Shown here: piece by piece, positions 1 to 64,000 of the stretch
How the letters are laid out: each line of letters opens with the position of its first letter
Numbering within the stretch: position 1 is the first letter of the stretch
Origin: Chaetoderma sp. LZ-2023a
Taxonomy: Eukaryota > Mollusca > Caudofoveata > Chaetodermatida > Chaetodermatidae
Assembly (NCBI GenBank): GCA_034401795.1
Contig: CM067369.1
Span: 189,988,630-190,052,629, forward strand
Direction: 5' to 3'
DNA: 64,000 nucleotides
Position numbers and translations under genes: made by a program
Notes under the pieces: model-generated
What the model was told of the DNA's origin: nothing
The model's database searches: none
The model's input: only the letters and a program-made list of their open reading frames with translations

Positions 1-627
1 CGGCTTGGTAATTAACTAACCATTAAAATAACCAAGAAAAACACACCGATCGCTACAAACACCGTCATCAATGAAGTGAAGACTAAAGATCGGCAGAATT
101 AGAGTGCACAGACACGCCAAGCCGAAGGCAAACATAACTCATGGGCGCCGCCATCTTGGCTAAGAATGCATCCATCTTGGAAGGAACCGAGTACCCGCAT
201 AATGCATAAACAGTTAAGGGTACCGAAGCGACTACAACAATGGCCACCATTTTAAAATAATGTGCCAATTTAAGGAAAATTCAATCATTCATTACGGCAC
301 GAATGTATAAATTCTAGATTGATACAACCTGCCCCTGAGATGATTTTCCTTTCTCTTCCATGACGCCAGCAAAGGATAGCTTCAAAAACGCTGAATACTG
401 GTAAAATTGTAGAAATTTTAAAGGCTCAAACACCTGCGACTTCAGAAGTCAGCAAAATAGACGAATCTGACTGTGATTGGGAATTAAAGTACCTGCGGCT
501 ATGGTTATTCCTGGACACAGTATGGGCAGGACCAGGAGAGTGAGGAGTTTTAAGTGTTTATTTTGAGCTAGACTTGATAATAGACATTATCATAATAGTA
601 CATCTGGTAAGTATTATTCGAAGTAAA
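1..627 (-). mobile_element. DIRS family C copy C2, 5' end only
   Basis: Matches the right-hand 620 bases of C1 (58525-59176) at most positions, including the terminal repeat with CATCTGGTAAGTATTATT. It therefore starts a second family C element that runs off the left edge of the window. The right terminus is near 627 (TTCGAAGTAAA). Confidence 0.9.
329..361 (-). CDS. DIRS-C2 gag exon 1 (predicted)
   Basis: ATG plus ten codons (MEEKGKSSQGQ) ending at CAG before a GTTGTA donor. The position and length equal exon 1 of C1, with a few substitutions. The donor is weaker than in families A and B. The main gag exon is left of the window. Confidence 0.55.
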
Positions 628-796
628 ATGGCCAATCACAGTAAAGAATGTCAAATTCATATATAACAGATGTCAAATATATCACCAATTTCGTTCTCAT
701 ACTGTACCTGTAGCACGAATCTACTGATCAGTCATATGATGTCATAATCAAATGTGTCACATGTAAGCTGATGTCATAGTCAATTCCATCATGAAA
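628..796. repeat. MITE alpha fragment (left part, split by DIRS-A1)
   Basis: Contains the alpha-family tail pattern ATGATGTCATAATCA and GATGTCATAGTC. It probably continues at 7844, on the other side of A1. Confidence 0.5.
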
Positions 797-835
797 TAAA
801 CGAAATCTAGGATTTCTTTTTTCACGAGAGAGTTG

Positions 836-1013
836 ATACTTACCTCCCTAATACTTTTGATATTGCTAAATATTGGCTTTCACTCAATAAACACTCAGAT
901 TTAAAACAGTTAGGTGCCCCTACTGGGCAGGGAGTCAGAGCGTAGTCTGGCGGATGCCAGCCCCACCACCGCGCATGCGCAGACTAGCACTTCCTCTGAC
1001 TAGATTATTGGCT
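836..1013. repeat. DIRS-A1 left inverted terminal repeat
   Basis: About 178 bases, reverse complementary to 7651-7829. It holds the palindrome GCGCATGCGC (971-980, an NRF-1-like site) and, read outward, the splice-donor-like AGGTAAGTAT. The left end carries about 39 further bases (797-835) absent from the right end. Confidence 0.93.
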
Positions 1014-1081
1014 GACACACATGCAACTATTAAGAGCCTGAAGACCGAGCCTCTGTGGGGTGGAGAGGCCGGGTCCGTATC

Positions 1082-1181
1082 TAGGGAGGTAAGTATCAAC
1101 TCTCTCGTGAAAAAAGAAATCCTAGATTTCGTTTATTTCACTTCAAGAGTATACTTACCTCCCTAATACTTTTGATATTGC
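1082..1181. repeat. DIRS-A1 internal complementary region
   Basis: The reverse complement reads right terminus (…GAAGTGAAA) directly joined to left terminus (TAAACGAAATC…). This is the circle-junction complement that defines DIRS elements and allows completion of both ends during replication. Confidence 0.92.
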
Positions 1182-1713
1182 CAGAATTCGAAAGTGAATC
1201 TGGCGGGAGGGAGGCGAGGTCAAAAGACCAGCTCATCCCAATACGCTTTTCTGCGTTTAAGGCACTTAAACTTCTGAAACTGTAAGAAAAAACAGTCAGG
1301 ATTTGACTAACCATCGGATAACACGACCGATGTATGAGAGATGACCGAATGTCATATGCGCTCCCCCCCCCCTCCTTCCTGGGAGGAAGAGTCGACTGAC
1401 CTCAATGTCCTATACGCTCTCTACGTACAAGTGCCATGTACTACAGGACAGAGACGAAAAAGCTCCATTTTCGTAACTCTCAACAATGAACCACACAAAT
1501 ACACAAACCATCACCATATTAATAACGGGTAATCGTGACAATACAATCAACAACGGACAACACATGAACAAGACTGACCTTGTTGAAAATGGCTGCTGAC
1601 ATCATCTTCCCATCGGTAAAGACTGATGCAGGCCCAAAAAAGTGGGTGTTTCCATAAATTAATTGTGATATATATAAGTAATGAGGAAATCACCTCAAAA
1701 AATATAAACCGAT

Positions 1714-4650
1714 TTATTTTTTCAAAACCGACAAGGCGAGAGGATTAGAGGTGTCACGGAGATAATGGTCTGTAAAACTTGACTCACAGTGCCACTGAGC
1801 CACCGACATAATATCATCCACAGGGACCCCATTAAATAGGGCCGTGGATGTCACTACGCCGCGGACACTGTGAGCCTTGGCCACGTCAACCTGCTTCCCG
1901 GTGGCGGATTTATGGCAAAACTGAATGCACTCCACAATCCACCTGGAAATGGTGTCCTTAGAAGCCCTCCCATGGGGTTCAATATATGACAACCATAACG
2001 CTGACTGGTCGGTGCGCCATGCCGCCGTACGTTGTTTGTACCGGCGCAGCGCCCGGACGGGACACCATGCTTTAGAATTAGGATCATATCTAGTTAAAGC
2101 AGGCAAAATAATAGGTTGACCTGGATATTTCAACGACTGATTTTTAGCCAAGAAATTAATCCTAGGTAGCAGCTTAAGGCCTTCCCCTGAAACCACAAAA
2201 CGGTCATCCTCGGCTGATAAGGCATGAATCTCACTCCTACGCCTAGCCGAGGCCGCAGCAATTAAAAACACAGTCTTCAGTGTTAATAGTTTCATAGAAA
2301 TGGAACTAAGTGGTTCAAAAGGCTTATCACCTAGTACTTGAAGCACTAGCGATAAACTCCAAGACGGAATCACAGGAGGATTCCTTGGTCTTAGATTGCC
2401 CATGCCTTTAATTAATACATTCAATGTATTTACTTCATCACTTCCCCTCTTAGCCAAGCAAGGAATAACAGACATTAATGCTGATTTATAACCAGCAATA
2501 GAGTTAGGCTTGAGGCTATAGGCATCATAGAGGTGACAGAGGAAATCAGCTACTACTTGAATAGATGAATCCATTGGATCAATACATCTTTTTGAGCACC
2601 ATTCTGCAAATCTGTTGATTTTATAATTATATGCTCTGGAGGTTGACCCCCTCCTGGCTTTGGCCATAAACATGGCTGCTTGCTCAGAAAAGCCCTCCTT
2701 AATTCTAGATTCCTTGACAACATCCACGCAGTCAATCTGAACATTGACGGATTGTTGTGAAGGGCCTTGCCCTGGAAGATAATATCGTCCATCAGAGGCA
2801 GAGGAACCGGATTGCAGACCAGAAGGTCCAGCAGATCCGTATACCATGATCGGCTTGGCCAATCCGGGGCGATCAGAAGCACTTGGCATTCCTCTTGTCT
2901 GATTTTCTGAAGAATTTTTGGAATCAGGATTGCTGGAGGGAATGCGTATGCATACATTCTCCCCCAGCTGATAGCTAACGCATCTGTTGCGAAAGCGCTT
3001 GGATCCGGAATCGGAGAGACGTACGTCGTCATCTTCGCATTCTTGCTCGTTGCGAACAAATCGATGTTGGGTTTCCCCCAATGGTCGAACAGACGATCCG
3101 CCACACATTGATTTAGTTGCCATTCCGTGGGTAAAACACTCATCCTTCGGCTCAATGAGTCTGCAAGCAGGTTTAACCTTCCCGGAATATGAACTGCTTT
3201 CAAGGTAATCTGGTGATCCAGACACCAACATAGCAGTTTCCATGTCATCATACAGAGACTGGGCGACTTCGTTCCGCCCTGGCGGTTTATGTAAGTCACA
3301 ACTGTTGAGTTGTCTGAACGAATAAGAACAATCTTGCCCTGAACTTTCTGTAAGAAATGTTCCAGGCCCAGGACTACTGCTCTTAGCTCCAGTAGATTTA
3401 TATGTTCCTGTGACTGTTCCAGATTCCAAAGCCCTGATATCGTGGATTCTTCCAGGCAAGCTCCCCAGCCCTCCATCGATGCATCTGTATACACAGTCAC
3501 CTGAGGGTGGGGAGGGGTTAGCAAAACCCCCGGTAAGAGATTCTCTGTATTCAACCACCATTGCAGGTGGTGAATCAGAGGCGCCAACACTGACACATTC
3601 GAGTCCAGCGAACCTGTACTCTGGGTCCATTGTGTCATGAGAAACAACTGGATCGGCCGCCTGCGTAAGGCGGCCTGAGGAATGACTGGTTCCAACGAAA
3701 CCATCAACCCCAGCATTCTCAAGTAAACCCGTGCCAGGACATGACGACTGTCGCACACTGACTGAATCAACGAGATGAGTATTTGAACCCTCTCCTGAGT
3801 AGGATAAACATATCCTGTCTCCAGATCGAAGAACATCCCCAGGTAAACAAACTTCTGGGATGGAGTCAGCTCTGATTTTGGGAAATTGATCATCCAGCCC
3901 AAGTCTGTGAGAATTTTCAAAACAATCTCCAGATTGGCGGACAAATTTTCCCGGGTGTGCGCTTTCAACAGCCAGTCGTCTATGTACGTGTGGACTGCTA
4001 TGCTTCTCCTGCGGAGGTATGCTGTGATCGCAAGAACCACACGGGTGAAAACCCGAGGAGCCGTGGAAATTCCGAAGGGCAACACCCTGAATTCCCACTG
4101 TCTGCCCTGGAATGCAAATCTCAGGAAGCGACAGAAACTCCTGTGGATGGGGATGTGGAAATAAGCGTCCTTCAAATCTATCGACGCCGTCCACATCCCC
4201 CTCTCCAACCCCGCCAACACCGAGCGCACCGTTTCCATCTTGAAACTGGGCGTCTCGATGAACTTGTTCAATGGCTTGAGGTTGAGAATCGGTCTCCACC
4301 CACCGGTGCGTTTTGTTACCAAGAACAGGGTTGAATAGAAGCCCGGACACCTCTGTGCCGGCTGAATAGCTCCTTTTTGTACGAGGGAATTTATCTCCTC
4401 CTCGATACACAACCTTTGATCTGGATCTCTCGGAACGGGAGTCCAGATTGGCACCAGAGACAGTCGCGACGGCGGGCCTGTCATCCACTCTGGATGATAC
4501 CCCACGGAAAGCCATCGCAAGACTAAACGGTCCTGAGTTAACCGTTCCCACTCTTGCATGTGGTCGGCAAGCCGGCCTCCCACCGGTCCACCTAGGGACC
4601 GCGGTGGACACAAGGCATGCAAGAGCGGCACTGTCTCCGTCGCCATACAC
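1714..4650 (-). CDS. DIRS-A1 tyrosine recombinase ORF
   Basis: The open frame is 978 codons. The recognisable tyrosine recombinase covers about the last 370 (1714-2847), with box A Arg in ARRRSEIHAL (near 803), H-x2-R in AHSVRG (927/930), WH (953/954) and the nucleophile Tyr in DHYLRD (963). It would integrate the circular cDNA. Upstream codons overlap the RT ORF in another frame. The frame is the gag frame, open right after the gag stop at 4684, and the 4650 start is only GTG. An ATG at 2847 would give 377 residues but is not kept in A3. The start is unresolved. Confidence 0.9.
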   Translation of the reverse strand: MYGDGDSAALACLVSTAVPRWTGGRPACRPHARVGTVNSGPFSLAMAFRGVSSRVDDRPAVATVSGANLDSRSERSRSKVVYRGGDKFPRTKRSYSAGTEVSGLLFNPVLGNKTHRWVETDSQPQAIEQVHRDAQFQDGNGALGVGGVGEGDVDGVDRFEGRLFPHPHPQEFLSLPEICIPGQTVGIQGVALRNFHGSSGFHPCGSCDHSIPPQEKHSSPHVHRRLAVESAHPGKFVRQSGDCFENSHRLGLDDQFPKIRADSIPEVCLPGDVLRSGDRICLSYSGEGSNTHLVDSVSVRQSSCPGTGLLENAGVDGFVGTSHSSGRLTQAADPVVSHDTMDPEYRFAGLECVSVGASDSPPAMVVEYRESLTGGFANPSPPSGDCVYRCIDGGLGSLPGRIHDIRALESGTVTGTYKSTGAKSSSPGPGTFLTESSGQDCSYSFRQLNSCDLHKPPGRNEVAQSLYDDMETAMLVSGSPDYLESSSYSGKVKPACRLIEPKDECFTHGMATKSMCGGSSVRPLGETQHRFVRNEQECEDDDVRLSDSGSKRFRNRCVSYQLGENVCIRIPSSNPDSKNSSENQTRGMPSASDRPGLAKPIMVYGSAGPSGLQSGSSASDGRYYLPGQGPSQQSVNVQIDCVDVVKESRIKEGFSEQAAMFMAKARRGSTSRAYNYKINRFAEWCSKRCIDPMDSSIQVVADFLCHLYDAYSLKPNSIAGYKSALMSVIPCLAKRGSDEVNTLNVLIKGMGNLRPRNPPVIPSWSLSLVLQVLGDKPFEPLSSISMKLLTLKTVFLIAAASARRRSEIHALSAEDDRFVVSGEGLKLLPRINFLAKNQSLKYPGQPIILPALTRYDPNSKAWCPVRALRRYKQRTAAWRTDQSALWLSYIEPHGRASKDTISRWIVECIQFCHKSATGKQVDVAKAHSVRGVVTSTALFNGVPVDDIMSVAQWHCESSFTDHYLRDTSNPLALSVLKK

Positions 4651-4739
4651 ACCGGCGTGGTCCTTACCGCGGTAAGCGCCCTGTCAGGAACGATAACCAC
4701 GCCCAGATCCTCGCGCGACCCGCCCCGCCCCGCGCGCAC
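2553..4739 (-). CDS. DIRS-A1 reverse transcriptase / RNase H / MT-like ORF
   Basis: Copies element RNA into cDNA. By residue of this frame: RT about 110-330 with SIDLKDAYFHIP (Asp 188, 191) and the YIDDW box (252-256); RNase H about 414-535 with TDAS (Asp 419), LELRA (Glu 451), RSDNS (Asp 476) and LLADSLS (Asp 527); a DAM-methylase-like domain about 545-650 (NIDLFA, YAFPP, LLIAPDWPS). It overlaps the end of gag and lies in +1 relative to it. No conserved ATG precedes the RT domain, so translation probably comes by frameshift from gag at the TCC-TGA at 4684-4689. Looks intact. Confidence 0.95.
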   Translation of the reverse strand: MRAGRGGSREDLGVVIVPDRALTAVRTTPVCMATETVPLLHALCPPRSLGGPVGGRLADHMQEWERLTQDRLVLRWLSVGYHPEWMTGPPSRLSLVPIWTPVPRDPDQRLCIEEEINSLVQKGAIQPAQRCPGFYSTLFLVTKRTGGWRPILNLKPLNKFIETPSFKMETVRSVLAGLERGMWTASIDLKDAYFHIPIHRSFCRFLRFAFQGRQWEFRVLPFGISTAPRVFTRVVLAITAYLRRRSIAVHTYIDDWLLKAHTRENLSANLEIVLKILTDLGWMINFPKSELTPSQKFVYLGMFFDLETGYVYPTQERVQILISLIQSVCDSRHVLARVYLRMLGLMVSLEPVIPQAALRRRPIQLFLMTQWTQSTGSLDSNVSVLAPLIHHLQWWLNTENLLPGVLLTPPHPQVTVYTDASMEGWGACLEESTISGLWNLEQSQEHINLLELRAVVLGLEHFLQKVQGKIVLIRSDNSTVVTYINRQGGTKSPSLCMMTWKLLCWCLDHQITLKAVHIPGRLNLLADSLSRRMSVLPTEWQLNQCVADRLFDHWGKPNIDLFATSKNAKMTTYVSPIPDPSAFATDALAISWGRMYAYAFPPAILIPKILQKIRQEECQVLLIAPDWPSRSWYTDLLDLLVCNPVPLPLMDDIIFQGKALHNNPSMFRLTAWMLSRNLELRRAFLSKQPCLWPKPGGGQPPEHIIIKSTDLQNGAQKDVLIQWIHLFK
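4683..4689 (-). other. A1 gag stop TCC-TGA-C: predicted recoding site
   Basis: gag ends CGT TCC TGA C. Slipping +1 gives GAC AGG GCG, exactly the RT frame. Reading through TGA continues in the recombinase frame, which is open. TCC-TGA is the shift context known from ornithine decarboxylase antizyme. A palindrome, CTTACCGCGGTAAG, lies just downstream. Recoding is inferred. Confidence 0.6.
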
Positions 4740-6744
4740 CTCGGTGCACGGGCGGCTGCCTGGCTGACGGCGGCTGAGGAGCCTGCGCCCCCCTCACTGC
4801 TGGCCGAATCGCACGCGGCCGAGGCCGGCGCTGCGACGGCGGCTGGCCTCTGACTTGGCCAGCACCACCTCGAGCCTGCAGGGGACGATACGCAGGGGCC
4901 GCGGCGCGAACGTTAGCACGACGCAGTACCTCAAACTGTTCGCGCAGCGCCCTCTGGTTATTCACCAGGGTGACCGTCTCCTGGAGGTGGCGACATCCCT
5001 CACCTCCAAAAAGACCAGGACCCGTCATAGGCGTACGGAGTAGCCTATTATACAGGTCCTGAGACGGGCACAAATTGTCCAGGGCAAAAGTGCGTCTTGC
5101 CCTGACACTCCTGGTCACCGCCCGCGTCATACAGTCCAGCGCCAGGTTAACACCATCCTGGATGGTACGCTGGACCGCGAGCGGGCCTGGCTGGCGCGAT
5201 GCGGATGCCGTTACTACCCCCTGTAACAGCTGGGAGACGTGGGACAGAGCGGCAATCGAAGCCCGCCCACTCTCCTCCGCATCACGCAACGCGGTATTCG
5301 CCGAACGCAACGCGTTCGCGCACAAGACCCCCGCGTCAGAACGGGATCCTGGCCGCGTATCCTCACCCAAAGCCGCGCGGTCATCCACGCTGGGCTTGGG
5401 TACCACACCGTACCGCTGGTAGTCCAGGGGCACGATGCGACAACGCTTGGCCACCTCGCGAGGGGCCTTCGCGAGACGTCCACTCGTGTTAATGGACGCC
5501 TCCGCCGCCTTGAACATGTCAACGACATGCTCCGCCAGCGGCAGAGAAGGCATAGCGTTAGCAGTTGGATTCCCAGCTAACCACGGCGTGTGAACACGGT
5601 GGCTAGCCGACTGCTCCACGGGCAGATCAGGCCTAACGCTCACCAACCACTGGCAAGCGTTATACCAATCCTCCTCCGTGGCTAACTGCGAGCGCTCTAC
5701 AAGACGGGGTCCTTCGTCTTCCTCCTGAGCGCAAGCAGTACTTGACGGCGGGTACGCTGATACACCTGGCAAGCCAGGGAAAACATGCGGGCCTGTCAGC
5801 ACCGGCATGAGAATATCACTGGTTTGACCAGGAGCAGGCACCGCGGTAGAGCGCGGGGTATATATAGCTCTACCACGGGCCCGGCCAGCACCAGCTACAC
5901 TCTCGGCAAGCCGAGGTATGCGGTACCGCTGGCCATCAGCAGCGCCCTGGGCCACCACCTGAACCGCGGACCTTACTCCAGGGTGAGTAATACCGTGGAA
6001 AAAAGCGCCTGTATTCCCCGCGAGGGGTGCACAAACGTCTTCATCCATGTCCACGTCGTCAGACGGCGACCCTAGCAGGTAATCCTCATCACCCTGGTCA
6101 GAAAGATTAGACCCCGGGTCAGCAAAGAGAGCTAACCCGGGCTGACCAGGAACGGTGCCATAGGAGGTACTGGCCACCGCGGCGTGCGGATACCCCTGGA
6201 CTGATAAGCAGCCAGCGGGTTCCAGCGACAACCGTCCACGGTCCCCTATCGGCGCGGCAATAAGCCTGCTGCCAGGGCCGTGGAACGCCCCCTCTAATGG
6301 GGCCACCTCTGAATCGTCGGACAACGGAAGCGGACTAAGGAAAATCGATCCAGAGGCGGGGATTACCTGCTCCGAAGCCGATGACGAGGACAATAAAGGA
6401 TCTGGTCCAGGAAGCATGCCACGAAGCAACCCTGGAACCAAATCTTTTATTGTCCTCCTCATCTCTCCCAACATCTCGGTCCGGAAGGTCTCCATATCCA
6501 CCGCGGACGAGACCTTCCCCTTACCCTTCTCACTTACAACCTCTCGTTTCCGCTTCTTCTTCTTCTCCACCACTACCACCTTGTCCGTCGCCTGTAAGCA
6601 GCACAAGAATTCGGACATTAACACGCCCCCCCAGTGCTTACATATGTCACAATTAATCAATGGACCACAAGGGCTACATCGATAACACAGATGCGGCCAG
6701 AACTTCAGATGCATAAAACGTCCACAGGACGCGCAACCCGGTCC
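4684..6744 (-). CDS. DIRS-A1 gag, main exon
   Basis: Predicted structural protein that packages element RNA. Exon 2 starts after a pyrimidine-rich acceptor (GCCCTGTTTCAG) at GGA CCG GGT TGC. Joined to 7508-7558 it gives 703 residues. The exon begins with a Cys/His cluster (C-x2-C, H-x-C-x2-C-x2-C, C-x2-C), then a Lys-rich stretch, acidic linkers, a conserved helical core (FALDNLCPSQ, GPGLFGGEGCRHLQETV) and an Arg/Gly/Gln/Pro-rich tail that could bind RNA. The unspliced frame has an ATG at 6885, but A2 and A3 lack it, so splicing is the better model. Confidence 0.85.
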   Translation of the reverse strand, partial: GPGCASCGRFMHLKFWPHLCYRCSPCGPLINCDICKHWGGVLMSEFLCCLQATDKVVVVEKKKKRKREVVSEKGKGKVSSAVDMETFRTEMLGEMRRTIKDLVPGLLRGMLPGPDPLLSSSSASEQVIPASGSIFLSPLPLSDDSEVAPLEGAFHGPGSRLIAAPIGDRGRLSLEPAGCLSVQGYPHAAVASTSYGTVPGQPGLALFADPGSNLSDQGDEDYLLGSPSDDVDMDEDVCAPLAGNTGAFFHGITHPGVRSAVQVVAQGAADGQRYRIPRLAESVAGAGRARGRAIYTPRSTAVPAPGQTSDILMPVLTGPHVFPGLPGVSAYPPSSTACAQEEDEGPRLVERSQLATEEDWYNACQWLVSVRPDLPVEQSASHRVHTPWLAGNPTANAMPSLPLAEHVVDMFKAAEASINTSGRLAKAPREVAKRCRIVPLDYQRYGVVPKPSVDDRAALGEDTRPGSRSDAGVLCANALRSANTALRDAEESGRASIAALSHVSQLLQGVVTASASRQPGPLAVQRTIQDGVNLALDCMTRAVTRSVRARRTFALDNLCPSQDLYNRLLRTPMTGPGLFGGEGCRHLQETVTLVNNQRALREQFEVLRRANVRAAAPAYRPLQARGGAGQVRGQPPSQRRPRPRAIRPAVRGAQAPQPPSARQPPVHRGARGAGRVARGSGRGYRS

Positions 6745-7507
6745 CTGAAACAGGGCAAAGGACAAGGAGTATGAGCAACTAGTTAAGCTTAGAAACTCAA
6801 TCCAACTCAAGGAGAAGGAAAAACGATCATAAAGATCAATATACATCAAAAACCAGCCTAGCGCTTGAATTGCTAATAAATACATAGCCAGCTGATTATG
6901 ACGTCATTAATCCCGTGACAGGAAAAATTCGATCCCAACAAAACATCCAAGTGCAAAGACGAATTGTATGCTGAATGGATAAGTTGACTACACAACCATC
7001 AGATACATATAGATAACTCTTTACTGGCAAAAATGTTAATTATCTCCCTTTGATTGTTTACAATAATTAACATCACCACATTACCAATGACTAGATACCT
7101 GACACTTTGTATAGACAAACCATCCAACGTGACGAACCGGAAACTCCACCATCTGCACGCCTCTTAACTCTCTCCACCTCATGGGGAAGGAATTGGAACA
7201 AGAGGGCAAAGTGAGAAGACCTTTATACCAGGCCTCCAACTCACTGGGCATAATTTTTCATTTGGTTAGATAACCTGACAGTGTTAGTAGGAAATGGAAC
7301 CATGGTGGAGAGAATACTAATTCTCTGGTACTGTGACGTCACAACCTAGCGTCATACAGACCTGTGGACAGAAACAGAAAGAGAAATTAGTCCTAGGTAG
7401 CACCGAGTTGACCTAAACCAACTAACTAAGGCGCTTATCACGGTAAACGCGAGTCCCGGAAACACAATACACCGGGAAGAAAACTCGCTAATTTTACTAG
7501 AAGTCAC

Positions 7508-7558
7508 CTGATTTAAAGGTCCAACGTCCTCCGGTGGCGAAGTGTATCCTCCCGCCAT
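7508..7558 (-). CDS. DIRS-A1 gag exon 1
   Basis: ATG plus 16 codons (MAGGYTSPPEDVGPLNQ) ending CAG before GTGACT. It splices in phase 0 over a 763-base intron (6745-7507) to the main gag exon. The same layout recurs in every DIRS copy here, with diverged peptides, which argues against chance. Confidence 0.78.
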
Positions 7559-7650
7559 CCAAATCAGGTCTTATCACTTCCAAAATAACACCAATAACAA
7601 CGTTAATGAGCAAGAAAAGCTTATGACTGAAAAACATGTGTGTTCTCTTT

Positions 7651-7829
7651 GCCAATAATCTAGCAAAGAGGAAGTGCTAGTCTGCGCATGCGCGGTGGTG
7701 GGGCTGGCATCCGCCAGACTACGCTCTGACTCCCTGCCCAGTAGGGGCACCTAACTGTTTTAAATCTGAGTGTTTATTGAGTGAAAGCCAATATTTAGCA
7801 ATATCAAAAGTATTAGGGAGGTAAGTATA
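7651..7829. repeat. DIRS-A1 right inverted terminal repeat
   Basis: Inverted copy of 836-1013, with NRF-1-like GCGCATGCGC at 7684-7693 and GGGAGGTAAGTAT reading outward at the edge. It is the 5' end of the element and presumably contains its promoter. It shares the diagnostic bases of its own left ITR (CACCACC), not those of A2. Confidence 0.93.
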
Positions 7830-7843
7830 CTCTTGAAGTGAAA

Positions 7844-8160
7844 TCATGAATAACATAATTAAGTCCATCCTAAATGCTTACATTGTTATAGTCTGTCAAG
7901 CTGTACAAATTGTGCATGTACATGTATGGCTTTTCTATTTAATAAACATTCTGTTGAATATTTTGAAACTAATTTGACTGTGCGCTGTTGCTGTCATAAG
8001 CAATTAGTTTCAAAATATTCAACAGCTCACCTGTATAGATACCCTTAAAATGGGATTCTGGGAAGTCAGGGCTCAAAGTATATAAATCGATTCTAACACG
8101 CTCAACGCATGGGCAGAGCTGAGCAAGAGATATGGGTGGGGCATAGCTAAAGCTGGACAT
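7844..8160. repeat. MITE alpha (right part, split by DIRS-A1)
   Basis: Palindrome arms at 7951-8025 (CTGTTGAATATTTTGAAAC and its complement), followed by the alpha tail ending GGGGCATAGCTAAAGCTGG. Confidence 0.7.
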
Positions 8161-8173
8161 TAAACATTCTTAC

Positions 8174-8298
8174 CTCATCACAAATAATTAAGCCTGCTTT
8201 TCCTTTATGCAACACATGAGCATGGAGACGAAATGTTTCGTATGAAATGATGAGAATAGGGGTGGGATGTCTCCGTCCTTGTATTGACATAAACTGAG
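8174..8298 (-). CDS. RAD54L: RAD54L exon: motif II (ICDE)
   Basis: Starts after CTTTTCAG with two bases completing a codon, then 41 codons to GTAAGA. It contains [15 protein letters not shown] and ends GLIICDE, so the DEGH box of motif II is split after Glu. The next exon should start GHRLKN. It is not seen in the remaining 8.1 kb, which holds DIRS copy A1 and the start of C2, so it lies left of the window. Confidence 0.95.
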
Positions 8299-8954
8299 CT
8301 GAAAAGATAAAAAATCAATAATAAGTCAGAAGAATCAGGGATTGCAGAAATCTATGTTCACATTTCCTTAATTGAGTCACACCGACTTTCACCTTCTGAC
8401 GCATAAATCAAGGGGCTTCTTCAGACATGAAAGATCCACAAAGATAATGTCCCACCCAAATTTGGCCAAGACCCCTTTAATGGATATCATCCGTAAAAGT
8501 AATGTAATTTCTTTAATCGGTTCATTATGACCATAAACCTTTGACCACACATCAGTAAAGGTTGTTAGACCTCACACCCCACCACCCATAGAACCACCCA
8601 CAGAACCTCAAAATAAAGTTATGGAATCAAAATTTTGGATGTACACATTCATTGCCAAGTCAGCGGTGATGTGCCTAGGAGAATCCTACATGTAGGGACA
8701 TAGAAGTACTTATGCAACATGTATAATGTATAATTGCAAAAACGAAACTCTATAAACATTATCATGATTGTAGAAATTAATTTACTGTTGCGATGTCGAC
8801 TGTGAGAGCTCAAATGTTAAAAATGTGATTTATAAACTTATCCATTTTAAACAAAATCTAAGCACGGCACTTTCTATTGTGTACTTGATCAGTGAACTGT
8901 TTTTATTTACGCTGACTAGGACTTATTTAAGCCAAAATATGTAGCATGGTTTGT

Positions 8955-9310
8955 TTTTAATGAACCTTTCCAGTTTTAACTATGCCCCGCCTATCACTAG
9001 CTAAGCTCCACCCACACATCGCTCATGTTAGGATTGCTCGATCGCTGAATGCTCTGACAATCAATTTCCAGAAAACTACACAGGTAAACCTAAATATTTT
9101 GAAACTAATTTGCCTGGACATTGCTGCTGCCATAGTCAAATTAGTTTCAAAATATTCAACAGAATGTTTATTGAATGGCAAAGATATACAATTTGTACGT
9201 GTTGGACTATTAAGCGCAAAAAGATGGACTATTTCGAATCATTCATGATATCATGATTATTATGTCATCCTACACTTCACGTAATTGATTATGACGTCAT
9301 ATGATGGATG
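8955..9310. repeat. MITE alpha copy, near full length
   Basis: Runs from CCAGTTTTAACTATGCCCCG through the palindrome (9092-9162) to GATTATGACGTCATATGATGG. It gives the best view of both ends of this family. The rest of the intron 8299-8954 shows nothing I recognise. Confidence 0.7.
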
Positions 9311-9387
9311 GAGAAACTTGGAAAGGACCATTGAGCTAGCTAGCCAGCTTGTTCGTTCATTAGTTGGTTATAATCGCTGTATGTCAG

Positions 9388-9540
9388 GGTCAAGAGAAGA
9401 CTATAATTGAAAATGTACCAATGGAATGACTGGCTTGATAAACGAGTTAGTCATTACAGTGATAAATCTTCAAAAAAACATCTGATATGCAAATTTTCAC
9501 TTAGAAAATTCCAATTTTCTTCAACAAATTTGAGGGTTAA
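9388..9540. repeat. MITE beta remnant
   Basis: Arms around AATGACTGGCTTGATAAACGAG…GTCATT, ending in GAGGGTTAA. The partner arm has decayed. Lies close to the donor of the NWYNE exon of RAD54L. Confidence 0.5.
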
Positions 9541-9582
9541 ATGGATAATGTGCTTCAGTTTTTATAATACATTGCTACTCAC

Positions 9583-9676
9583 CAAGATTCTTGTCTATTT
9601 CCTCCTTCGATCCAGAATCAATGGCTAAAGGGTTAATCCTATTACCCAACCATTTCCTAATCTCATTATACCAATT
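9583..9676 (-). CDS. RAD54L: RAD54L exon: [11 protein letters not shown]...
   Basis: 31 codons plus one base, between CTATTTCAG and GTGAGT. The peptide opens [14 protein letters not shown] and contains [11 protein letters not shown], as in RAD54L after PSSLVK. It ends in phase 1, matching the two-base start of the next exon. A beta-type MITE remnant begins 42 bases beyond the donor. Confidence 0.95.
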
Positions 9677-9784
9677 CTGAAATAGATTACATGTTAAAAG
9701 TTTTATTTGGTCAAATAGGTATTAAAAATCATTAAACATGCCAGAGTAACTTCAACTTAGCTTCCAGTCAATTAATGTTAAACT

Positions 9785-9945
9785 ATTCAACAGCTTTCAG
9801 TCAAATTATTTTCAAAATATTCAACAGTTTGACGCTGGTTTTAATTGACACTATTATCTAGGCTAATAATTTCCAAAAAAATACACAGGTAAGCCGTTGA
9901 ATATTTTGAAACTAATTTGACTGGGTGCTGTTGCTGGCTTAGTCA
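9785..9945. repeat. MITE alpha fragments
   Basis: Two partial arm pairs with TTTCAAAATATTCAACAG and GTTGAATATTTTGAAAC, in the short intron between two RAD54L exons. Confidence 0.55.
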
Positions 9946-10027
9946 AAATAGCCTATTTATACATTCTGGTACCCGTACCCTCCAAGGGAACTCTCATTTC
10001 CTTCACCATATATTCTGAAGTGCTCAC

Positions 10028-10096
10028 CTTGACTAGACTGCTAGGTGCCACCACAATAGCTTTGTCTATAGTAGGACATGCATCTGGACTCTGCCG
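10028..10096 (-). CDS. RAD54L: RAD54L exon: motif Ia start
   Basis: 23 codons in phase 0, between TAATTTCAG and GTGAGC. The peptide starts RQSPDACPTIDK and ends IVVAPSSLVK, helicase motif Ia. It is separated from the Walker A exon by DIRS copy A2 (11.6 kb intron). Confidence 0.95.
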
Positions 10097-10176
10097 CTGA
10101 AATTAGCAAGCATAAAAATGATTGTAATAACAATTATTATTATCCTTATTAAAAATACCTAGAAAACGTTGTTTGA

Positions 10177-10230
10177 CTCAGAGGGCCCCGCAATCTCAGA
10201 GGGCCCCGCAATCTCAGAGGGACCTGCAAT
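10177..10230. repeat. Three tandem copies of an 18-base unit
   Basis: Unit CTCAGAGGGCCCCGCAAT. The third copy differs at two positions. G/C-rich in an AT-rich intron. Confidence 0.9.
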
Positions 10231-10350
10231 CACTGGAAACACCTTTCTCTATGTAGGAGGTAGCAATTTTATTCAAACCCTTCATATTATTAAAAATAAA
10301 ATATAAAAAACAAAATATAAAAATTTAAAATTTAAAATTTAAAGAAAAGG

Positions 10351-10830
10351 AAATTGACGAAAATTGTAAGTTTTTGCATTAAAAAACCCATTTTCACCCA
10401 AAATCTTGGACTTACAAAGGGTAATCCTTCAAAAGGCACCTCCACCCATCATAAAGAAGCTCCATGTACCTGCTAAGTTCCATTAAACTATTTTAAGTGA
10501 TTCCGTATGATATGCCGCTTAGAGAATATTGACAAAAATCTTGAGTTTTTGCATTAAAAAGACCATTTTCACCCAAAATATTGAACCTACATGTATAAAG
10601 GTGAATCCTTCAAAAGGAACATCTAGCCATCATAAAGAAGCCACCTGCCAAGTTTTATGAACTTATTTTAAGCGATTCTGTATGACATGGTGTTTACCTG
10701 GAAATTGACAAAAATTGTGAGTTTTTGCATTAAAAGACAATACACAGTTTTATTAAAATATCTGAAGCGATTCTGTATGAATCCTGTTTACGAGATATTG
10801 TGAATGGACAGATGGATGGACAGAAATGGT
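10351..10830. repeat. Tandem repeat, unit about 175 bases
   Basis: The block ATTGACAAAAATTGTGAGTTTTTGCATT recurs, in variants, near 10354, 10529 and 10705 (spacing 175-176), with shared downstream motifs such as CATCATAAAGAAG and GATTCTGTATGA. It is preceded by an AAATTTAAA-rich stretch (10296-10345) and followed by a GGATGGACAG run. Confidence 0.85.
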
Positions 10831-11194
10831 GATTACTATAGGGCTTCCATACCTTCCGGTGTGGGTCCCAAAATATAGTCGGCGCCCTGGCAGCAACATT
10901 ATTTTATCAAAAAATGTAATTCAATATGCAAATGTGAATACTAAATTATGGTTTACCAAACAAGAATTCATTGAAATTAAATCTCACCTGTTTTTCAATA
11001 ATCATCAATCTCGGATCAAATTCACTTTGAAAAAAATTAAGTAGACTGATTAATTGGTACAATATGTCATCATCAGGATTTACGATAGCATAAGATGCCA
11101 TCAGTTATATGAATTGTTACTTAAATGAGATTTCATAAGGAACGTGAATACGGAAGCTGAGGTATGGATCTGATTCAGAAACTAATAGAGGGGG

Positions 11195-11480
11195 TCATTT
11201 CAAGCTTTCCCCCACCCATTTCAAACTAAACTCCATCCACATTTTTGACGTGTTGGGATTGATTTGAAACCTTGAAACCTGAATTCTCTGAATCTCAATT
11301 TCAAAGTAACGATACCAGCAAGCAGTTGAATATTTTGAGTCATTTGACTTATGGACATCTACCTGTGGTAGCAAGAGCTCCCAGTCAAACTAGATTCAAA
11401 ATATTCACCAGAAAGTTTATTTAATTGTAAATTCATCAAAGACATACAATCCATATACACGTTCGTGACAGAGTTACACC
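11195..11480. repeat. MITE alpha copy
   Basis: Palindrome arms near 11326-11405, with the alpha flanks CCCACCCATTT and AAATTCATCAAAGACATAC. Bases 10831-11194 and 11481-12054 hold nothing else I can name. Confidence 0.55.
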
Positions 11481-12054
11481 ATTTTGAACGTTGAATTTTG
11501 AATTGTACAACTTTGTAGTGACCGACCAATGGCCAAAGTAAAGAGGAATCGATGATGAGAAAAATTTGCGGAGGTCACGGAAATAGTTGTAAATTCATTG
11601 CAAATTCTAATCATTTGTAGGGTCGATCATGGAGGGATTTAAGCCCTTTTGGGATATGATTTAACTGAAGCAGGGTCTGAAATAAGGAGAGTCAATTTGA
11701 TCTGACAAAAAAGCGGAAGTTGACTAACCTGAAGGGGGGTCCGGAAAAATTTTAAATCTAGATGCTCTCAGAGGCCATCTCCTGCATTTCGGGAGAAAAA
11801 TATAGGTTTTCGGTTGGCTGTGAAATTGTTTTATTTTTACCCATTTTGTCCTGAAAAAGTCAAATAGACTAAGACATCTTCAGGAGAAAATGCATAAACT
11901 TAAGATAGAACAATTTCATAGTCAACTGTAGGACCCAGAAAATGAGGACTTAACCACTTATACTCGGTCCTCCATTTAGAAAGGGTTGCCCCTTTGGGCA
12001 CTTTTCGCTCAGATGCCATTTTAGCAACACATCAACTGCTGTCACAGTCATGTA

Positions 12055-12299
12055 CAATTAAATGTAAACAAATTTTCACTTTAGAACACATTTGTCAAAG
12101 AAGGCGTGTGATAGTTTTCCTGATAAATGTTCACTTGCAGGTCGAGATTATTTTTGAAATTTTCCATTGAAATGGCTTATTCAGTAACTGAGACAGTCAT
12201 TCCCGTGGTAAATTTTCAAAAATAATCTCTTGACCTGCAAATGGCCATTAACTATTTTTAATTAAAATTTGTAGGCAAATTTGACCATTAAATGGTTAA
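12055..12299. repeat. MITE beta copy
   Basis: Foldback arms GCAGGTCGAGATTATTTTTG and the matching CAAAAATAATCTCTTGACC. The right end reads GACCATTAAATGGTTAA; the left end is unclear. Confidence 0.65.
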
Positions 12300-13294
12300 T
12301 TGTAGAACGCGAATATAATGGTAACGCGCGTGTTGTCAAGTGTCTTCTACAGTGCGATTATTTATGAACTTGCTTTCTTCACCTCTATTGTGAGAAAACT
12401 CGCCCGCTATTTCATTGGTTTTCTATATACAGCTACCAAGGAAATCGCGAGGAAGAATTAGCTTCTTCAGTATCGAAGGCGTGAACGAATGCGTCTCAAA
12501 CTTCTGTGAAAATCTCTCGCGTAATGTTATTGGATTTTCTAGATATAATTATGTCCAACAACCAATGAAATCGTGAGAGCAAATTCTCTTCTCATGACAG
12601 AAGGTGTGTAAGAACACATCACTAACTCGTGCGCAGTGGCCGATTTTGTAGATCCGCCATTGCTAATTTTGCATCGACTCGATCATTTTCAGACTAGCGA
12701 AATGACAAGATTTTGAGTGGTATCATTTATCAGATGTTCTATGCAATTTTATCTGTCATTTATTCGCCGTATGACTTAATTTTCAAGTCACTCACGGTCT
12801 ATATCCCTCATTAGAAATCAGAAAATTCGCCAGTATAAAAGGTTTACACTATTCCCGGGACAATTAGCTATTGTAAGACCACCCTCTAGGATGAATTTGC
12901 CGGTATGACGCGTTTTGACAGATCACGAACACTGGTAACCAAGGTGAATATCGTTTTCACTTAGAAATGTGCAAATGACGCACAAACGTGCGCTCGATCG
13001 ATCTATCGTATTTGAGTGCGATACCAACATTGTTCACTTGTTCTCTTTTTCCAAAATTTGCAAATTTTCCCCAAAATTCATGTTCAGTAAAATATTTTTA
13101 CACATCCAGATTTGATCGGACATGACCGATGTCCGACCGTTATTTCATACCCTGCTGAAGACAGTTATAATTTAGCGCTTAATATCAGGACTCGTATAAT
13201 TTCTTGGTTTTATTGTGGGAATTTGTAAAGTTCAGCGACTATTTCATGTTGACTATGGAATCATCCTACTCAAGCCTCACTCTATTTGGTGATC
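12300..13294. other. Intronic stretch without recognised features
   Basis: Scanned on both strands for exons with RAD54-like motifs, RNA genes and repeat arms. Only weak AT-rich self-similarity was seen. Confidence 0.5.
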
Positions 13295-13333
13295 TAAACG
13301 AAATCTAGGATTTCTTTTTTCACGAGAGAGTTG

Positions 13334-13511
13334 ATACTTACCTCCCTAATACTTTTGATATTGCTAAATATTGGCTTTCACTCAATAAACACTCAGATTT
13401 AAAACAGTTAGGTGCCCCTACTGGGCAGGGAGTCAGAGCGTAGTCTGGCGGATGCCAGCCCCACCTCCGCGCATGCGCAGACTAGCACTTCCTCTGACTA
13501 GATTATTGGCT
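13334..13511. repeat. DIRS-A2 left inverted terminal repeat
   Basis: Pairs with 20151-20329. NRF-1-like palindrome at 13469-13478. Both A2 repeats read CCACCTCCGCG where A1 reads CCACCACCGCG. Confidence 0.93.
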
Positions 13512-13579
13512 GACACACATGCAACTATTAAGAGCCTGAAGACCGAGCCTCTGTGGGGTGGAGAGGCCGGGTCCGTATC

Positions 13580-13679
13580 TAGGGAGGTAAGTATCAACTC
13601 TCTCGTGAAAAAAGAAATCCTAGATTTCGTTTATTTCACTTCAAGAGTATACTTACCTCCCTAATACTTTTGATATTGC
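13580..13679. repeat. DIRS-A2 internal complementary region
   Basis: Carries the joined complements of both A2 termini, as in A1. The junction is TTTCGTTTATTTCACTTC. Confidence 0.92.
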
Positions 13680-14209
13680 CAGAATTCGAAAGTGAATCTG
13701 GCGGGAGGGAGGCGAGGTCAAAAGACCAGCTCATCCCTATACGCTTTTCTGCGTTTAAGGCACTTAAACTTCTGAAACTGTAAGAAAAAACAGTCAGGAT
13801 TTGACTAACCATCGGATAACACCACCGATGTATGAGAGATGACCGAATGTCATATGCGCTCCCCCCCCTCCTTCCTGGGAGGAAGAGTCGACTGACCTCA
13901 ATGTCCTATACGCTCTCTACGTACAAGTGCCATGTACTACAGGACAGAGACGAAAAAGCTCCATTTTCGTAACTCTCAACAATGAACCACACAAATACAC
14001 AAACCATCACCATATTAATAACGGGTAATCGTGACAATACAATCAACAACGGACAACACATGAACAAGACTGACCTTGTTGAAAATGGCTGCTGACATCA
14101 TCTTCCCATTGGTAAAGACTGATGCAGGCCCAAAAAAGTGGGTGTTTCCATAAATTAATTGTGATATATATAAGTAATGAGGAAATCACCTCAAAAAATA
14201 TAAACCGAT

Positions 14210-17146
14210 TTATTTTTTCAAAACCGACAAGGCGAGAGGATTAGAGGTGTCACGGAGATAATGGTCTGTAAAACTTGACTCACAGTGCCACTGAGCCACC
14301 GACATAATATCATCCACAGGGACCCCATTAAATAGGGCCGTGGATGTCACTACGCCGCGGACACTGTGAGCCTTGGCCACGTCAACCTGCTTCCCGGTGG
14401 CGGATTTATGGCAAAACTGAATGCATTCCACAATCCACCTGGAAATGGTGTCCTTAGAAGCCCTCCCATGGGGTTCAATATATGACAACCATAACGCTGA
14501 CTGGTCGGTGCGCCATGCCGCCGTACGTTGTTTGTACCGGCGCAGCGCCCGGACGGGACACCATGCTTTAGAATTAGGATCATATCTAGTTAAAGCAGGC
14601 AAAATAATAGGTTGACCTGGATATTTCAACGACTGATTTTTAGCCAAGAAATTAATCCTAGGTAGCAGCTTAAGGCCTTCCCCTGAAACCACAAAACGGT
14701 CATCCTCGGCTGATAAGGCATGAATCTCACTCCTACGCCTAGCCGAGGCCGCAGCAATTAAAAACACAGTCTTCAGTGTTAATAGTTTCATAGAAATGGA
14801 ACTAAGTGGTTCAAAAGGCTTATCACCTAGTACTTGAAGCACTAGCGATAAACTCCAAGACGGAATCACAGGTGGATTCCTTGGTCTTAGATTGCCCATG
14901 CCTTTAATTAATACATTCAATGTATTTACTTCATCACTTCCCCTCTTAGCCAAGCAAGGAATAACAGACATTAATGCTGACTTATAACCAGCAATAGAGT
15001 TAGGCTTGAGGCTATAGGCATCATAGAGGTGACAGAGGAAATCAGCTACTACTTGAATAGATGAATCCATTGGATCAATACATCTTTTTGAGCACCATTC
15101 TGCAAATCTGTTGATTTTATAATTATATGCTCTGGAGGTTGACCCCCTCCTGGCTTTGGCCATAAACATGGCTGCTTGCTCAGAAAAGCCCTCCTTAATT
15201 CTAGATTCCTTGACAACATCCACGCAGTCAATCTGAACATTGACGGATTGTTGTGAAGGGCCTTGCCCTGGAAGATAATATCGTCCATCAGAGGCAGAGG
15301 AACCGGATTGCAGACCAGAAGGTCCAGCAGATCCGTATACCATGATCGGCTTGGCCAATCCGGGGCGATCAGAAGCACTTGGCATTCCTCTTGTCTGATT
15401 TTCTGAAGAATTTTTGGAATCAGGATTGCTGGAGGGAATGCGTATGCATACATTCTCCCCCAGCTGATAGCTAACGCATCTGTTGCGAAAGCGCTTGGAT
15501 CCGGAATCGGAGAGACGTACGTCGTCATCTTCGCATTCTTCTTCGTTGCGAACAAATCGATGTTGGGTTTCCCCCAATGGTCGAACAGACGATCCGCCAC
15601 ACATTGATTTAGTTGCCATTCCGTGGGTAAAACACTCATCCTTCGGCTCAATGAGTCTGCTAGCAGGTTTAACCTTCCCGGAATATGAACTGCTTTCAAG
15701 GTAATCTGGTGATCCAGACACCAACAAAGCAGTTTCCATGTCATCATACAGAGACTGGGCGACTTCGTTCCGCCCTGGCGGTTTATGTAAGTCACAACTG
15801 TTGAGTTGTCTGAACGAATAAGAACAATCTTGCCCTGAACTTTCTGTAAGAAATGTTCCAGGCCCAGGACTACTGCTCTTAGCTCCAGTAGATTTATATG
15901 TTCCTGTGACTGTTCCAGATTCCAAAGCCCTGATATCGTGGATTCTTCCAGGCAAGCTCCCCAGCCCTCCATCGATGCATCTGTATACACAGTCACCTGA
16001 GGGTGGGGAGGGGTTAGCAAAACCCCCGGCAAGAGATTCTCTGTATTCAACCACCATTGCAGGTGGTGAATCAGAGGCGCCAACACTGACACATTCGAGT
16101 CCAGCGAACCTGTACTCTGGGTCCATTGTGTCATGAGAAACAACTGGATCGGCCGCCTGCGTAAGGCGGCCTGAGGAATGACTGGTTCCAACGAAACCAT
16201 CAACCCCAGCATTCTCAAGTAAACCCGTGCCAGGACATGACGACTGTCGCACACTGACTGAATCAACGAGATGAGTATTTGAACTCTCTCCTGAGTAGGA
16301 TAAACATATCCTGTCTCTAGATCGAAGAACATCCCCAGGTAAACAAACTTCTGGGATGGAGTCAGCTCTGATTTTGGGAAATTGATCATCCAGCCCAAGT
16401 CTGTGAGAATTTTCAAAACAATCTCCAGATTGGCGGACAAACTTTCCCGGGTGTGCGCTTTCAACAGCCAGTCGTCTATGTACGTGTGGACTGCTATGCT
16501 TCTCCTGCGGAGGTATGCTGTGATCGCAAGAACCACACGGGTGAAAACCCGAGGAGCCGTGGAAATTCCGAAGGGCAACACCCTGAATTCCCACTGTCTG
16601 CCCTGGAATGCAAATCTCAGGAAGCGACAGAAACTCCCGTGGATGGGGATGTGGAAATAAGCGTCCTTCAAATCTATCGACGCCGTCCACATCCCCCTCT
16701 CCAACCCCGCCAACACCGAGCGCACCGTTTCCATCTTGAAACTGGGCGTCTCGATGAACTTGTTCAATGGCTTGAGGTTGAGAATCGGTCTCCACCCACC
16801 GGTGCGTTTTGTTACTAAGAACAGGGTTGAATAGAAGCCCGGACACCTTTGTGCCGGCTGAATAGCTCCTTTTTGTATGAGGGAATTTATCTCCTCCTCG
16901 ATACACAACCTTTGCTCTGGATCTCTCGGAATGGGAGTCCAGATTGGCACCAGAGACAGTCGCGACGGCGGGCCTGTCACCCACTCTGGATGATACCCGA
17001 CGGAAAGCCATCGCAAGACTAAACGGTCCTGAGTTAACCGTTCCCACTCTTGCATGTGGCCGGCTAGCCGGCCTCCCACCGGCCCACCTAGGGACCGCGG
17101 TGGACACGAGGCATGCAAGAGCGGCACTGTCTCCGCCGCCATACAC
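14210..17146 (-). CDS. DIRS-A2 tyrosine recombinase ORF
   Basis: 978 codons, collinear with the A1 frame and with the same catalytic set (ARRRSEIHAL, HSVRG, WH, HYLRD). The recombinase proper covers 14210-15343, where an in-frame ATG lies at 15343. The rest overlaps the RT ORF. The 17146 start is GTG. No breaks seen. Confidence 0.9.
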   Translation of the reverse strand: MYGGGDSAALACLVSTAVPRWAGGRPASRPHARVGTVNSGPFSLAMAFRRVSSRVGDRPAVATVSGANLDSHSERSRAKVVYRGGDKFPHTKRSYSAGTKVSGLLFNPVLSNKTHRWVETDSQPQAIEQVHRDAQFQDGNGALGVGGVGEGDVDGVDRFEGRLFPHPHPREFLSLPEICIPGQTVGIQGVALRNFHGSSGFHPCGSCDHSIPPQEKHSSPHVHRRLAVESAHPGKFVRQSGDCFENSHRLGLDDQFPKIRADSIPEVCLPGDVLRSRDRICLSYSGESSNTHLVDSVSVRQSSCPGTGLLENAGVDGFVGTSHSSGRLTQAADPVVSHDTMDPEYRFAGLECVSVGASDSPPAMVVEYRESLAGGFANPSPPSGDCVYRCIDGGLGSLPGRIHDIRALESGTVTGTYKSTGAKSSSPGPGTFLTESSGQDCSYSFRQLNSCDLHKPPGRNEVAQSLYDDMETALLVSGSPDYLESSSYSGKVKPASRLIEPKDECFTHGMATKSMCGGSSVRPLGETQHRFVRNEEECEDDDVRLSDSGSKRFRNRCVSYQLGENVCIRIPSSNPDSKNSSENQTRGMPSASDRPGLAKPIMVYGSAGPSGLQSGSSASDGRYYLPGQGPSQQSVNVQIDCVDVVKESRIKEGFSEQAAMFMAKARRGSTSRAYNYKINRFAEWCSKRCIDPMDSSIQVVADFLCHLYDAYSLKPNSIAGYKSALMSVIPCLAKRGSDEVNTLNVLIKGMGNLRPRNPPVIPSWSLSLVLQVLGDKPFEPLSSISMKLLTLKTVFLIAAASARRRSEIHALSAEDDRFVVSGEGLKLLPRINFLAKNQSLKYPGQPIILPALTRYDPNSKAWCPVRALRRYKQRTAAWRTDQSALWLSYIEPHGRASKDTISRWIVECIQFCHKSATGKQVDVAKAHSVRGVVTSTALFNGVPVDDIMSVAQWHCESSFTDHYLRDTSNPLALSVLKK

Positions 17147-17430
17147 ACCGGAGTGGTTCTTACCGCGGTAAGCGTCCTGTCAGGACCGATAACCACGCCC
17201 AGATCCTCGCGCGCCCCGCCCCGCCCCGCGCGCACCTCGGTGCGCGGGCGGCTGCCTGGCTGACGGCGGCTGAGGAACCTGCGCCCCCCTCGCTGCTGGC
17301 CGAATCGCACGCGGCCGAGGCCGACGCTGCGACGGTGGCTGGCCACTGACCTGGCCAGCACCACCTCGAGCCTGCAGGGGACGATACGCCGGGGCCGCGG
17401 CGCGAGCGTTAGCACGACGCAGCACATCAA
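15049..17430 (-). CDS. DIRS-A2 reverse transcriptase / RNase H / MT-like ORF
   Basis: Same domains as A1, with YIDDW, TDAS, LELRA, RSDNS and LLADSLS all present, so probably active. The frame is open farther upstream than in A1 (to 17430, inside gag) only because stops are missing there. The meaningful entry is the +1 shift at the gag stop, 17180. A Lys replaces the Ser of A1 in the LFATxKNAKM motif. Confidence 0.95.
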   Translation of the reverse strand: MMCCVVLTLAPRPRRIVPCRLEVVLARSVASHRRSVGLGRVRFGQQRGGRRFLSRRQPGSRPRTEVRAGRGGAREDLGVVIGPDRTLTAVRTTPVCMAAETVPLLHASCPPRSLGGPVGGRLAGHMQEWERLTQDRLVLRWLSVGYHPEWVTGPPSRLSLVPIWTPIPRDPEQRLCIEEEINSLIQKGAIQPAQRCPGFYSTLFLVTKRTGGWRPILNLKPLNKFIETPSFKMETVRSVLAGLERGMWTASIDLKDAYFHIPIHGSFCRFLRFAFQGRQWEFRVLPFGISTAPRVFTRVVLAITAYLRRRSIAVHTYIDDWLLKAHTRESLSANLEIVLKILTDLGWMINFPKSELTPSQKFVYLGMFFDLETGYVYPTQERVQILISLIQSVCDSRHVLARVYLRMLGLMVSLEPVIPQAALRRRPIQLFLMTQWTQSTGSLDSNVSVLAPLIHHLQWWLNTENLLPGVLLTPPHPQVTVYTDASMEGWGACLEESTISGLWNLEQSQEHINLLELRAVVLGLEHFLQKVQGKIVLIRSDNSTVVTYINRQGGTKSPSLCMMTWKLLCWCLDHQITLKAVHIPGRLNLLADSLSRRMSVLPTEWQLNQCVADRLFDHWGKPNIDLFATKKNAKMTTYVSPIPDPSAFATDALAISWGRMYAYAFPPAILIPKILQKIRQEECQVLLIAPDWPSRSWYTDLLDLLVCNPVPLPLMDDIIFQGKALHNNPSMFRLTAWMLSRNLELRRAFLSKQPCLWPKPGGGQPPEHIIIKSTDLQNGAQKDVLIQWIHLFK
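17179..17185 (-). other. A2 gag stop TCC-TGA-C: predicted recoding site
   Basis: gag ends CGG TCC TGA C. The +1 frame (GAC AGG ACG) is the RT ORF and the zero frame beyond TGA is the recombinase frame. The downstream palindrome of A1 is conserved. Confidence 0.6.
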
Positions 17431-19243
17431 ACTGCTCGCACAGCGCCCTCTGGTTATTCACCAGGGTGACCGTCTCCTGGAGGTGGCGACATCCCTCACC
17501 TCCAAAAAGACCAGGGCCCGTCATAGGCGTACGCAGTAGCCTATTGTACAGGTCCTGAGACGGGCACAGATTGTCCAGGGCAAACGTGCGTCTTGCCCTG
17601 ACACTCCTGGTCACCGCCCGAGTCACACAGTCCAGCGCCAGGTTAATACCATCCTGGATGGTTCGCTGGACAGTGACCGGACTTGGCTGGCGCGATGCGG
17701 ATGCCGTTACTACCCCCTGTAACAGCTGGGAGACGTGGGACAGAGCGGCAATCGAAGCCCTCCCACTCTCCTCCGCATCACGCAACGCGGTATTCGCCGA
17801 ACGCAACGCGTTCGCGCACAAGACACCCGTGTCAGAACGGGTGCCTGGCCGCGCATCCTCACCCAAAGCCGCGCGGTCATCCACGCCGGGCTTGGGTACC
17901 ACACCGTACCGCTGGTAATCCAGGGGCACGATGCGACAACGCCTGGCCACCTCGCGAGGGGCCTTCGCGAGACGTCCACTCGACTTAATGGACGCCTCCG
18001 CCGCCTTGAACATGTCAACGACATGCTCCGCCAGCGGCAGAGAAGGCATAGCGTTAGCAGTCGGTTTCCCAGCTAACCACGGCGTGTGAACACGCTGGCT
18101 AGCCGACTGCTCCACGGGCAGATCAGGCCTAACGCTCACCAACCACTGGCAAGCGTCATACCAATCCTCCTCCGTGGCTAACTGCGAGCGCTCTACAAGA
18201 CGGGGTCCTTCGTCTTCCTCCTGAGCGCAAGCAGTAGAGCTTGACGGCGGGTATGCTGATACACCTGGCAAGCCAGGGAAAACACGCGGGCCTGACAGCA
18301 CCGGCATGAGAATATCACTGGTTTGACCAGGAGCAGGCACCGTGGCAGAGCGCGGGGTATATATAGGCTCACCACGGGCCCGGCCAGCACCAGCAACACC
18401 CTCGGCAAGCCGAGGTATGCGGTACCGCTGGCCATCAGCAGCGCCCTGGGCCACCACCTGAGCCGCGGACTTTACTCCAGGGTGAGTAAAACCGTGGAAC
18501 AAGGCGCCTGTATTCCCCGCGAGGGGTGCACAAACGTCTTCATCCATGTCCACGTCGTCAGACGGCGACCCTAGCAGGTAATCCTCATTACCCTGGTCAG
18601 AAAGATTAGACCCCGGGTTAGCAAAGAGAGCTAACCCGGGCTGACCAGGAACGGTGCCATAGGAGGTACTGGCCACCGCGGCGTGCGGATACCCCTGGAC
18701 TGATAAGCAGCCCACGGGTTCCAGCGACAACCGTCCACGGTCCCCTATCGGCGCGGCAATAAGCCTGCTGCCAGGGCCGTGGAACGCCCCCTCTAATGGG
18801 GCCACCTCTGAATCGTCGGACAACGGAAGCGGACTAAGGAAAATCGATCCAGAGGCGGGGATTACCTGCTCCGAAGCCGATGATGAGGACAGTAAAGGAT
18901 TTGGTCCAGGAAGCATGCCACGAAGCAACCCTGGAACCAAATCCTTTATTGTCCTCTTCATCTCTCCCAACATCTCGGTCCGGAAGGCCTCCATATCCAC
19001 CGCGGACGAGACCTTCCCCTTACCCTTCCTACTTACAACCTCTCGTTTCCGCTTCTTCTTCTTCTCCTCCTCTACCACCTTGTCCGTCGCCTGTAAACAG
19101 CACAAGAATTCGGACATTAACTCGCCCCCCCAGTGCTTACATATGTCACAATTAACCAATGGACCACAAGGGCTACATTGACAGCACAGATGCGGCCAGA
19201 ACTTATCCGGCAGAAAACGACCACAGGACGCGCAACCCGGTCC
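17180..19243 (-). CDS. DIRS-A2 gag, main exon
   Basis: With exon 1 at 20009-20059 it gives 704 residues, one Ser longer than A1. The Cys/His cluster, core and RG-rich tail are intact. A one-base difference from A1 upstream of the acceptor removes any ATG-initiated read-through from the intron: the unspliced frame would have to start at TTG. This supports a spliced start. Confidence 0.85.
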   Translation of the reverse strand, partial: GPGCASCGRFLPDKFWPHLCCQCSPCGPLVNCDICKHWGGELMSEFLCCLQATDKVVEEEKKKKRKREVVSRKGKGKVSSAVDMEAFRTEMLGEMKRTIKDLVPGLLRGMLPGPNPLLSSSSASEQVIPASGSIFLSPLPLSDDSEVAPLEGAFHGPGSRLIAAPIGDRGRLSLEPVGCLSVQGYPHAAVASTSYGTVPGQPGLALFANPGSNLSDQGNEDYLLGSPSDDVDMDEDVCAPLAGNTGALFHGFTHPGVKSAAQVVAQGAADGQRYRIPRLAEGVAGAGRARGEPIYTPRSATVPAPGQTSDILMPVLSGPRVFPGLPGVSAYPPSSSTACAQEEDEGPRLVERSQLATEEDWYDACQWLVSVRPDLPVEQSASQRVHTPWLAGKPTANAMPSLPLAEHVVDMFKAAEASIKSSGRLAKAPREVARRCRIVPLDYQRYGVVPKPGVDDRAALGEDARPGTRSDTGVLCANALRSANTALRDAEESGRASIAALSHVSQLLQGVVTASASRQPSPVTVQRTIQDGINLALDCVTRAVTRSVRARRTFALDNLCPSQDLYNRLLRTPMTGPGLFGGEGCRHLQETVTLVNNQRALCEQFDVLRRANARAAAPAYRPLQARGGAGQVSGQPPSQRRPRPRAIRPAARGAQVPQPPSARQPPAHRGARGAGRGARGSGRGYRS

Positions 19244-20008
19244 CTGAAACAGGGCAAAGGACAAGGAGTATGAGCAACTAGTTAAGCTTAGAAACTCAAT
19301 CCAACTCAAAGAGAAGGAAAACGATCATAAAGATCAAAATACATCAGAAACCAGCATAGCGCTTGAATTGCTTGATAAACACATAGCCAGGCTGATTATG
19401 ACGTCATTAATCCCGTGACAGGAAAAATTCGATCCCAACAAAACATCCAAGTGCAAGGACGAATTGTATGCTGAATGGATAAGTTGACTACACAACCATC
19501 AGATACATATAGATAACTCTTTTCTGGCAAAAATGTTAATTATCTCCCTTTGTTTGTTTACAATAATTAACATCACCACATTATCAATAACTAGATACCT
19601 GACACTTTGTATAGACAAACCATCCAACGTGACGAACCGGAGAACTCCACCATCTGCACGCCTCTTAACTCTCTCCACCTCATGGGGAAGGAATTGGATC
19701 AAGAGGGCAAAGTGAGAAGACCTTTATACTAGGCCTCCAACTCACTGGACATATTTTTCATTTGGTTAGATAACCTATCAGTGTTAGTAGGAAATGGAAC
19801 CATGGTGGAGAGAAAACTAACTCTCAGCAACTGTGATTGTCTCCACCTAGCGTCATACAGACCTGTGGACATAAACAGAAAGAGAAATTAGTCCTAGGAA
19901 GCACCGAGTTGACCTAACCCAACTAACTAAGGCGCTTATCACGGTAAACGCGAGTCCCGGAAACACAATACACCGGGAAGAAAACTCGCTAATTTTACTA
20001 GAAGTCAC

Positions 20009-20059
20009 CTGATTTAAAGGTCCTAAGTCCTTCTGTGGCGAATTGAAACCTCCCGCCAT
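20009..20059 (-). CDS. DIRS-A2 gag exon 1
   Basis: 17 codons (MAGGFNSPQKDLGPLNQ) ending CAG before GTGACT; 765-base intron to 19243. It differs from A1 at four residues but keeps length, phase and donor. Confidence 0.78.
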
Positions 20060-20150
20060 CCAAAAAAGTGACTATCACACCAAAAGATACACGAAATAAC
20101 AGTTTAAGAGCAAAAAAGCTTAGACTCAAAAAGACATGTGTGTTCTCTTT

Positions 20151-20329
20151 GCCAATAATCTAGCAAAGAGGAAGTGCTAGTCTGCGCATGCGCGGAGGTG
20201 GGGCTGGCATCCGCCAGACTACGCTCTGACTCCCTGCCCAGTAGGGGCACCTAACTGTTTTAAATCTGAGTGTTTATTGAGTGAAAGCCAATATTTAGCA
20301 ATATCAAAAGTATTAGGGAGGTAAGTATA
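20151..20329. repeat. DIRS-A2 right inverted terminal repeat
   Basis: Inverted partner of 13334-13511, with GCGCATGCGC at 20184-20193 and an outward AGGTAAGTAT. Confidence 0.93.
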
Positions 20330-20587
20330 CTCTTGAAGTGAAAGCAATAATTACCGATATTAAAGGTATATCGGTATGGAAATTGCTATCGATACCGATA
20401 TTAATTTTTCTAATACTGTGAAGCCCTATTAGTTGTTTCACTGGTAATTGCCAATTAACACACACGCATAACTGAACTCATAATGCTAGTTTTAAAAAAC
20501 TTTATTTTGACAAATTAACATTTGGCAAATTTACATAAGAGGCAGCATCTGCTCTTATGTTTTGGGTTACATTAGCAACCTGCAGCT

Positions 20588-20707
20588 TCAAAGCATCCAC
20601 TGTCACGATTAAGGTTGTCTGATAGCCTTTGCCTCCTGAAGCAATGCCTGGGCATTAATCCTGAAGGAGATTGTTAGAGACCCCCTATCATGACAGTGGA
20701 TGCTTCC
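20588..20707. repeat. Short foldback with 15-base inverted ends
   Basis: AAGCATCCACTGTCA near 20588 and TGACAGTGGATGCTT near 20692 are exact complements and bracket an imperfect hairpin (AATGCCTGGGCATT at its centre). Confidence 0.6.
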
Positions 20708-20808
20708 GAGCAGCAGTATCTTTGTCTGTGAACAGTAATTCAGTTATATAATACCATTGTTATATATTGATATCTAATGTATCTTATTTACACTTTTGGA
20801 GGATAACC

Positions 20809-21120
20809 GCTCAACACGTCTAGTGCTGAATGCATTGGTGTAGACAAGATAAGCTTGCCATGCTTGATCCTATCCCCTCAGCTACAGAGGACGATTGGGA
20901 TAACACTCGTTATCCAGCTTGTGCGTGATATAATATGCTTGTCGGCTCAACACATCTAGTGCTGAATGCATTCGTGTAGACAAGATAAGCTTGTCGCGCT
21001 TGGTTGTGTCCCCTTAGCCACCGAGAATGATTGAGCTAAGACCAGTTATCCTGATTGCGCGTGACTGGAATCGCTCATTGGCTCAACACGGCCAATGCTG
21101 AATGCATAGGCAGAGGCGGG
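20809..21120. repeat. Tandem repeat, 136-base unit
   Basis: GCTCAACACxxxxxxTGCTGAATGCAT starts at 20809, 20945 and 21081, exactly 136 bases apart. The first two units are complete and the third partial. Bases 21121-21696 hold nothing recognised. Confidence 0.9.
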
Positions 21121-21696
21121 GCGGTGGTGGCCAAGTTACAAATATCTTTTGAACAATTTAGAGCATTGAGAAACTTCGACTGCTACATATGAAACTTAGA
21201 CAAAGAATGAAACTTATGCCTGCTATGCCAGAGCTACCTACATTGCATTACGTCAGCCTCTGGAATTTTATAATAGCGCATTGATTGGATGTTAACTGGT
21301 CATGGGCTTTTTGCATAGTAGTGGTCTGATCGAGCAGACATTCAACTTCCTAATAAGGCAATATTGTGTAGAGCATTATGCATAAGCATCATTCAATTGG
21401 AATGTTGCTTTAAAACTGAACATCATTCTGTGATGGTTAGTGCATGAACCCCTTGTCTTACAAGGGAGGTAAGTCTGAATGCTTTACTGGCTGGCAGGAT
21501 GAGTTATCTGTGTGTCTGCTAAAGTCTATGTTTAATAGATGTAACTAGTAAACAACAAATACAATGTATCCGTCAATAGAGAATAAGAAACATTATTAGA
21601 AGCGACTTGATAGAATTTTGCTGTTAAAACCTGCATTATCAGTGGAATCGTAATGCAAAGAAATAATACAAATAAAGGCATACTTAATACACTCAC

Positions 21697-21744
21697 CAGC
21701 AATGTCCACATCAAAGTTATACATTGCAGTGTCTTTCCTAAGCC
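21697..21744 (-). CDS. RAD54L: RAD54L exon: Walker A motif
   Basis: A 16-codon phase 0 exon flanked by TTTATTTTCAG and GTGAGT. It encodes GLGKTLQCITLMWTLL, helicase motif I with the ATP-binding Lys. It joins in frame to MADEM upstream and RQSPD downstream. Confidence 0.96.
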
Positions 21745-21802
21745 CTGAAAATAAACGCATTATCATACATGCGTAAGTCATGTGAAGTGAGTATAACCAA
21801 TA

Positions 21803-21990
21803 TTAACCGTTTAATGGTTAAGATTAATTAAAAAACTTAAAATCTTTGCTTGAAGTAAACGTCCATTCGTAGACCAAGAGATTATCTTTGAAAATTTGCC
21901 ACAGGAACGATTGGCTCATTTATCGAGTCAAGTATTTCAGGGGTAAATTTTCAAAAATAATCTTCTCTTGACATGCAAAGACCAGCCTTG
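21803..21990. repeat. MITE beta copy, 5' end clear
   Basis: Begins TTAACCGTTTAATGG, with arms on either side of CTCATTTATCGAGTC. The 3' end is not distinct. Confidence 0.6.
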
Positions 21991-22084
21991 AGTTCTCGGC
22001 ACAAGCAAAATCAGCTTTTTTCAGTTTGACGTAATTAATTTTAAAAAACAGCAGCTTGTCATTCAATTCATTCTCAAAACCTTC

Positions 22085-22298
22085 TTAACCCTTCAACACT
22101 TTAATGGTTAAGAAAATCTAGAATATTTGCTTCGTGAATGTTCATTTACAGGCCATGAGAAAAAAAAATTTCAAAACTTATCAAGCCAAGTATTCCAGTG
22201 ATAATTTTCAAAAATAGTCTTCTCTTGGCCTGTAAATGGACAATCCTCAATACCATTGTAGCAGCTGGTTTTGGCCGGTGTGGCCATCAAAGGGTTAA
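22085..22298. repeat. MITE beta copy with TTAA at both ends
   Basis: 214 bases from TTAACCCTTCAAC to ATCAAAGGGTTAA. Its right TTAA is also the left TTAA of the next copy. Confidence 0.75.
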
Positions 22299-22541
22299 AG
22301 GCCAAACTGGACAAAACTGGTATGGCCAGTGGTTCTAAGAAAATGTCTATTTGCAGGTTAAGAGAAGACAATTTGAATACTTTTTACCACTTGTGTTGAC
22401 CACTGAAGTAACTGTCTCTGTAACCAAATCAGCCATTCCAGTGGTAAATTTTCAAAAATAGTCTTCTCTTGGTCTGCAAATGGATATTCACTAAGCAATA
22501 TATTTAACTTTCTCTTCAAATCTTGACCAGTAAATGGTTAA
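22295..22541. repeat. MITE beta copy, adjacent
   Basis: Directly abuts the previous copy at a shared TTAA and ends CCAGTAAATGGTTAA. Arms are GCAGGTTAAGAGAAGAC and GTCTTCTCTTGGTCTGC. Confidence 0.7.
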
Positions 22542-22839
22542 AAGTTCGGTGATTATAATGTCATGTAATTTTAGTATATCAGGAATAAAATTTTCTAAAA
22601 AATATTGTATATAGGCTTCCACTGACTTTTACTACGCGTAAGCATTTTCAAGTCAACTTTCTAAAAACAAGCTCTTTCTAGGCCCTTGAAAAACAAACAA
22701 ACCTGCATGCATTTTAATAACTTTCAAGGATGTGCTACATGAACCCTCAACAGCACCATATTGCATGGCATATGCAGTCTTGCTAGACTGTGATTAACTA
22801 TTTGAAGCCAGAGTATCAAATTCAAGGTAACTATACACT

Positions 22840-22990
22840 GTCAGATAAGCTGTTGCACATATTTTGAAACTATAAAATTATACATAATTTGACAACACCA
22901 GCTCCCAGCCAATTTAGTTTCAAAATATTAAATAGTAAATGAGTTTTCAAATTCTGCCTTTCGGGTTCAATGGGTTAACATGAGCAAGAT
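22840..22990. repeat. MITE alpha copy, degenerate
   Basis: Arms GCACATATTTTGAAAC and AGTTTCAAAATATTAAATAG. Bases 22991-23545 show only AT-rich intron. Confidence 0.5.
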
Positions 22991-23545
22991 TCAAAGGTCA
23001 TACCTTTTCATATGAACATTACATCTGATGAACACTGTCGAAAATCAATATAACCACGGTAGTTTTAAAAGGTACGTGTACATGTATCACACATGATATA
23101 CTTGATTTAATCCTATCTAACCATGCTAACCGTTGGTTTGCAGGGTCAGCATGGGCACCATGCATACCATGGGAGCATCACACTGCCATAGCCCTTTTTG
23201 AGCTAGCAAGCAGCTTTCAGCTTTAGAGCCACTTTTTGGAAGGCCACCCCACCAATGCTTTGAGTCTGGTACTTACTCAAGTCCAAACACTGACCACAGC
23301 TCCAGTAACCAAAGCTCTCACAAGTTTTGATGTAAACTCAGCCTAGATGATATTTTTTCGTCTTATTGTTGAAATAGGACCTGGCAATAAACTTCTTTCA
23401 TAAAAATGTTTTAAACATGAAACATGATGATAAACTTCACATGATAGATATCTTAAATACATGTACGACACTGTGTAAATGGTTTAGAAGACAAGATCTT
23501 TTAAAACTTGCCTTATAAAAGTATTGAAACTAAAACTATACAAAC

Positions 23546-23623
23546 CATTTCATCTGCCATTATACAGCCATAACTGTTCTTGATCTGCTGTCCTAGCACA
23601 CAGTCATACATGAACTTGATACC
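23546..23623 (-). CDS. RAD54L: RAD54L exon: GIKFMYDC...GCIMADEM
   Basis: Exactly 26 codons in phase 0. The acceptor is the less common TAG (TCAATACTAG) and the donor is GTTTGT. The peptide runs from GIKFMYDCV to GCIMADEM, the residues just before the Walker A motif, so the ATP-binding loop is split between this exon and the next. Confidence 0.94.
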
Positions 23624-24094
23624 CTAGTATTGATAAACAAACACACAGATATAAATAGAACATTGTTGGTTGATGTTTATAAATTTTAATAGCCTCCTTG
23701 ACTTTTCCTTCCAGCCATGCCTCGGTTACTAACATCGAGAACAATTTGTTCGAACAGAAAGTTTAAAGCAGGCTATTGATATTTCTAAACACAAGCCAAC
23801 TATTAACCAAGACGAGGGCTACCGTATACCAGCATATTACAAATCAATGGGGTCACCAATCAAAGCTATCATGTGACTTCAAAAGAAATGATCACCAGAG
23901 TGATGTACTGTAGCCAACGACTGTCAGTTAATGTTGAAGAAGTGATCGAGATGGTCATGCAAGCTACACTCAAACAAATTCCACATCCCTCTCCATATTA
24001 CAGATGATTGTTGTTGGTTGTCCTCCATTGAGTGAGTAAATACTACCAGAGAGGAACAGAGGCAGCCATTCCTAGTTATGCATCACCAATTTCT

Positions 24095-24395
24095 AGCAAA
24101 CCTACACCCACTTTTTTATCCGTGTTGGAATCAGTTCGAAATTTTGAAACCTGAATTCCCAAATCTAAATTGTAAGGCAAACCCTTGTATATTTTGAAAC
24201 TACATCGTCATCTAAAGGCAGCAACAGCACCGCGAGTCAAATTAGTTTAAGAATATTCAACAGCTTACCTGTATAGATTTCTTGAAATTGATTGTCAGAG
24301 TTCAGGGCTCGATCAATCCGAACATGGGCAAAGTGTGGGTGGAGCTTAGCTAGAGATGTGCGGGGCATAGCTAAAACTGGTTTCCTCCATTGATT
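24095..24395. repeat. MITE alpha copy
   Basis: Palindrome near 24184-24264 and full tail to GGGGCATAGCTAAAACTGG, then CCATTGATTATGATGTCATA. Confidence 0.65.
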
Positions 24396-24427
24396 ATGAT
24401 GTCATATACTTTTCTCTGAGTGACAGA

Positions 24428-25000
24428 TCAGATCCTTCCATTGCAGTTTGTCCATTTCTTCCATGGCTTCTTGCATCTGTTTCTTGAGTGCCTAATTACC
24501 TTCTGATAATGATGCCTAATGTCAGTACAGTTCAATACTAGGCACCCGCTTTTGACAACTTGTGGACGGCCACATTTCTGGCAATTCCACAATATGCAGC
24601 AGTCTATATATTGTAGAACCACTGTGTTGCCAGTACAGGCGAGTTGATTTTGATAGACCTCCATAGTTGAATTTTCTGTATCAAGGACATGAAGCAGTGC
24701 CGTTTTGTCAGTTAGGATGTCAATATTGCTGTTGAAAATCTTGATCCGTTCACGCATATTCATTGCTTCATTAATTGCCTGCTGCTCAGCTCTAAAATTA
24801 GTGAAGAGCTCTCCTCGTGCAAAAGATTTTTCAAATGTTCTAACATTTGGCAGTTGGATACATATATTCCTTCTTCACCATTAATGTACGTGTGGGTCCA
24901 TTCTTGCCGCAAACACCCATTGTCGGCGTACCCTAGTGAATTGGCCTTTATGATTCTGTTGGCCTCTTCTGGTTTGCGGTCTTTGCCTGGATTTCAAGAT
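24428..25000 (-). pseudogene. Unidentified coding-like remnant
   Basis: Two open stretches in different minus-strand frames read like one protein with a frameshift near 24840. Upstream: residues such as ANSLGYADNGCLRQEWTH. Downstream, to 24428: EKSFARGELFTNFRAEQQ, then CCILWNCQKCGRP and a His/Lys/Arg-rich end. The Cys pairs suggest a metal site. I do not recognise the family and it is not RAD54. It lies in a RAD54L intron, so an old retrocopy or transposon fragment is possible. Confidence 0.35.
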
Positions 25001-25047
25001 CTACTGTGTATTGCTGTTCAGCATCATTCAAGTTTCATTACATGTAA

Positions 25048-25286
25048 TTAACCCGTTATCCCTCGAATTTCTTCAGGAAAATCTAAATTTTCTCATGGAA
25101 AATGTCCATTTGCAGACCAAGAGAAGCCCATTTTTGAAATTTTACTACTGGAATCACTTGCTCGATTATCAAGCCAGTCATTCCAGTGGTAAATCTTCAA
25201 AAATATGCTCCTCTTGGTCTGAAAATGGACATTTTTCAAGACAGTTCTGAAACCATTTTTGGCCGATATGAGGGTTAAAGGGTTAA
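25048..25286. repeat. MITE beta copy, well preserved
   Basis: 239 bases from TTAACCCGTTATCCCTCG to CGATATGAGGGTTAAAGGGTTAA-type end. Long inverted arms (GCAGACCAAGAGAAG / CTCCTCTTGGTCTG) nearly meet at the centre. Confidence 0.8.
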
Positions 25287-25520
25287 ATAGAGTACAGATC
25301 TTAGCTAGCTTTACTGTTTTACAAAGCAAAAACGAAACAAAAATGCGTCTTTTTCGCGAAAAAACACCAAACGCATTTTATTTATTTTATAGGCGTGTCT
25401 AACGGAAAGTCTACCCCGTCCTACAATATGTTAAATGTATCATGTAATATTTTAAACCCATCACGGAAAAAGTCAAATGCGCAATCAAATGTATTCATTA
25501 ACGCTACAAAAATTCTTACT
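25287..25520. repeat. Dispersed repeat epsilon, copy 1
   Basis: Starts GTACAGATCTTAGCTAGC and contains AACGCATTTT and GTCTAACGG motifs. A second copy lies inverted at about 33650-33892. Bases 25521-26560 are otherwise unassigned. Confidence 0.45.
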
Positions 25521-26560
25521 ACGCGTCATTAAACATAAAGTGGAATCGGTCTATATTCTGTCAAGGACCCGTACATGGAAATTTAAATTGCAATTGGAGC
25601 CGTATATGTGTTAAGTACATGCATCATCGCTCTTAGCTTTTTTTGTGGCTGTAAATGATAATTGTCGAAATGTCATCATCGTAATCAATCATAATTTTGT
25701 ATAAAATGGACGTGTGTGAACTCCGCACCTGGGTGTTCTTTACTGAGTATGAAGCTAGTGTGATGACTGTGCATATATTTTAATAAATTTTCAATCCACA
25801 ATTTCTTTTGAAATCAGGATGAATAAACCAAGATATTCTCTGAAATGGGTTTATTACAATAGTCTAATTTGAGCCGACGTAATAGGCATAACTTTTTAGA
25901 ACAATATATGCACCAGTTGCGGCTAGTGTTATGCCAAATTTGTCTTATAACGGAAAGGGAAGCGATCTACAAAATCTGCAAAACTGACATACATAATATG
26001 TAACCGAAAATCTCCGCTTTTAAATAGACATGCACATGTGTACATAGTTCTTTTACCCGTGCCTGGGGTGCGTTCAGGACCGCGAAAAACGTTTTCGGTT
26101 ATTAACTGGACACTGTACCGCGTAGAACGCGAACATTCGCCTTCCTGAACTCACTCCAGGAGTATCCGAGTACGTAACGTTATTACCCGTTTTTGGGAAC
26201 GGGAATCACCGTCTGATTGGTCGAGAATACACGCATATTTAATCAGATTTAGCAAAGATGGCGTCAACTGTTTAGAAAATAACATATTTTTGTGTGTGCA
26301 ATTCATCAATCTATGCACATTTCGTGTACGCCACAGACTAAAAAGTAGACAGATAACACGGAATAACGAAACTGCCAATCAGAAAGTGTGATGCCTATAT
26401 ATTTGACCGCTTCGGCATCTTAACTCAGGCTTATTACTTACAGTGCTTGAAGTTCGTTATCTCGAAAATTGTAAACAAAGACACGCTTCGATGATCGGGT
26501 TTATCGGATTGTTTATCTTCAACATTGTTTTTTCGCGACCAGGGGTAAACGAAATGGATA

Positions 26561-26580
26561 TTATATATATATATATATAT
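26561..26580. repeat. (TA)n microsatellite
   Basis: TTATATATATATATATATAT, ten units. Confidence 0.95.
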
Positions 26581-26739
26581 TTTGTGTCTGTGGCTCTGTT
26601 GCGACAATCAATAACTTTCTCATTATCGGTGACATCACATTTACTAAAACAAGAATGATAATGCAGGTTATTGGGCCAATATTGGCCTAGTAACCTGCAT
26701 TATCAGGGAAGTAGGCTCCAAATCTAAACCAATGAATTA

Positions 26740-26885
26740 TCACATTTTACCCATTTGAACCTGAAATCCCAGAATTCCACTTTTACAGTCATTATATAAG
26801 TATGATGTTGAATATTTTGAAAGCAATTTGACTGGAAGCTGGCTTTCAGTCAAATTAGTTTCAAAATATTCACCAGAATTTTGAC
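26740..26885. repeat. MITE alpha copy
   Basis: Tight palindrome: GTTGAATATTTTGAAAGC and the complementary TTTCAAAATATTCACCAG around AAGCTGGCTTTC. Bases 26886-27959 are unassigned intron. Confidence 0.6.
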
Positions 26886-27959
26886 ACATTTGTAACAAAT
26901 CTATTATTTTCTCTTGTCAGTTGAAGCTGTAACTGCAATAGTAGAAGTACTCACTTGTTGGAGGCGATATTCCCACCCTGTATTATATTCATAGAATCAC
27001 AATGACGTCATCACAATCAAATTTCTCATAATACCCTGGGAGATACGCCATTTTCAGAGGGGGCTAATATAACATTACGAGCAATGGGCCTTTAAACCTT
27101 AATTACATTTTCTTTAATATATTGCGAAATTCACTCATGATTTCATGTTTTCTGATACCTGACAGGGTTAGTACAGATTCTCAGACACAGGATTTAATGG
27201 TTTGAACTTCATGGAAAATGTAAACAATGCGTTTGTATGGGCAGTCCCCTTTAGCATGTAGTAAGTTTGCCCCAACTTTAATGGCGGCCCATCGCAAGAT
27301 GGCCGGATGTGCGAAACTATGAATAATGTGTTTGATTTCTGCGCTAAAGTCTGAGGGCGGTGTATGATCATAACAGCCGCTGTCAGGTCATAGGGCCTAA
27401 CAGTACATGTATATAGTATATTACTGGCTATATATTGTGTCGTATATTTTAAACCAAATATCACTCATCGTGGCGTTGTAAACGTGGAATCAGACACTGA
27501 TAGTAATGGTGAGACAGCTAATGTGTGGGACAGTGAATCTTCTGATGATGACATGTTTGACGATGAGGAAGCCACCACTACTGGAAAGACTTGAAGATGA
27601 ACTTGAAGCTGGTACACTACACATTGAGTGAACTTCTCCAATCAGTGACAAAGAGTTTGCTCTGAAGTTTGGGCTATTTTGGTGCATTCACCATGATCAT
27701 TTGTGCCGTTTGAATTTAATTAACTGTTAAAGTTTGTTATATTGAATTAGCTCTAACTAACATGATTAGATATACAAATAACATACCAAGAGTTAGTAGT
27801 TAGTCACTGTTATAAGAATTGTACATTTTAGCAATTGACACTCTAGCTGGTGAAAACATGTTGTGTGGTGGCCTTGAGAAATGTCCATATGCAGAACAGG
27901 AATTATTTTTTTACCGCGACTCAGTGAGTGGTCAAAACTGGCCTCTGAAATCAAATTGT

Positions 27960-28070
27960 CTTGAGAAATGACCATTTGCAGGCCAAGAAGACTATTTTAG
28001 ATAACCAAGCTAGTCATTACAGTTCTAAATGTTAGAAAATTGTCTTGGCTTGCAAATGGGCATTTATTAA
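27960..28070. repeat. MITE beta half copy
   Basis: Arms GCAGGCCAAGAAGAC and GTCTTGGCTTGCAAATGG around a decayed centre. Ends in the TTAA that starts the next copy. Confidence 0.55.
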
Positions 28071-28264
28071 CCCTTTAATGGTCAAATCAGCCATAACCAG
28101 CCTCTGCAGTGTTCCTGAGAAATGCCCTTTTGCTGACTAAGAGAATACTATTTTTGAAAATTTATCACTGGAATGACTGGCTCCCAGAATACTCTTGATC
28201 AGCAAATTGACATTTTATGAGACAATTGGAATTTTCTTGACCAAATTTACCCATTAAAGGGTTC
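28067..28264. repeat. MITE beta copy
   Basis: From TTAACCCTTTAATGGTC to GACC…CCATTAAAGGGTT, where the last TTAA has become TTCA. Confidence 0.7.
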
Positions 28265-28562
28265 AGCAGAAATTTACATTTCTTGACAAATATTGGACAA
28301 AGGGTTGTAAAGCTGGAGCTTTACTTACCTTTAACTACCTTGGTCTGCTGTTCACAGTGGGGAAAAATTCTCAATCCTTGTTCCACTGAAGATCAAAGAA
28401 ATGATGAAAACACCATATAACCTTTACCTACATACAGTAAATAAGTCAAACCAGGTCATTTTGGATTTGATTAAATTGTTTATTCATTCACTTAAAAAAG
28501 TTTAATGTCATTGTTATTGAATGCTGCCATATTGATATAATGCAGAGTTTGCTCAAACAATC

Positions 28563-28797
28563 ACCAACACAGACAGTAGCGCAAACCACCACTGATTTCC
28601 AGCATGAGCAATATTATATAGGACCAAGATTAAGTTTACTTTACTGTTGATTTTGAGATTTTTATTGTTATCGATGATCAATAACAATACAAGTCCAGTC
28701 TCTAGAACAACAGTAAACTATCTTGGTCCTATATAATATTGCCCATGCTGGTTATCAGCGGTGTTCTATGGTTATGCTACTGTCTGTGTTGATGAAT
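28563..28797. repeat. Foldback element gamma
   Basis: Two arms of about 90 bases. Left: ACACAGACAGTAGC then GCAATATTATATAGGACCAA. Right: TTGGTCCTATATAATATTGC then GCTACTGTCTGTGT. About 40 bases lie between them. Able to form one long hairpin. Confidence 0.85.
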
Positions 28798-29135
28798 GAT
28801 GTTGCTGGTCACAGGTCACAGGTCATATATTACTGAGTGGTCTTTCAAATTTTTGTCCTACTGTTCCAGATTTTGTACGTTTATTTTTGCAACATTTGTT
28901 TGTGGTCTGGCTATGGTTCAACAGTAGCTGAAATAGAAAGTGAGACAAATATGATTACACAGGGTGTTATAAGCATTACATAATGGACCTTTCCATTTTA
29001 TCCATCAATCATGATGTCATAATCAACTACATGGTGCATAAGGATGACAACATAATCAATGACATAATGAATGACGTAGATAAGTTCGTCAATCTTCACA
29101 TACACTAAATTCATGACGGACTATATGTATTCTAT

Positions 29136-29371
29136 TTAACCTTTTAATGGACAAATTTGGTGAAGAAGATTTTAATATCCACTTATTGAATGTCCAATTA
29201 GAGGCCAAGAGAATGCAACTTTTGAAAATTTATGACAAATTACTGGCTCGGTCATTGAGCCAGTCATTTGTGGTGAATTTTCAAAAATTCTATTCTCTTG
29301 GCCTGTAAATGGACATTCCACAAGGCCATAACAGAGGCCAGATTTGGTCGGCATGACCATTAAAGGGTTAA
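29136..29371. repeat. MITE beta copy, best example
   Basis: 236 bases with TTAACC-TTTTAATGG and CCATTAAAGGGTTAA ends. The inverted arms AGGCCAAGAGAAT… and …ATTCTCTTGGCCT are centred on GGCTCGGTCATTGAGCC. Confidence 0.85.
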
Positions 29372-29384
29372 TAAAAATGATGTT

Positions 29385-29560
29385 GAATATTTTAAAACTA
29401 ATTTGACTGGGAGTTGTTGCTGTCATATCAACAGCTTACATGTATAGTTTTCAGGAATTTGAGATTCAGAGAGTACAGAGATCGATCCCAATGCAGGTAA
29501 AGCTTGGGTGGAGCATAGCTAGATATGGGCGGGTCAAAGCTAAAACTGGATTCCTCCATT
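29385..29560. repeat. MITE alpha copy, one arm
   Basis: GTTGAATATTTTAAAACTAA then the tail GGGCGGGTCAAAGCTAAAAC. The second palindrome arm is mostly deleted. Confidence 0.55.
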
Positions 29561-29578
29561 GGGCAAAACTATAAGTAA

Positions 29579-29780
29579 GACTGAGCGGTGGTAGTGAACA
29601 CCTGACCTAGCACTGTAATAGTAGCATGACAAAATAGCATTCTATCTGTGTTGGTACAAGTACATTATGTAATAAATCATTAAAAAGTGTACCAACACAA
29701 ATACTGATAGAATGCTACATGTATTTTGACATGATACTGGTGCACTGCCCGGTCAAGTGTTTACTACCACCACTCAGTCT
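29579..29780. repeat. Foldback element delta
   Basis: Ends GACTGAGCGGTGGTAGT and ACTACCACCACTCAGTC pair. Inner arms TAGCATTCTATC…GTGTTGGTAC and GTACCAACAC…GATAGAATGCTA also pair. One copy in the window. Confidence 0.85.
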
Positions 29781-29881
29781 CACGCCACAATAATAAATTA
29801 GCTACTATAATCTCACTCTGTCCGAGTACAGCATACATTGCTCATAGTGATATTCACTATACCACCACGTAATATTTGTTA

Positions 29882-29919
29882 GAATAAACCAGCACGATTA
29901 TAATCATGCCAGTTTATTC
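29882..29919. repeat. Near-perfect 38-base palindrome
   Basis: Centred on GATTATAATC, with GAATAAACCAG and CTGG-type complement ending TTTATTC. Could extrude as a cruciform. No gene nearby. Confidence 0.75.
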
Positions 29920-30267
29920 ATTCATTTTGTTTGGTGACATGCATGGTGGTGCAGTGGTACCTGACAAGCATGCTGGATTATTCATTAATTTTTCTGGGTG
30001 GCATGCATGTTGGTTACAACTCAGGTGATGTGAAGTTTGAAAGAAAAAATTCTATGGAAACTAGTAAAAAAATATTTTAATTTCATAGACAACAAAACAG
30101 CCCTTACACCTATTTATACCTGGAAACGCCTCAGCTGCTCTCGGAGAGCATCTAGACTTCAAAGTTTTCTGGTGCAGAGTTGGTGTCTCCAGGTGAGTGA
30201 CCGCTGAAGACAGTGAATCGCGCATGTCAGGAGAGTGAAAGACTGATTCAAGTCAGACCACCAATGA

Positions 30268-30450
30268 CTGATAGGAAAATATCTATTTGCAGAACAAGAG
30301 GACTTTTTTTCAAAATTTATGACTGGAATGACTGGCTTGGTTATCGAGACAGTCATTCCAGTGATAAATTTTCAAAAATAGCCTTTTCTTGGTCTGCAAA
30401 TAAATATTTCTCAACACCACTGCAGAAACTGATTTTGGATGATATGAGCC
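30268..30450. repeat. MITE beta copy, ends lost
   Basis: Core palindrome AATGACTGGCTTGGTTATCG…CAGTCATT is intact, but no TTAA ends remain. Confidence 0.65.
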
Positions 30451-30679
30451 GGGTTCTGCCGATCCGGTTGCTTAGTGGGATGAACTGTCCCACTTCCTCA
30501 CGAAATCATGGGTCATTTTGACAAATGTTGGATCAAGTACATACATGGAAGATATCTATGTCCTAAAATCCATTAGGCCAATGAACCATGTGTGAAGGTA
30601 ATGATTGGATGGTGTGAATTTTAGAGCACTAAATGGTGCAAGGGCCCTGCCTCCGCAAAAACCTGCATGAGTGCTAAGG

Positions 30680-30965
30680 TGTTAAGTATATGATGTCATA
30701 ATGAATTACATCATATGTAGGCTGACATAGCTAAATCTGTCAGAAATTTTTAAGAGTCAGTTGTACGAATTGTATGTCTTTACTATTTAGTAAACATTCT
30801 GTTGAATATTTAACAACAGACCCCAGTTAAATTACTTGAAGTTAGTTTCAAAATATCCAACAGGTTAACTGCATCTATAGTTACCATGAAATTTGGAATT
30901 CAGGATTCAAAGTACATACTGATTCCAACACACGGTCGCACGGGGCATAGCTAAAAGTGGAAATA
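30680..30965. repeat. MITE alpha copy
   Basis: GATGTCATAATGAATTACATC flank, a short palindrome (30801-30865) and the GGGGCATAGCTAAAAGTGG end. Confidence 0.65.
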
Positions 30966-31489
30966 ATGGATTTGATCCACCCATTAGAAAATCTAAATTT
31001 CTGTTTTATCCTCATGCCAATTCCAGCTTTTGCTATATTTAACCCTTTCACCGACAGGTCCTGAAAACAATGTGGCATGTTAAATGATGGTGGTAGCCTA
31101 ATTTCTCAATACGAAAGAAAACTGAATTTTAGTATGATGACGTTGAATTAATTACCTACCTACCTTTAAAATCTCCTCGAGTCTTTTCTTTATCTCCATG
31201 TTTTGAAAAAATTAGGATACATTTGTCTCCATCCATTCAACATGCTATCTCCTCCCAGTTGGGTGGAATTCAACCAAATTTGGTATGTGGGTTATCCATA
31301 TGATTGTGGATTGGCTGACAACATTTATTTTATGTAGTCAGAGATTGAGGTCTTCCAGATTTATCCAGATTTCCCATAGTCCTGCCCACACTCTCGCACA
31401 TCATTTGTCACCCTCAATAGGTTTAAATTAAGCCAGATGAGCCACTACATTTAGATAGGACTAGTGATTACTAGAATCTACTATAGCCC

Positions 31490-31655
31490 TTCAAATCTTT
31501 GCAGACCAAGGAGACTATTTTTAAAATTTTACCACTGAAATGACTGGCTCAATTATCAAGCCAGTCATTATACTGGTAAATTTCCAAAAATAGTCATCTT
31601 GCTCTGCTCACAATAGAGAGATTTTTTTACCACCTTGACCATTAAAGGGTTGACA
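31490..31655. repeat. MITE beta copy
   Basis: Arms around GGCTCAATTATCAAGCC. Right end GACCATTAAAGGGTTGA (TTAA mutated). Bases 30966-31489 and 31656-32598 are unassigned. Confidence 0.65.
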
Positions 31656-32598
31656 TGTCAAATTGTTACAATTGGGTTGGCCAGTTACAAATTGTACTAG
31701 CCCTGGTCAATTTCTGCTAACCTCACGCTCATGTTAATTTTAACCCCTGCTCTCACAGATCATTTCCCCTTATGACCTCCAGATTTTTCACAGCAATCCA
31801 CGCCAGTCTCTGTGTAATGCAACTCCCCCGAAAGCGGTGGATGGAATTCAAACAAATGTAGGTTACTATAGAGTGCAAGAGGCCATATGTATCTCAACTA
31901 CGGAGTAAAATGAGCTATTGTGATACCATGCACGTCGCCAGGCGGCATCTAATTTGCGTTTAGCTCAACTTTTCTGTTTATATCTCATGTTTGGTTGATC
32001 ATACTGGTCCTAAACTTAGACACATGCCTCCGTATAATGACACGGCATCACACAATGATGTTCTGGCCAAAAGGTCAAAATCACTGATATGCATGGCAAC
32101 CATTTGCTGTCCGCCATCCATCCATCAACTTATGTTTAAAATGTCTCATACATACATTAACAGCTTGGCGGATTTCAAACTAATATGGCTGGAAGGACCC
32201 TAATGCTTTCGGCTTCCGAACATGCATACAGAATTTTGATTGGTCAATTTTTGTGTGAAAATCTTTGACGCTATGAAAAATTTAGCAGAAATTGTCAAAA
32301 CGCTACTCCTCCTTAACCGCTTGACAGATTCAACCCTAGTTGGCTGGACATAAATTGCCAAAATGCATTTTCTCCATGACCGCTTGAGGTGGATTATATC
32401 CAAATTTGGCAGGATTCTGTAGTAGTTGGCTCTAGAACTTCTATTCAGAATTTTTATAATTCTGTGCTTAGCAACAACCGTCATCAGATGAGATATTTTG
32501 ACAGTTCGCCTCTATGTCCGCCTCATCTCAAAAGAAAAATAGGAAGTGGAAATTAGATACAGGTATACAGGCAACCTGCTGAATATTTTGAAAAGTTT

Positions 32599-32624
32599 TG
32601 ATAGATAGATAGATAGATAGATAG
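32599..32624. repeat. (GATA)n microsatellite
   Basis: About six GATA units. Preceded by an alpha arm fragment (GCTGAATATTTTGAAA, near 32578). Confidence 0.95.
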
Positions 32625-33649
32625 GTACATACTCAGTATATTTTATAGGCAGCCTTTTTTACATAGTAGCGGCCTTCTCTGCTGACAGCCCTTATTGCCA
32701 TACACCGTCCAGGATACCGTTACAGGCCCTTGGGCCCCCTTGTTGATAAGCCTTCTAAATTTATTTTATGTTTGAAGTCAATCATCAGAGTTCATTGCTG
32801 TCATCAAGTCGAGATTCATGGTTGCATTGCAGCCACATTTCTGGTATTACATTTGGCTCCTCCCCTGGGGTAGTGAACGTGGTCGATTGCTATGACACGC
32901 CATCGACCAAACAATCTAGTTATTACTTACTTTCCATCGTCAGATAGATCCAAGTTATCAGAGATTGTAACCCACAGCCTATAATTTTTCTCTTGATCAC
33001 TTCCAGGGTTGTTAAATCTTAATGTATGATCACACAACCTCCTTTATTAAAATTTGAGCAAAATCTGACCAGTTTGTTTCCGATATATCTATAGATTAAA
33101 ATTTGTACCCAAATTGGATCCAACTTGGTTTTTGTCCAGATCACAGCCAAAGTCTGGAAGTCCTTGTTTAGGTTATGTTGCTTTTTTACTGTCGTCTAAT
33201 ATGAGATTAGTTCAACCAATCAGATTTGCCATTGATGGCTTTTCCAACAATATCTCTGCCAATCAAAGATAACGAGGTTAAATATATACGCGATGACATC
33301 ATCAGAATGGAATGGTGTTCCAGTTCAAGACGATTGTCCATTCGGCATTCGATATATCAAGATTTTCACTATAAAAGCGCAGAAATTAGACGAATCCCGC
33401 AAAGAAACACAATTAAATACATCTTCTGATAAATCCAGCCACAAATTGACGTAAATAAGTTAAAATCTGTTGTATGAATCGCTCAGTTTGCTAAGCACGC
33501 GAGATACATGTACGGAGAAAACATGTACTGATAAGCGGGTCTGCCTAGACTAGGAACCGAGTATCCAGTTGCTTCTAGCCATAGGACTCGTCGATAGAAC
33601 TGGAGCACCGCGGTTGGAATTGATGGCGCGTTTAATTTATCATAAAATT

Positions 33650-33892
33650 TTCTAACGCTACCAAACGCGTAGGGCAAAAAGTTAAACCCGTCATTCAAAA
33701 TGTCAAGCCTGTAGTGTCAAAATTCTAACCCGTCAAGATAAAATTCAAGATGCGTATTGAGATTTTACCAAACGCGCTATGTCTAAGCAAATCACTACGA
33801 GAAAATGACGGGAAAATGACGCCATACAGATGCGTTTTAAACGAGCTTTAGGATGCGTTTAAGTAAAGCTAACTAAGATCTGTACGGTACCT
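33650..33892. repeat. Dispersed repeat epsilon, copy 2 (inverted)
   Basis: Ends …GCTAACTAAGATCTGTAC, the complement of the start of copy 1 at 25287, with shared AACGCG / AAACGCAT motifs. The region 32625-33649 holds nothing recognised. Confidence 0.45.
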
Positions 33893-34089
33893 CTACAGAT
33901 TAACAGATTAGCAGCACAATGTTTTTCATTGGCGGTAACACTGGCGACAAAACACAAATCTTGCTGAAATACAAGCATAATATGGCTTCCTACATAGCAT
34001 CCATTTACGAAAGTCAAAAGAGGCGGTTTATTTCTAGTTATGTCAGCTCATTTCTAGCTACATGTAAGTTCTACCTGTGCTGCATATGC

Positions 34090-34290
34090 CTTTCAATTGA
34101 TTCTAAAACAGTGATTTTGAAACCTGAATTCCCAGAATCTTGCTTTCAAGGGAACTATACATGTAAACTGTTGAATATATTGAACCTAATTTGTCTGGAA
34201 GCAGCCCGCAGTCAAATTAGATTCAAAATATTCACTAGAATATTTATAAAATTGTAATTTCACCAGACATACAATTCAGCCACTTACATG
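34090..34290. repeat. MITE alpha copy
   Basis: Arms GTTGAATATATTGAACC and GATTCAAAATATTCACTAG around CTGGAAGCAGCCCGCAG. Confidence 0.6.
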
Positions 34291-34634
34291 TACATGTACT
34301 CTGGCATTTGCCACCTTCGTGTTGGACCTACATGTACATCATTTTGATTGTGACATGTGTCAGCTAACAAATGACATATTTTAGCAATGTACTTGAGTGA
34401 CAGATCCGATACCACTATAAATTGCGTACTTGCAGACTTTCTGTAGTTACCTTATGTACCGTTGATGACATCAGGGGAAATTAAGGTAATTTATGTATGG
34501 TTTACCAAATTTGCACAGTATTTCCAAACAACAAAATTCAAAGAGATTCCTAATATAAATAAAGATATGCGATAAATAAGATTTCCATTTTACACAAAAT
34601 ACTTATAGCATAAAGGAAAAGAATACATATGTCT

Positions 34635-34870
34635 TTAACCCTCGAATTTGCTCAAGAAAATCTCAATTTTCTCATAGAAAATGCCAATTTGCAAACCAAG
34701 AGAAGGCTATATTTGAAAATTTATCACTGGAATGACTGGGTCGGTTATTGAGCCAGTGATTCCAGTGGTAAACTTTCAAAAATAGTCTTCCCTTGGTCTG
34801 CAAATGGACATTTCTCAAGACCACTGCAGAAGCCATTTTTGACTGATATGAGTGTTAAAGGATTATATTA
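34635..34870. repeat. MITE beta copy
   Basis: Starts TTAACCCTCGAATTTG like the 25048 copy, which defines a subfamily. Arms nearly identical to that copy. Right end decayed (GTGTTAAAGGATTA). Confidence 0.75.
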
Positions 34871-35033
34871 AATTAAATATAAGTATATTAAATTTTGCAA
34901 CGTATCAAAATGATCTAATCTACTCACTTTAAATACTCAAGTATTTTGAGTGACAAAAGTGCTCTTCATGGCAAATCACCAGCAATAAAAGATGGTAATA
35001 TCTTTATTAGTGTCCTAATTAAGTTCTGCTTAC

Positions 35034-35103
35034 TTCTCTTTGATGTGGCCTGAGAACTTTGGTCAGCATAGGATCCACAACGACGTGAACTGGTTGCATC
35101 TCG
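35034..35103 (-). CDS. RAD54L: RAD54L exon: PVHVVVDP / LRPHQRE block
   Basis: The acceptor is CTTCTCCAG and the donor GTAAGC. One base completes the Leu codon begun in the previous exon, then 23 codons follow, including PVHVVVDPML and KVLRPHQRE. This is the entry into the Swi2/Snf2 domain (Q-motif region) of RAD54L. It ends in phase 0, which the next exon requires. Confidence 0.95.
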
Positions 35104-35162
35104 CTGGAGAAGACGAAAATTAATAAATTAAAGGTTAGGCTAGCTACAACTGTCCTTTACAA

Positions 35163-35360
35163 CGTATCTTTTGAAATATCCATCTTCTGGCCAAGAGAAA
35201 ACTATTTTTGAAATTTTACCACTTGAATGACAGGGCTTGAGAACGGAGCCAGTTATTAAAATGGTAAATTTAAAAATAGTTTCGTTTTTGGCCGGTAAAT
35301 GGATATTCACTAAGTAAAAAGTATAATTTTTGTGACAAATCTAGACCATTCAAGGGATAA
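35163..35360. repeat. MITE beta copy, degenerate
   Basis: Arms CTGGCCAAGAGAAAAC and TTCGTTTTTGGCCGG. Ends GACCATTCAAGGGATAA. Sits 60 bases upstream of the PVHVVVDP exon of RAD54L. Confidence 0.6.
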
Positions 35361-35509
35361 GTAGAAAGGTAGTTGCAAAGTAACCATGAAGCTTCGTTAG
35401 TATTTGGTATAATGCTACAACGTGGTGGCAGATATTTACACATTTGAAGCTATCAGTAACTAATTATGATAATCATTCTCCCACTCATTTTTAAGCCGAG
35501 GAATACATG

Positions 35510-36182
35510 TACCGTAAAAATTTGACTAAAGGACGCAGTTTTTTGTCAAATTACATGTTCTAGGAAGGGGGGTGCATCCTGTAATCGAGAACATTCCTTG
35601 AGCACATTTTTGGGTCGAAATTCTTTCTAAAAAGTCAAAGATTATACCAAGGAAATTGAACTAAATGTTACCCTAGACAATTCGCGCCGCCTGACTACTA
35701 TGTTTAATGTATACTCCAAAAACACCAAGCGGAAGTGAAATTATTAAATTGGGGCGCTTAAATACTGCTTATTCTTTAATAAATATCACTTATTACATCA
35801 AAATTAATCAAGAATTTGACATAAAATGGTGTCGAGAAAAGATACATGTATAAATCACGTGATTCGCCTCTAATTGCAAAAGATCTTTATTCTAATTAGA
35901 GCGAGTACTAGGATCTAAATAGAGCCAGATAACCAACTCCCGTTAGCGCATAAGATAACACAGCGCCTCCAAACGCAAAAGAGTCATTACAACTAGTGAC
36001 CATCTGAATATTTCCATACCCATTTGATAAGCAACTCCCGTTAGTGCATAAGATTACACAGCACCTCCAATCGCAAGAGCCATTACATTCTGTTTCTGTC
36101 ACACGATTTCTATATTTTCCAGAAGACATTTTATGCCAAAATTAGATTGATTTTGATGTAATAAAAGATTATTATTGAAGAT
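35510..36182. repeat. MITE zeta, left part (split by DIRS-B1)
   Basis: Begins TACCGTAAAAATTTGACTAA. Its inverted partner, ending TTTAGTCGAGAAATCACGGTA, is at 43647 on the far side of B1. Confidence 0.6.
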
Positions 36183-36221
36183 TAAGTAAATTTATCAAAT
36201 TTCTTTTTCACGAGTGAGATG

Positions 36222-36402
36222 ACATACTTACCTCCCTAACACTCTTGATATACTAGTATATCGGCTCTAAATTCAATAATATTCAGAATTATAAAAAGTT
36301 AGGTGCCCCTAATGGGCAGGTGGAAGTACACAGTCATGCACATGACAAACACCACCCTCTGCGCATGCGCACACCGGTACTTCCGTTACTAAATATTGGC
36401 TG
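36222..36402. repeat. DIRS-B1 left inverted terminal repeat
   Basis: Pairs with 43209-43390. NRF-1-like GCGCATGCGC at 36361-36370. Shares AGTTAGGTGCCCCT and the outward GGTAAGTAT with family A, although the rest differs. Confidence 0.92.
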
Positions 36403-36466
36403 ACCTAGAAGCAACTATTCAATAGCCAAAGGACCAGGCCTCCGTGGGGTGGCGAGGCCGGGATCC

Positions 36467-36569
36467 TGTTAGGGAGGTAAGTATGTCATCTCACTCGTGA
36501 AAAAGAAATTTGATAAATTTACTTATTTCACATCATGAGAACATACTTACCTCCCTAACACTCTTGATA
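36467..36569. repeat. DIRS-B1 internal complementary region
   Basis: Complement reads …GATGTGAAA joined to TAAGTAAATTTATC…, the family B circle junction. Confidence 0.92.
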
Positions 36570-37153
36570 AAAACCAGAATTTGAAAGTAAATTTTGGTGG
36601 GAGGGAGGCAAGGTCCTGAAAACCCGCACACCCTCGAAGAGGCTAAGCTCTTTGAATTCTCAAGAGATTTAAAACATCTGAAATTGTGACTGAAACCACA
36701 ACCAGGAATAGAATTTTGCATCGGATAATCGACCGATGAAGAGAGATTGATCAAAAGGCAAATGCGCTCCCCCCCCCCTCTTTCTGAGGAAGGTATAGGA
36801 AAAAACGCTGCTCTAAATGACTAGCACGTTCTCTAATACTTAATGAAAGTATTACTAGACATTGGAAAAAGAAGAATTGCTTCTATTTCAAAAAACTCTC
36901 TGAAAAACCACAATTAAGAGACATCAACCATCACCATATTAAAAAATAAAATGACACCATCACCAAGACAGAAAATCAAAAAATGGTCATAACCACTGAC
37001 CTTTGATGTCTTGGACGCGGCACTCATCTCTTCCCCCACCGGAAGAGGAGAAGTGTACCAGCTAATAGTAGGAATACCCTACCAACAAATGTGATATTTG
37101 CAAATAGCAGAGGAGGCAAACTATTTACAAACATAAACCTCTGCATAACTATT

Positions 37154-40006
37154 TTATTTCCTGAGGACTGAGACGGCGAGTGGGTTAGAAGTGTCACGAA
37201 GGTAATGGTCGGTAAAACTTGACTCACAGTGCCACTGGGCTACTGACATAATGTCTTCAATCGAAACACCATTAAATAATGCCGTGGAAGTTACCACACC
37301 ACGGACACTATGAGCCTTGGCTCTATCTACCTGGATTCCAGTGGCTGTCTTATGACAGAATTGGATACATTCCACTATCCATCTGGAAATAGTGTCTCTT
37401 GACGCCCTACCATGGGGTACAATATATGACAACCATAGGGAACATGGGTCCGTCCGCCAAACCTGAGTTCTTTTCTTGTACTTATTCAAAGCACGGACTG
37501 GACACCATACTTTAGCACCAGGATCATATCTGGTTAAGGCAGGTAAAATAATAGGTTTACCCGGATACTTTAAAGATTGATTCTTAGCCAAGAAATTCAA
37601 TCTAGGTAGAAGCTTAAGGCCTTCACCTGTAACTATATAACGGTCAGGCTCAGCAGACAAGGCATGAATTTCACTCCTGCGTCTGGCTGAAGCCGCCGCC
37701 ACTAAAAATACAGTTTTAAGTGTCAATAATTTTACAGATATAGCACTAAGTGGTTCAAAAGGCTTACCACTCAAAACCTGCAGAACCAGAGAAAGACTCC
37801 ATGACGGTGTCAGTGGAGGATTTCTAGGTCTGAGATTGCCCATACCTTTAATAAGAGTATTTAAAACACTTACTTCATCACTTCCCCTCTTTGCCAAGCA
37901 AGGGATAACAGTCATCAATGCTGATTTGTATCCAGCAACAGAATTAGGTTGAAGACTATAGGTATCATACAGGTGACATAGAAAATCAGCTACTACCTGA
38001 ATAGATGCTTCCATCGGATTGATACATCTCTTTGAGCACCATTCTGCAAATCTGTTGATTTTATAATTATAAGCTCTGGAGGTTGACCCCCTCCTGGCTC
38101 TGGCCATGAAATTGGCTGCTTGCTCAGAAAATCCCTCCTTAATTGCGGATTGTTTGACAACATCCATGCAGTCAATCGAAACATTGACGGATTGTTGTGA
38201 AGGGTCTTGCCCTGGAAGATAATATCGTCCATCAGCGGCAGAGGAACCGGATTGCAAACCAGAAGGTCCAGCAGATCCGTAAACCATGATCGGCTTGGCC
38301 AATTCGGGGCGATCAGAAGCACTTGGCATTCCTCTTGTCTGATCTTCTGAAGGACTCTTGGAATCAGGATTGTTGGAGGGTATGCGTATGCATACATTCT
38401 CTTCCAACTGATAGCTAGCGCATCTATTGCGATAGCGCTTGGATCTGGAATCGGAGAAACGTACGTCGTCATCTTCGCATTCTTCTTCATTGCGAACAAA
38501 TCTATGTTGGGCTTTCCCAAATGATTGAACAGGTGATCCGCCACACATTGATTTAGTTGCCATTCCGTAGGCAGAATACTCATCCTTCGGCTCAATGAGT
38601 CTGCTAACAGATTCAGCCTTCCCGGAATATGAACTGCTTTCAAGGTGATCATATGATCCATGCACCAGCAAAGCAGCTTCCATGTCATCATACAGAGACT
38701 GGGCGACTTCGTTCCGCCCTGGCGGTTTATGTAACTCACTACTGTAGAGTTGTCTGAACGTATCATCACAAATTTTCCCTTCACCTCCCCTAGGAAGTGT
38801 TCCAGGCCTAGAACTACAGCCCGCAGTTCTAGCATGTTGATATGTTCCTTTGAATGTTCCAGATTCCAAAGCCCTGATATAGTGGCTTCTTCCAGGCAAG
38901 CTCCCCAACCCTCCATCGATGCATCCGTAAACATCGTTACTTGAGGGTGGGGAGGGGTCAGCATGACCCCCGCCAGGAGATTTCCTCTCTCCATCCACCA
39001 ATGAAGGTGATGAATGAGAGGGTCCAACACTTGAATGCGCGAGTCCAGTGATCCTGAACTCTGCGTCCACTGGGTCATGAGAAACAACTGAATCGGCCGC
39101 CTGCGTAAGGCCGCCTGAGGAATGACCGGTTCCATTGAAACCATCAGACCCAACATTCTCAGATAGACCCGTGCTAGAATATAACGACTGTTGCACACCA
39201 ACTGAATACACGAGAGGAAACTTTCCACTCTCTCCTGGGACGGATAAACATATCCTATCTCCAGATCGAAGAACATACCCAGGTAAACAAACTTCTGGGA
39301 TGGAGTCAGCTCTGATTTCGGAAAGTTGATCATCCAGCCTAAATCTGTGAGAGTTTCCAAGACTATCTCCAGATTTGCTGTCAAACTTTCTGGGTTGTGT
39401 GCTTTTAGCAACCAGTCGTCTATGTAAGTGTGAACAGGTATATTTCTCCTGCGGAGGTATGCCGTGATAGCAAGTACCACTCGAGTGAAGACCCTTGGAG
39501 CCGTCGAGATGCCGAATGGAAGAACCTTGAATTCCCATTGGCGTCCCTGAAAAGCAAATCTCAGGAACCGACGAAACCTCCTTGCAATTGGAATGTGGAA
39601 GTAAGCATCCTTGAGATCTATAGATGCTGTCCACATCCCCTTCTCTAACCCCAACAACACCGATCTCACTGTTTCCATTTTGAAAGTCGGAGTGTCTAAA
39701 AACTTGTTTAGAGGCTTGAGGTTGAGAATTGGTCTCCACCCCCCGGTGTTCTTTGCCACAAGAAACACGGTTGAATAGAAGCCCGGGCAATCCTGCGCCG
39801 GTTGAATTGCTTCTTTTAGAACGAGAGAATCTATCTCCTCTTCTATGCACAACCGCTTGTCTGGATCTCGTGGAACTTGAGTCCAGACCGGTACCAGAGA
39901 CAAATGCAACGGCGGACCTCTTATCCAATCTGGACTGTATCCCTGCGAAAGCCATTGCAAGACTAAGCGGTCCTGAATTAACCGCGCCCACTTCTGAATG
40001 TGACAA
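37154..40006 (-). CDS. DIRS-B1 tyrosine recombinase ORF
   Basis: 950 codons. Recombinase domain 37154-38287 (ATG at 38287), with ARRRSEIHAL, AHSVRG, WH and HYLRD. The C-terminal domain is very like family A, and the upstream part overlapping RT is also open without a stop. The frame continues open to the gag stop at 40136; the 40006 start is TTG, so it is not a likely initiator. Confidence 0.9.
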   Translation of the reverse strand: MSHSEVGAVNSGPLSLAMAFAGIQSRLDKRSAVAFVSGTGLDSSSTRSRQAVVHRRGDRFSRSKRSNSTGAGLPGLLFNRVSCGKEHRGVETNSQPQASKQVFRHSDFQNGNSEIGVVGVREGDVDSIYRSQGCLLPHSNCKEVSSVPEICFSGTPMGIQGSSIRHLDGSKGLHSSGTCYHGIPPQEKYTCSHLHRRLVAKSTQPRKFDSKSGDSLGNSHRFRLDDQLSEIRADSIPEVCLPGYVLRSGDRICLSVPGESGKFPLVYSVGVQQSLYSSTGLSENVGSDGFNGTGHSSGGLTQAADSVVSHDPVDAEFRITGLAHSSVGPSHSSPSLVDGERKSPGGGHADPSPPSSNDVYGCIDGGLGSLPGRSHYIRALESGTFKGTYQHARTAGCSSRPGTLPRGGEGKICDDTFRQLYSSELHKPPGRNEVAQSLYDDMEAALLVHGSYDHLESSSYSGKAESVSRLIEPKDEYSAYGMATKSMCGGSPVQSFGKAQHRFVRNEEECEDDDVRFSDSRSKRYRNRCASYQLEENVCIRIPSNNPDSKSPSEDQTRGMPSASDRPELAKPIMVYGSAGPSGLQSGSSAADGRYYLPGQDPSQQSVNVSIDCMDVVKQSAIKEGFSEQAANFMARARRGSTSRAYNYKINRFAEWCSKRCINPMEASIQVVADFLCHLYDTYSLQPNSVAGYKSALMTVIPCLAKRGSDEVSVLNTLIKGMGNLRPRNPPLTPSWSLSLVLQVLSGKPFEPLSAISVKLLTLKTVFLVAAASARRRSEIHALSAEPDRYIVTGEGLKLLPRLNFLAKNQSLKYPGKPIILPALTRYDPGAKVWCPVRALNKYKKRTQVWRTDPCSLWLSYIVPHGRASRDTISRWIVECIQFCHKTATGIQVDRAKAHSVRGVVTSTALFNGVSIEDIMSVAQWHCESSFTDHYLRDTSNPLAVSVLRK

Positions 40007-40392
40007 GTCAAACGACCTCCCACTGGTGCACCTAGGGTTGACGGGGTGCCCATAAACTTCAGAAGTGGGTGTGTCTCTGATACGAGTGGCAACACCCCAG
40101 TGGTACTTGTGATAACCGGAAAAAATTTTCTTGCGTCAGGCCCGGTTACCACGCGCCGCTCCCCGCGCGCCGCGACCAGCGCCACGCGCACCACGGTGCG
40201 CGGGCTGCTGCCTGGCAGGCTGCGCTTGAGGCGGCGGCTGTCGCACAACAGCACGCTGCTGCTGGCGTAGCCGACGCGGTCTCTGAAACCGGCCGGCCTG
40301 CTGGCCTCTGACACTGCCAGCCCCGCCACGAGCGTACGGCTGTCGAGCAGCCGAGGGCTGAACACGCACGTGTTCCCTGCGCAGCACTTCAA
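37993..40392 (-). CDS. DIRS-B1 reverse transcriptase / RNase H / MT-like ORF
   Basis: RT with SIDLKDAYFHIP and YIDDWLL, RNase H with FTDASMEGWG, MLELRA, RSDNS and LLADSLS, then the NIDLFAMKKNAKM methyltransferase-like domain. Every catalytic residue noted in A1 is kept. The frame opens inside gag, and the productive entry is again +1 at the gag TGA (40136). Confidence 0.95.
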   Translation of the reverse strand: MKCCAGNTCVFSPRLLDSRTLVAGLAVSEASRPAGFRDRVGYASSSVLLCDSRRLKRSLPGSSPRTVVRVALVAARGERRVVTGPDARKFFPVITSTTGVLPLVSETHPLLKFMGTPSTLGAPVGGRLTCHIQKWARLIQDRLVLQWLSQGYSPDWIRGPPLHLSLVPVWTQVPRDPDKRLCIEEEIDSLVLKEAIQPAQDCPGFYSTVFLVAKNTGGWRPILNLKPLNKFLDTPTFKMETVRSVLLGLEKGMWTASIDLKDAYFHIPIARRFRRFLRFAFQGRQWEFKVLPFGISTAPRVFTRVVLAITAYLRRRNIPVHTYIDDWLLKAHNPESLTANLEIVLETLTDLGWMINFPKSELTPSQKFVYLGMFFDLEIGYVYPSQERVESFLSCIQLVCNSRYILARVYLRMLGLMVSMEPVIPQAALRRRPIQLFLMTQWTQSSGSLDSRIQVLDPLIHHLHWWMERGNLLAGVMLTPPHPQVTMFTDASMEGWGACLEEATISGLWNLEHSKEHINMLELRAVVLGLEHFLGEVKGKFVMIRSDNSTVVSYINRQGGTKSPSLCMMTWKLLCWCMDHMITLKAVHIPGRLNLLADSLSRRMSILPTEWQLNQCVADHLFNHLGKPNIDLFAMKKNAKMTTYVSPIPDPSAIAIDALAISWKRMYAYAYPPTILIPRVLQKIRQEECQVLLIAPNWPSRSWFTDLLDLLVCNPVPLPLMDDIIFQGKTLHNNPSMFRLTAWMLSNNPQLRRDFLSKQPISWPEPGGGQPPELIIIKSTDLQNGAQRDVSIRWKHLFR
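40135..40141 (-). other. B1 gag stop GCC-TGA-C: predicted recoding site
   Basis: gag ends CGG GCC TGA C. The +1 frame is RT. The zero frame is open for about 990 codons into the recombinase. The P-site codon is GCC here rather than TCC. Confidence 0.5.
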
Positions 40393-42156
40393 ACTGTGCC
40401 CGCAGCGCCCTCTGGTTGTTCACCAAAGTCACTGTCTCCTGCAGGTGCCGACAACCTTCACCTCCAAAGAGTCCAGGGCCCGCCATCGGCGCTTGCATCA
40501 AGCGCGACTTGAGCTCCTGAGACGGGCACAAATTGTCCAGTGCAAAAGTGCGCCTCGTCCTCAGCGACTTCGTGACCGACCTAGTCAGACAGTCCAACGC
40601 CAGGTTGATGCCATCCTGGATGGCTCGTTGGACTGTCACGGGACTAGGATGTTGCTGCACCGACGCTGCCACCACCCCCGACAGCAGCTGAGAGACATGC
40701 GACAGCGCACTGATCGCTGCTCGCGAGCTCTCCTCGGTGTCGCGCAAGGCGGCATTCGCCGAGCGCATAGCGCCCGAGCACAAGGCTCCCGTGTCAGCCC
40801 GGGAACCCGGCCGCGTATCTTCGCCCAGAGCGGCGCGGTCATCCGCGCTCGGTCTGGGCGCCAGGCCATACCGAGCATACTGACTGGCAGTAACCCGACA
40901 TCGCCTAGCTACCTCGCGGGGGGCCTTCGCGAGGCGACCTTTCGGTCTGATCGACTCCTCTGCCGCCGTGAACATATCTAAGATATGTTCAGCATACGGC
41001 AGAGACAGAGCCGTGCTGGCCAACGGCTTCGCCTGTAACCACGCCCGCGGGTTACCGGCGACCGTCTCGTCCACGGTGAGCTCTGGTCTTACAGCGAGGA
41101 GCCACGCATACGCCTCTGACCAGTCTTCATCCGTGGCTACCTGCGAACTGCCGACGAGCAACGGGCCCTCGTCATCCTCAATGGCATTCGCAGGTATGGC
41201 CGAGGAGGAGGCTATAGACGAACCTGGCTGCCCAGGGAACGTATACGGGCCCGCGAGGGCCGGCATAACATTCTCCATAGGCAAACCAAGCTCCAAGGCC
41301 GCGCTTGTGCGAGGGGGGTTACACACACCAGCGCGGCCCGGAACGTCCGTGTGAGATTCCACGTCCAACCGTGGAATCTTATACGGCCGGCCGTCTGCTC
41401 CAAAGCGGGCCACAGGCTGAACCATGAAACCTGCTCCCGAGGGAACAGTGCCATAGGTGCGAGCGTTCACGCTCCCCAACAGAGGAGTGTAGGCGCTCAC
41501 ATCCATGTCTTCATGATCCACCTGTGGACCGAGCAGGTAGTCCTCATCATCTTCCTGGTCAGGAAAGTTAGGCTCTGGATTAGTAAGGAAAACTAACCCA
41601 GACTGACCAGGAGACTGCTCAAAGGCAGATGACGAGTTTACTCCGCGAGTGATCGTGGTCAGGCCCGTTGGTCGGGTCCCGCCTGATGCTTCTCGCGCCG
41701 CTGGCACCCCAGGCGATGCGAACATCAAGCCTGGGTCCAAGACGGCCGCCCCTGGATCACTAAACGCATTGTCCGAGCTAATAGGCCATGATCCAGGGAC
41801 GGGGGCTACCTGCACCGAGGTCGATGCGCAGGAAGTTGAAACACCTGTGCCAGGCAACATGCCGCGAAGCATGTCAGGCATCAGGTCTTTCAAAGTCCTG
41901 CGCATCTCACTCACCAACTCACTCTTGAAGGCCCCGAGACCACTCTTCTCCGAGGCCTTCTTCTTACCGTCCTTCTTTGGTTTCTTCCCCTCCTCTGCCA
42001 TCATCCTCGCCTGTAAAGAGAAGAATTCAGAGGTTAGATCCCCCCCCCCCACTTTTCACAAATAACACATTTGTTGGACAGCCTACAAGCTGAACACAGA
42101 TGGCAAGGGTGGGGGAAGAATCTAGCCTTCATAGACTTGAGGCAGGACGGACACTT
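40136..42156 (-). CDS. DIRS-B1 gag, main exon (frame break)
   Basis: After the acceptor CGTCTTTTCAG the exon reads KCPSCLKSMK…, a Cys/His cluster like that of family A, up to CEKWGGG. There the G run (11 G on the minus strand, 42040-42050) puts the rest of gag (GGDLTSEFF… to RGNRA) in another frame. A length of 9 or 12 G would restore it. Whether this is a mutation, a sequencing slip or slippage used in expression cannot be told here. Core and RG-rich tail are intact. Confidence 0.75.
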
Positions 42157-43088
42157 CTGAAAAGACGGATACGAAGACAATGAGTATGACAGTCTCAAAG
42201 CCTTGATAATGGATCTTTTAAGAAGAAACCAAAACAACCACGAGAGAAGACATCCACTATTACGACCACCCTGATGGGACAGGCGACTTCTCTAGTTAAT
42301 AACTCCAAATACAACCAGAACCCCACTCTTTTTAGATTAAGAGAGAGAGAGAAAGAACATGACTATCTAGATATCTCTCTACACTTCTTAATAAACAGGG
42401 GATGAACACATCACCGACTTCTCCAAACTAAGATTATGACATCAAGGAAAGAGAAACTCTGGTTGATTATGACATCAAACCTCACTATGCAAAAGCTCCT
42501 ACCAGGAGAGGGGACGTCAGATTTATGTAAGAAATATCTAGATCTCCAGACATTCTCAGCTCTCGACTAATATAATATTAAATTATATATACTCGAGAAC
42601 CCATGCACACGCAAGAGAGAAAATAGTGCAATAGCAAACGGCAGCAGAAAATGTAATTATTTTCAAATAATCATGCGCCATAATTAATAACTCCCTTAGC
42701 CTGGGCACAGGCAACCATCCTCTTGTGCAGGAAACACGTCCATCCATCCGCCGAGACTCCTCTTCCAGAAGAACTGATGAGGGGGGATGGGACAAAAGGA
42801 AGGAGATATTTTATTTATTAATATATTATATCTCCAACCCTTAGACATATCTCGATGATAAGTCATCCTGGGACGTGAACACCTTCCAGAGAAGACCAGG
42901 CAAGCTTGTATAGACACAAGACCGACCTGTAAGCATAAAACACAAGAGTTTATTAGCCCTAGGCGCTGGGAAAAAATTTACAAGGATTCCCAGCGCCTGA
43001 AAACGCGGTACCGCCGAAAACGGCCGCTACGAAAACCGGTAACACACGAAAGTTACAAGTCTCAAATAAAAGCCAGGAACAATGTCAC

Positions 43089-43136
43089 CTTGGATGATGA
43101 CGAGGAGGGCTCCTCTGACATTTTCGCATCAGCCAT
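43089..43136 (-). CDS. DIRS-B1 gag exon 1
   Basis: 16 codons (MADAKMSEEPSSSSSK) ending AAG before GTGACA. 932-base intron to 42156, phase 0. The peptide is unrelated to that of family A but the gene structure is the same. Confidence 0.72.
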
Positions 43137-43208
43137 GATAGATTTGGATGTATTGTTCTCTTATGAATTCAGAAAAGCGCCTGTAAGGAATTTCCACCAG
43201 TTGCTTCC

Positions 43209-43390
43209 AGCCAATATATTAGAAAACGGAAGTACCGGTGTGCGCATGCGCAGAGGGTGGTGTTTGTCATGTGCATGACTGTGTACTTCCACCTGCCCAT
43301 TAGGGGCACCTAACTTTTTATAATTCTGAATATTATTGAATTTAGAGCCGATATACTAGTATATCAAGAGTGTTAGGGAGGTAAGTATGT
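43209..43390. repeat. DIRS-B1 right inverted terminal repeat
   Basis: Inverted partner of 36222-36402. GCGCATGCGC at 43242-43251 and GGGAGGTAAGTAT outward. Confidence 0.92.
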
Positions 43391-43405
43391 TCTCATGATG
43401 TGAAA

Positions 43406-43647
43406 ACACGATATTTAAGCGGTCCTATTTAAGAATTCCTCTTCCACCATGATAATTTTTAGTCATACATTAAACATAGCGCTGAATGATAGTAATTTTT
43501 TATACCTATTTTTTATTTTTTAAAGGTACGTTTTTCTAAATTTAACAGCGTCTTATACTTGAACACAAGTTTTTTTTGGTGGATTTTGGTCAAATTTGGA
43601 ACAGCGTCCTATATTCGAGGGCGGCCTTTAGTCGAGAAATCACGGTA
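43406..43647. repeat. MITE zeta, right part
   Basis: Ends GAGAAATCACGGTA, complementary to the start at 35510. Contains GGCGGCCTTTAGTCG. Confidence 0.6.
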
Positions 43648-43834
43648 GCTTTGGATTAGTTTACATAATTATACATGTAGACGAATTCAAATCATAGACA
43701 TCTGTATTGCTGCATATTATGAGAAAATGACATCAATTTCGATTGGACAAACGTAAAATATAAAATCAATCAAATCATACCATGAATGCAATCCATTACT
43801 CAGAGATTCTGACACCGCATTCAATGGAGAACCA

Positions 43835-44005
43835 TTTCTAGCTACGCCATGTCCGTTTCTAGCTAACTTTGAAACTTGGTTTCCCAGAACCTAAATTTCA
43901 AGGTAACTATACAGTCCGGTAAGCTGTTGAATATTTTGAAACTAATTTAACTGGGGCTGCTGCTTTTTACAGAAACTTGATTGACAGAACAGATCCTTCT
44001 ATTTA
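43835..44005. repeat. MITE alpha copy, one arm
   Basis: ATTTCTAGCTACGCCATG flank and GCTGTTGAATATTTTGAAAC. The second arm is missing. Confidence 0.55.
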
Positions 44006-44139
44006 GAATTTTAAAAGCCTATACTGATACATTGTATAAAGCAAAGCGTACATGTACATGAAATAATCCTAAACAACTGTTTATTTAACCCTTTGACCGA
44101 CAAATCCCTAAAAAAATTAATTCTTTACGATATAACACT

Positions 44140-44258
44140 TATTCTGTTGAATATTTTGAAATTAATTCCACTGGAAGCTGTTGCTGCCTTGGGCAGCAAT
44201 GGCTTCCAGTCAAATTAATTTCAAAATATTCAAGTTTTCCTGTATCCATAGCGTTGAA
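44140..44258. repeat. MITE alpha copy next to DIRS-A3
   Basis: A very regular hairpin: CTTCCAGTCAAATTAATTTC on the right matches the left arm around TTGCTGCCTTGGGCAGCAA. The alpha tail is cut at 44258, where A3 starts. Confidence 0.65.
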
Positions 44259-44297
44259 TAAACGAAATCTAGGATTTCTTTTTTCACGAGAGAGTTG

Positions 44298-44474
44298 ATA
44301 CTTACCTCCCTAATACTTTTGATATTGCTAAATATCGGCTTTCACTCAATAAAACACTCAGATTAAAAACAGTTAGGTGCCCCTACTGGGCAGGGAGTCA
44401 GAGGTAGTCCGGCGGATGGTCGCCCCACCACCGCGCATGCGCCGACTACTACTTCCTCTGGCTCATTTATTGGC
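44298..44474. repeat. DIRS-A3 left inverted terminal repeat
   Basis: Pairs with 51095-51273. GCGCATGCGC at 44433-44442. Both ends read CGCCCCACCACCGCG. Confidence 0.93.
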
Positions 44475-44541
44475 TAACACATGCAACTACCAAGAGCCTG
44501 AAGACCGAGCCTCTGTGGGGCGGAGAGGCCGGGTCAGTATC

Positions 44542-44641
44542 TAGGGAGGTAAGTATCAACTCTCTCGTGAAAAAAGAAATCCTAGATTTCGTTTATTTCA
44601 CATCAAGAGTATACTTACCTCCCTAATACTTTTGATATTGC
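44542..44641. repeat. DIRS-A3 internal complementary region
   Basis: Junction TTTCGTTTATTTCACATC, matching this copy's own right terminus (CATC rather than the CTTC of A1 and A2). Confidence 0.92.
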
Positions 44642-45168
44642 CAGAATTCGAAAGTGAATCTGGCGGGAGGGAGGCGAGGTCAAAAGACCAGCTCTTCCCT
44701 ATACGCTTTCAAGCGTTTAAGGCACTTATGACGTCTGAAACTGTGTGAAAACACAGTCAGGATTTGATAAACCATCGGATAACACAACCGATGCCTGAGA
44801 GATGACCGATTTGTCATATGCGCTCCCCCCCCTCCCTTGGGAGGAAGATTAAATGACCTCAATGTCCTACACGCTCTCTTCGTACTAGTGCTAAGTACTA
44901 TAGGACAGAGACGAAAAGGCTCCATTTTCGTATACTCTCTCTAAAGAACCACAACCCACATAAACCATCACCATATTAATAACACTGGGTAACGTGACAA
45001 TACAAAACAATGAACAACACATGAACAAGACTGACCTTGTTGTACTAGGAAGCTGTCATCATGAATCCAGTAGAGAAGGATGATACAGTCCCGACAAGTG
45101 GTTGTCACCGTCGCTGAATGGCGAAGTATATAAGCAATGCGGAGGCACTCTTCACAAACATAAAGCGG

Positions 45169-48066
45169 TTATTGTTTCAAAATCGACAAGGCGAGAGGGT
45201 TAGAGGTGTCACGGAGGTAATGGTCTGTAAAACTTGACTCACAGTGCCACTGAGCCACTGACATAATATCATCCACAGGGACCCCATTAAAAAGGGCAGT
45301 GGATGTCACGACACCGCGGACACTGTGAGCCTTGGCCACGTCAACCTGTCGCCCGGTGGCGGATTTGTGACAAAATTGAATACATTCCACAATCCACCTA
45401 GAAATGGTGTCCTTAGACGCCCTACCATGGGGTTCAATATATGACAACCATAACGCTGACTGGTCGGTACGCCACTCCGAAGTACGCTGTTTGTACCGGA
45501 GCAGCGCCCGTACGGGGCACCATACTTTAGAATTAGGATCATATCTAGTTAAAGATGGCAAAAAAATAGGCTGACCTGGATATTTCAATGACTGATTTTT
45601 AGACAAGAAATTAATCCTAGGTAGAAGCTTAAGGCCTTCCCCTGTAACCACAAAACGGTCAACCTCGGCTGATAAGGCGTGAATTTCACTCCTACGCCTC
45701 GCCGAGGCCGCAGCAATTAAAAATACAGTTTTAAGAGTTAACATTTTCATAGAAATGGAACTAAGTGGTTCAAAAGGCTTATCACCTAGTACCTGGAGCA
45801 CCAGTGATAAACTCCAAGACGGAATCAGTGGAGGATTCCTTGGTCTTAGATTGCCCATGCCTTTAATTAATACATTTAATGTACTTACTTCATCACTCCC
45901 CCTATTAGCCAAGCAAGGAATAACAGTCATTAAAGCTGACTTATAACCAGCAATAGAGTTAGGCTTGAGGCTATAGGCATCATATAGGTGACAGAGGAAA
46001 TCAGCCACTACCTGAATAGATGATTCCATTGGATCAATACATCTTTTTGAGCACCATTCTGCAAATCTGTTGATTTTATAATTATATGCTCTGGAGGTTG
46101 ACCCCCTCCTGGCTTTGGCCATAAACATGGCCGCTTGCTCAGAAAAGCCCTCCTTAATTCTAGATTCCTTGACAACATCCACGCAGTCAATCGGAACATT
46201 GACGGATTGTCGTGAAGGGCCTTGCCCTGGAAGATAAGGTTGTCCATCAGAGGCAGCGGAACCGGATTGCAGACCAGAAGGTCCAGCAGATCCGTATACC
46301 ACGATCGGCTTGGCCAATCCGGGGCGATCAGAAGCACTTGGCACTCCTGCTGCCTGATTTTCTGAAGCACCTTTGGAATCAGGATTGCTGGGGGGAATGC
46401 GTATGCATACATTCCCTCCCAGCTGATAGCTAACGCATCTGTTGCGAAAGCGCTTGGGTCTGGAATCGGAGAGACGTACGTCGTCATCTTCGCATTCTTC
46501 TTCATCGCGAACAAATCTATGTTGGGTTTCCCCCAATGGTCGAACAGACGATCCGCCACACATTGATTTAGTTGCCATTCCGTGGGTAAAACACTCATCC
46601 TTCGGCTCAATGAGTCTGCTAGCAGATTTAACCTCCCCGGAATATGAACTGCTTTCAAGGTGATCCCATGATCCAGGCACCAACAAAGCAGTTTCCATGT
46701 CATCATACAGAGACTGGGCGACTTCGTTCCGCCCTGGCGGTTTATGTAAGTCACTACTGTTGAGTTGTCTGAACGAATTAGAACAATCTTGCCCTGAACT
46801 TTCTGTAAGAAATGTTCCAGGCCCAGGACTACTGCTCTTAGCTCTAGTAGATTGATATGTTCCTTGGACTGATCCAGATCCCAAAGCCCTGATACTGTGG
46901 ACTCTTCCAGACAAGCTCCCCACCCCTCCATCGATGCATCTGTATACACAGTCACCTGAGGGTGGGGAGGGGTTAGCAAAACCCCCGGCAAGAGATTCTC
47001 TGTATTCAACCACCATTGCAGGTGGTGAATCAGAGGCGCCAATACTGACACGTTCGAGTCCAGCGAACCTGAACTCTGGGTCCACTGTGTCATGAGAAAC
47101 AACTGGATCGGGCGCCTGCGTAAGGCGGCCTGCGGAATGACTGGTTCCAAAGAAACCATCAAGCCCAGCATTCTCAAGTAAACCCGTGCCAGGACATGAC
47201 GACTGTCGCACACCGACTGTATTACCGAGATGAGTATTTGAACCCTCTCCTGAGTGGGGTACACATACCCCGTCTCCAGATCGAAGAACATGCCCAGGTA
47301 AACAAACTTCTGGGATGGAGTTAGCTCTGATTTCGGGAAATTGATCATCCAGCCCAAGTCCGAGAGAGTTTTCAAAACAATCTCCAGATTGGCTGACAAT
47401 GATTCCCGGGTGTGTGCTTTCAACAGCCAGTCGTCTATGTACGTGTGGACTGCTATGCTTCTCCTGCGGAGGTATGCAGTGATCGCGAGAACCACACGGG
47501 TGAAGACCCGAGGAGCCGTGGAAATCCCGAAGGGTAACACCCTGAATTCCCACCGCCGGCCCTGAAATGCAAATCTCAGGAAGCGACGGAAACTCCTCTC
47601 TATGGGAATGTGGAAATAAGCATCCTTCAAATCTATCGACGCCGTCCACATTCCTCGCTCTAACCCCGCCAACACCGAGCGCACAGTCTCCATCTTGAAA
47701 CTGGGCGTCTCTATGAACTTGTTCAATGGCTTGAGGTTGAGAATCGGCCTCCACCCTCCGGTGTTTTTTGGTACTAAGAACAGGGTTGAATAAAAGCCCG
47801 GGCACCTTAGTGCCGGCTGAATGGCTCCTTTTTGTATGAGGGAATTTATTTCCTCCTCTATACACAACCTCTGATCCGGATCCCGTGGAATAGGAGTCCA
47901 GATCGGCGCGAGAGACAGTCGCGATGGCGGGCCTGTCAGCCAGTCGGGACGATACCCGACTGAAAGCCATCGCAAGACTAAACGGTCCTGAGTCAACCGT
48001 TTCCACTCTGGCAAGTGGCCGGCCAAACGGCCGCCCACCGGTCCACCTAGGGATAGAGGTGGACAT
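45169..48066 (-). CDS. DIRS-A3 tyrosine recombinase ORF
   Basis: 965 codons from an ATG at 48066; the frame is open to the gag stop at 48139. Domain and catalytic residues as in A1. The ATG used as a possible recombinase start in A1, A2 and B1 is GTG here (near 46302), so that internal start cannot be general. Confidence 0.9.
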   Translation of the reverse strand: MSTSIPRWTGGRPFGRPLARVETVDSGPFSLAMAFSRVSSRLADRPAIATVSRADLDSYSTGSGSEVVYRGGNKFPHTKRSHSAGTKVPGLLFNPVLSTKKHRRVEADSQPQAIEQVHRDAQFQDGDCALGVGGVRARNVDGVDRFEGCLFPHSHREEFPSLPEICISGPAVGIQGVTLRDFHGSSGLHPCGSRDHCIPPQEKHSSPHVHRRLAVESTHPGIIVSQSGDCFENSLGLGLDDQFPEIRANSIPEVCLPGHVLRSGDGVCVPHSGEGSNTHLGNTVGVRQSSCPGTGLLENAGLDGFFGTSHSAGRLTQAPDPVVSHDTVDPEFRFAGLERVSIGASDSPPAMVVEYRESLAGGFANPSPPSGDCVYRCIDGGVGSLSGRVHSIRALGSGSVQGTYQSTRAKSSSPGPGTFLTESSGQDCSNSFRQLNSSDLHKPPGRNEVAQSLYDDMETALLVPGSWDHLESSSYSGEVKSASRLIEPKDECFTHGMATKSMCGGSSVRPLGETQHRFVRDEEECEDDDVRLSDSRPKRFRNRCVSYQLGGNVCIRIPPSNPDSKGASENQAAGVPSASDRPGLAKPIVVYGSAGPSGLQSGSAASDGQPYLPGQGPSRQSVNVPIDCVDVVKESRIKEGFSEQAAMFMAKARRGSTSRAYNYKINRFAEWCSKRCIDPMESSIQVVADFLCHLYDAYSLKPNSIAGYKSALMTVIPCLANRGSDEVSTLNVLIKGMGNLRPRNPPLIPSWSLSLVLQVLGDKPFEPLSSISMKMLTLKTVFLIAAASARRRSEIHALSAEVDRFVVTGEGLKLLPRINFLSKNQSLKYPGQPIFLPSLTRYDPNSKVWCPVRALLRYKQRTSEWRTDQSALWLSYIEPHGRASKDTISRWIVECIQFCHKSATGRQVDVAKAHSVRGVVTSTALFNGVPVDDIMSVAQWHCESSFTDHYLRDTSNPLALSILKQ

Positions 48067-48197
48067 AAGGAGTGCCAGAGTGGCACTGTTCTCTCGGCGT
48101 GAAACACCGGAGTGGTTCCCACCGCGGTAACCGGGCCATCAGGCCCGATTACCGCGACCAGATCCCCGCGCGCCCCGCCCAGCGCCGCGCGCACCAC
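46008..48197 (-). CDS. DIRS-A3 reverse transcriptase / RNase H / MT-like ORF
   Basis: All catalytic motifs are present (SIDLKDAYFHIP, YIDDW, TDAS, LELRA, RSDNS, LLADSLS). The Met that precedes the RT domain in A1 and A2 (in VCMAxET) is replaced by VFHAERT, so no ATG near the ORF start is shared by family A. This again points to expression through gag. Confidence 0.95.
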   Translation of the reverse strand: MVRAALGGARGDLVAVIGPDGPVTAVGTTPVFHAERTVPLWHSLCPPLSLGGPVGGRLAGHLPEWKRLTQDRLVLRWLSVGYRPDWLTGPPSRLSLAPIWTPIPRDPDQRLCIEEEINSLIQKGAIQPALRCPGFYSTLFLVPKNTGGWRPILNLKPLNKFIETPSFKMETVRSVLAGLERGMWTASIDLKDAYFHIPIERSFRRFLRFAFQGRRWEFRVLPFGISTAPRVFTRVVLAITAYLRRRSIAVHTYIDDWLLKAHTRESLSANLEIVLKTLSDLGWMINFPKSELTPSQKFVYLGMFFDLETGYVYPTQERVQILISVIQSVCDSRHVLARVYLRMLGLMVSLEPVIPQAALRRRPIQLFLMTQWTQSSGSLDSNVSVLAPLIHHLQWWLNTENLLPGVLLTPPHPQVTVYTDASMEGWGACLEESTVSGLWDLDQSKEHINLLELRAVVLGLEHFLQKVQGKIVLIRSDNSTVVTYINRQGGTKSPSLCMMTWKLLCWCLDHGITLKAVHIPGRLNLLADSLSRRMSVLPTEWQLNQCVADRLFDHWGKPNIDLFAMKKNAKMTTYVSPIPDPSAFATDALAISWEGMYAYAFPPAILIPKVLQKIRQQECQVLLIAPDWPSRSWYTDLLDLLVCNPVPLPLMDNLIFQGKALHDNPSMFRLTAWMLSRNLELRRAFLSKRPCLWPKPGGGQPPEHIIIKSTDLQNGAQKDVLIQWNHLFR
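48138..48144 (-). other. A3 gag stop GCC-TGA-T: predicted recoding site
   Basis: gag ends CGG GCC TGA T. RT lies in +1 and the recombinase in the zero frame. The base after TGA is T, unlike the C of the other copies. Confidence 0.5.
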
Positions 48198-50187
48198 GGT
48201 ACGCGGGCGGCTGTCTGGCTGGGTGCGGCTGAGGAGCCTGCGCCCCCCTCACTGCTGGCCGAATCGCCCGTGGCCTAGGCCTACGTTGCGACGGTGGCTG
48301 GCCTCTGACCTGGCCAGCACCACCTCGAGCCTGCAGAGGACGAAACGCAGGGGGTGCCGCGCGAACACGCTCCCGCCGGAGCACCTCAAATTGCTCACGC
48401 AGCGCCCTCTGGTTGTTAACCAGAGTGACCGTCTCCTGGAGGTGCCTGCATCCCTCACCTCCAAAGAGACCAGGACCTGTCATAGGCGTCCGCAGCAGCC
48501 TATTATACAGGTCCTGGGACGGGCACAGATTGTCAAGTGCAAACGTGCGCCGCGCCCGGACACTTCTGGTCACCGCCCGCGTCAAACAGTCCAAAGCCAG
48601 GTTGATACCATCCTGAATGGCTCTCTGAACTGTTACCGGGCTTGGCTGGCGTGATGCGGAGGCCGCTACCACCCCCTGTAGCAGCTGGGAGACGTGGGAC
48701 AGAGCGGCAATCGACGCTCTCCCACTCTCCTCCGCATCACGCAGCGCGGCATTCGCCGAACGCAACGCGTTCGAGCACAAGACTCCCGTGTCAGAACGGG
48801 AGCCCGGCCGCGCATCTTCGCCTAAAGCCGCGCGATCATCAACGCTTGGCTTCGGCACCACACCGTACCGCTGGTAATCCAGGGGCACGATGCGGCAACG
48901 CTTAGCCACCTCGCGAGGGGCCTTCGCGAGACGTCCATTAACCTTAATGGACGCCTCCGCCGCTTCGAACATGTCCACGACATGTTCAGCCAGCGGCAGA
49001 GATGGCATAGCGGTAGCCGCCGGCCTACCAGCTAACCACGGCCTATGGTCACGCTGGCTAGCCGGCAGCTCCACGGGTAGATCGGGCCGAACACTTACCA
49101 GCCACTGGCAAGCGTCCGACCAATCCTCCTCCGTGGCTAACTGCGAGCGCTCTACTAGACGAGGGCCTTCGTCTTCCTCCAGAGCACTCGCAGTTGACGT
49201 CGACGGCGGGTAAGCTGATACCCCTGGCAAGCCTGGAAAAGCATGCGGGCCCGAGAGAGCAGGCATGCTAAACTCCGCGGCTTGACCAGGAGCAGGCGCC
49301 GTGGCAGAGCGTGGGGTAAACACCGCTCTACCACGGGCCTGACCAGCACCAGCGATACCATCGGCAAGCCGAGGTATGCGGTATCCGTGGTCAACAGCAC
49401 CGCCCGGGGACACCTTCTGGACCGTGAAATCTACTCCTGCGAGAGTAGAACCACGGAACACGTCGCCTGTATTCCCCGCGAGGGGTGCACAGACGTCGTA
49501 TTCCATGGCCACGTCCTCAGAAGGCGACCCTAGCAGGAGATCCTCTTCCTCCTGGCCAGAAAGATTAGAATCCGGGTCAGCAAAGAGAGCTAACCCGGAC
49601 TGGCCAGGGAAGGTGCCATAGGAGGCTTTGACACCTTCGGCGCGCGGATACCCGGGGTCTGATGAGCAGACCGCGGGTCCCAGCAACAACCGTTGTCCAC
49701 GGCCCCTCGGCGCGGCGCCATGCCTGCTGCCAGGGTCGTGGACTGCCCCCAACAAAGGGGCCACCTCTGAATCCACAAACGGACCGGACCTAAAGAGACC
49801 GGATTCAGAGGCGGGGATCACCTGCTCGCAAGCAGATGCCGAGGACAACAAAGGAGCTGGCCCAGGGAGCATGCCGCGAAGCAACTCTGGGACCAAATCC
49901 TTTATTGTCCTCTGCATCTCTTGTAACATTTCGGACCGGAAGGCCTCCATATCCACCGCGGATGAGGCCTTCCTCTTACCCTTCTTACAACCCTCCTTCT
50001 TCTTCTTCCTCTCTTCCTCCATCACCTTCTCCCTTGCCTGCAAAGATAAAAACTCAGACATTAGGTCTCCCCCCCACTGCTTACATACGTCGCACTTCAG
50101 CAACGGTCCACAGGGACTGCAGCTGAAGCACAAGTGCGGAACGAAACGGTTTTTCAAAAACCTCCCGCAGGACGGGCAACCAGGTCT
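48139..50187 (-). CDS. DIRS-A3 gag, main exon
   Basis: 699 residues with exon 1. Starts after TTTGTCCTGTTTCAG at AGA CCT GGT TGC. The Cys/His cluster (CPSC, HLCFSCSPC, CDVC), Lys-rich block, conserved core and RG tail are all present. The unspliced frame meets a TAA shortly upstream and has no ATG, so the spliced start is required to include the cluster. Confidence 0.85.
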   Translation of the reverse strand, partial: RPGCPSCGRFLKNRFVPHLCFSCSPCGPLLKCDVCKQWGGDLMSEFLSLQAREKVMEEERKKKKEGCKKGKRKASSAVDMEAFRSEMLQEMQRTIKDLVPELLRGMLPGPAPLLSSASACEQVIPASESGLFRSGPFVDSEVAPLLGAVHDPGSRHGAAPRGRGQRLLLGPAVCSSDPGYPRAEGVKASYGTFPGQSGLALFADPDSNLSGQEEEDLLLGSPSEDVAMEYDVCAPLAGNTGDVFRGSTLAGVDFTVQKVSPGGAVDHGYRIPRLADGIAGAGQARGRAVFTPRSATAPAPGQAAEFSMPALSGPHAFPGLPGVSAYPPSTSTASALEEDEGPRLVERSQLATEEDWSDACQWLVSVRPDLPVELPASQRDHRPWLAGRPAATAMPSLPLAEHVVDMFEAAEASIKVNGRLAKAPREVAKRCRIVPLDYQRYGVVPKPSVDDRAALGEDARPGSRSDTGVLCSNALRSANAALRDAEESGRASIAALSHVSQLLQGVVAASASRQPSPVTVQRAIQDGINLALDCLTRAVTRSVRARRTFALDNLCPSQDLYNRLLRTPMTGPGLFGGEGCRHLQETVTLVNNQRALREQFEVLRRERVRAAPPAFRPLQARGGAGQVRGQPPSQRRPRPRAIRPAVRGAQAPQPHPARQPPAYRGARGAGRGARGSGRGNRA

Positions 50188-50952
50188 CTGAAACAGGACA
50201 AAGGACAGGGACAATGAGCAAGATAGTTAAGGTTAGCGAACTCAAAACCAACTAAAAAAGAGAGGGACAGGATCCTCAAGATCGCAAATCAAGAAGAACC
50301 AGCCTTGGACAAAACGTTAAATGTTAATAAAGGCCAAGGCCGATTATGACGTCATCACTCCTGTGACCAAATTAATCGATCCGCAACAAGCACCAAGTGC
50401 AAGAACGAATTGTATAAGTAACCGGAACATTCCCGTTGAATAGGCATATCGAGTACACAACAATCAGATATACAGAGATAACTCCTTCCAATTCTAGCAT
50501 TGGCAAAAAGGGAAATTATCTCCCCTTTTGTTTATCAATAATTAGATACCTGACACTTGTACAGACAAACCATCCAACGCGATGTACCGGAGAACTCCAC
50601 CATAGTACGCCTCTACATTCTCTCCACCGAAGGGAAAGGAATTGGATCAAGAGGGCAAAGTGAGAAGACCTTTATAACAGGCCTCCAACTCACTGAACAT
50701 ATTCTTTTGGTTAGATAACCTAACAGTATTAGTAGGAAATGGAACCGTGGTGGAGAGAAAACATATCCTCTTGTGCCGAGAAGTCCATCAAAGCTTCTAC
50801 GTGATACCTGTGGACAAAACACAAAGAGAAATGAGACTTATGAAGCACCATGTTGTAAAAAACCAACACAAACAGGCGCTAATCACGGTAAGCGCGAGTC
50901 CCGGAAATACATTAAACCGGGACAAAACACGCTAGCATATCAAAGAAGTCAC

Positions 50953-51003
50953 CTGATAAAGAGATCCCGCTCCTTCTAAAGGTGAATCCTCCCTTTCCGA
51001 CAT
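50953..51003 (-). CDS. DIRS-A3 gag exon 1
   Basis: 17 codons (MSEREDSPLEGAGSLYQ) ending CAG before GTGACT; 765-base intron, phase 0. Confidence 0.78.
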
Positions 51004-51094
51004 GCTTCCCACGAACAAGAACCGTCAAATTTGAGTAAAACACAAGGTAACGCGCAGAAAAGTATAGAGAACACAAAACCGCATGTAACCCTTT

Positions 51095-51273
51095 GCCAAT
51101 AAATGAGCAAAGAGGAAGTAGTAGTCGGCGCATGCGCGGTGGTGGGGCGACCATCCGCCGGACTACCTCTGACTCCCTGCCCAGTAGGGGCACCTAACTG
51201 TTTTTAATCTGAGTGTTTTATTGAGTGAAAGCCGATATTTAGCAATATCAAAAGTATTAGGGAGGTAAGTATA
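51095..51273. repeat. DIRS-A3 right inverted terminal repeat
   Basis: Inverted partner of 44298-44474. GCGCATGCGC at 51128-51137. Outward AGGTAAGTAT. Confidence 0.93.
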
Positions 51274-51589
51274 CTCTTGATGTGAAAAATGAGATATGGG
51301 GAATTCATCAGTGAAAGAGTTACACATAAATGGCGTCCGACATTAGCCCCATACAAAAAATAATTATTAATATCTCCTATGTATTTTGTGCACCCAGGCA
51401 TGCATGCCAAATGGCAAATGATTATTCTTTCAATGGTCACAATGTATAATTCCTGACCTTAGCCACATTAACCGTTTGACAACAAAATCAGAATCATAAC
51501 CATCCTTCTCATGTCCATTCAGTACAATGCAGAAATAAGTTAACATGTTTCCAAAACAAAAAAGAAACCATTTCTATCTAATATCCCAC

Positions 51590-51860
51590 CACTTTGTTCA
51601 CATTTTAATTGATTTTAACACTGAACCTTGAATACACATACTTAATCACAATTTCAAGGTACAAATGTAACTATACATGTAAACTTTTGAATATATTGAT
51701 ACCAATATGAGCAGTTGTTAATGCCTATACCTAGTAACAGCTCCCAGTCAATTTTTATTAAATTGTACCTTTCCAGAGTATCCATCAATAATTTGACGTC
51801 ATATGACATCATAATCAGCGTGTAGGAAGACGTCATAATCATTACGTCATAAATGATTCT
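51590..51860. repeat. MITE alpha copy, degenerate
   Basis: CTTTTGAATATATTGATACC arm, then TTTGACGTCATATGACATC tail. Confidence 0.5.
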
Positions 51861-51876
51861 ATACAATCTTTAACTC

Positions 51877-52145
51877 CCATAGCGAGTTTAGGCAAACTCT
51901 CGTAGCTACTCTAGGCTAGATGAACATGTGATCAGTTACCCTCGCCTAAATGTGATAAGTTACCCTCGCGTAAATGAGCACATGTTTAAATTACATTGAT
52001 TTCACCGCAAACACGTGACTACTCGATTTACCCTTGCTGATAGGTGGGTAGCTCCGAGTAGGTACTACAGTACGTACTCCAGCCGTTTAGGCGCTACTCT
52101 AGTAACTTGAGTAGCTACCCTGCTAGGGACGTAAACTCGGCCTTA
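51877..52145. repeat. Possible foldback repeat
   Basis: Opens GCGAGTTTAGGC and closes GACGTAAACTCGG. Inside are two copies of CAGTTACCCTCGC-type motifs and CTACTCTAG/CTAG pairs. Resembles a MITE but only one copy is visible. Confidence 0.4.
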
Positions 52146-52400
52146 ATAGTCTGACACATTGTACAAATTGTATGTCTCTACTATTTAATAAGCAGCCATA
52201 GGCAGCAACAGCACTCGGTCAAATTAGTTTCAAAATATTCAACAATGAATGACGTAGATGCCAACTATACAGATAAGCTGTTGAATATTTTGAAACTAAT
52301 TTGATTGGGGTCTGTTGCTGCTTAACAGCGCCCAGCCAAATTAGTTTCAAAATATTCAACAGCATGTTTATTAGATTAAAAAAAAATGTATTAGAGACTC
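52146..52400. repeat. MITE alpha, left part (split by DIRS-C1)
   Basis: Palindrome at about 52270-52365, then the usual GTTTATTAGAT tail, cut by C1. The tail resumes at 59177 (CCGTGTCAGACTATTAA). Confidence 0.6.
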
Positions 52401-52438
52401 AAAAAAAGCATCCGCTTTTGTTTCTACGAGAATTCTTA

Positions 52439-52597
52439 ATACTTACCAGATGTACTATTATGATAATGTCTATTATCTAGTCTAGCTCAAAATAAACAAT
52501 TAAAACTCCGCACTCTCCTGGTCCTGCCCATACTGTGTCCGGGAATTACCATAGCCCCAGGTACTGAGTCAATTCCCAATCACAGTCAGATTCGTCT
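52439..52597. repeat. DIRS-C1 left inverted terminal repeat
   Basis: Pairs with 59003-59163 at nearly every base. No NRF-1-like palindrome, but CTGGTAAGTAT reads outward as in families A and B. Confidence 0.93.
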
Positions 52598-52666
52598 TAT
52601 ATTTGCCTTGACAAACAGCGAAAGCAGCTCAGCCTCACCTCAGCGGGGCGGCTGAGACAGGACCAT

Positions 52667-52764
52667 AGTACATCTGGTAAGTATTAAGAATTCTCGTAGA
52701 AACAAAAGCGGATGCTTTTTTTATTCTACTTCGAATAATACTTACCAGATGTACTATTATGATA
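52667..52764. repeat. DIRS-C1 internal complementary region
   Basis: Holds the complements of both ends joined across GATGCTTTTTTTATTCTAC, which places the crossover in the A/T run. Confidence 0.92.
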
Positions 52765-53381
52765 AACTCCGGATTTCGACAGCCAAGAAATACCGGTGGG
52801 AGGAGGTGAGGCTCGAACCAACACTCATCTATCATCCAACAGCGAAGGTTGTGTAGAGACTAGAACCCTGGCATACGCTTGGGTTCTGCCATCTGACTCA
52901 TAGAGTGCTAAACTTCCATGGTCTAGACCGCGCTCCCCCCACCCCTCTCTTTGTCCGCACAAAATCCAGAGGGCTGTCAATGTGGATGCAACACCCACCA
53001 GACCCGTGTCAGCCCCAAGTCTCAGCTAGGGCAGTCCAGTAGAGTGCAAAGAAGCTACTACAACCTCTAATTTTGAAAAAATATCAGTATATCAATTAAG
53101 TTTTCAAATTGGAATGAGTCTAATGTCTGTTTGAGAGGATAAGTATACTCTTATATCAGACTATTTACTTAAGCAGTCTGATATTTTGACTGTAAGTAAA
53201 TATTAATATTTTCTTAGTCACTTAATTAATGTAAACACTCACCATTTTGAGTGCTTGATCTTTCTTGATCACCCCAGGAGCTCGGCCCAATCCACGGTCG
53301 TTCACTGCTCATGTGCATGGCTCTTGCTCAGTGCAGGAGGAAGTAACATGCGATGATTGTGAAGTGGTGGTCGGATGTGGC

Positions 53382-54420
53382 TTAACTAACGTTCGACAAA
53401 TTGGCGACGGCTACCGGATTAAGTGCGCTGGAGATGTCACGAAGGTAGAAATCAGTAAATGACGACTCGGCATGCCATTGTGCTACAGACATCACCTCCT
53501 CTAATGAGACACCCTTAAAAAGGGCCGATGATGCTGCTAACGCTCGGACCTGATGGGCGTTCGCACGATCAATCTGCTTTCCTGTAGCAATTTTGTGAGA
53601 CATCTGAATAGCGTCAACCATCCAACGAGAAATAGTATCCTTCAAGGTGCGCAAATGAGGAGCTTTGAGACATAACCACAGAGATTCCGGGTCATCTCTC
53701 CACTCCTCAGTATGTTTCTTATACATTTTCAGACATCTGACAGGACACCAAGCATAAGAGTTTGGGTCATGTCTGACAAAACTTGGCTAATTGATCGGTT
53801 GACCTGGATATTTAAGTGACTGATTCTTTGCCCGGAAACAAAGACGTGGAAGTAGTCTTAAACCTTCACCTGTGACGACAAAACGGTCTTGTTCGGCAGA
53901 TAGCGCATGAATTTCGCTTCTCCTTCTCGCCGATGCTGCTGCAACCAAGAAAACTGATTTAATAGTTAACAGTTTAATATCTATAGATCTAATTGGTTCA
54001 AAGGGAGCATGCCCTAAAACCTGTAGAACAAGAGATAAATTCCATGCTGGGATAGGAATTGGCTGTCTAGGTCGCAGATTGCTCATTCCTTTAATAACTT
54101 CATTCAAAGTGTCATTCTCTACTCCTTCAATGGCCAGACTGGGAACGACTGAAGATAATGCAGACTTATATGCTGCTATGGTTGAAGGTACAAGTTTGTC
54201 AACTTCGTATAAATGGCAGATAAAATCTGCTACGTGTTGAACAGATGCAGACAAGGGATTAATATCTCTTCCCTAGCACCATTCTGCAAATTTGTTGATT
54301 CTATAATTATGTTTTGGTGGTTGACCCTCTTCTGGCTGAAGCGACAAACTTCGCTGCTTGCTCAGAAAAGCCACCCTCAATTGCACACTGCTTGAGAACA
54401 TCCATGCAGTCAATTTGAAC
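53382..54420 (-). pseudogene. DIRS-C1 tyrosine recombinase, broken
   Basis: Reads GFSEQAAKFVASARRGST, then a 2-base deletion near 54305 shifts the frame. Further on NYRINKFAEWC is followed by TAG (54273), and the domain resumes (ARRRSEIHAL, RLLPRLCF) to a second TAG (53787). The end carries the His-x2-Arg (HQVRA), WH and the Tyr of DFYLRD, so the catalytic residues themselves remain. Confidence 0.85.
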
Positions 54421-56606
54421 ATTTCCGGTCTGTCGTGAAGACACAGACCCTTGTTCTGAGTGATTAGATCCCTTCGTTCTGGAAGAGGAATTGGATTGCA
54501 GACCAGAAGGTCCAGCAGATCCGTAAACCAAGCTCGGCCTTGCCAATGAGGGGCGATCAGTAGTACTTGGCATACCCCTTCTCTTATCATTGCCAGAACT
54601 TTTGGGATGAGAATCGTTGGAGGATACGCATACGCGTACATTCCTTTCCAACTCATCGCCAGTGCGTCTACTGCCAAGGCTAGCGGGTCCGGGATCGGAG
54701 ACACGTATGTGGCCATCTTTGTATTCTGTTTCATCGCAAATAGATCCACATTTGGTTTGCCCCAATGTTTGAATAGAATCTCCGCTACCGATTGGTTGAG
54801 CTGCCATTCCGTCGGACGACAAACCATCCTTCGACTGAGTGCATCTGCTAAGATGTTCAATCTTCCTGGAATGTGTGCTGCCCGAAGAATAATATTCCTC
54901 TCTTGGCACCACAGCAGAAGGTTCCAAATCATCATGCACAACCCTGGTGACCTCGTTCCGCCTTGGCGGTTCAAATAGGACACCACTGTTGAGTTGTCTG
55001 TCCTTATTAGGACAATCTTGTCTTGAATTAAATTCTCGAACTTTCGAAGCGCTAATACCACCGCTATTGTTCGAGAACATTGATAGGTTTCTGCGCATTG
55101 GTCCGATCCCATTCCCCGGACACTGATCGATTGTCCAATAACGCTCCCCAACCCATCGTCGAAGATGGACATCTGTGGTTGAGGAGGTTGTAGAGGAACA
55201 CCTCGCAGGAGATTTGGTTCTGAGAACCACAACTGAAGATGGAATATCAATGGTTCTTTTACTGGAATTCTCAGAGACTACGGATCCGTTTTCTGAGACC
55301 AGAATGACATTAAATACATCTGAATCGGCCTGCGCTTGAGTGTCGCATAAGGCACCACTTTCTCCAGAGACACTAGTAAACCCAGTATCCTGAGAAATTG
55401 GCGCACCTTCAGATAGGCTCCTAGAGAAATTGACACCAAAACTTCAATCAGGCTCCTGACCCTGCTCTCCGCCGGAAAAGCTACGCCGTCCCTGAGATTG
55501 AAAAATATTCCCAGATAAACAAACTCCTGGGATGGAGTCAATTCTGATTTCTCTAGATTCACAATCCATCCTAGATCCTTTAGTAAGGCTAGGACTACCT
55601 GAAGATTGTTGCGCAGAGTGACTGGATTCCCCGCCTTCAGCAGCCAGTCGTCTATGGCTATGTTTCTCCTGCGAAGATAAGAAGTCATGGCGAGAACCAC
55701 TTTTGTGAAGACCCTCGGCGCTGTGGTCAGGCCGAATGGAAGCGCATTGAATTCCCAAACATTGTCTTGGAACGCAAAGCGAAGGTATTTCTGAAAAGGA
55801 ATTGACATTGGAATATGAAAATAAGCATCCTTCAGGTCTATCGACACTGCCCACATGCCTTTCCTCAATCCCAACATCACTGCTGCTACAGTCTTCATCT
55901 GAAACTTTGGTGACAGAATAAACTTGTTTAACGGTTTGAGATTGAGAACCGGTCTCCACCCTCCGGTGCGTTTCAGAACGGGGAACATCATTGAATAGAA
56001 GCCTGGGGATGACTGATTGCGGACTAAATGAATCGCATTCTTCTGCTGAAGACTTTCGATTTCCGAGCAAAAGGCCTCTAGACGATCGGATTCCCTTGGA
56101 ACGGGAGTCCATACTGGAGTCGAAGTTAATGGAACTAACGATTGACGGATGAGCCAGTCCGGAGCGTAGCCATTTCTCATCCATTGACAGACCAAACAAT
56201 CTTGCACGACCTGTTCCCATTTGTCTGAGAACAGTTGCAGTCTGGCTCCGACGGAAGGAATCTGCACACAACTCGCGATCGATGTTGTACGAGACGACGC
56301 TAATTCGCCTAGGTGAAGATCTTTGACTCCCCTCGTTCCTGTTGTTACCGGAGCGGATCCCACCGGAAACCCGTCAGGACCGTCCCCCACGGCCACCCCG
56401 TGGTTTCTTGGCAAATGATGGTCCGGAACCGCCGCCATGGCTATCCTTACAGTAGCCGCCGCGGCCCGAACCGCCACTCTTCCTGTCCTCCCCATACGAC
56501 CTCTTACTAGAGGACTTGTATGAAGAGGAATGACCAGGACCTTGACAGCCGGATGGCCGATGGGCATCACGCCAGAAGGACGGAAGGGCGATCTTTGGCG
56601 CTGCAT
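54273..56606 (-). pseudogene. DIRS-C1 reverse transcriptase / RNase H, broken
   Basis: RT part 55278-56606 with SIDLKDAYFHIP. The active-site box has lost four residues and the Tyr (NIAIDDWLL instead of VHTYIDDW). A TAG at 55275 splits it from the RNase H/MT part. In RNase H the TDAS and ELRA motifs are gone through small indels, while RTDNS and ILADALS remain. The MT-like domain (NVDLFAMKQ, YAYPP, LLIAPHW) is readable. Confidence 0.88.
56373..56379 (-). other. C1 gag-frame stop TCC-TGA-C
   Basis: The RG-rich gag tail (GGRGGRS) ends CGG TCC TGA C. The +1 frame (GAC GGG TTT) leads into the RT ORF, and the zero frame stays open for over 300 codons. The layout matches families A and B although C is far diverged. 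Confidence 0.55.
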
Positions 56607-58346
56607 CTACTGCTCCTGGCAGTGCTGTCTGTAGGACTGTTGCGGCTGAGTCATTTTCGTCGACTTCAACGACTTGCCAACTACTTCCTGCTCGGCGACC
56701 ATTGAAGCGACCTTGGATAAGGCTTGCCATGCCAAGCCGCTGAACAAGCCTGGACCAATGAATGGTGCGGAAGATAACGCAGCCCTCATCTCAGGTCGTG
56801 GTTCTACAAAATCGAGAACCATTCTCCGTCGCTCAGCCAATGATCTCGTGATCACCCTGGCCAGGCAATCTTGAGATAGGCGCATGGTGTCCCGGATAAT
56901 TCCGGGAGCAGCCTCTGGCACTACCCCACCTTCCGCCGCGCAGGTCAGCATACCCTGCAGGACGGTACAACCGTGCAAGAGAGCCGCCATGGCAGTCCTC
57001 GCCGCATCCTCAATGAGGGTCAGCTCATTGAACGGATCTTTGTTAGTCTGGGAAACTAACGGATGAGAACGTCCCTTAGCCTTGCCAGCCAACGGCCTAT
57101 TCAGCGCCTCCCTCTCCCCGACAGAAAGCCGTGGGACCCGGGCATACTGGTGATAGGCAAGCTCCGGAAAACGGACCCTACTCCTAATCCCTTTCTGGGC
57201 CTTTGGTAATGTAAAGTCCGGCTGGACCATATGGTACGCCGCTACTTCCAACATGTCAGAGGTCAACGTATCCAAAGGCAGAGCAGGCATGGCCGAAGAG
57301 CCACTGGACAGAGCGCTAGCCGCTCGCTCTGACATCCGCTCCATCGCCGGATCGCGCTGAGATCCCTGATCTGATGCCAACCCTAGACGGCCGGATATCC
57401 ATTCAAGGACCTGCACCCATTCAGCCTCGGTGGAAAATGACGACTCATCCAACAAGGGACTGCCGTTTTCATCTTCTTTCTTGCCCTTGGACGAGGCAGA
57501 CACCAACAATCCATGCTGAGGACTGCGAACCTGTTTACTAGAGTAAACCATGCATGCCGACCGTGCAGTTGCGGCTCCAGTATCCAGCGACTCACTGGAT
57601 ACGGACTCACTGAGATCCATTGGCTCCAGCACGGGAGCCGTGATCACAGCCGCATTACCCACGGTGGCCAACAGAAAACCGACAGAGCCCGTAGCCACCG
57701 GCGCCGGGATACCGTCCGAGGCCGTCAAACACGACTCCAACGGCAGCACGGGCTGAACAAAATCCAGATGGAAAATGCCCGACGGAACGTCGACATCACC
57801 ACCCGGCTGGCAAACCTGTACATAACCCGAAGGAGAACCATGGGACGTACTGGCTACATCCATAACGGAAAGATCCGGCATGCCGGAATCCTCCATGAGC
57901 AAACGCTCCTCCTCCTCTGCCGTCGGCTCTTGAGCCAACGCAACAGGAGGTACAGGTGCAACACCCTCCGCAGCACTGACCGGACCACCGAAAAGTAGTC
58001 CTGCACCAGACTGCATAGATGGGATCGTGGATTGCAGGGACTCAAACATGGCTTTAAACTGGGCCACCCAGACACCCAAAGCCGAGTCCATCCTCTCATT
58101 CAGGCGATCCTCCAAACCTCTGTTGGCCGCCTGATCTGCCGTGGCAGCCTTGTCCCTCGCGAGTTGGTCCAGACGCACACGCCGATCACGGTCGAACTCC
58201 GCCACCAACTCCGACGACCACTTCACGCAAACATCGCACAGGCTTCCCACCTTGCACTTCGCGCAAGTTACACAGTGGTGGCCAACAAATCTCTGCTTCA
58301 TGAACCGATTGCACTTGGTACATAAGGTGTCCAGACCCCTAGGCCT
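56374..58346 (-). pseudogene. DIRS-C1 gag, main exon (frame break near end)
   Basis: Starts after TTTTGTGTTCGCAG with RPRGLDTLCTKC; the Cys/His cluster (C-x2-C, HHC-x2-C-x2-C, C-x2-C-x2-W) aligns with family A and B. Core contains PFIGPGLFSGLAWQ. The long frame ends in TAG at 56607, but the expected RG-rich tail lies in another frame (about 56680-56374), so one indel near 56650 is inferred. Confidence 0.78.
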
Positions 58347-58874
58347 CTGCGAACACAAAACAAGAATTAAAATGCTGCACATGACATGAGTGACGAGCAA
58401 ATACGCACAACAACTTGATTGTAATCATAGAATTACTTAAAACATTAACTTTCTCTTAAATTAATGATAATCAAGTTCTAAGGCAGGAAAATTTGAAATT
58501 TTTTAGAGTGAAAATTAATAAACACGGCTTGGAAAATTAACTAACCATTAAAATAACCAAGAAAGATGTACCGATCCCTACAAACACCTTCATCAATGAA
58601 GTGAAGACTAAAGATCGGTACCAACAGAGTGCATAGATACGCCAAGCCGAAGGCAAAACTAATTCATGGGCGCCGCCATCTTGGCTTAGAGCGCATCCAT
58701 CTTGAAAGGAACCGAGTCGCAAGACAAATTACCCGAGTACCCGCATAAGGCTTAAACAGTAAAGGGTACCGGGCCGACTCCAACAATGGCTACAATTTTA
58801 AAACAATGTGCCAATTTAAGGAAAATTCAATCATTCATTATGGCACGAATGTATAAATTCTAGATTGATACAAC

Positions 58875-58907
58875 CTGCCCCCGAGATGATTTTCCTTTGT
58901 CCTCCAT
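58875..58907 (-). CDS. DIRS-C1 gag exon 1 (predicted)
   Basis: 11 codons (MEDKGKSSRGQ) ending CAG before GTTGTA; 528-base intron to 58346, phase 0. Conserved in C2. The donor is non-optimal. Confidence 0.55.
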
Positions 58908-59002
58908 GATGCCAGCAATGGATATCTTGAAAGAACGCTAATTCCGTTTAAATTTGCAAAAATTTAGAGCCTAGAAAACTGCGACTGAATAAGTCAGCAA
59001 AA

Positions 59003-59163
59003 TAGACGAATCTGACTGTGATTGGGAACTGACTCGGTACCTGGGGCTATGGCAATTCCCGGACACAGTATGGGCAGGACCAGGAGAGTGCGGAGTTTTA
59101 ATTGTTTATTTTGAGCTAGACTAGATAATAGACATTATCATAATAGTACATCTGGTAAGTATT
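59003..59163. repeat. DIRS-C1 right inverted terminal repeat
   Basis: Inverted partner of 52439-52597. The element 5' end. Confidence 0.93.
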
Positions 59164-59176
59164 ATTAGAAGTAGAA

Positions 59177-59335
59177 ACACAATTCACACACCGTGTCAGA
59201 CTATTAAAACATAGACGCGCCTAACAGAATCATTTATGACGTATGTAAGAATTATGATGTCATCCTACACGCCACTTACCTGAGTATGACATCATATGAC
59301 GACAAATCATCGATGGATACTCTGGAAAGCTGAAT
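59177..59335. repeat. MITE alpha, right part (split by DIRS-C1)
   Basis: CCGTGTCAGACTATTAA, then ATGATGTCATCC and GTATGACATCATATGACG, the alpha tail. Confidence 0.55.
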
Positions 59336-59519
59336 TCCCTTAATTGCCTTGGGTTTTTTCGAGCCCTGACATACCGTGCCAGATTTAGTGCCAAAATATT
59401 GAATCAATAAATCAAGGCTATTATATCGAGTTATAAAATAAATGAAATATTTTCATGATGGCACGACATTTACATACGTATGATTTTACACCAATACCAG
59501 ATTTAATAGGAATTATACC

Positions 59520-59745
59520 ACAATAACACTCATAGAGGAGTCCACTTCTAGCTATTCATCCATCGCCCATGTCTAGCTAAGCCCCGCCCACTTTGTATGC
59601 ATACTTGAATCAATTTTAACACTTTGAACTCTGACCCTTGCTACTTTTATGACAGATCCATGTTATTTGATTGTGATGCCAGCTACATGTAACAAATCAC
59701 ATATTTTGATCATGATGTCAGATACTCGAGTGACAGATTGGATCC
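59520..59745. repeat. MITE alpha fragment beside a RAD54L exon
   Basis: CATGTCTAGCTAAGCCCCGCCC and GACAGATTGGATCC-type tail; no palindrome left. Ends about 55 bases from the donor of the exon at 59801. Confidence 0.5.
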
Positions 59746-59800
59746 CGCCATTGGATTCCCAACATGTTCAAAATTAAAACGTGGTGTGCGGAAAACATAC

Positions 59801-59939
59801 AGGTCATTCTTTAGTTGTTCATGGGCGGATAACTCTGGCGGTGTATACAAAATTAAAGCTCCATCCTCATATGGATCATGGAGTGGTTGCCGAAGACCAT
59901 TTCTGCGAATTCCAAGAGCACGACCACCAGAAATTGGTC
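59801..59939 (-). CDS. RAD54L: RAD54L exon: segment before the helicase core
   Basis: The exon follows an acceptor ending GATTACAG and ends before GTATGT. It starts with the last two bases of a codon and ends with two bases (CT) of the next. The peptide contains [19 protein letters not shown] and [18 protein letters not shown], the conserved block that precedes the helicase domain in RAD54L. The preceding N-terminal exons were not found between here and the right edge, so they probably lie outside. The next exon is 24.7 kb downstream, beyond three DIRS copies. Confidence 0.92.
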
Positions 59940-61729
59940 CTGTAATCAAATGATAAATCACAAAGGCATATACATGACATACATGTACATGACTTACTCT
60001 ACATGTATATTCATTACTTTGTGTCCCAATGTTTTTTGCTAATAAAATGTAATACATGTACTGCTTGTATATATCTAAGACTAGTATTAACTCTCCACAC
60101 ACATATTGTTAATTTTCAGGAAATTTTGTGATTAACTACAGGCTAGTAAAATAGAATTTCTGTATTTATCGGACAATTAATATGCAATAATAATACTTCA
60201 ACCTGTTATAATATACTGTAACAAAAATGTGGAGTATACCCAAAATGTATTTTTTACATATTTCGTGCACATGTACATGTATGTAGCACAGTTCTACGGC
60301 CTCATTAAACATAAATGTTCTGTAAATTTGACTGCTACTGAGTACTCGAGTAACTGCTAAGCAAAATACAACTCACGAAAGAAGATACAATGTAGTGCTC
60401 AATGTTTACATCAAGATTTTCACCATAATATTACAATAAACAATCATGATAATTAATATATTTTGTGAAAAGGAACAGCTTTACAAAATTTTGTTTTAAA
60501 TTTATAATCCATTAACAAATGACGAAATGTGGCACAATTGTTGACAGGCAGATTGGAAATATGGGACATGATGGGACTCAAGGATTAGCTCTCGATGATC
60601 ATCGCAACCCAACTACATGTATTATTTACATTAAGCTTTTGAACTTCGTGAGCCTGTATTTGACCGTAACCGTTATGATGTCATTTCGGATATGAATACA
60701 TTCATTAATGTCATCGTCATCATTCTAACTTGTTCTAATTTTAAATAGAACTGACCTAATAACAGTGGTATTCCCCAGAGCCAAATATAATGGCCGCTTT
60801 ACACAGGAAATGTTAAATGCCACTGACTGACATAGGCCTGCACGATTTTTCGATTTAATCGGGAAGTTTGATTTATTTTTAAAAATCATGATTTTTACGA
60901 TGTAATTGAGGAAAAATCGGAAAATCTGAAGTGTGTACTTTTCCATCTCATTTAAGCAGTACATGGGTACAATTATAATCAATTCATGCCTGTGTTCATT
61001 GTGTTTATATCCAGCCGTGCCATGCGCATGTCAAATAATTACTAATCACAACACAATGCGCTACGATAAACAAGCTAACAATAGCGAGGTAACACCTTTG
61101 TCATTGAGAAAACGAGCTAGTTACTCCGTCGAATCGCCATATACAATGTAACTTTCCTTCTTTGGCTGCAGACCCCCGAGTCTGTCATGAAATATCAACT
61201 ATATACCTAGTTGCAGTGTTAGGCAATGCAATGTAGTCAGTGAACATAATTCTTTTTAATTCTAGTTAGCAATTTCAATTAGTCATGGAGCTGTTAAGCA
61301 AGTTAGGAATGCTTAAGCATGCATCGAATTCGAGTTTGATGGATTAATTGTTAAGCAGTCGAATATTGTCATTTAATCTTTATAAAACTGAGTTGAACTG
61401 GAAAATATTGCGCAATGAGAAAGTTTCAGAATATGATTTGATTGGTTAATATTTAGGCATAGGCAATCAAATGCAAGGAATAGTTATCACAATAATTAGT
61501 TATCAGCACGTGCATGTGCTTGCTTACATGTAGTTCTATATAAGACACAGTGCTTAGATTATCAATCGACCATCTGATGTTCATAAGATCAGTCCCTATT
61601 ACAATAAGAGCTACATGTATCGTAGTACAAATTTGTTATAACAGGTAGATTATCAGTACTAATTCAGTTAATGACATGTACAGAGGTTAATCTATGAACA
61701 TTTACGGTAATAACTACATGTACGTGGAA
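59940..61729. other. Upstream RAD54L intron without recognised features
   Basis: AT-rich, with many ACATGTACATG runs. No N-terminal RAD54 exon, transposon ORF or RNA gene could be supported on either strand. Confidence 0.5.
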
Positions 61730-63720
61730 TTACCAGATTGCACCTGGGGCATTGAAGGAGAGTTCCCATACCGTTAAGTTGATTCCTATCGGTTCCATAG
61801 TGTGGAGTTGGTGGATCCAATGGCATTCTTTTTGCCGCCTCCAGACCGTTGAGTTTGGATCCATTGGATCTGAAGATAGGACTTGTATGATCATGTATTG
61901 CATGTCATTTTTGTGATGCTTGGGTCTATTGAAACGGCGTGATACGGTTGTGTCGTATCTTTCATGTTTGTAGAGGTTTGTAATGGAGCGAAGGTGCTGT
62001 TGGATCCTGGTCTTGAAAGATCTCAGGGGCTCTCCTACATATTGTTTGCCACAGGTGCTGCAGCTTAGGAGTTGCGAGTTATGCAGTTGCCTATGATTTT
62101 GGCTCTGTAGGAAAGGCCTGTGTGGTTACTGGTGAAAAATCCTGACTTGACCATGTTTTTACAAATGATGCAGTTCTTGGTTTCACATGGGAGAAGGGGT
62201 TGCGGTGGATATCTGTGCTGTTGTGTGATCTGGAGCGTTTAGTTTCGCCATGACTATGGTGTCTTTTATTGTCTTGTTCTTTCGAAGCCAAACAGTGGTT
62301 TGTCTTGGAAAGCCAGTCTGCAGCGCTCAGTGCCCAATAGAATTGGCCAAATGTCTTTTAACATCATTCCTGTGCTGTTGAATTCACAGACCAAAATTTG
62401 TCTCTGGATTTTGTTGGTGATTTGTGGTTTGGGAGTGGGGTTGATCAGGGAATGTCGCTCCTTCGAACGAGCTGTTTGACAAGCTTTTTGCAGGATTTTT
62501 AGAGGGTAGCCTCTGGCGGTGTAGTGGTCCTGCATTGCGAGGCTGTTTTTCTCAAAATCCTCATTAGATGAGCACATTCGCCTTAGGGCTGGCATCTTTG
62601 CATGAGGTTGGGTGTGCAGAATCATAATGGAGGTATCCATGCATGTCTGGGTTTGGTGTATAGGTCGAATGTGATGTTTTACTTGGTGAGGTCTGGACTG
62701 TGGTGTCCAGGAAGGAAACGTGACGGTTTGACGATTCCATTGCGAAATTTGATACTGTTCATATAGGAGAATTCTAGGAGGGCAGCATGTCCATGTTCCC
62801 ATATCATAAAGATGTCATCTACATGTATGTATTTGACGTAGAGTGTTGGTGATGATGGTGCGTCTTGTAGCAAACGTTCTTCTAGGACACTCACAAAGAT
62901 GCACGTGTAGGTGCATGCCTCTTTGCCCATTGCTGCTCCTCCTATTTGGAGGTAGTTTTCTCCATTGAACTCGAAGCCATTGCATTCGAACACCAGTTTG
63001 AGAAGGTCTGATAAATAGAGTACCTGGAAGGTGGGTTTTTTAATACTGCTACTGCGCGGACACCCTCTCTGTTTGGTATGTTGGTGTAAAGAGAGGTGAC
63101 ATATATGGTGACTAGGAGGGGGTTTGGTTTGAGAACACCGTGTGATTCCAATTTTTTTATGAAATCGGTCATGTCTTTGACGCATGAACAGATTTTTGTT
63201 ATGTTGACTTTGATATGTTCATCAACAAAACTACTGATTAGTTTAGTAGGGCAAACTGCTGATGATGGGTCTACCTTGTGTGAGACTGTCCTTCTTACTC
63301 TTGTGTATTTTGGAATGGAGGTAGAATCTGGTGGTGATTGGTGGGTTGGGAATCAGTCTATTGGCAGTAGTCTATTTCTTCATCCCTGACCAATTGATCT
63401 AGTCTCCTTTCAGTGTGTTTGGCGGTAGGGTCTGATTCCGGTTTTTGGTAGAACTTAGTGTCCTCTAATTGTCTGTGGGCTTCTGCAATAGTCTTGTCTA
63501 GATAGGATTACTGTAGCCTGCCCTTTATCGGCTCTTTTAACCACTATATCGTGGTTGCTTTTGCAATTGTTTAAAGCATTGACTTCAAGACGGCTTAGGT
63601 TTCCCATAGTTACCGTATGGTGGATATGTTTGTTGAAATCATAACGTACCGATTTGATAAAAGATTCTAGAGCGGTATCAAGGGATGGTGGCAGCATGGT
63701 GGTTTTCTTGGGTTTAAACT
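61730..63720 (-). pseudogene. Penelope-like element, decayed RT and GIY-YIG nuclease
   Basis: Pieces of one protein lie in order in several minus-strand frames. N part (63720-63455): KFKPKKTTMLPP, then NNCKSNHDIVVKRADKGQAT, a PLE signature. RT core (63185-62266): LVTIYVTSLYTNIP, NYLQIGGAAMGK and VKYIHVDDIF (the YIDD box reads HVDD). Then an RRMCS / GYPLKILQKAC segment. C part (62079-61730): CSTCGKQYVGE, RIQQH, VSRRFNRPKHH and WIHQL…IGINL, the GIY-YIG-type domain of PLEs. At least four frame changes. It lies upstream of the first RAD54L exon seen. Confidence 0.85.
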
Positions 63721-64000
63721 TTATCGCTTTATCTGTGAATATTTACATCAAAGTTATTTCTTCAAGTTACAAAATTGTTTTACCATTATCATCTTTACAA
63801 CATTCTATTCGTTATTTGTTGCCAATAGTCGTGTTAGTTCTTGAATAAGCAATTATTAATCTGTGTAGAAAGAAAGGCAACCTCTCATCAAGTCCAGATT
63901 TGAACAGTCAACTTCAGACTCTGACCGATGTCTCAAGCTTAAAAAGTATCCAATTTCTTCAAGATAACAGGTCGACTTGTGAAACAAATTGGATACAAAT
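63721..64000. other. Right edge, unassigned
   Basis: May hold more of the 5' part of the Penelope-like element. No coding motif recognised. Confidence 0.4.

Follow-up and report, generated by a model that had tools for sequence, protein, structure and literature searches.

The window, a stretch of 64,000 nucleotides from Chaetoderma sp. LZ-2023a, contains five DIRS1-like elements (A1, A2, A3, B1, and C1), all located on the minus strand. Inverted terminal repeats are present in all five copies, with arms of 162 nt (100% identity) in A1, A2, and A3, 175 nt (98%) in B1, and 161 nt (98%) in C1. Positions 1-616 of the window repeat the 5' end of C1 and represent a further C-type element cut by the window edge. 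The elements had been described in a first-pass annotation as three families that differ strongly; judged by reverse transcriptase (RT) identity to the A family this applies to C (58%), whereas B is a near relative (83%) and A1-A3 are subfamilies of one family. In A1, the second exon of gag extends to the TGA at 4684..6744, as assigned from the open reading frame, the acceptor and its phase, and the RT/RNase H frame, which would be entered by a +1 slip, occupies 2553..4685. Both RT and RNase H were found in this frame, with a Pfam match to RVT_1 (E 3.1e-22) and one to RT_RNaseH of 22.4 bits, the latter below the cut-off of 24.8. The same frame presumably encodes a methyltransferase as well, which we take from the general layout of the DIRS family.

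Gag ends in TCC-TGA or GCC-TGA in all five copies, as previously noted. The TGA is located at 4684..4686 in A1 (TCC-TGA-C; the candidate site for +1 shifting and readthrough), 17180..17182 in A2 (TCC-TGA-C), 48139..48141 in A3 (GCC-TGA-T), 40136..40138 in B1 (GCC-TGA-C), and 56374..56376 in the decayed copy C1 (TCC-TGA-C), all on the minus strand; the site numbers of the first-pass annotation mark the +4 base and not the TGA itself. The bases at +4 to +6 are CAG, CAG, TGG, CGC, and CGG in A1, A2, A3, B1, and C1, respectively. RT occupies the frame +1 to that of gag in five of five copies (15049..17181 in A2, 46008..48140 in A3, 37993..40137 in B1, and 55278..56375 up to the first stop in C1), and a +1 slip at the gag TGA would thus lead into RT as reported. 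The zero frame had been described as open straight past the same TGA into the recombinase (YR). This holds for A1, A2, and A3 (989 codons each; 14210..17179 in A2 and 45169..48138 in A3) and for B1 (993 codons, 37154..40135), all on the minus strand; C1 is decayed, with a stop after 309 codons (55444..56373, minus strand), a second break near 54,300, and a break of the gag frame upstream.

Gag appears to start in a leader exon, so that a spliceosomal intron would be kept inside the retrotransposon. As inferred from the sequence, the A1 leader exon (7508-7558, minus strand) carries the gag ATG and 17 codons and ends in CAG/GTGACT, with the acceptor at 6744. The corresponding exons and acceptors are located at 20009-20059 and 19243 in A2, 50953-51003 and 50187 in A3, 43089-43136 and 42156 in B1, and 58875-58907 and 58346 in C1, all on the minus strand. 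The leader exons consist of whole codons followed by GTGACT, GTGACA, or GTTGTA, and their phase fits the acceptor before the Cys-rich gag start. The splice scores are based on frequency matrices, by which the B1 and C1 donors score below the listing threshold. Judging from these signals, the gag leader is probably spliced and the elements probably use the spliceosome, so that alternative transcripts may also be made. A second in-phase acceptor is found ~150 nt further on in A and B. B1 contains a run of 11 G at 42040-42050, near the start of the gag frame, and since the distance from acceptor to stop is not divisible by three in this copy, an indel at or near this run has probably broken B1 gag.

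Spliced mRNAs that start RT and recombinase separately from gag were the alternative named in the first-pass annotation, and of this only the spliced leader finds probable support. No acceptor before RT or recombinase common to the families was found, and the acceptors within 340 nt of the gag stop are weak or differently placed in each family, with none in the RT frame in all. A1 and A2 show a weak acceptor-like RT-frame site 77 nt before the stop (scores of 4.2 and 4.9). In the 3' region, a perfect donor-like GAG/GTAAGT occurs on the minus strand at 1159 (A1), 13657 (A2), 44619 (A3), and 36551 (B1), which may only reflect the inverted repeats. Very strong acceptor-like sites are located inside the recombinase on the minus strand at 37777 in B1 (TTCTGCAG/GTTT) and 54020 in C1 (TTCTACAG/GTTT), 2361 and 2356 nt past the stop, and are probably due to coding constraint.

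With respect to RT entry, A3 has all three frames intact and no RT-frame AUG before the RT motifs. RT-frame ATGs were likewise lacking within 260 nt in A3-like loci (n=11), and only scattered RT-frame AUGs were observed in C-family copies (5 of 26). In other copies, +1-frame AUGs occur 37 nt (A1 and A2) and 82 nt (B1) past the stop, and at codon 2 past the stop in five of eight family D and one of two family E copies (both families are described below), so that RT could start there by reinitiation; only the A3-like and C copies would argue against this. The antizyme-type arrangement of a +1 downstream ORF without a start of its own is thus found in A3, whereas A1, A2, and B1 have an AUG. Differences between A1 and A3 over the last 35 gag codons number 4, 3, and 9 at gag positions 1, 2, and 3, those in the 20 codons directly after the stop are spread with little preference for a frame (7, 4, and 9 by RT position), and those further on fall mainly at RT position 3 (2, 2, 7; 3, 4, 8; 3, 1, 11). 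By this measure, the constrained frame switches near the gag TGA. Since A3 has no RT AUG, the sequence of A3-like copies supports well that RT is entered by +1 recoding at the gag UGA; the other copies are consistent with it, and a +1 slip at the stop is the simplest account of RT access. A slip had been said to land exactly in RT, which is true in all five copies; the RT frame is already open from 107 nt upstream of the stop in A1 and A3, so landing in RT is not special to the TGA, and any slip within the last ~36 gag codons of these copies would also reach it.

The zero frame beneath RT was analyzed by exchanging synonymous RT codons with the RT protein kept and counting zero-frame stops (2000 exchanges per copy). 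Over the 710-714 codons shared with RT, A1, A2, A3, and B1 contain no zero-frame stop, where 25.5, 24.9, 23.0, and 32.1 are expected from the RT's own codon usage and 34.3, 33.6, 35.0, and 35.7 from the codon usage of gag and recombinase; the lowest count among the 2000 exchanges per copy was 12. C1 has one stop against about 29 expected (four stretches summed). The control frames were not depleted, with 28, 24, and 20 stops against 26.2, 20.2, and 17.5 expected in the equivalent frame of gag (A1, A3, and B1), and 33, 35, and 32 against 23.7, 25.3, and 27.2 in recombinase-only sequence of the same copies. The third frame of the overlap carries 49-61 stops, and a general scarcity of stops is thus ruled out as the source of the open zero frame. 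On these counts, the zero frame across RT is under selection to stay stop-free in A1, A2, A3, and B1, which backs the open frame of the first-pass annotation in a stronger form than was originally given. Stops are strongly depleted downstream of the first zero-frame ATG; before that ATG, 0.3-1.9 stops are expected per window copy, and a count of zero tells little for a single copy.

Four-fold degenerate sites of RT coincide with zero-frame first positions, and were used as a test of conservation of the zero-frame peptide. Between A1 and B1, differences at such sites were observed at 107 of 196 in gag, 73 of 167 in RT codons 60-480, 8 of 82 from codon 480 to the end, and 58 of 105 in recombinase-only sequence; relative to the last of these, the P value is 0.08 for codons 60-480 and 3e-11 for codon 480 on. 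The A3-B1 pair shows 79/168, 12/84, and 53/106 and the A1-A3 pair 38/195, 8/91, and 24/120 for RT 60-480, 480 to the end, and recombinase-only sequence, respectively. The first ~480 zero-frame codons are thus kept open with their sequence unconserved, and amino-acid constraint is confined to the last ~230. In A1, these parts correspond to a stop-free, amino-acid-neutral corridor at 3250..4683 (lower edge approximate), a constrained overlap containing the N-terminal part of the recombinase at 2553..3250 (upper edge approximate), and a recombinase-only part at 1714..2552, all on the minus strand. The functional N-terminus of the recombinase, as placed by these sites, starts near RT codon 480. 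Because the corridor is open yet unconserved, ribosomes probably enter the zero frame near the gag stop. An in-frame extension under coding constraint, as expected from readthrough, is thus found at the gag UGA, and an internal AUG would give the same signal.

Further loci were drawn from the same genome (2.44 Gb). All 30 A1-type loci read, cut from at least 128 matches and including A1 of the window, have CGT-TCC-TGA-CAG. These matches, at least 128 in number with 99-100% identity over 309 aa and no internal stop, point to a recent amplification. In the A/B subfamilies, NCC-TGA followed by C or T was found by pattern in 19 of 20 loci (the exception being L070), with T at +4 in 14 of the 19. 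The C family, represented by 30 loci from at least 112 matches (C1 included), shows the pattern in 26, and TCC-TGA is the last zero-frame stop before RT in 24; L033, L036 (TCG-TGA), L052, and L054 fall outside it. Searching for the YLDDW pattern, we obtained 139 matches (4 in the reversed control), which led to two additional families, D and E. Junctions were read in nine of 20 loci from this search (L083, L086, L088, L089, L090, L096, L098, L099, and L100), the other 11 being left out as truncated, decayed, or not DIRS, and in seven of 13 loci of a second set (L101, L102, L104, L105, L108, L109, in which the stop is lost, and L110).

Family E (L086 and L110) has GTT-TGA-A and an RT with 54% identity to that of A1. 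RT is in the +1 frame at codon 38 in both copies, the -1 frame is closed at codon 7, and the zero frame is open for 149 codons in L086 and at least 78 in L110. Gag was assigned by position in this family, being continuous in L110 only, with the gag-like stretch upstream in L086 out of frame. Family D, whose RT is 64-69% identical to that of A1 (three longer copies compared), has ACC-TGA in seven of eight copies and AGC-TGA in one (L101), with G or A at +4. Its RT is in the +1 frame in three of eight copies (L102, L104, and L105, the last interrupted by a stop at codon 15); L088 and L098 have it in frame 0, and L090, L101, and L108 in -1. All eight copies have a stop in the -1 frame within 27 codons. 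A CT-rich (CT)n stretch between the gag stop and RT in L088, L090, L098, L101, L102, L104, L105, and L108 would explain this scatter, and a frame-0 layout may also apply to family D. The comparison of gag ends proposed in the first-pass annotation, carried out here on further families of the same genome, thus recovered the +1 relation fully in E and partly in D. Over the RT segment up to YLDDW, zero-frame stops observed against expected were 1 vs 8.8 in L086, 0 vs 5.3 in L090, 1 vs 6.6 in L094, 1 vs 8.4 in L098, and 2 vs 2.2 in L088 (41 codons only). The one copy assigned to family F, L087, is decayed, and its gag and RT frames are indistinguishable. As judged across these families, the arrangement of frames is genuine and under selection, and it extends beyond the window.

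The P-site codon before UGA is UCC, GCC, ACC, or GUU across families A-E, all regarded as shift-prone in an antizyme-type context. Single-copy exceptions are TCG (L036), CCC (L045), AGC (L101), and the lost stop of L109; the junction was looked for and not found in L033, L052, L054, and L070. In all four codons bases 2 and 3 are equal pyrimidines, followed by U, so that the tRNA in the P-site, after moving forward by one base, could pair again at two of its three positions. In families A-D, base 1 of the last codon varies and bases 2 and 3 are constant, a pattern based on few independent events that looks like the reverse of ordinary coding drift. The shared ending had been taken as a sign of selection. 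In the window alone the NCC-TGA ending is weak evidence for this, since gag itself is homologous, and the view gains weight from families D and E. The claim that UGA followed by C acts as a leaky stop in these elements does not stand as a rule; the +4 base varies among the A/B, D, and E loci, being T in most A/B loci, and UGA-G or UGA-A, as in families D and E, is expected to terminate better. The common feature is thus X-Y-Y-UGA and not a leaky UGA-C. A leaky readthrough context such as UGA-CUA was found neither in the window copies nor in D (GGG/AGG) or E (AGG).

Folding of a 75-nt segment that begins 5 nt after the stop gave z-scores of +0.6, -1.2, -1.9, +0.1, and 0.0 for A1, A2, A3, B1, and C1, and no family-wide nested 3' structure was found in this segment (pseudoknots being outside the model). 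Around 100 nt past the stop, A1, A2, and A3 fold better than their shuffled versions (z-scores of -3.5, -4.0, and -2.4), and B1 and C1 do not (-0.7 and -0.5). A downstream hairpin common to the families is not supported by these scores, as they are not low in all copies.

In Gag-Pol +1 frameshifting of the Ty1/Ty3 type, the shift takes place at sense codons and not at the gag stop. The DIRS elements would resemble this type in the +1 entry into pol from gag, and differ from it in having the proposed shift at the gag stop. In human cells, both a readthrough and a +1 product have been measured at OAZ1 (UCC-UGA) and at OPRL1 (PMC9841425). According to that report, UCC before UGA mainly steers +1 shifting in OAZ1 reporters, UGA-C weakens termination with a gain in both +1 shifting and readthrough, and GCC in the P-site permits OPRL1 readthrough to the same degree as the wild-type codon GCA (PMC9841425). 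These reporter results make both outputs at one gag UGA physically plausible here. As in OAZ1, a +1 shift would occur at UGA with UCC in the P-site and with readthrough competing at the same UGA. The OAZ1 site has a conserved 3' pseudoknot and polyamine control (PMC9841425), whereas no shared structure was found in the DIRS copies, their P-site codon is UCC, GCC, ACC, or GUU, and their product would be a Gag fusion. Moloney murine leukaemia virus (PMC5009743) and Candida Tca2 (PMC2194720) also have a single stop between gag and an in-frame ORF. Downstream of that stop they carry pol, with a 3' pseudoknot that has been described or proposed (PMC5009743, PMC2194720), while the in-frame ORF of DIRS is the recombinase beneath RT, with RT in another frame.

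The recombinase might also be reached from an AUG of its own. A zero-frame AUG with G at +4 was found 48-90 codons past the UGA in every family read (missing in L040, L048, L058, and L071), the G being always present because the AUG overlaps an RT Trp codon. In A1 this ATG is GCGATGG at 4513..4515 and in B1 GCAATGG at 39953..39955, both on the minus strand. It falls at the RT VLxW motif in A (CGA TGG), B (CAA), C (CAA), and D (GGA); in family E the VLxW ATG is absent and a different zero-frame ATG occurs. RT Trp codons preceded by A number 5 of 18, 4 of 19, 4 of 17, and 5 of 15 in A1, A3, B1, and C1, or about a quarter. The zero-frame interval from the TGA to the first strong ATG is stop-free in eight of nine sequences, L104 having two stops, with expected numbers of 0.35-0.83 (A), 0.91 (B), 1.71 (C), 0.26-1.38 (E), and 1.9-2.42 (D). 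Combined over families this gives P ~0.0003-0.08, depending on the copies chosen, and entry at the UGA is favoured at that level only. In A1 and A2, two RT-frame ATGs and one third-frame ATG lie ahead of the zero-frame ATG.

The recombinase is taken to be of the tyrosine type; a Pfam scan of the window's own protein gave no match, and the catalytic R, HxxR, and Y were read by eye. In a protein search with the zero-frame ORF, in which the best 7995 word-sharing candidates were scored, 11 proteins were found. Eight of these, 864-978 aa in length, span 86-93% of the ORF with 27-32% identity, and one of 666 aa within the same identity range spans 64%; the last two cover 45% (a gene model with the name eIF2B) and 32% of it. 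Among three relatives scanned, P0003 matches Phage_int_SAM_4 (28.1 against a cut-off of 27), and P0003 and P0007 match Phage_integrase below the cut-off. P0003, P0006, and P0007 start with a Met aligning close to the zero-frame AUG, with the reservation that gene callers pick starts mechanically. The eIF2B subunit beta isoform X1 model of the caecilian Microcaecilia unicolor (P0010) matches the recombinase, and is probably a chimeric annotation.

Taken together, we consider it close to an even call that in these DIRS1-like elements three proteins branch at one gag UGA, by termination, a +1 slip, and zero-frame continuation. Most ribosomes would end at the UGA and give Gag. Some would slip +1, with the P-site tRNA re-pairing on X-Y-Y, and produce Gag-RT-RNase H. 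Still others would stay in the zero frame past the stop, the simplest way being to decode UGA as a sense codon, and yield Gag-recombinase. We infer the slip itself, the re-pairing of the tRNA, readthrough as the means of zero-frame entry, and the product ratio from features that can be read in the sequence, namely the frame layout, the A3 RT without AUG, the selected absence of stops, the ~480 unconserved codons, and the recurrence in distant families. A zero-frame route to the recombinase means that the whole zero frame beneath RT must stay stop-free. The stricter version, in which a single UGA is decoded three ways by design and the ~480-codon corridor exists only for readthrough transit, is somewhat more doubtful. 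The first-pass annotation had assigned both routes to this one UGA; +1 entry into RT is supported, whereas readthrough into YR is not established and is weakened by the zero-frame AUG, which could start YR. With readthrough of the same UGA, the zero frame is open from the stop on and nothing else is needed. Readthrough into YR is thus plausible and we would rank it ahead of an internal AUG, a close rival, if not by far. That rival, in which the +1 shift makes Gag-RT and the recombinase starts at its own AUG (the ATGG over the RT Trp codon) by reinitiation or from another transcript, is a serious possibility that we would on balance not expect to hold. It accounts for a zero frame that is open downstream of this AUG, and agrees with the Met starts of the three relatives and with the retention of the VLxW ATG in A, B, C, and D when an A precedes no more than about one in four RT Trp codons. 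It does not account for the stop-free interval between UGA and AUG, the three ATGs that come first in A1 and A2, or the replacement of the VLxW ATG by another in family E, and reinitiation after an ORF of ~700 codons is usually inefficient.

Two other explanations leave the gag UGA as an ordinary stop or give it no role in recoding, and we regard both as unlikely. RT and/or recombinase could be made from alternatively spliced mRNAs, using the leader or another donor, in line with the leader ATG exon and in-phase acceptor of all three window families and the weak RT-frame site upstream of the stop in A1 and A2. The acceptors near the stop are, however, weak or family-specific, with no RT-frame acceptor present in every family, and if splicing took place near the recombinase there would be no need for ~480 codons that are free of stops and otherwise unconserved. 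It is about equally improbable that the shared ending is an inherited gag C-terminus (Arg-Ser/Ala/Thr-stop) without recoding, with RT made from later AUGs or by low-level nonspecific means. Gag ends are alignable among A, B, and C, and the +1-frame AUGs past the stop in A1, A2, B1, and part of the D and E copies would serve such a route; against this, bases 2-3 of the last codon are CC in nearly all copies when base 1 varies (T, G, A), family E has another codon and still Y-Y before UGA, A, B, C, and E agree in the frame relation of RT, and the A3 RT is without an AUG.

Piednoel et al. (2011, PMC3266345) described recombinase and pol ORFs that overlap in half of a set of 28 DIRS1-like elements, among them two from X. 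tropicalis, and ORF overlap in DIRS has also been noted in Xenopus (PMC9210276). The elements described here share Gag, RT/RNase H, a putative tyrosine recombinase, inverted terminal repeats, and the overlap of this ORF with pol with those of PMC3266345, a source whose available parts contain no statement on translation of the overlapping ORFs, gag-stop recoding, selection on a corridor, or a +1/zero branch. The long overlap has been on record since at least 2011, with no functional explanation found in those parts (PMC3266345), and no account of gag-stop recoding in DIRS was found in the available parts of PMC3266345, PMC9210276, PMC9004415, PMC6681497, and PMC5633606; older reviews may discuss expression. 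The corridor suggests a purpose for the overlap, in that ribosomes would cross ~480 zero-frame codons from near the gag end. If branching at the gag UGA is true, three-way decoding would be how long-overlap DIRS elements control the relative amounts of the three products. Should both routes operate at this one UGA, a mobile element would provide a natural site of three-way decoding, on which the competition of termination with readthrough and +1 shifting could be modelled.

No gag homologues were found in the protein database among 7983 candidates scored, and a search for the DNA of relatives in viral contigs, genome contigs, plasmids, and phages gave nothing usable. In the protein search with RT, 628 relatives were found, 120 of which were listed. 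Among these, a 619-aa RT from a 4.9-kb JGI contig (P0012) is 98% identical to the RT of A1 and represents a very close relative in a metagenome. P0033 and P0064 are DIRS-type RTs deposited under the bacterial MAG names Sedimenticola and Candidatus Thiodiazotropha, probably reflecting host DNA in the bins.
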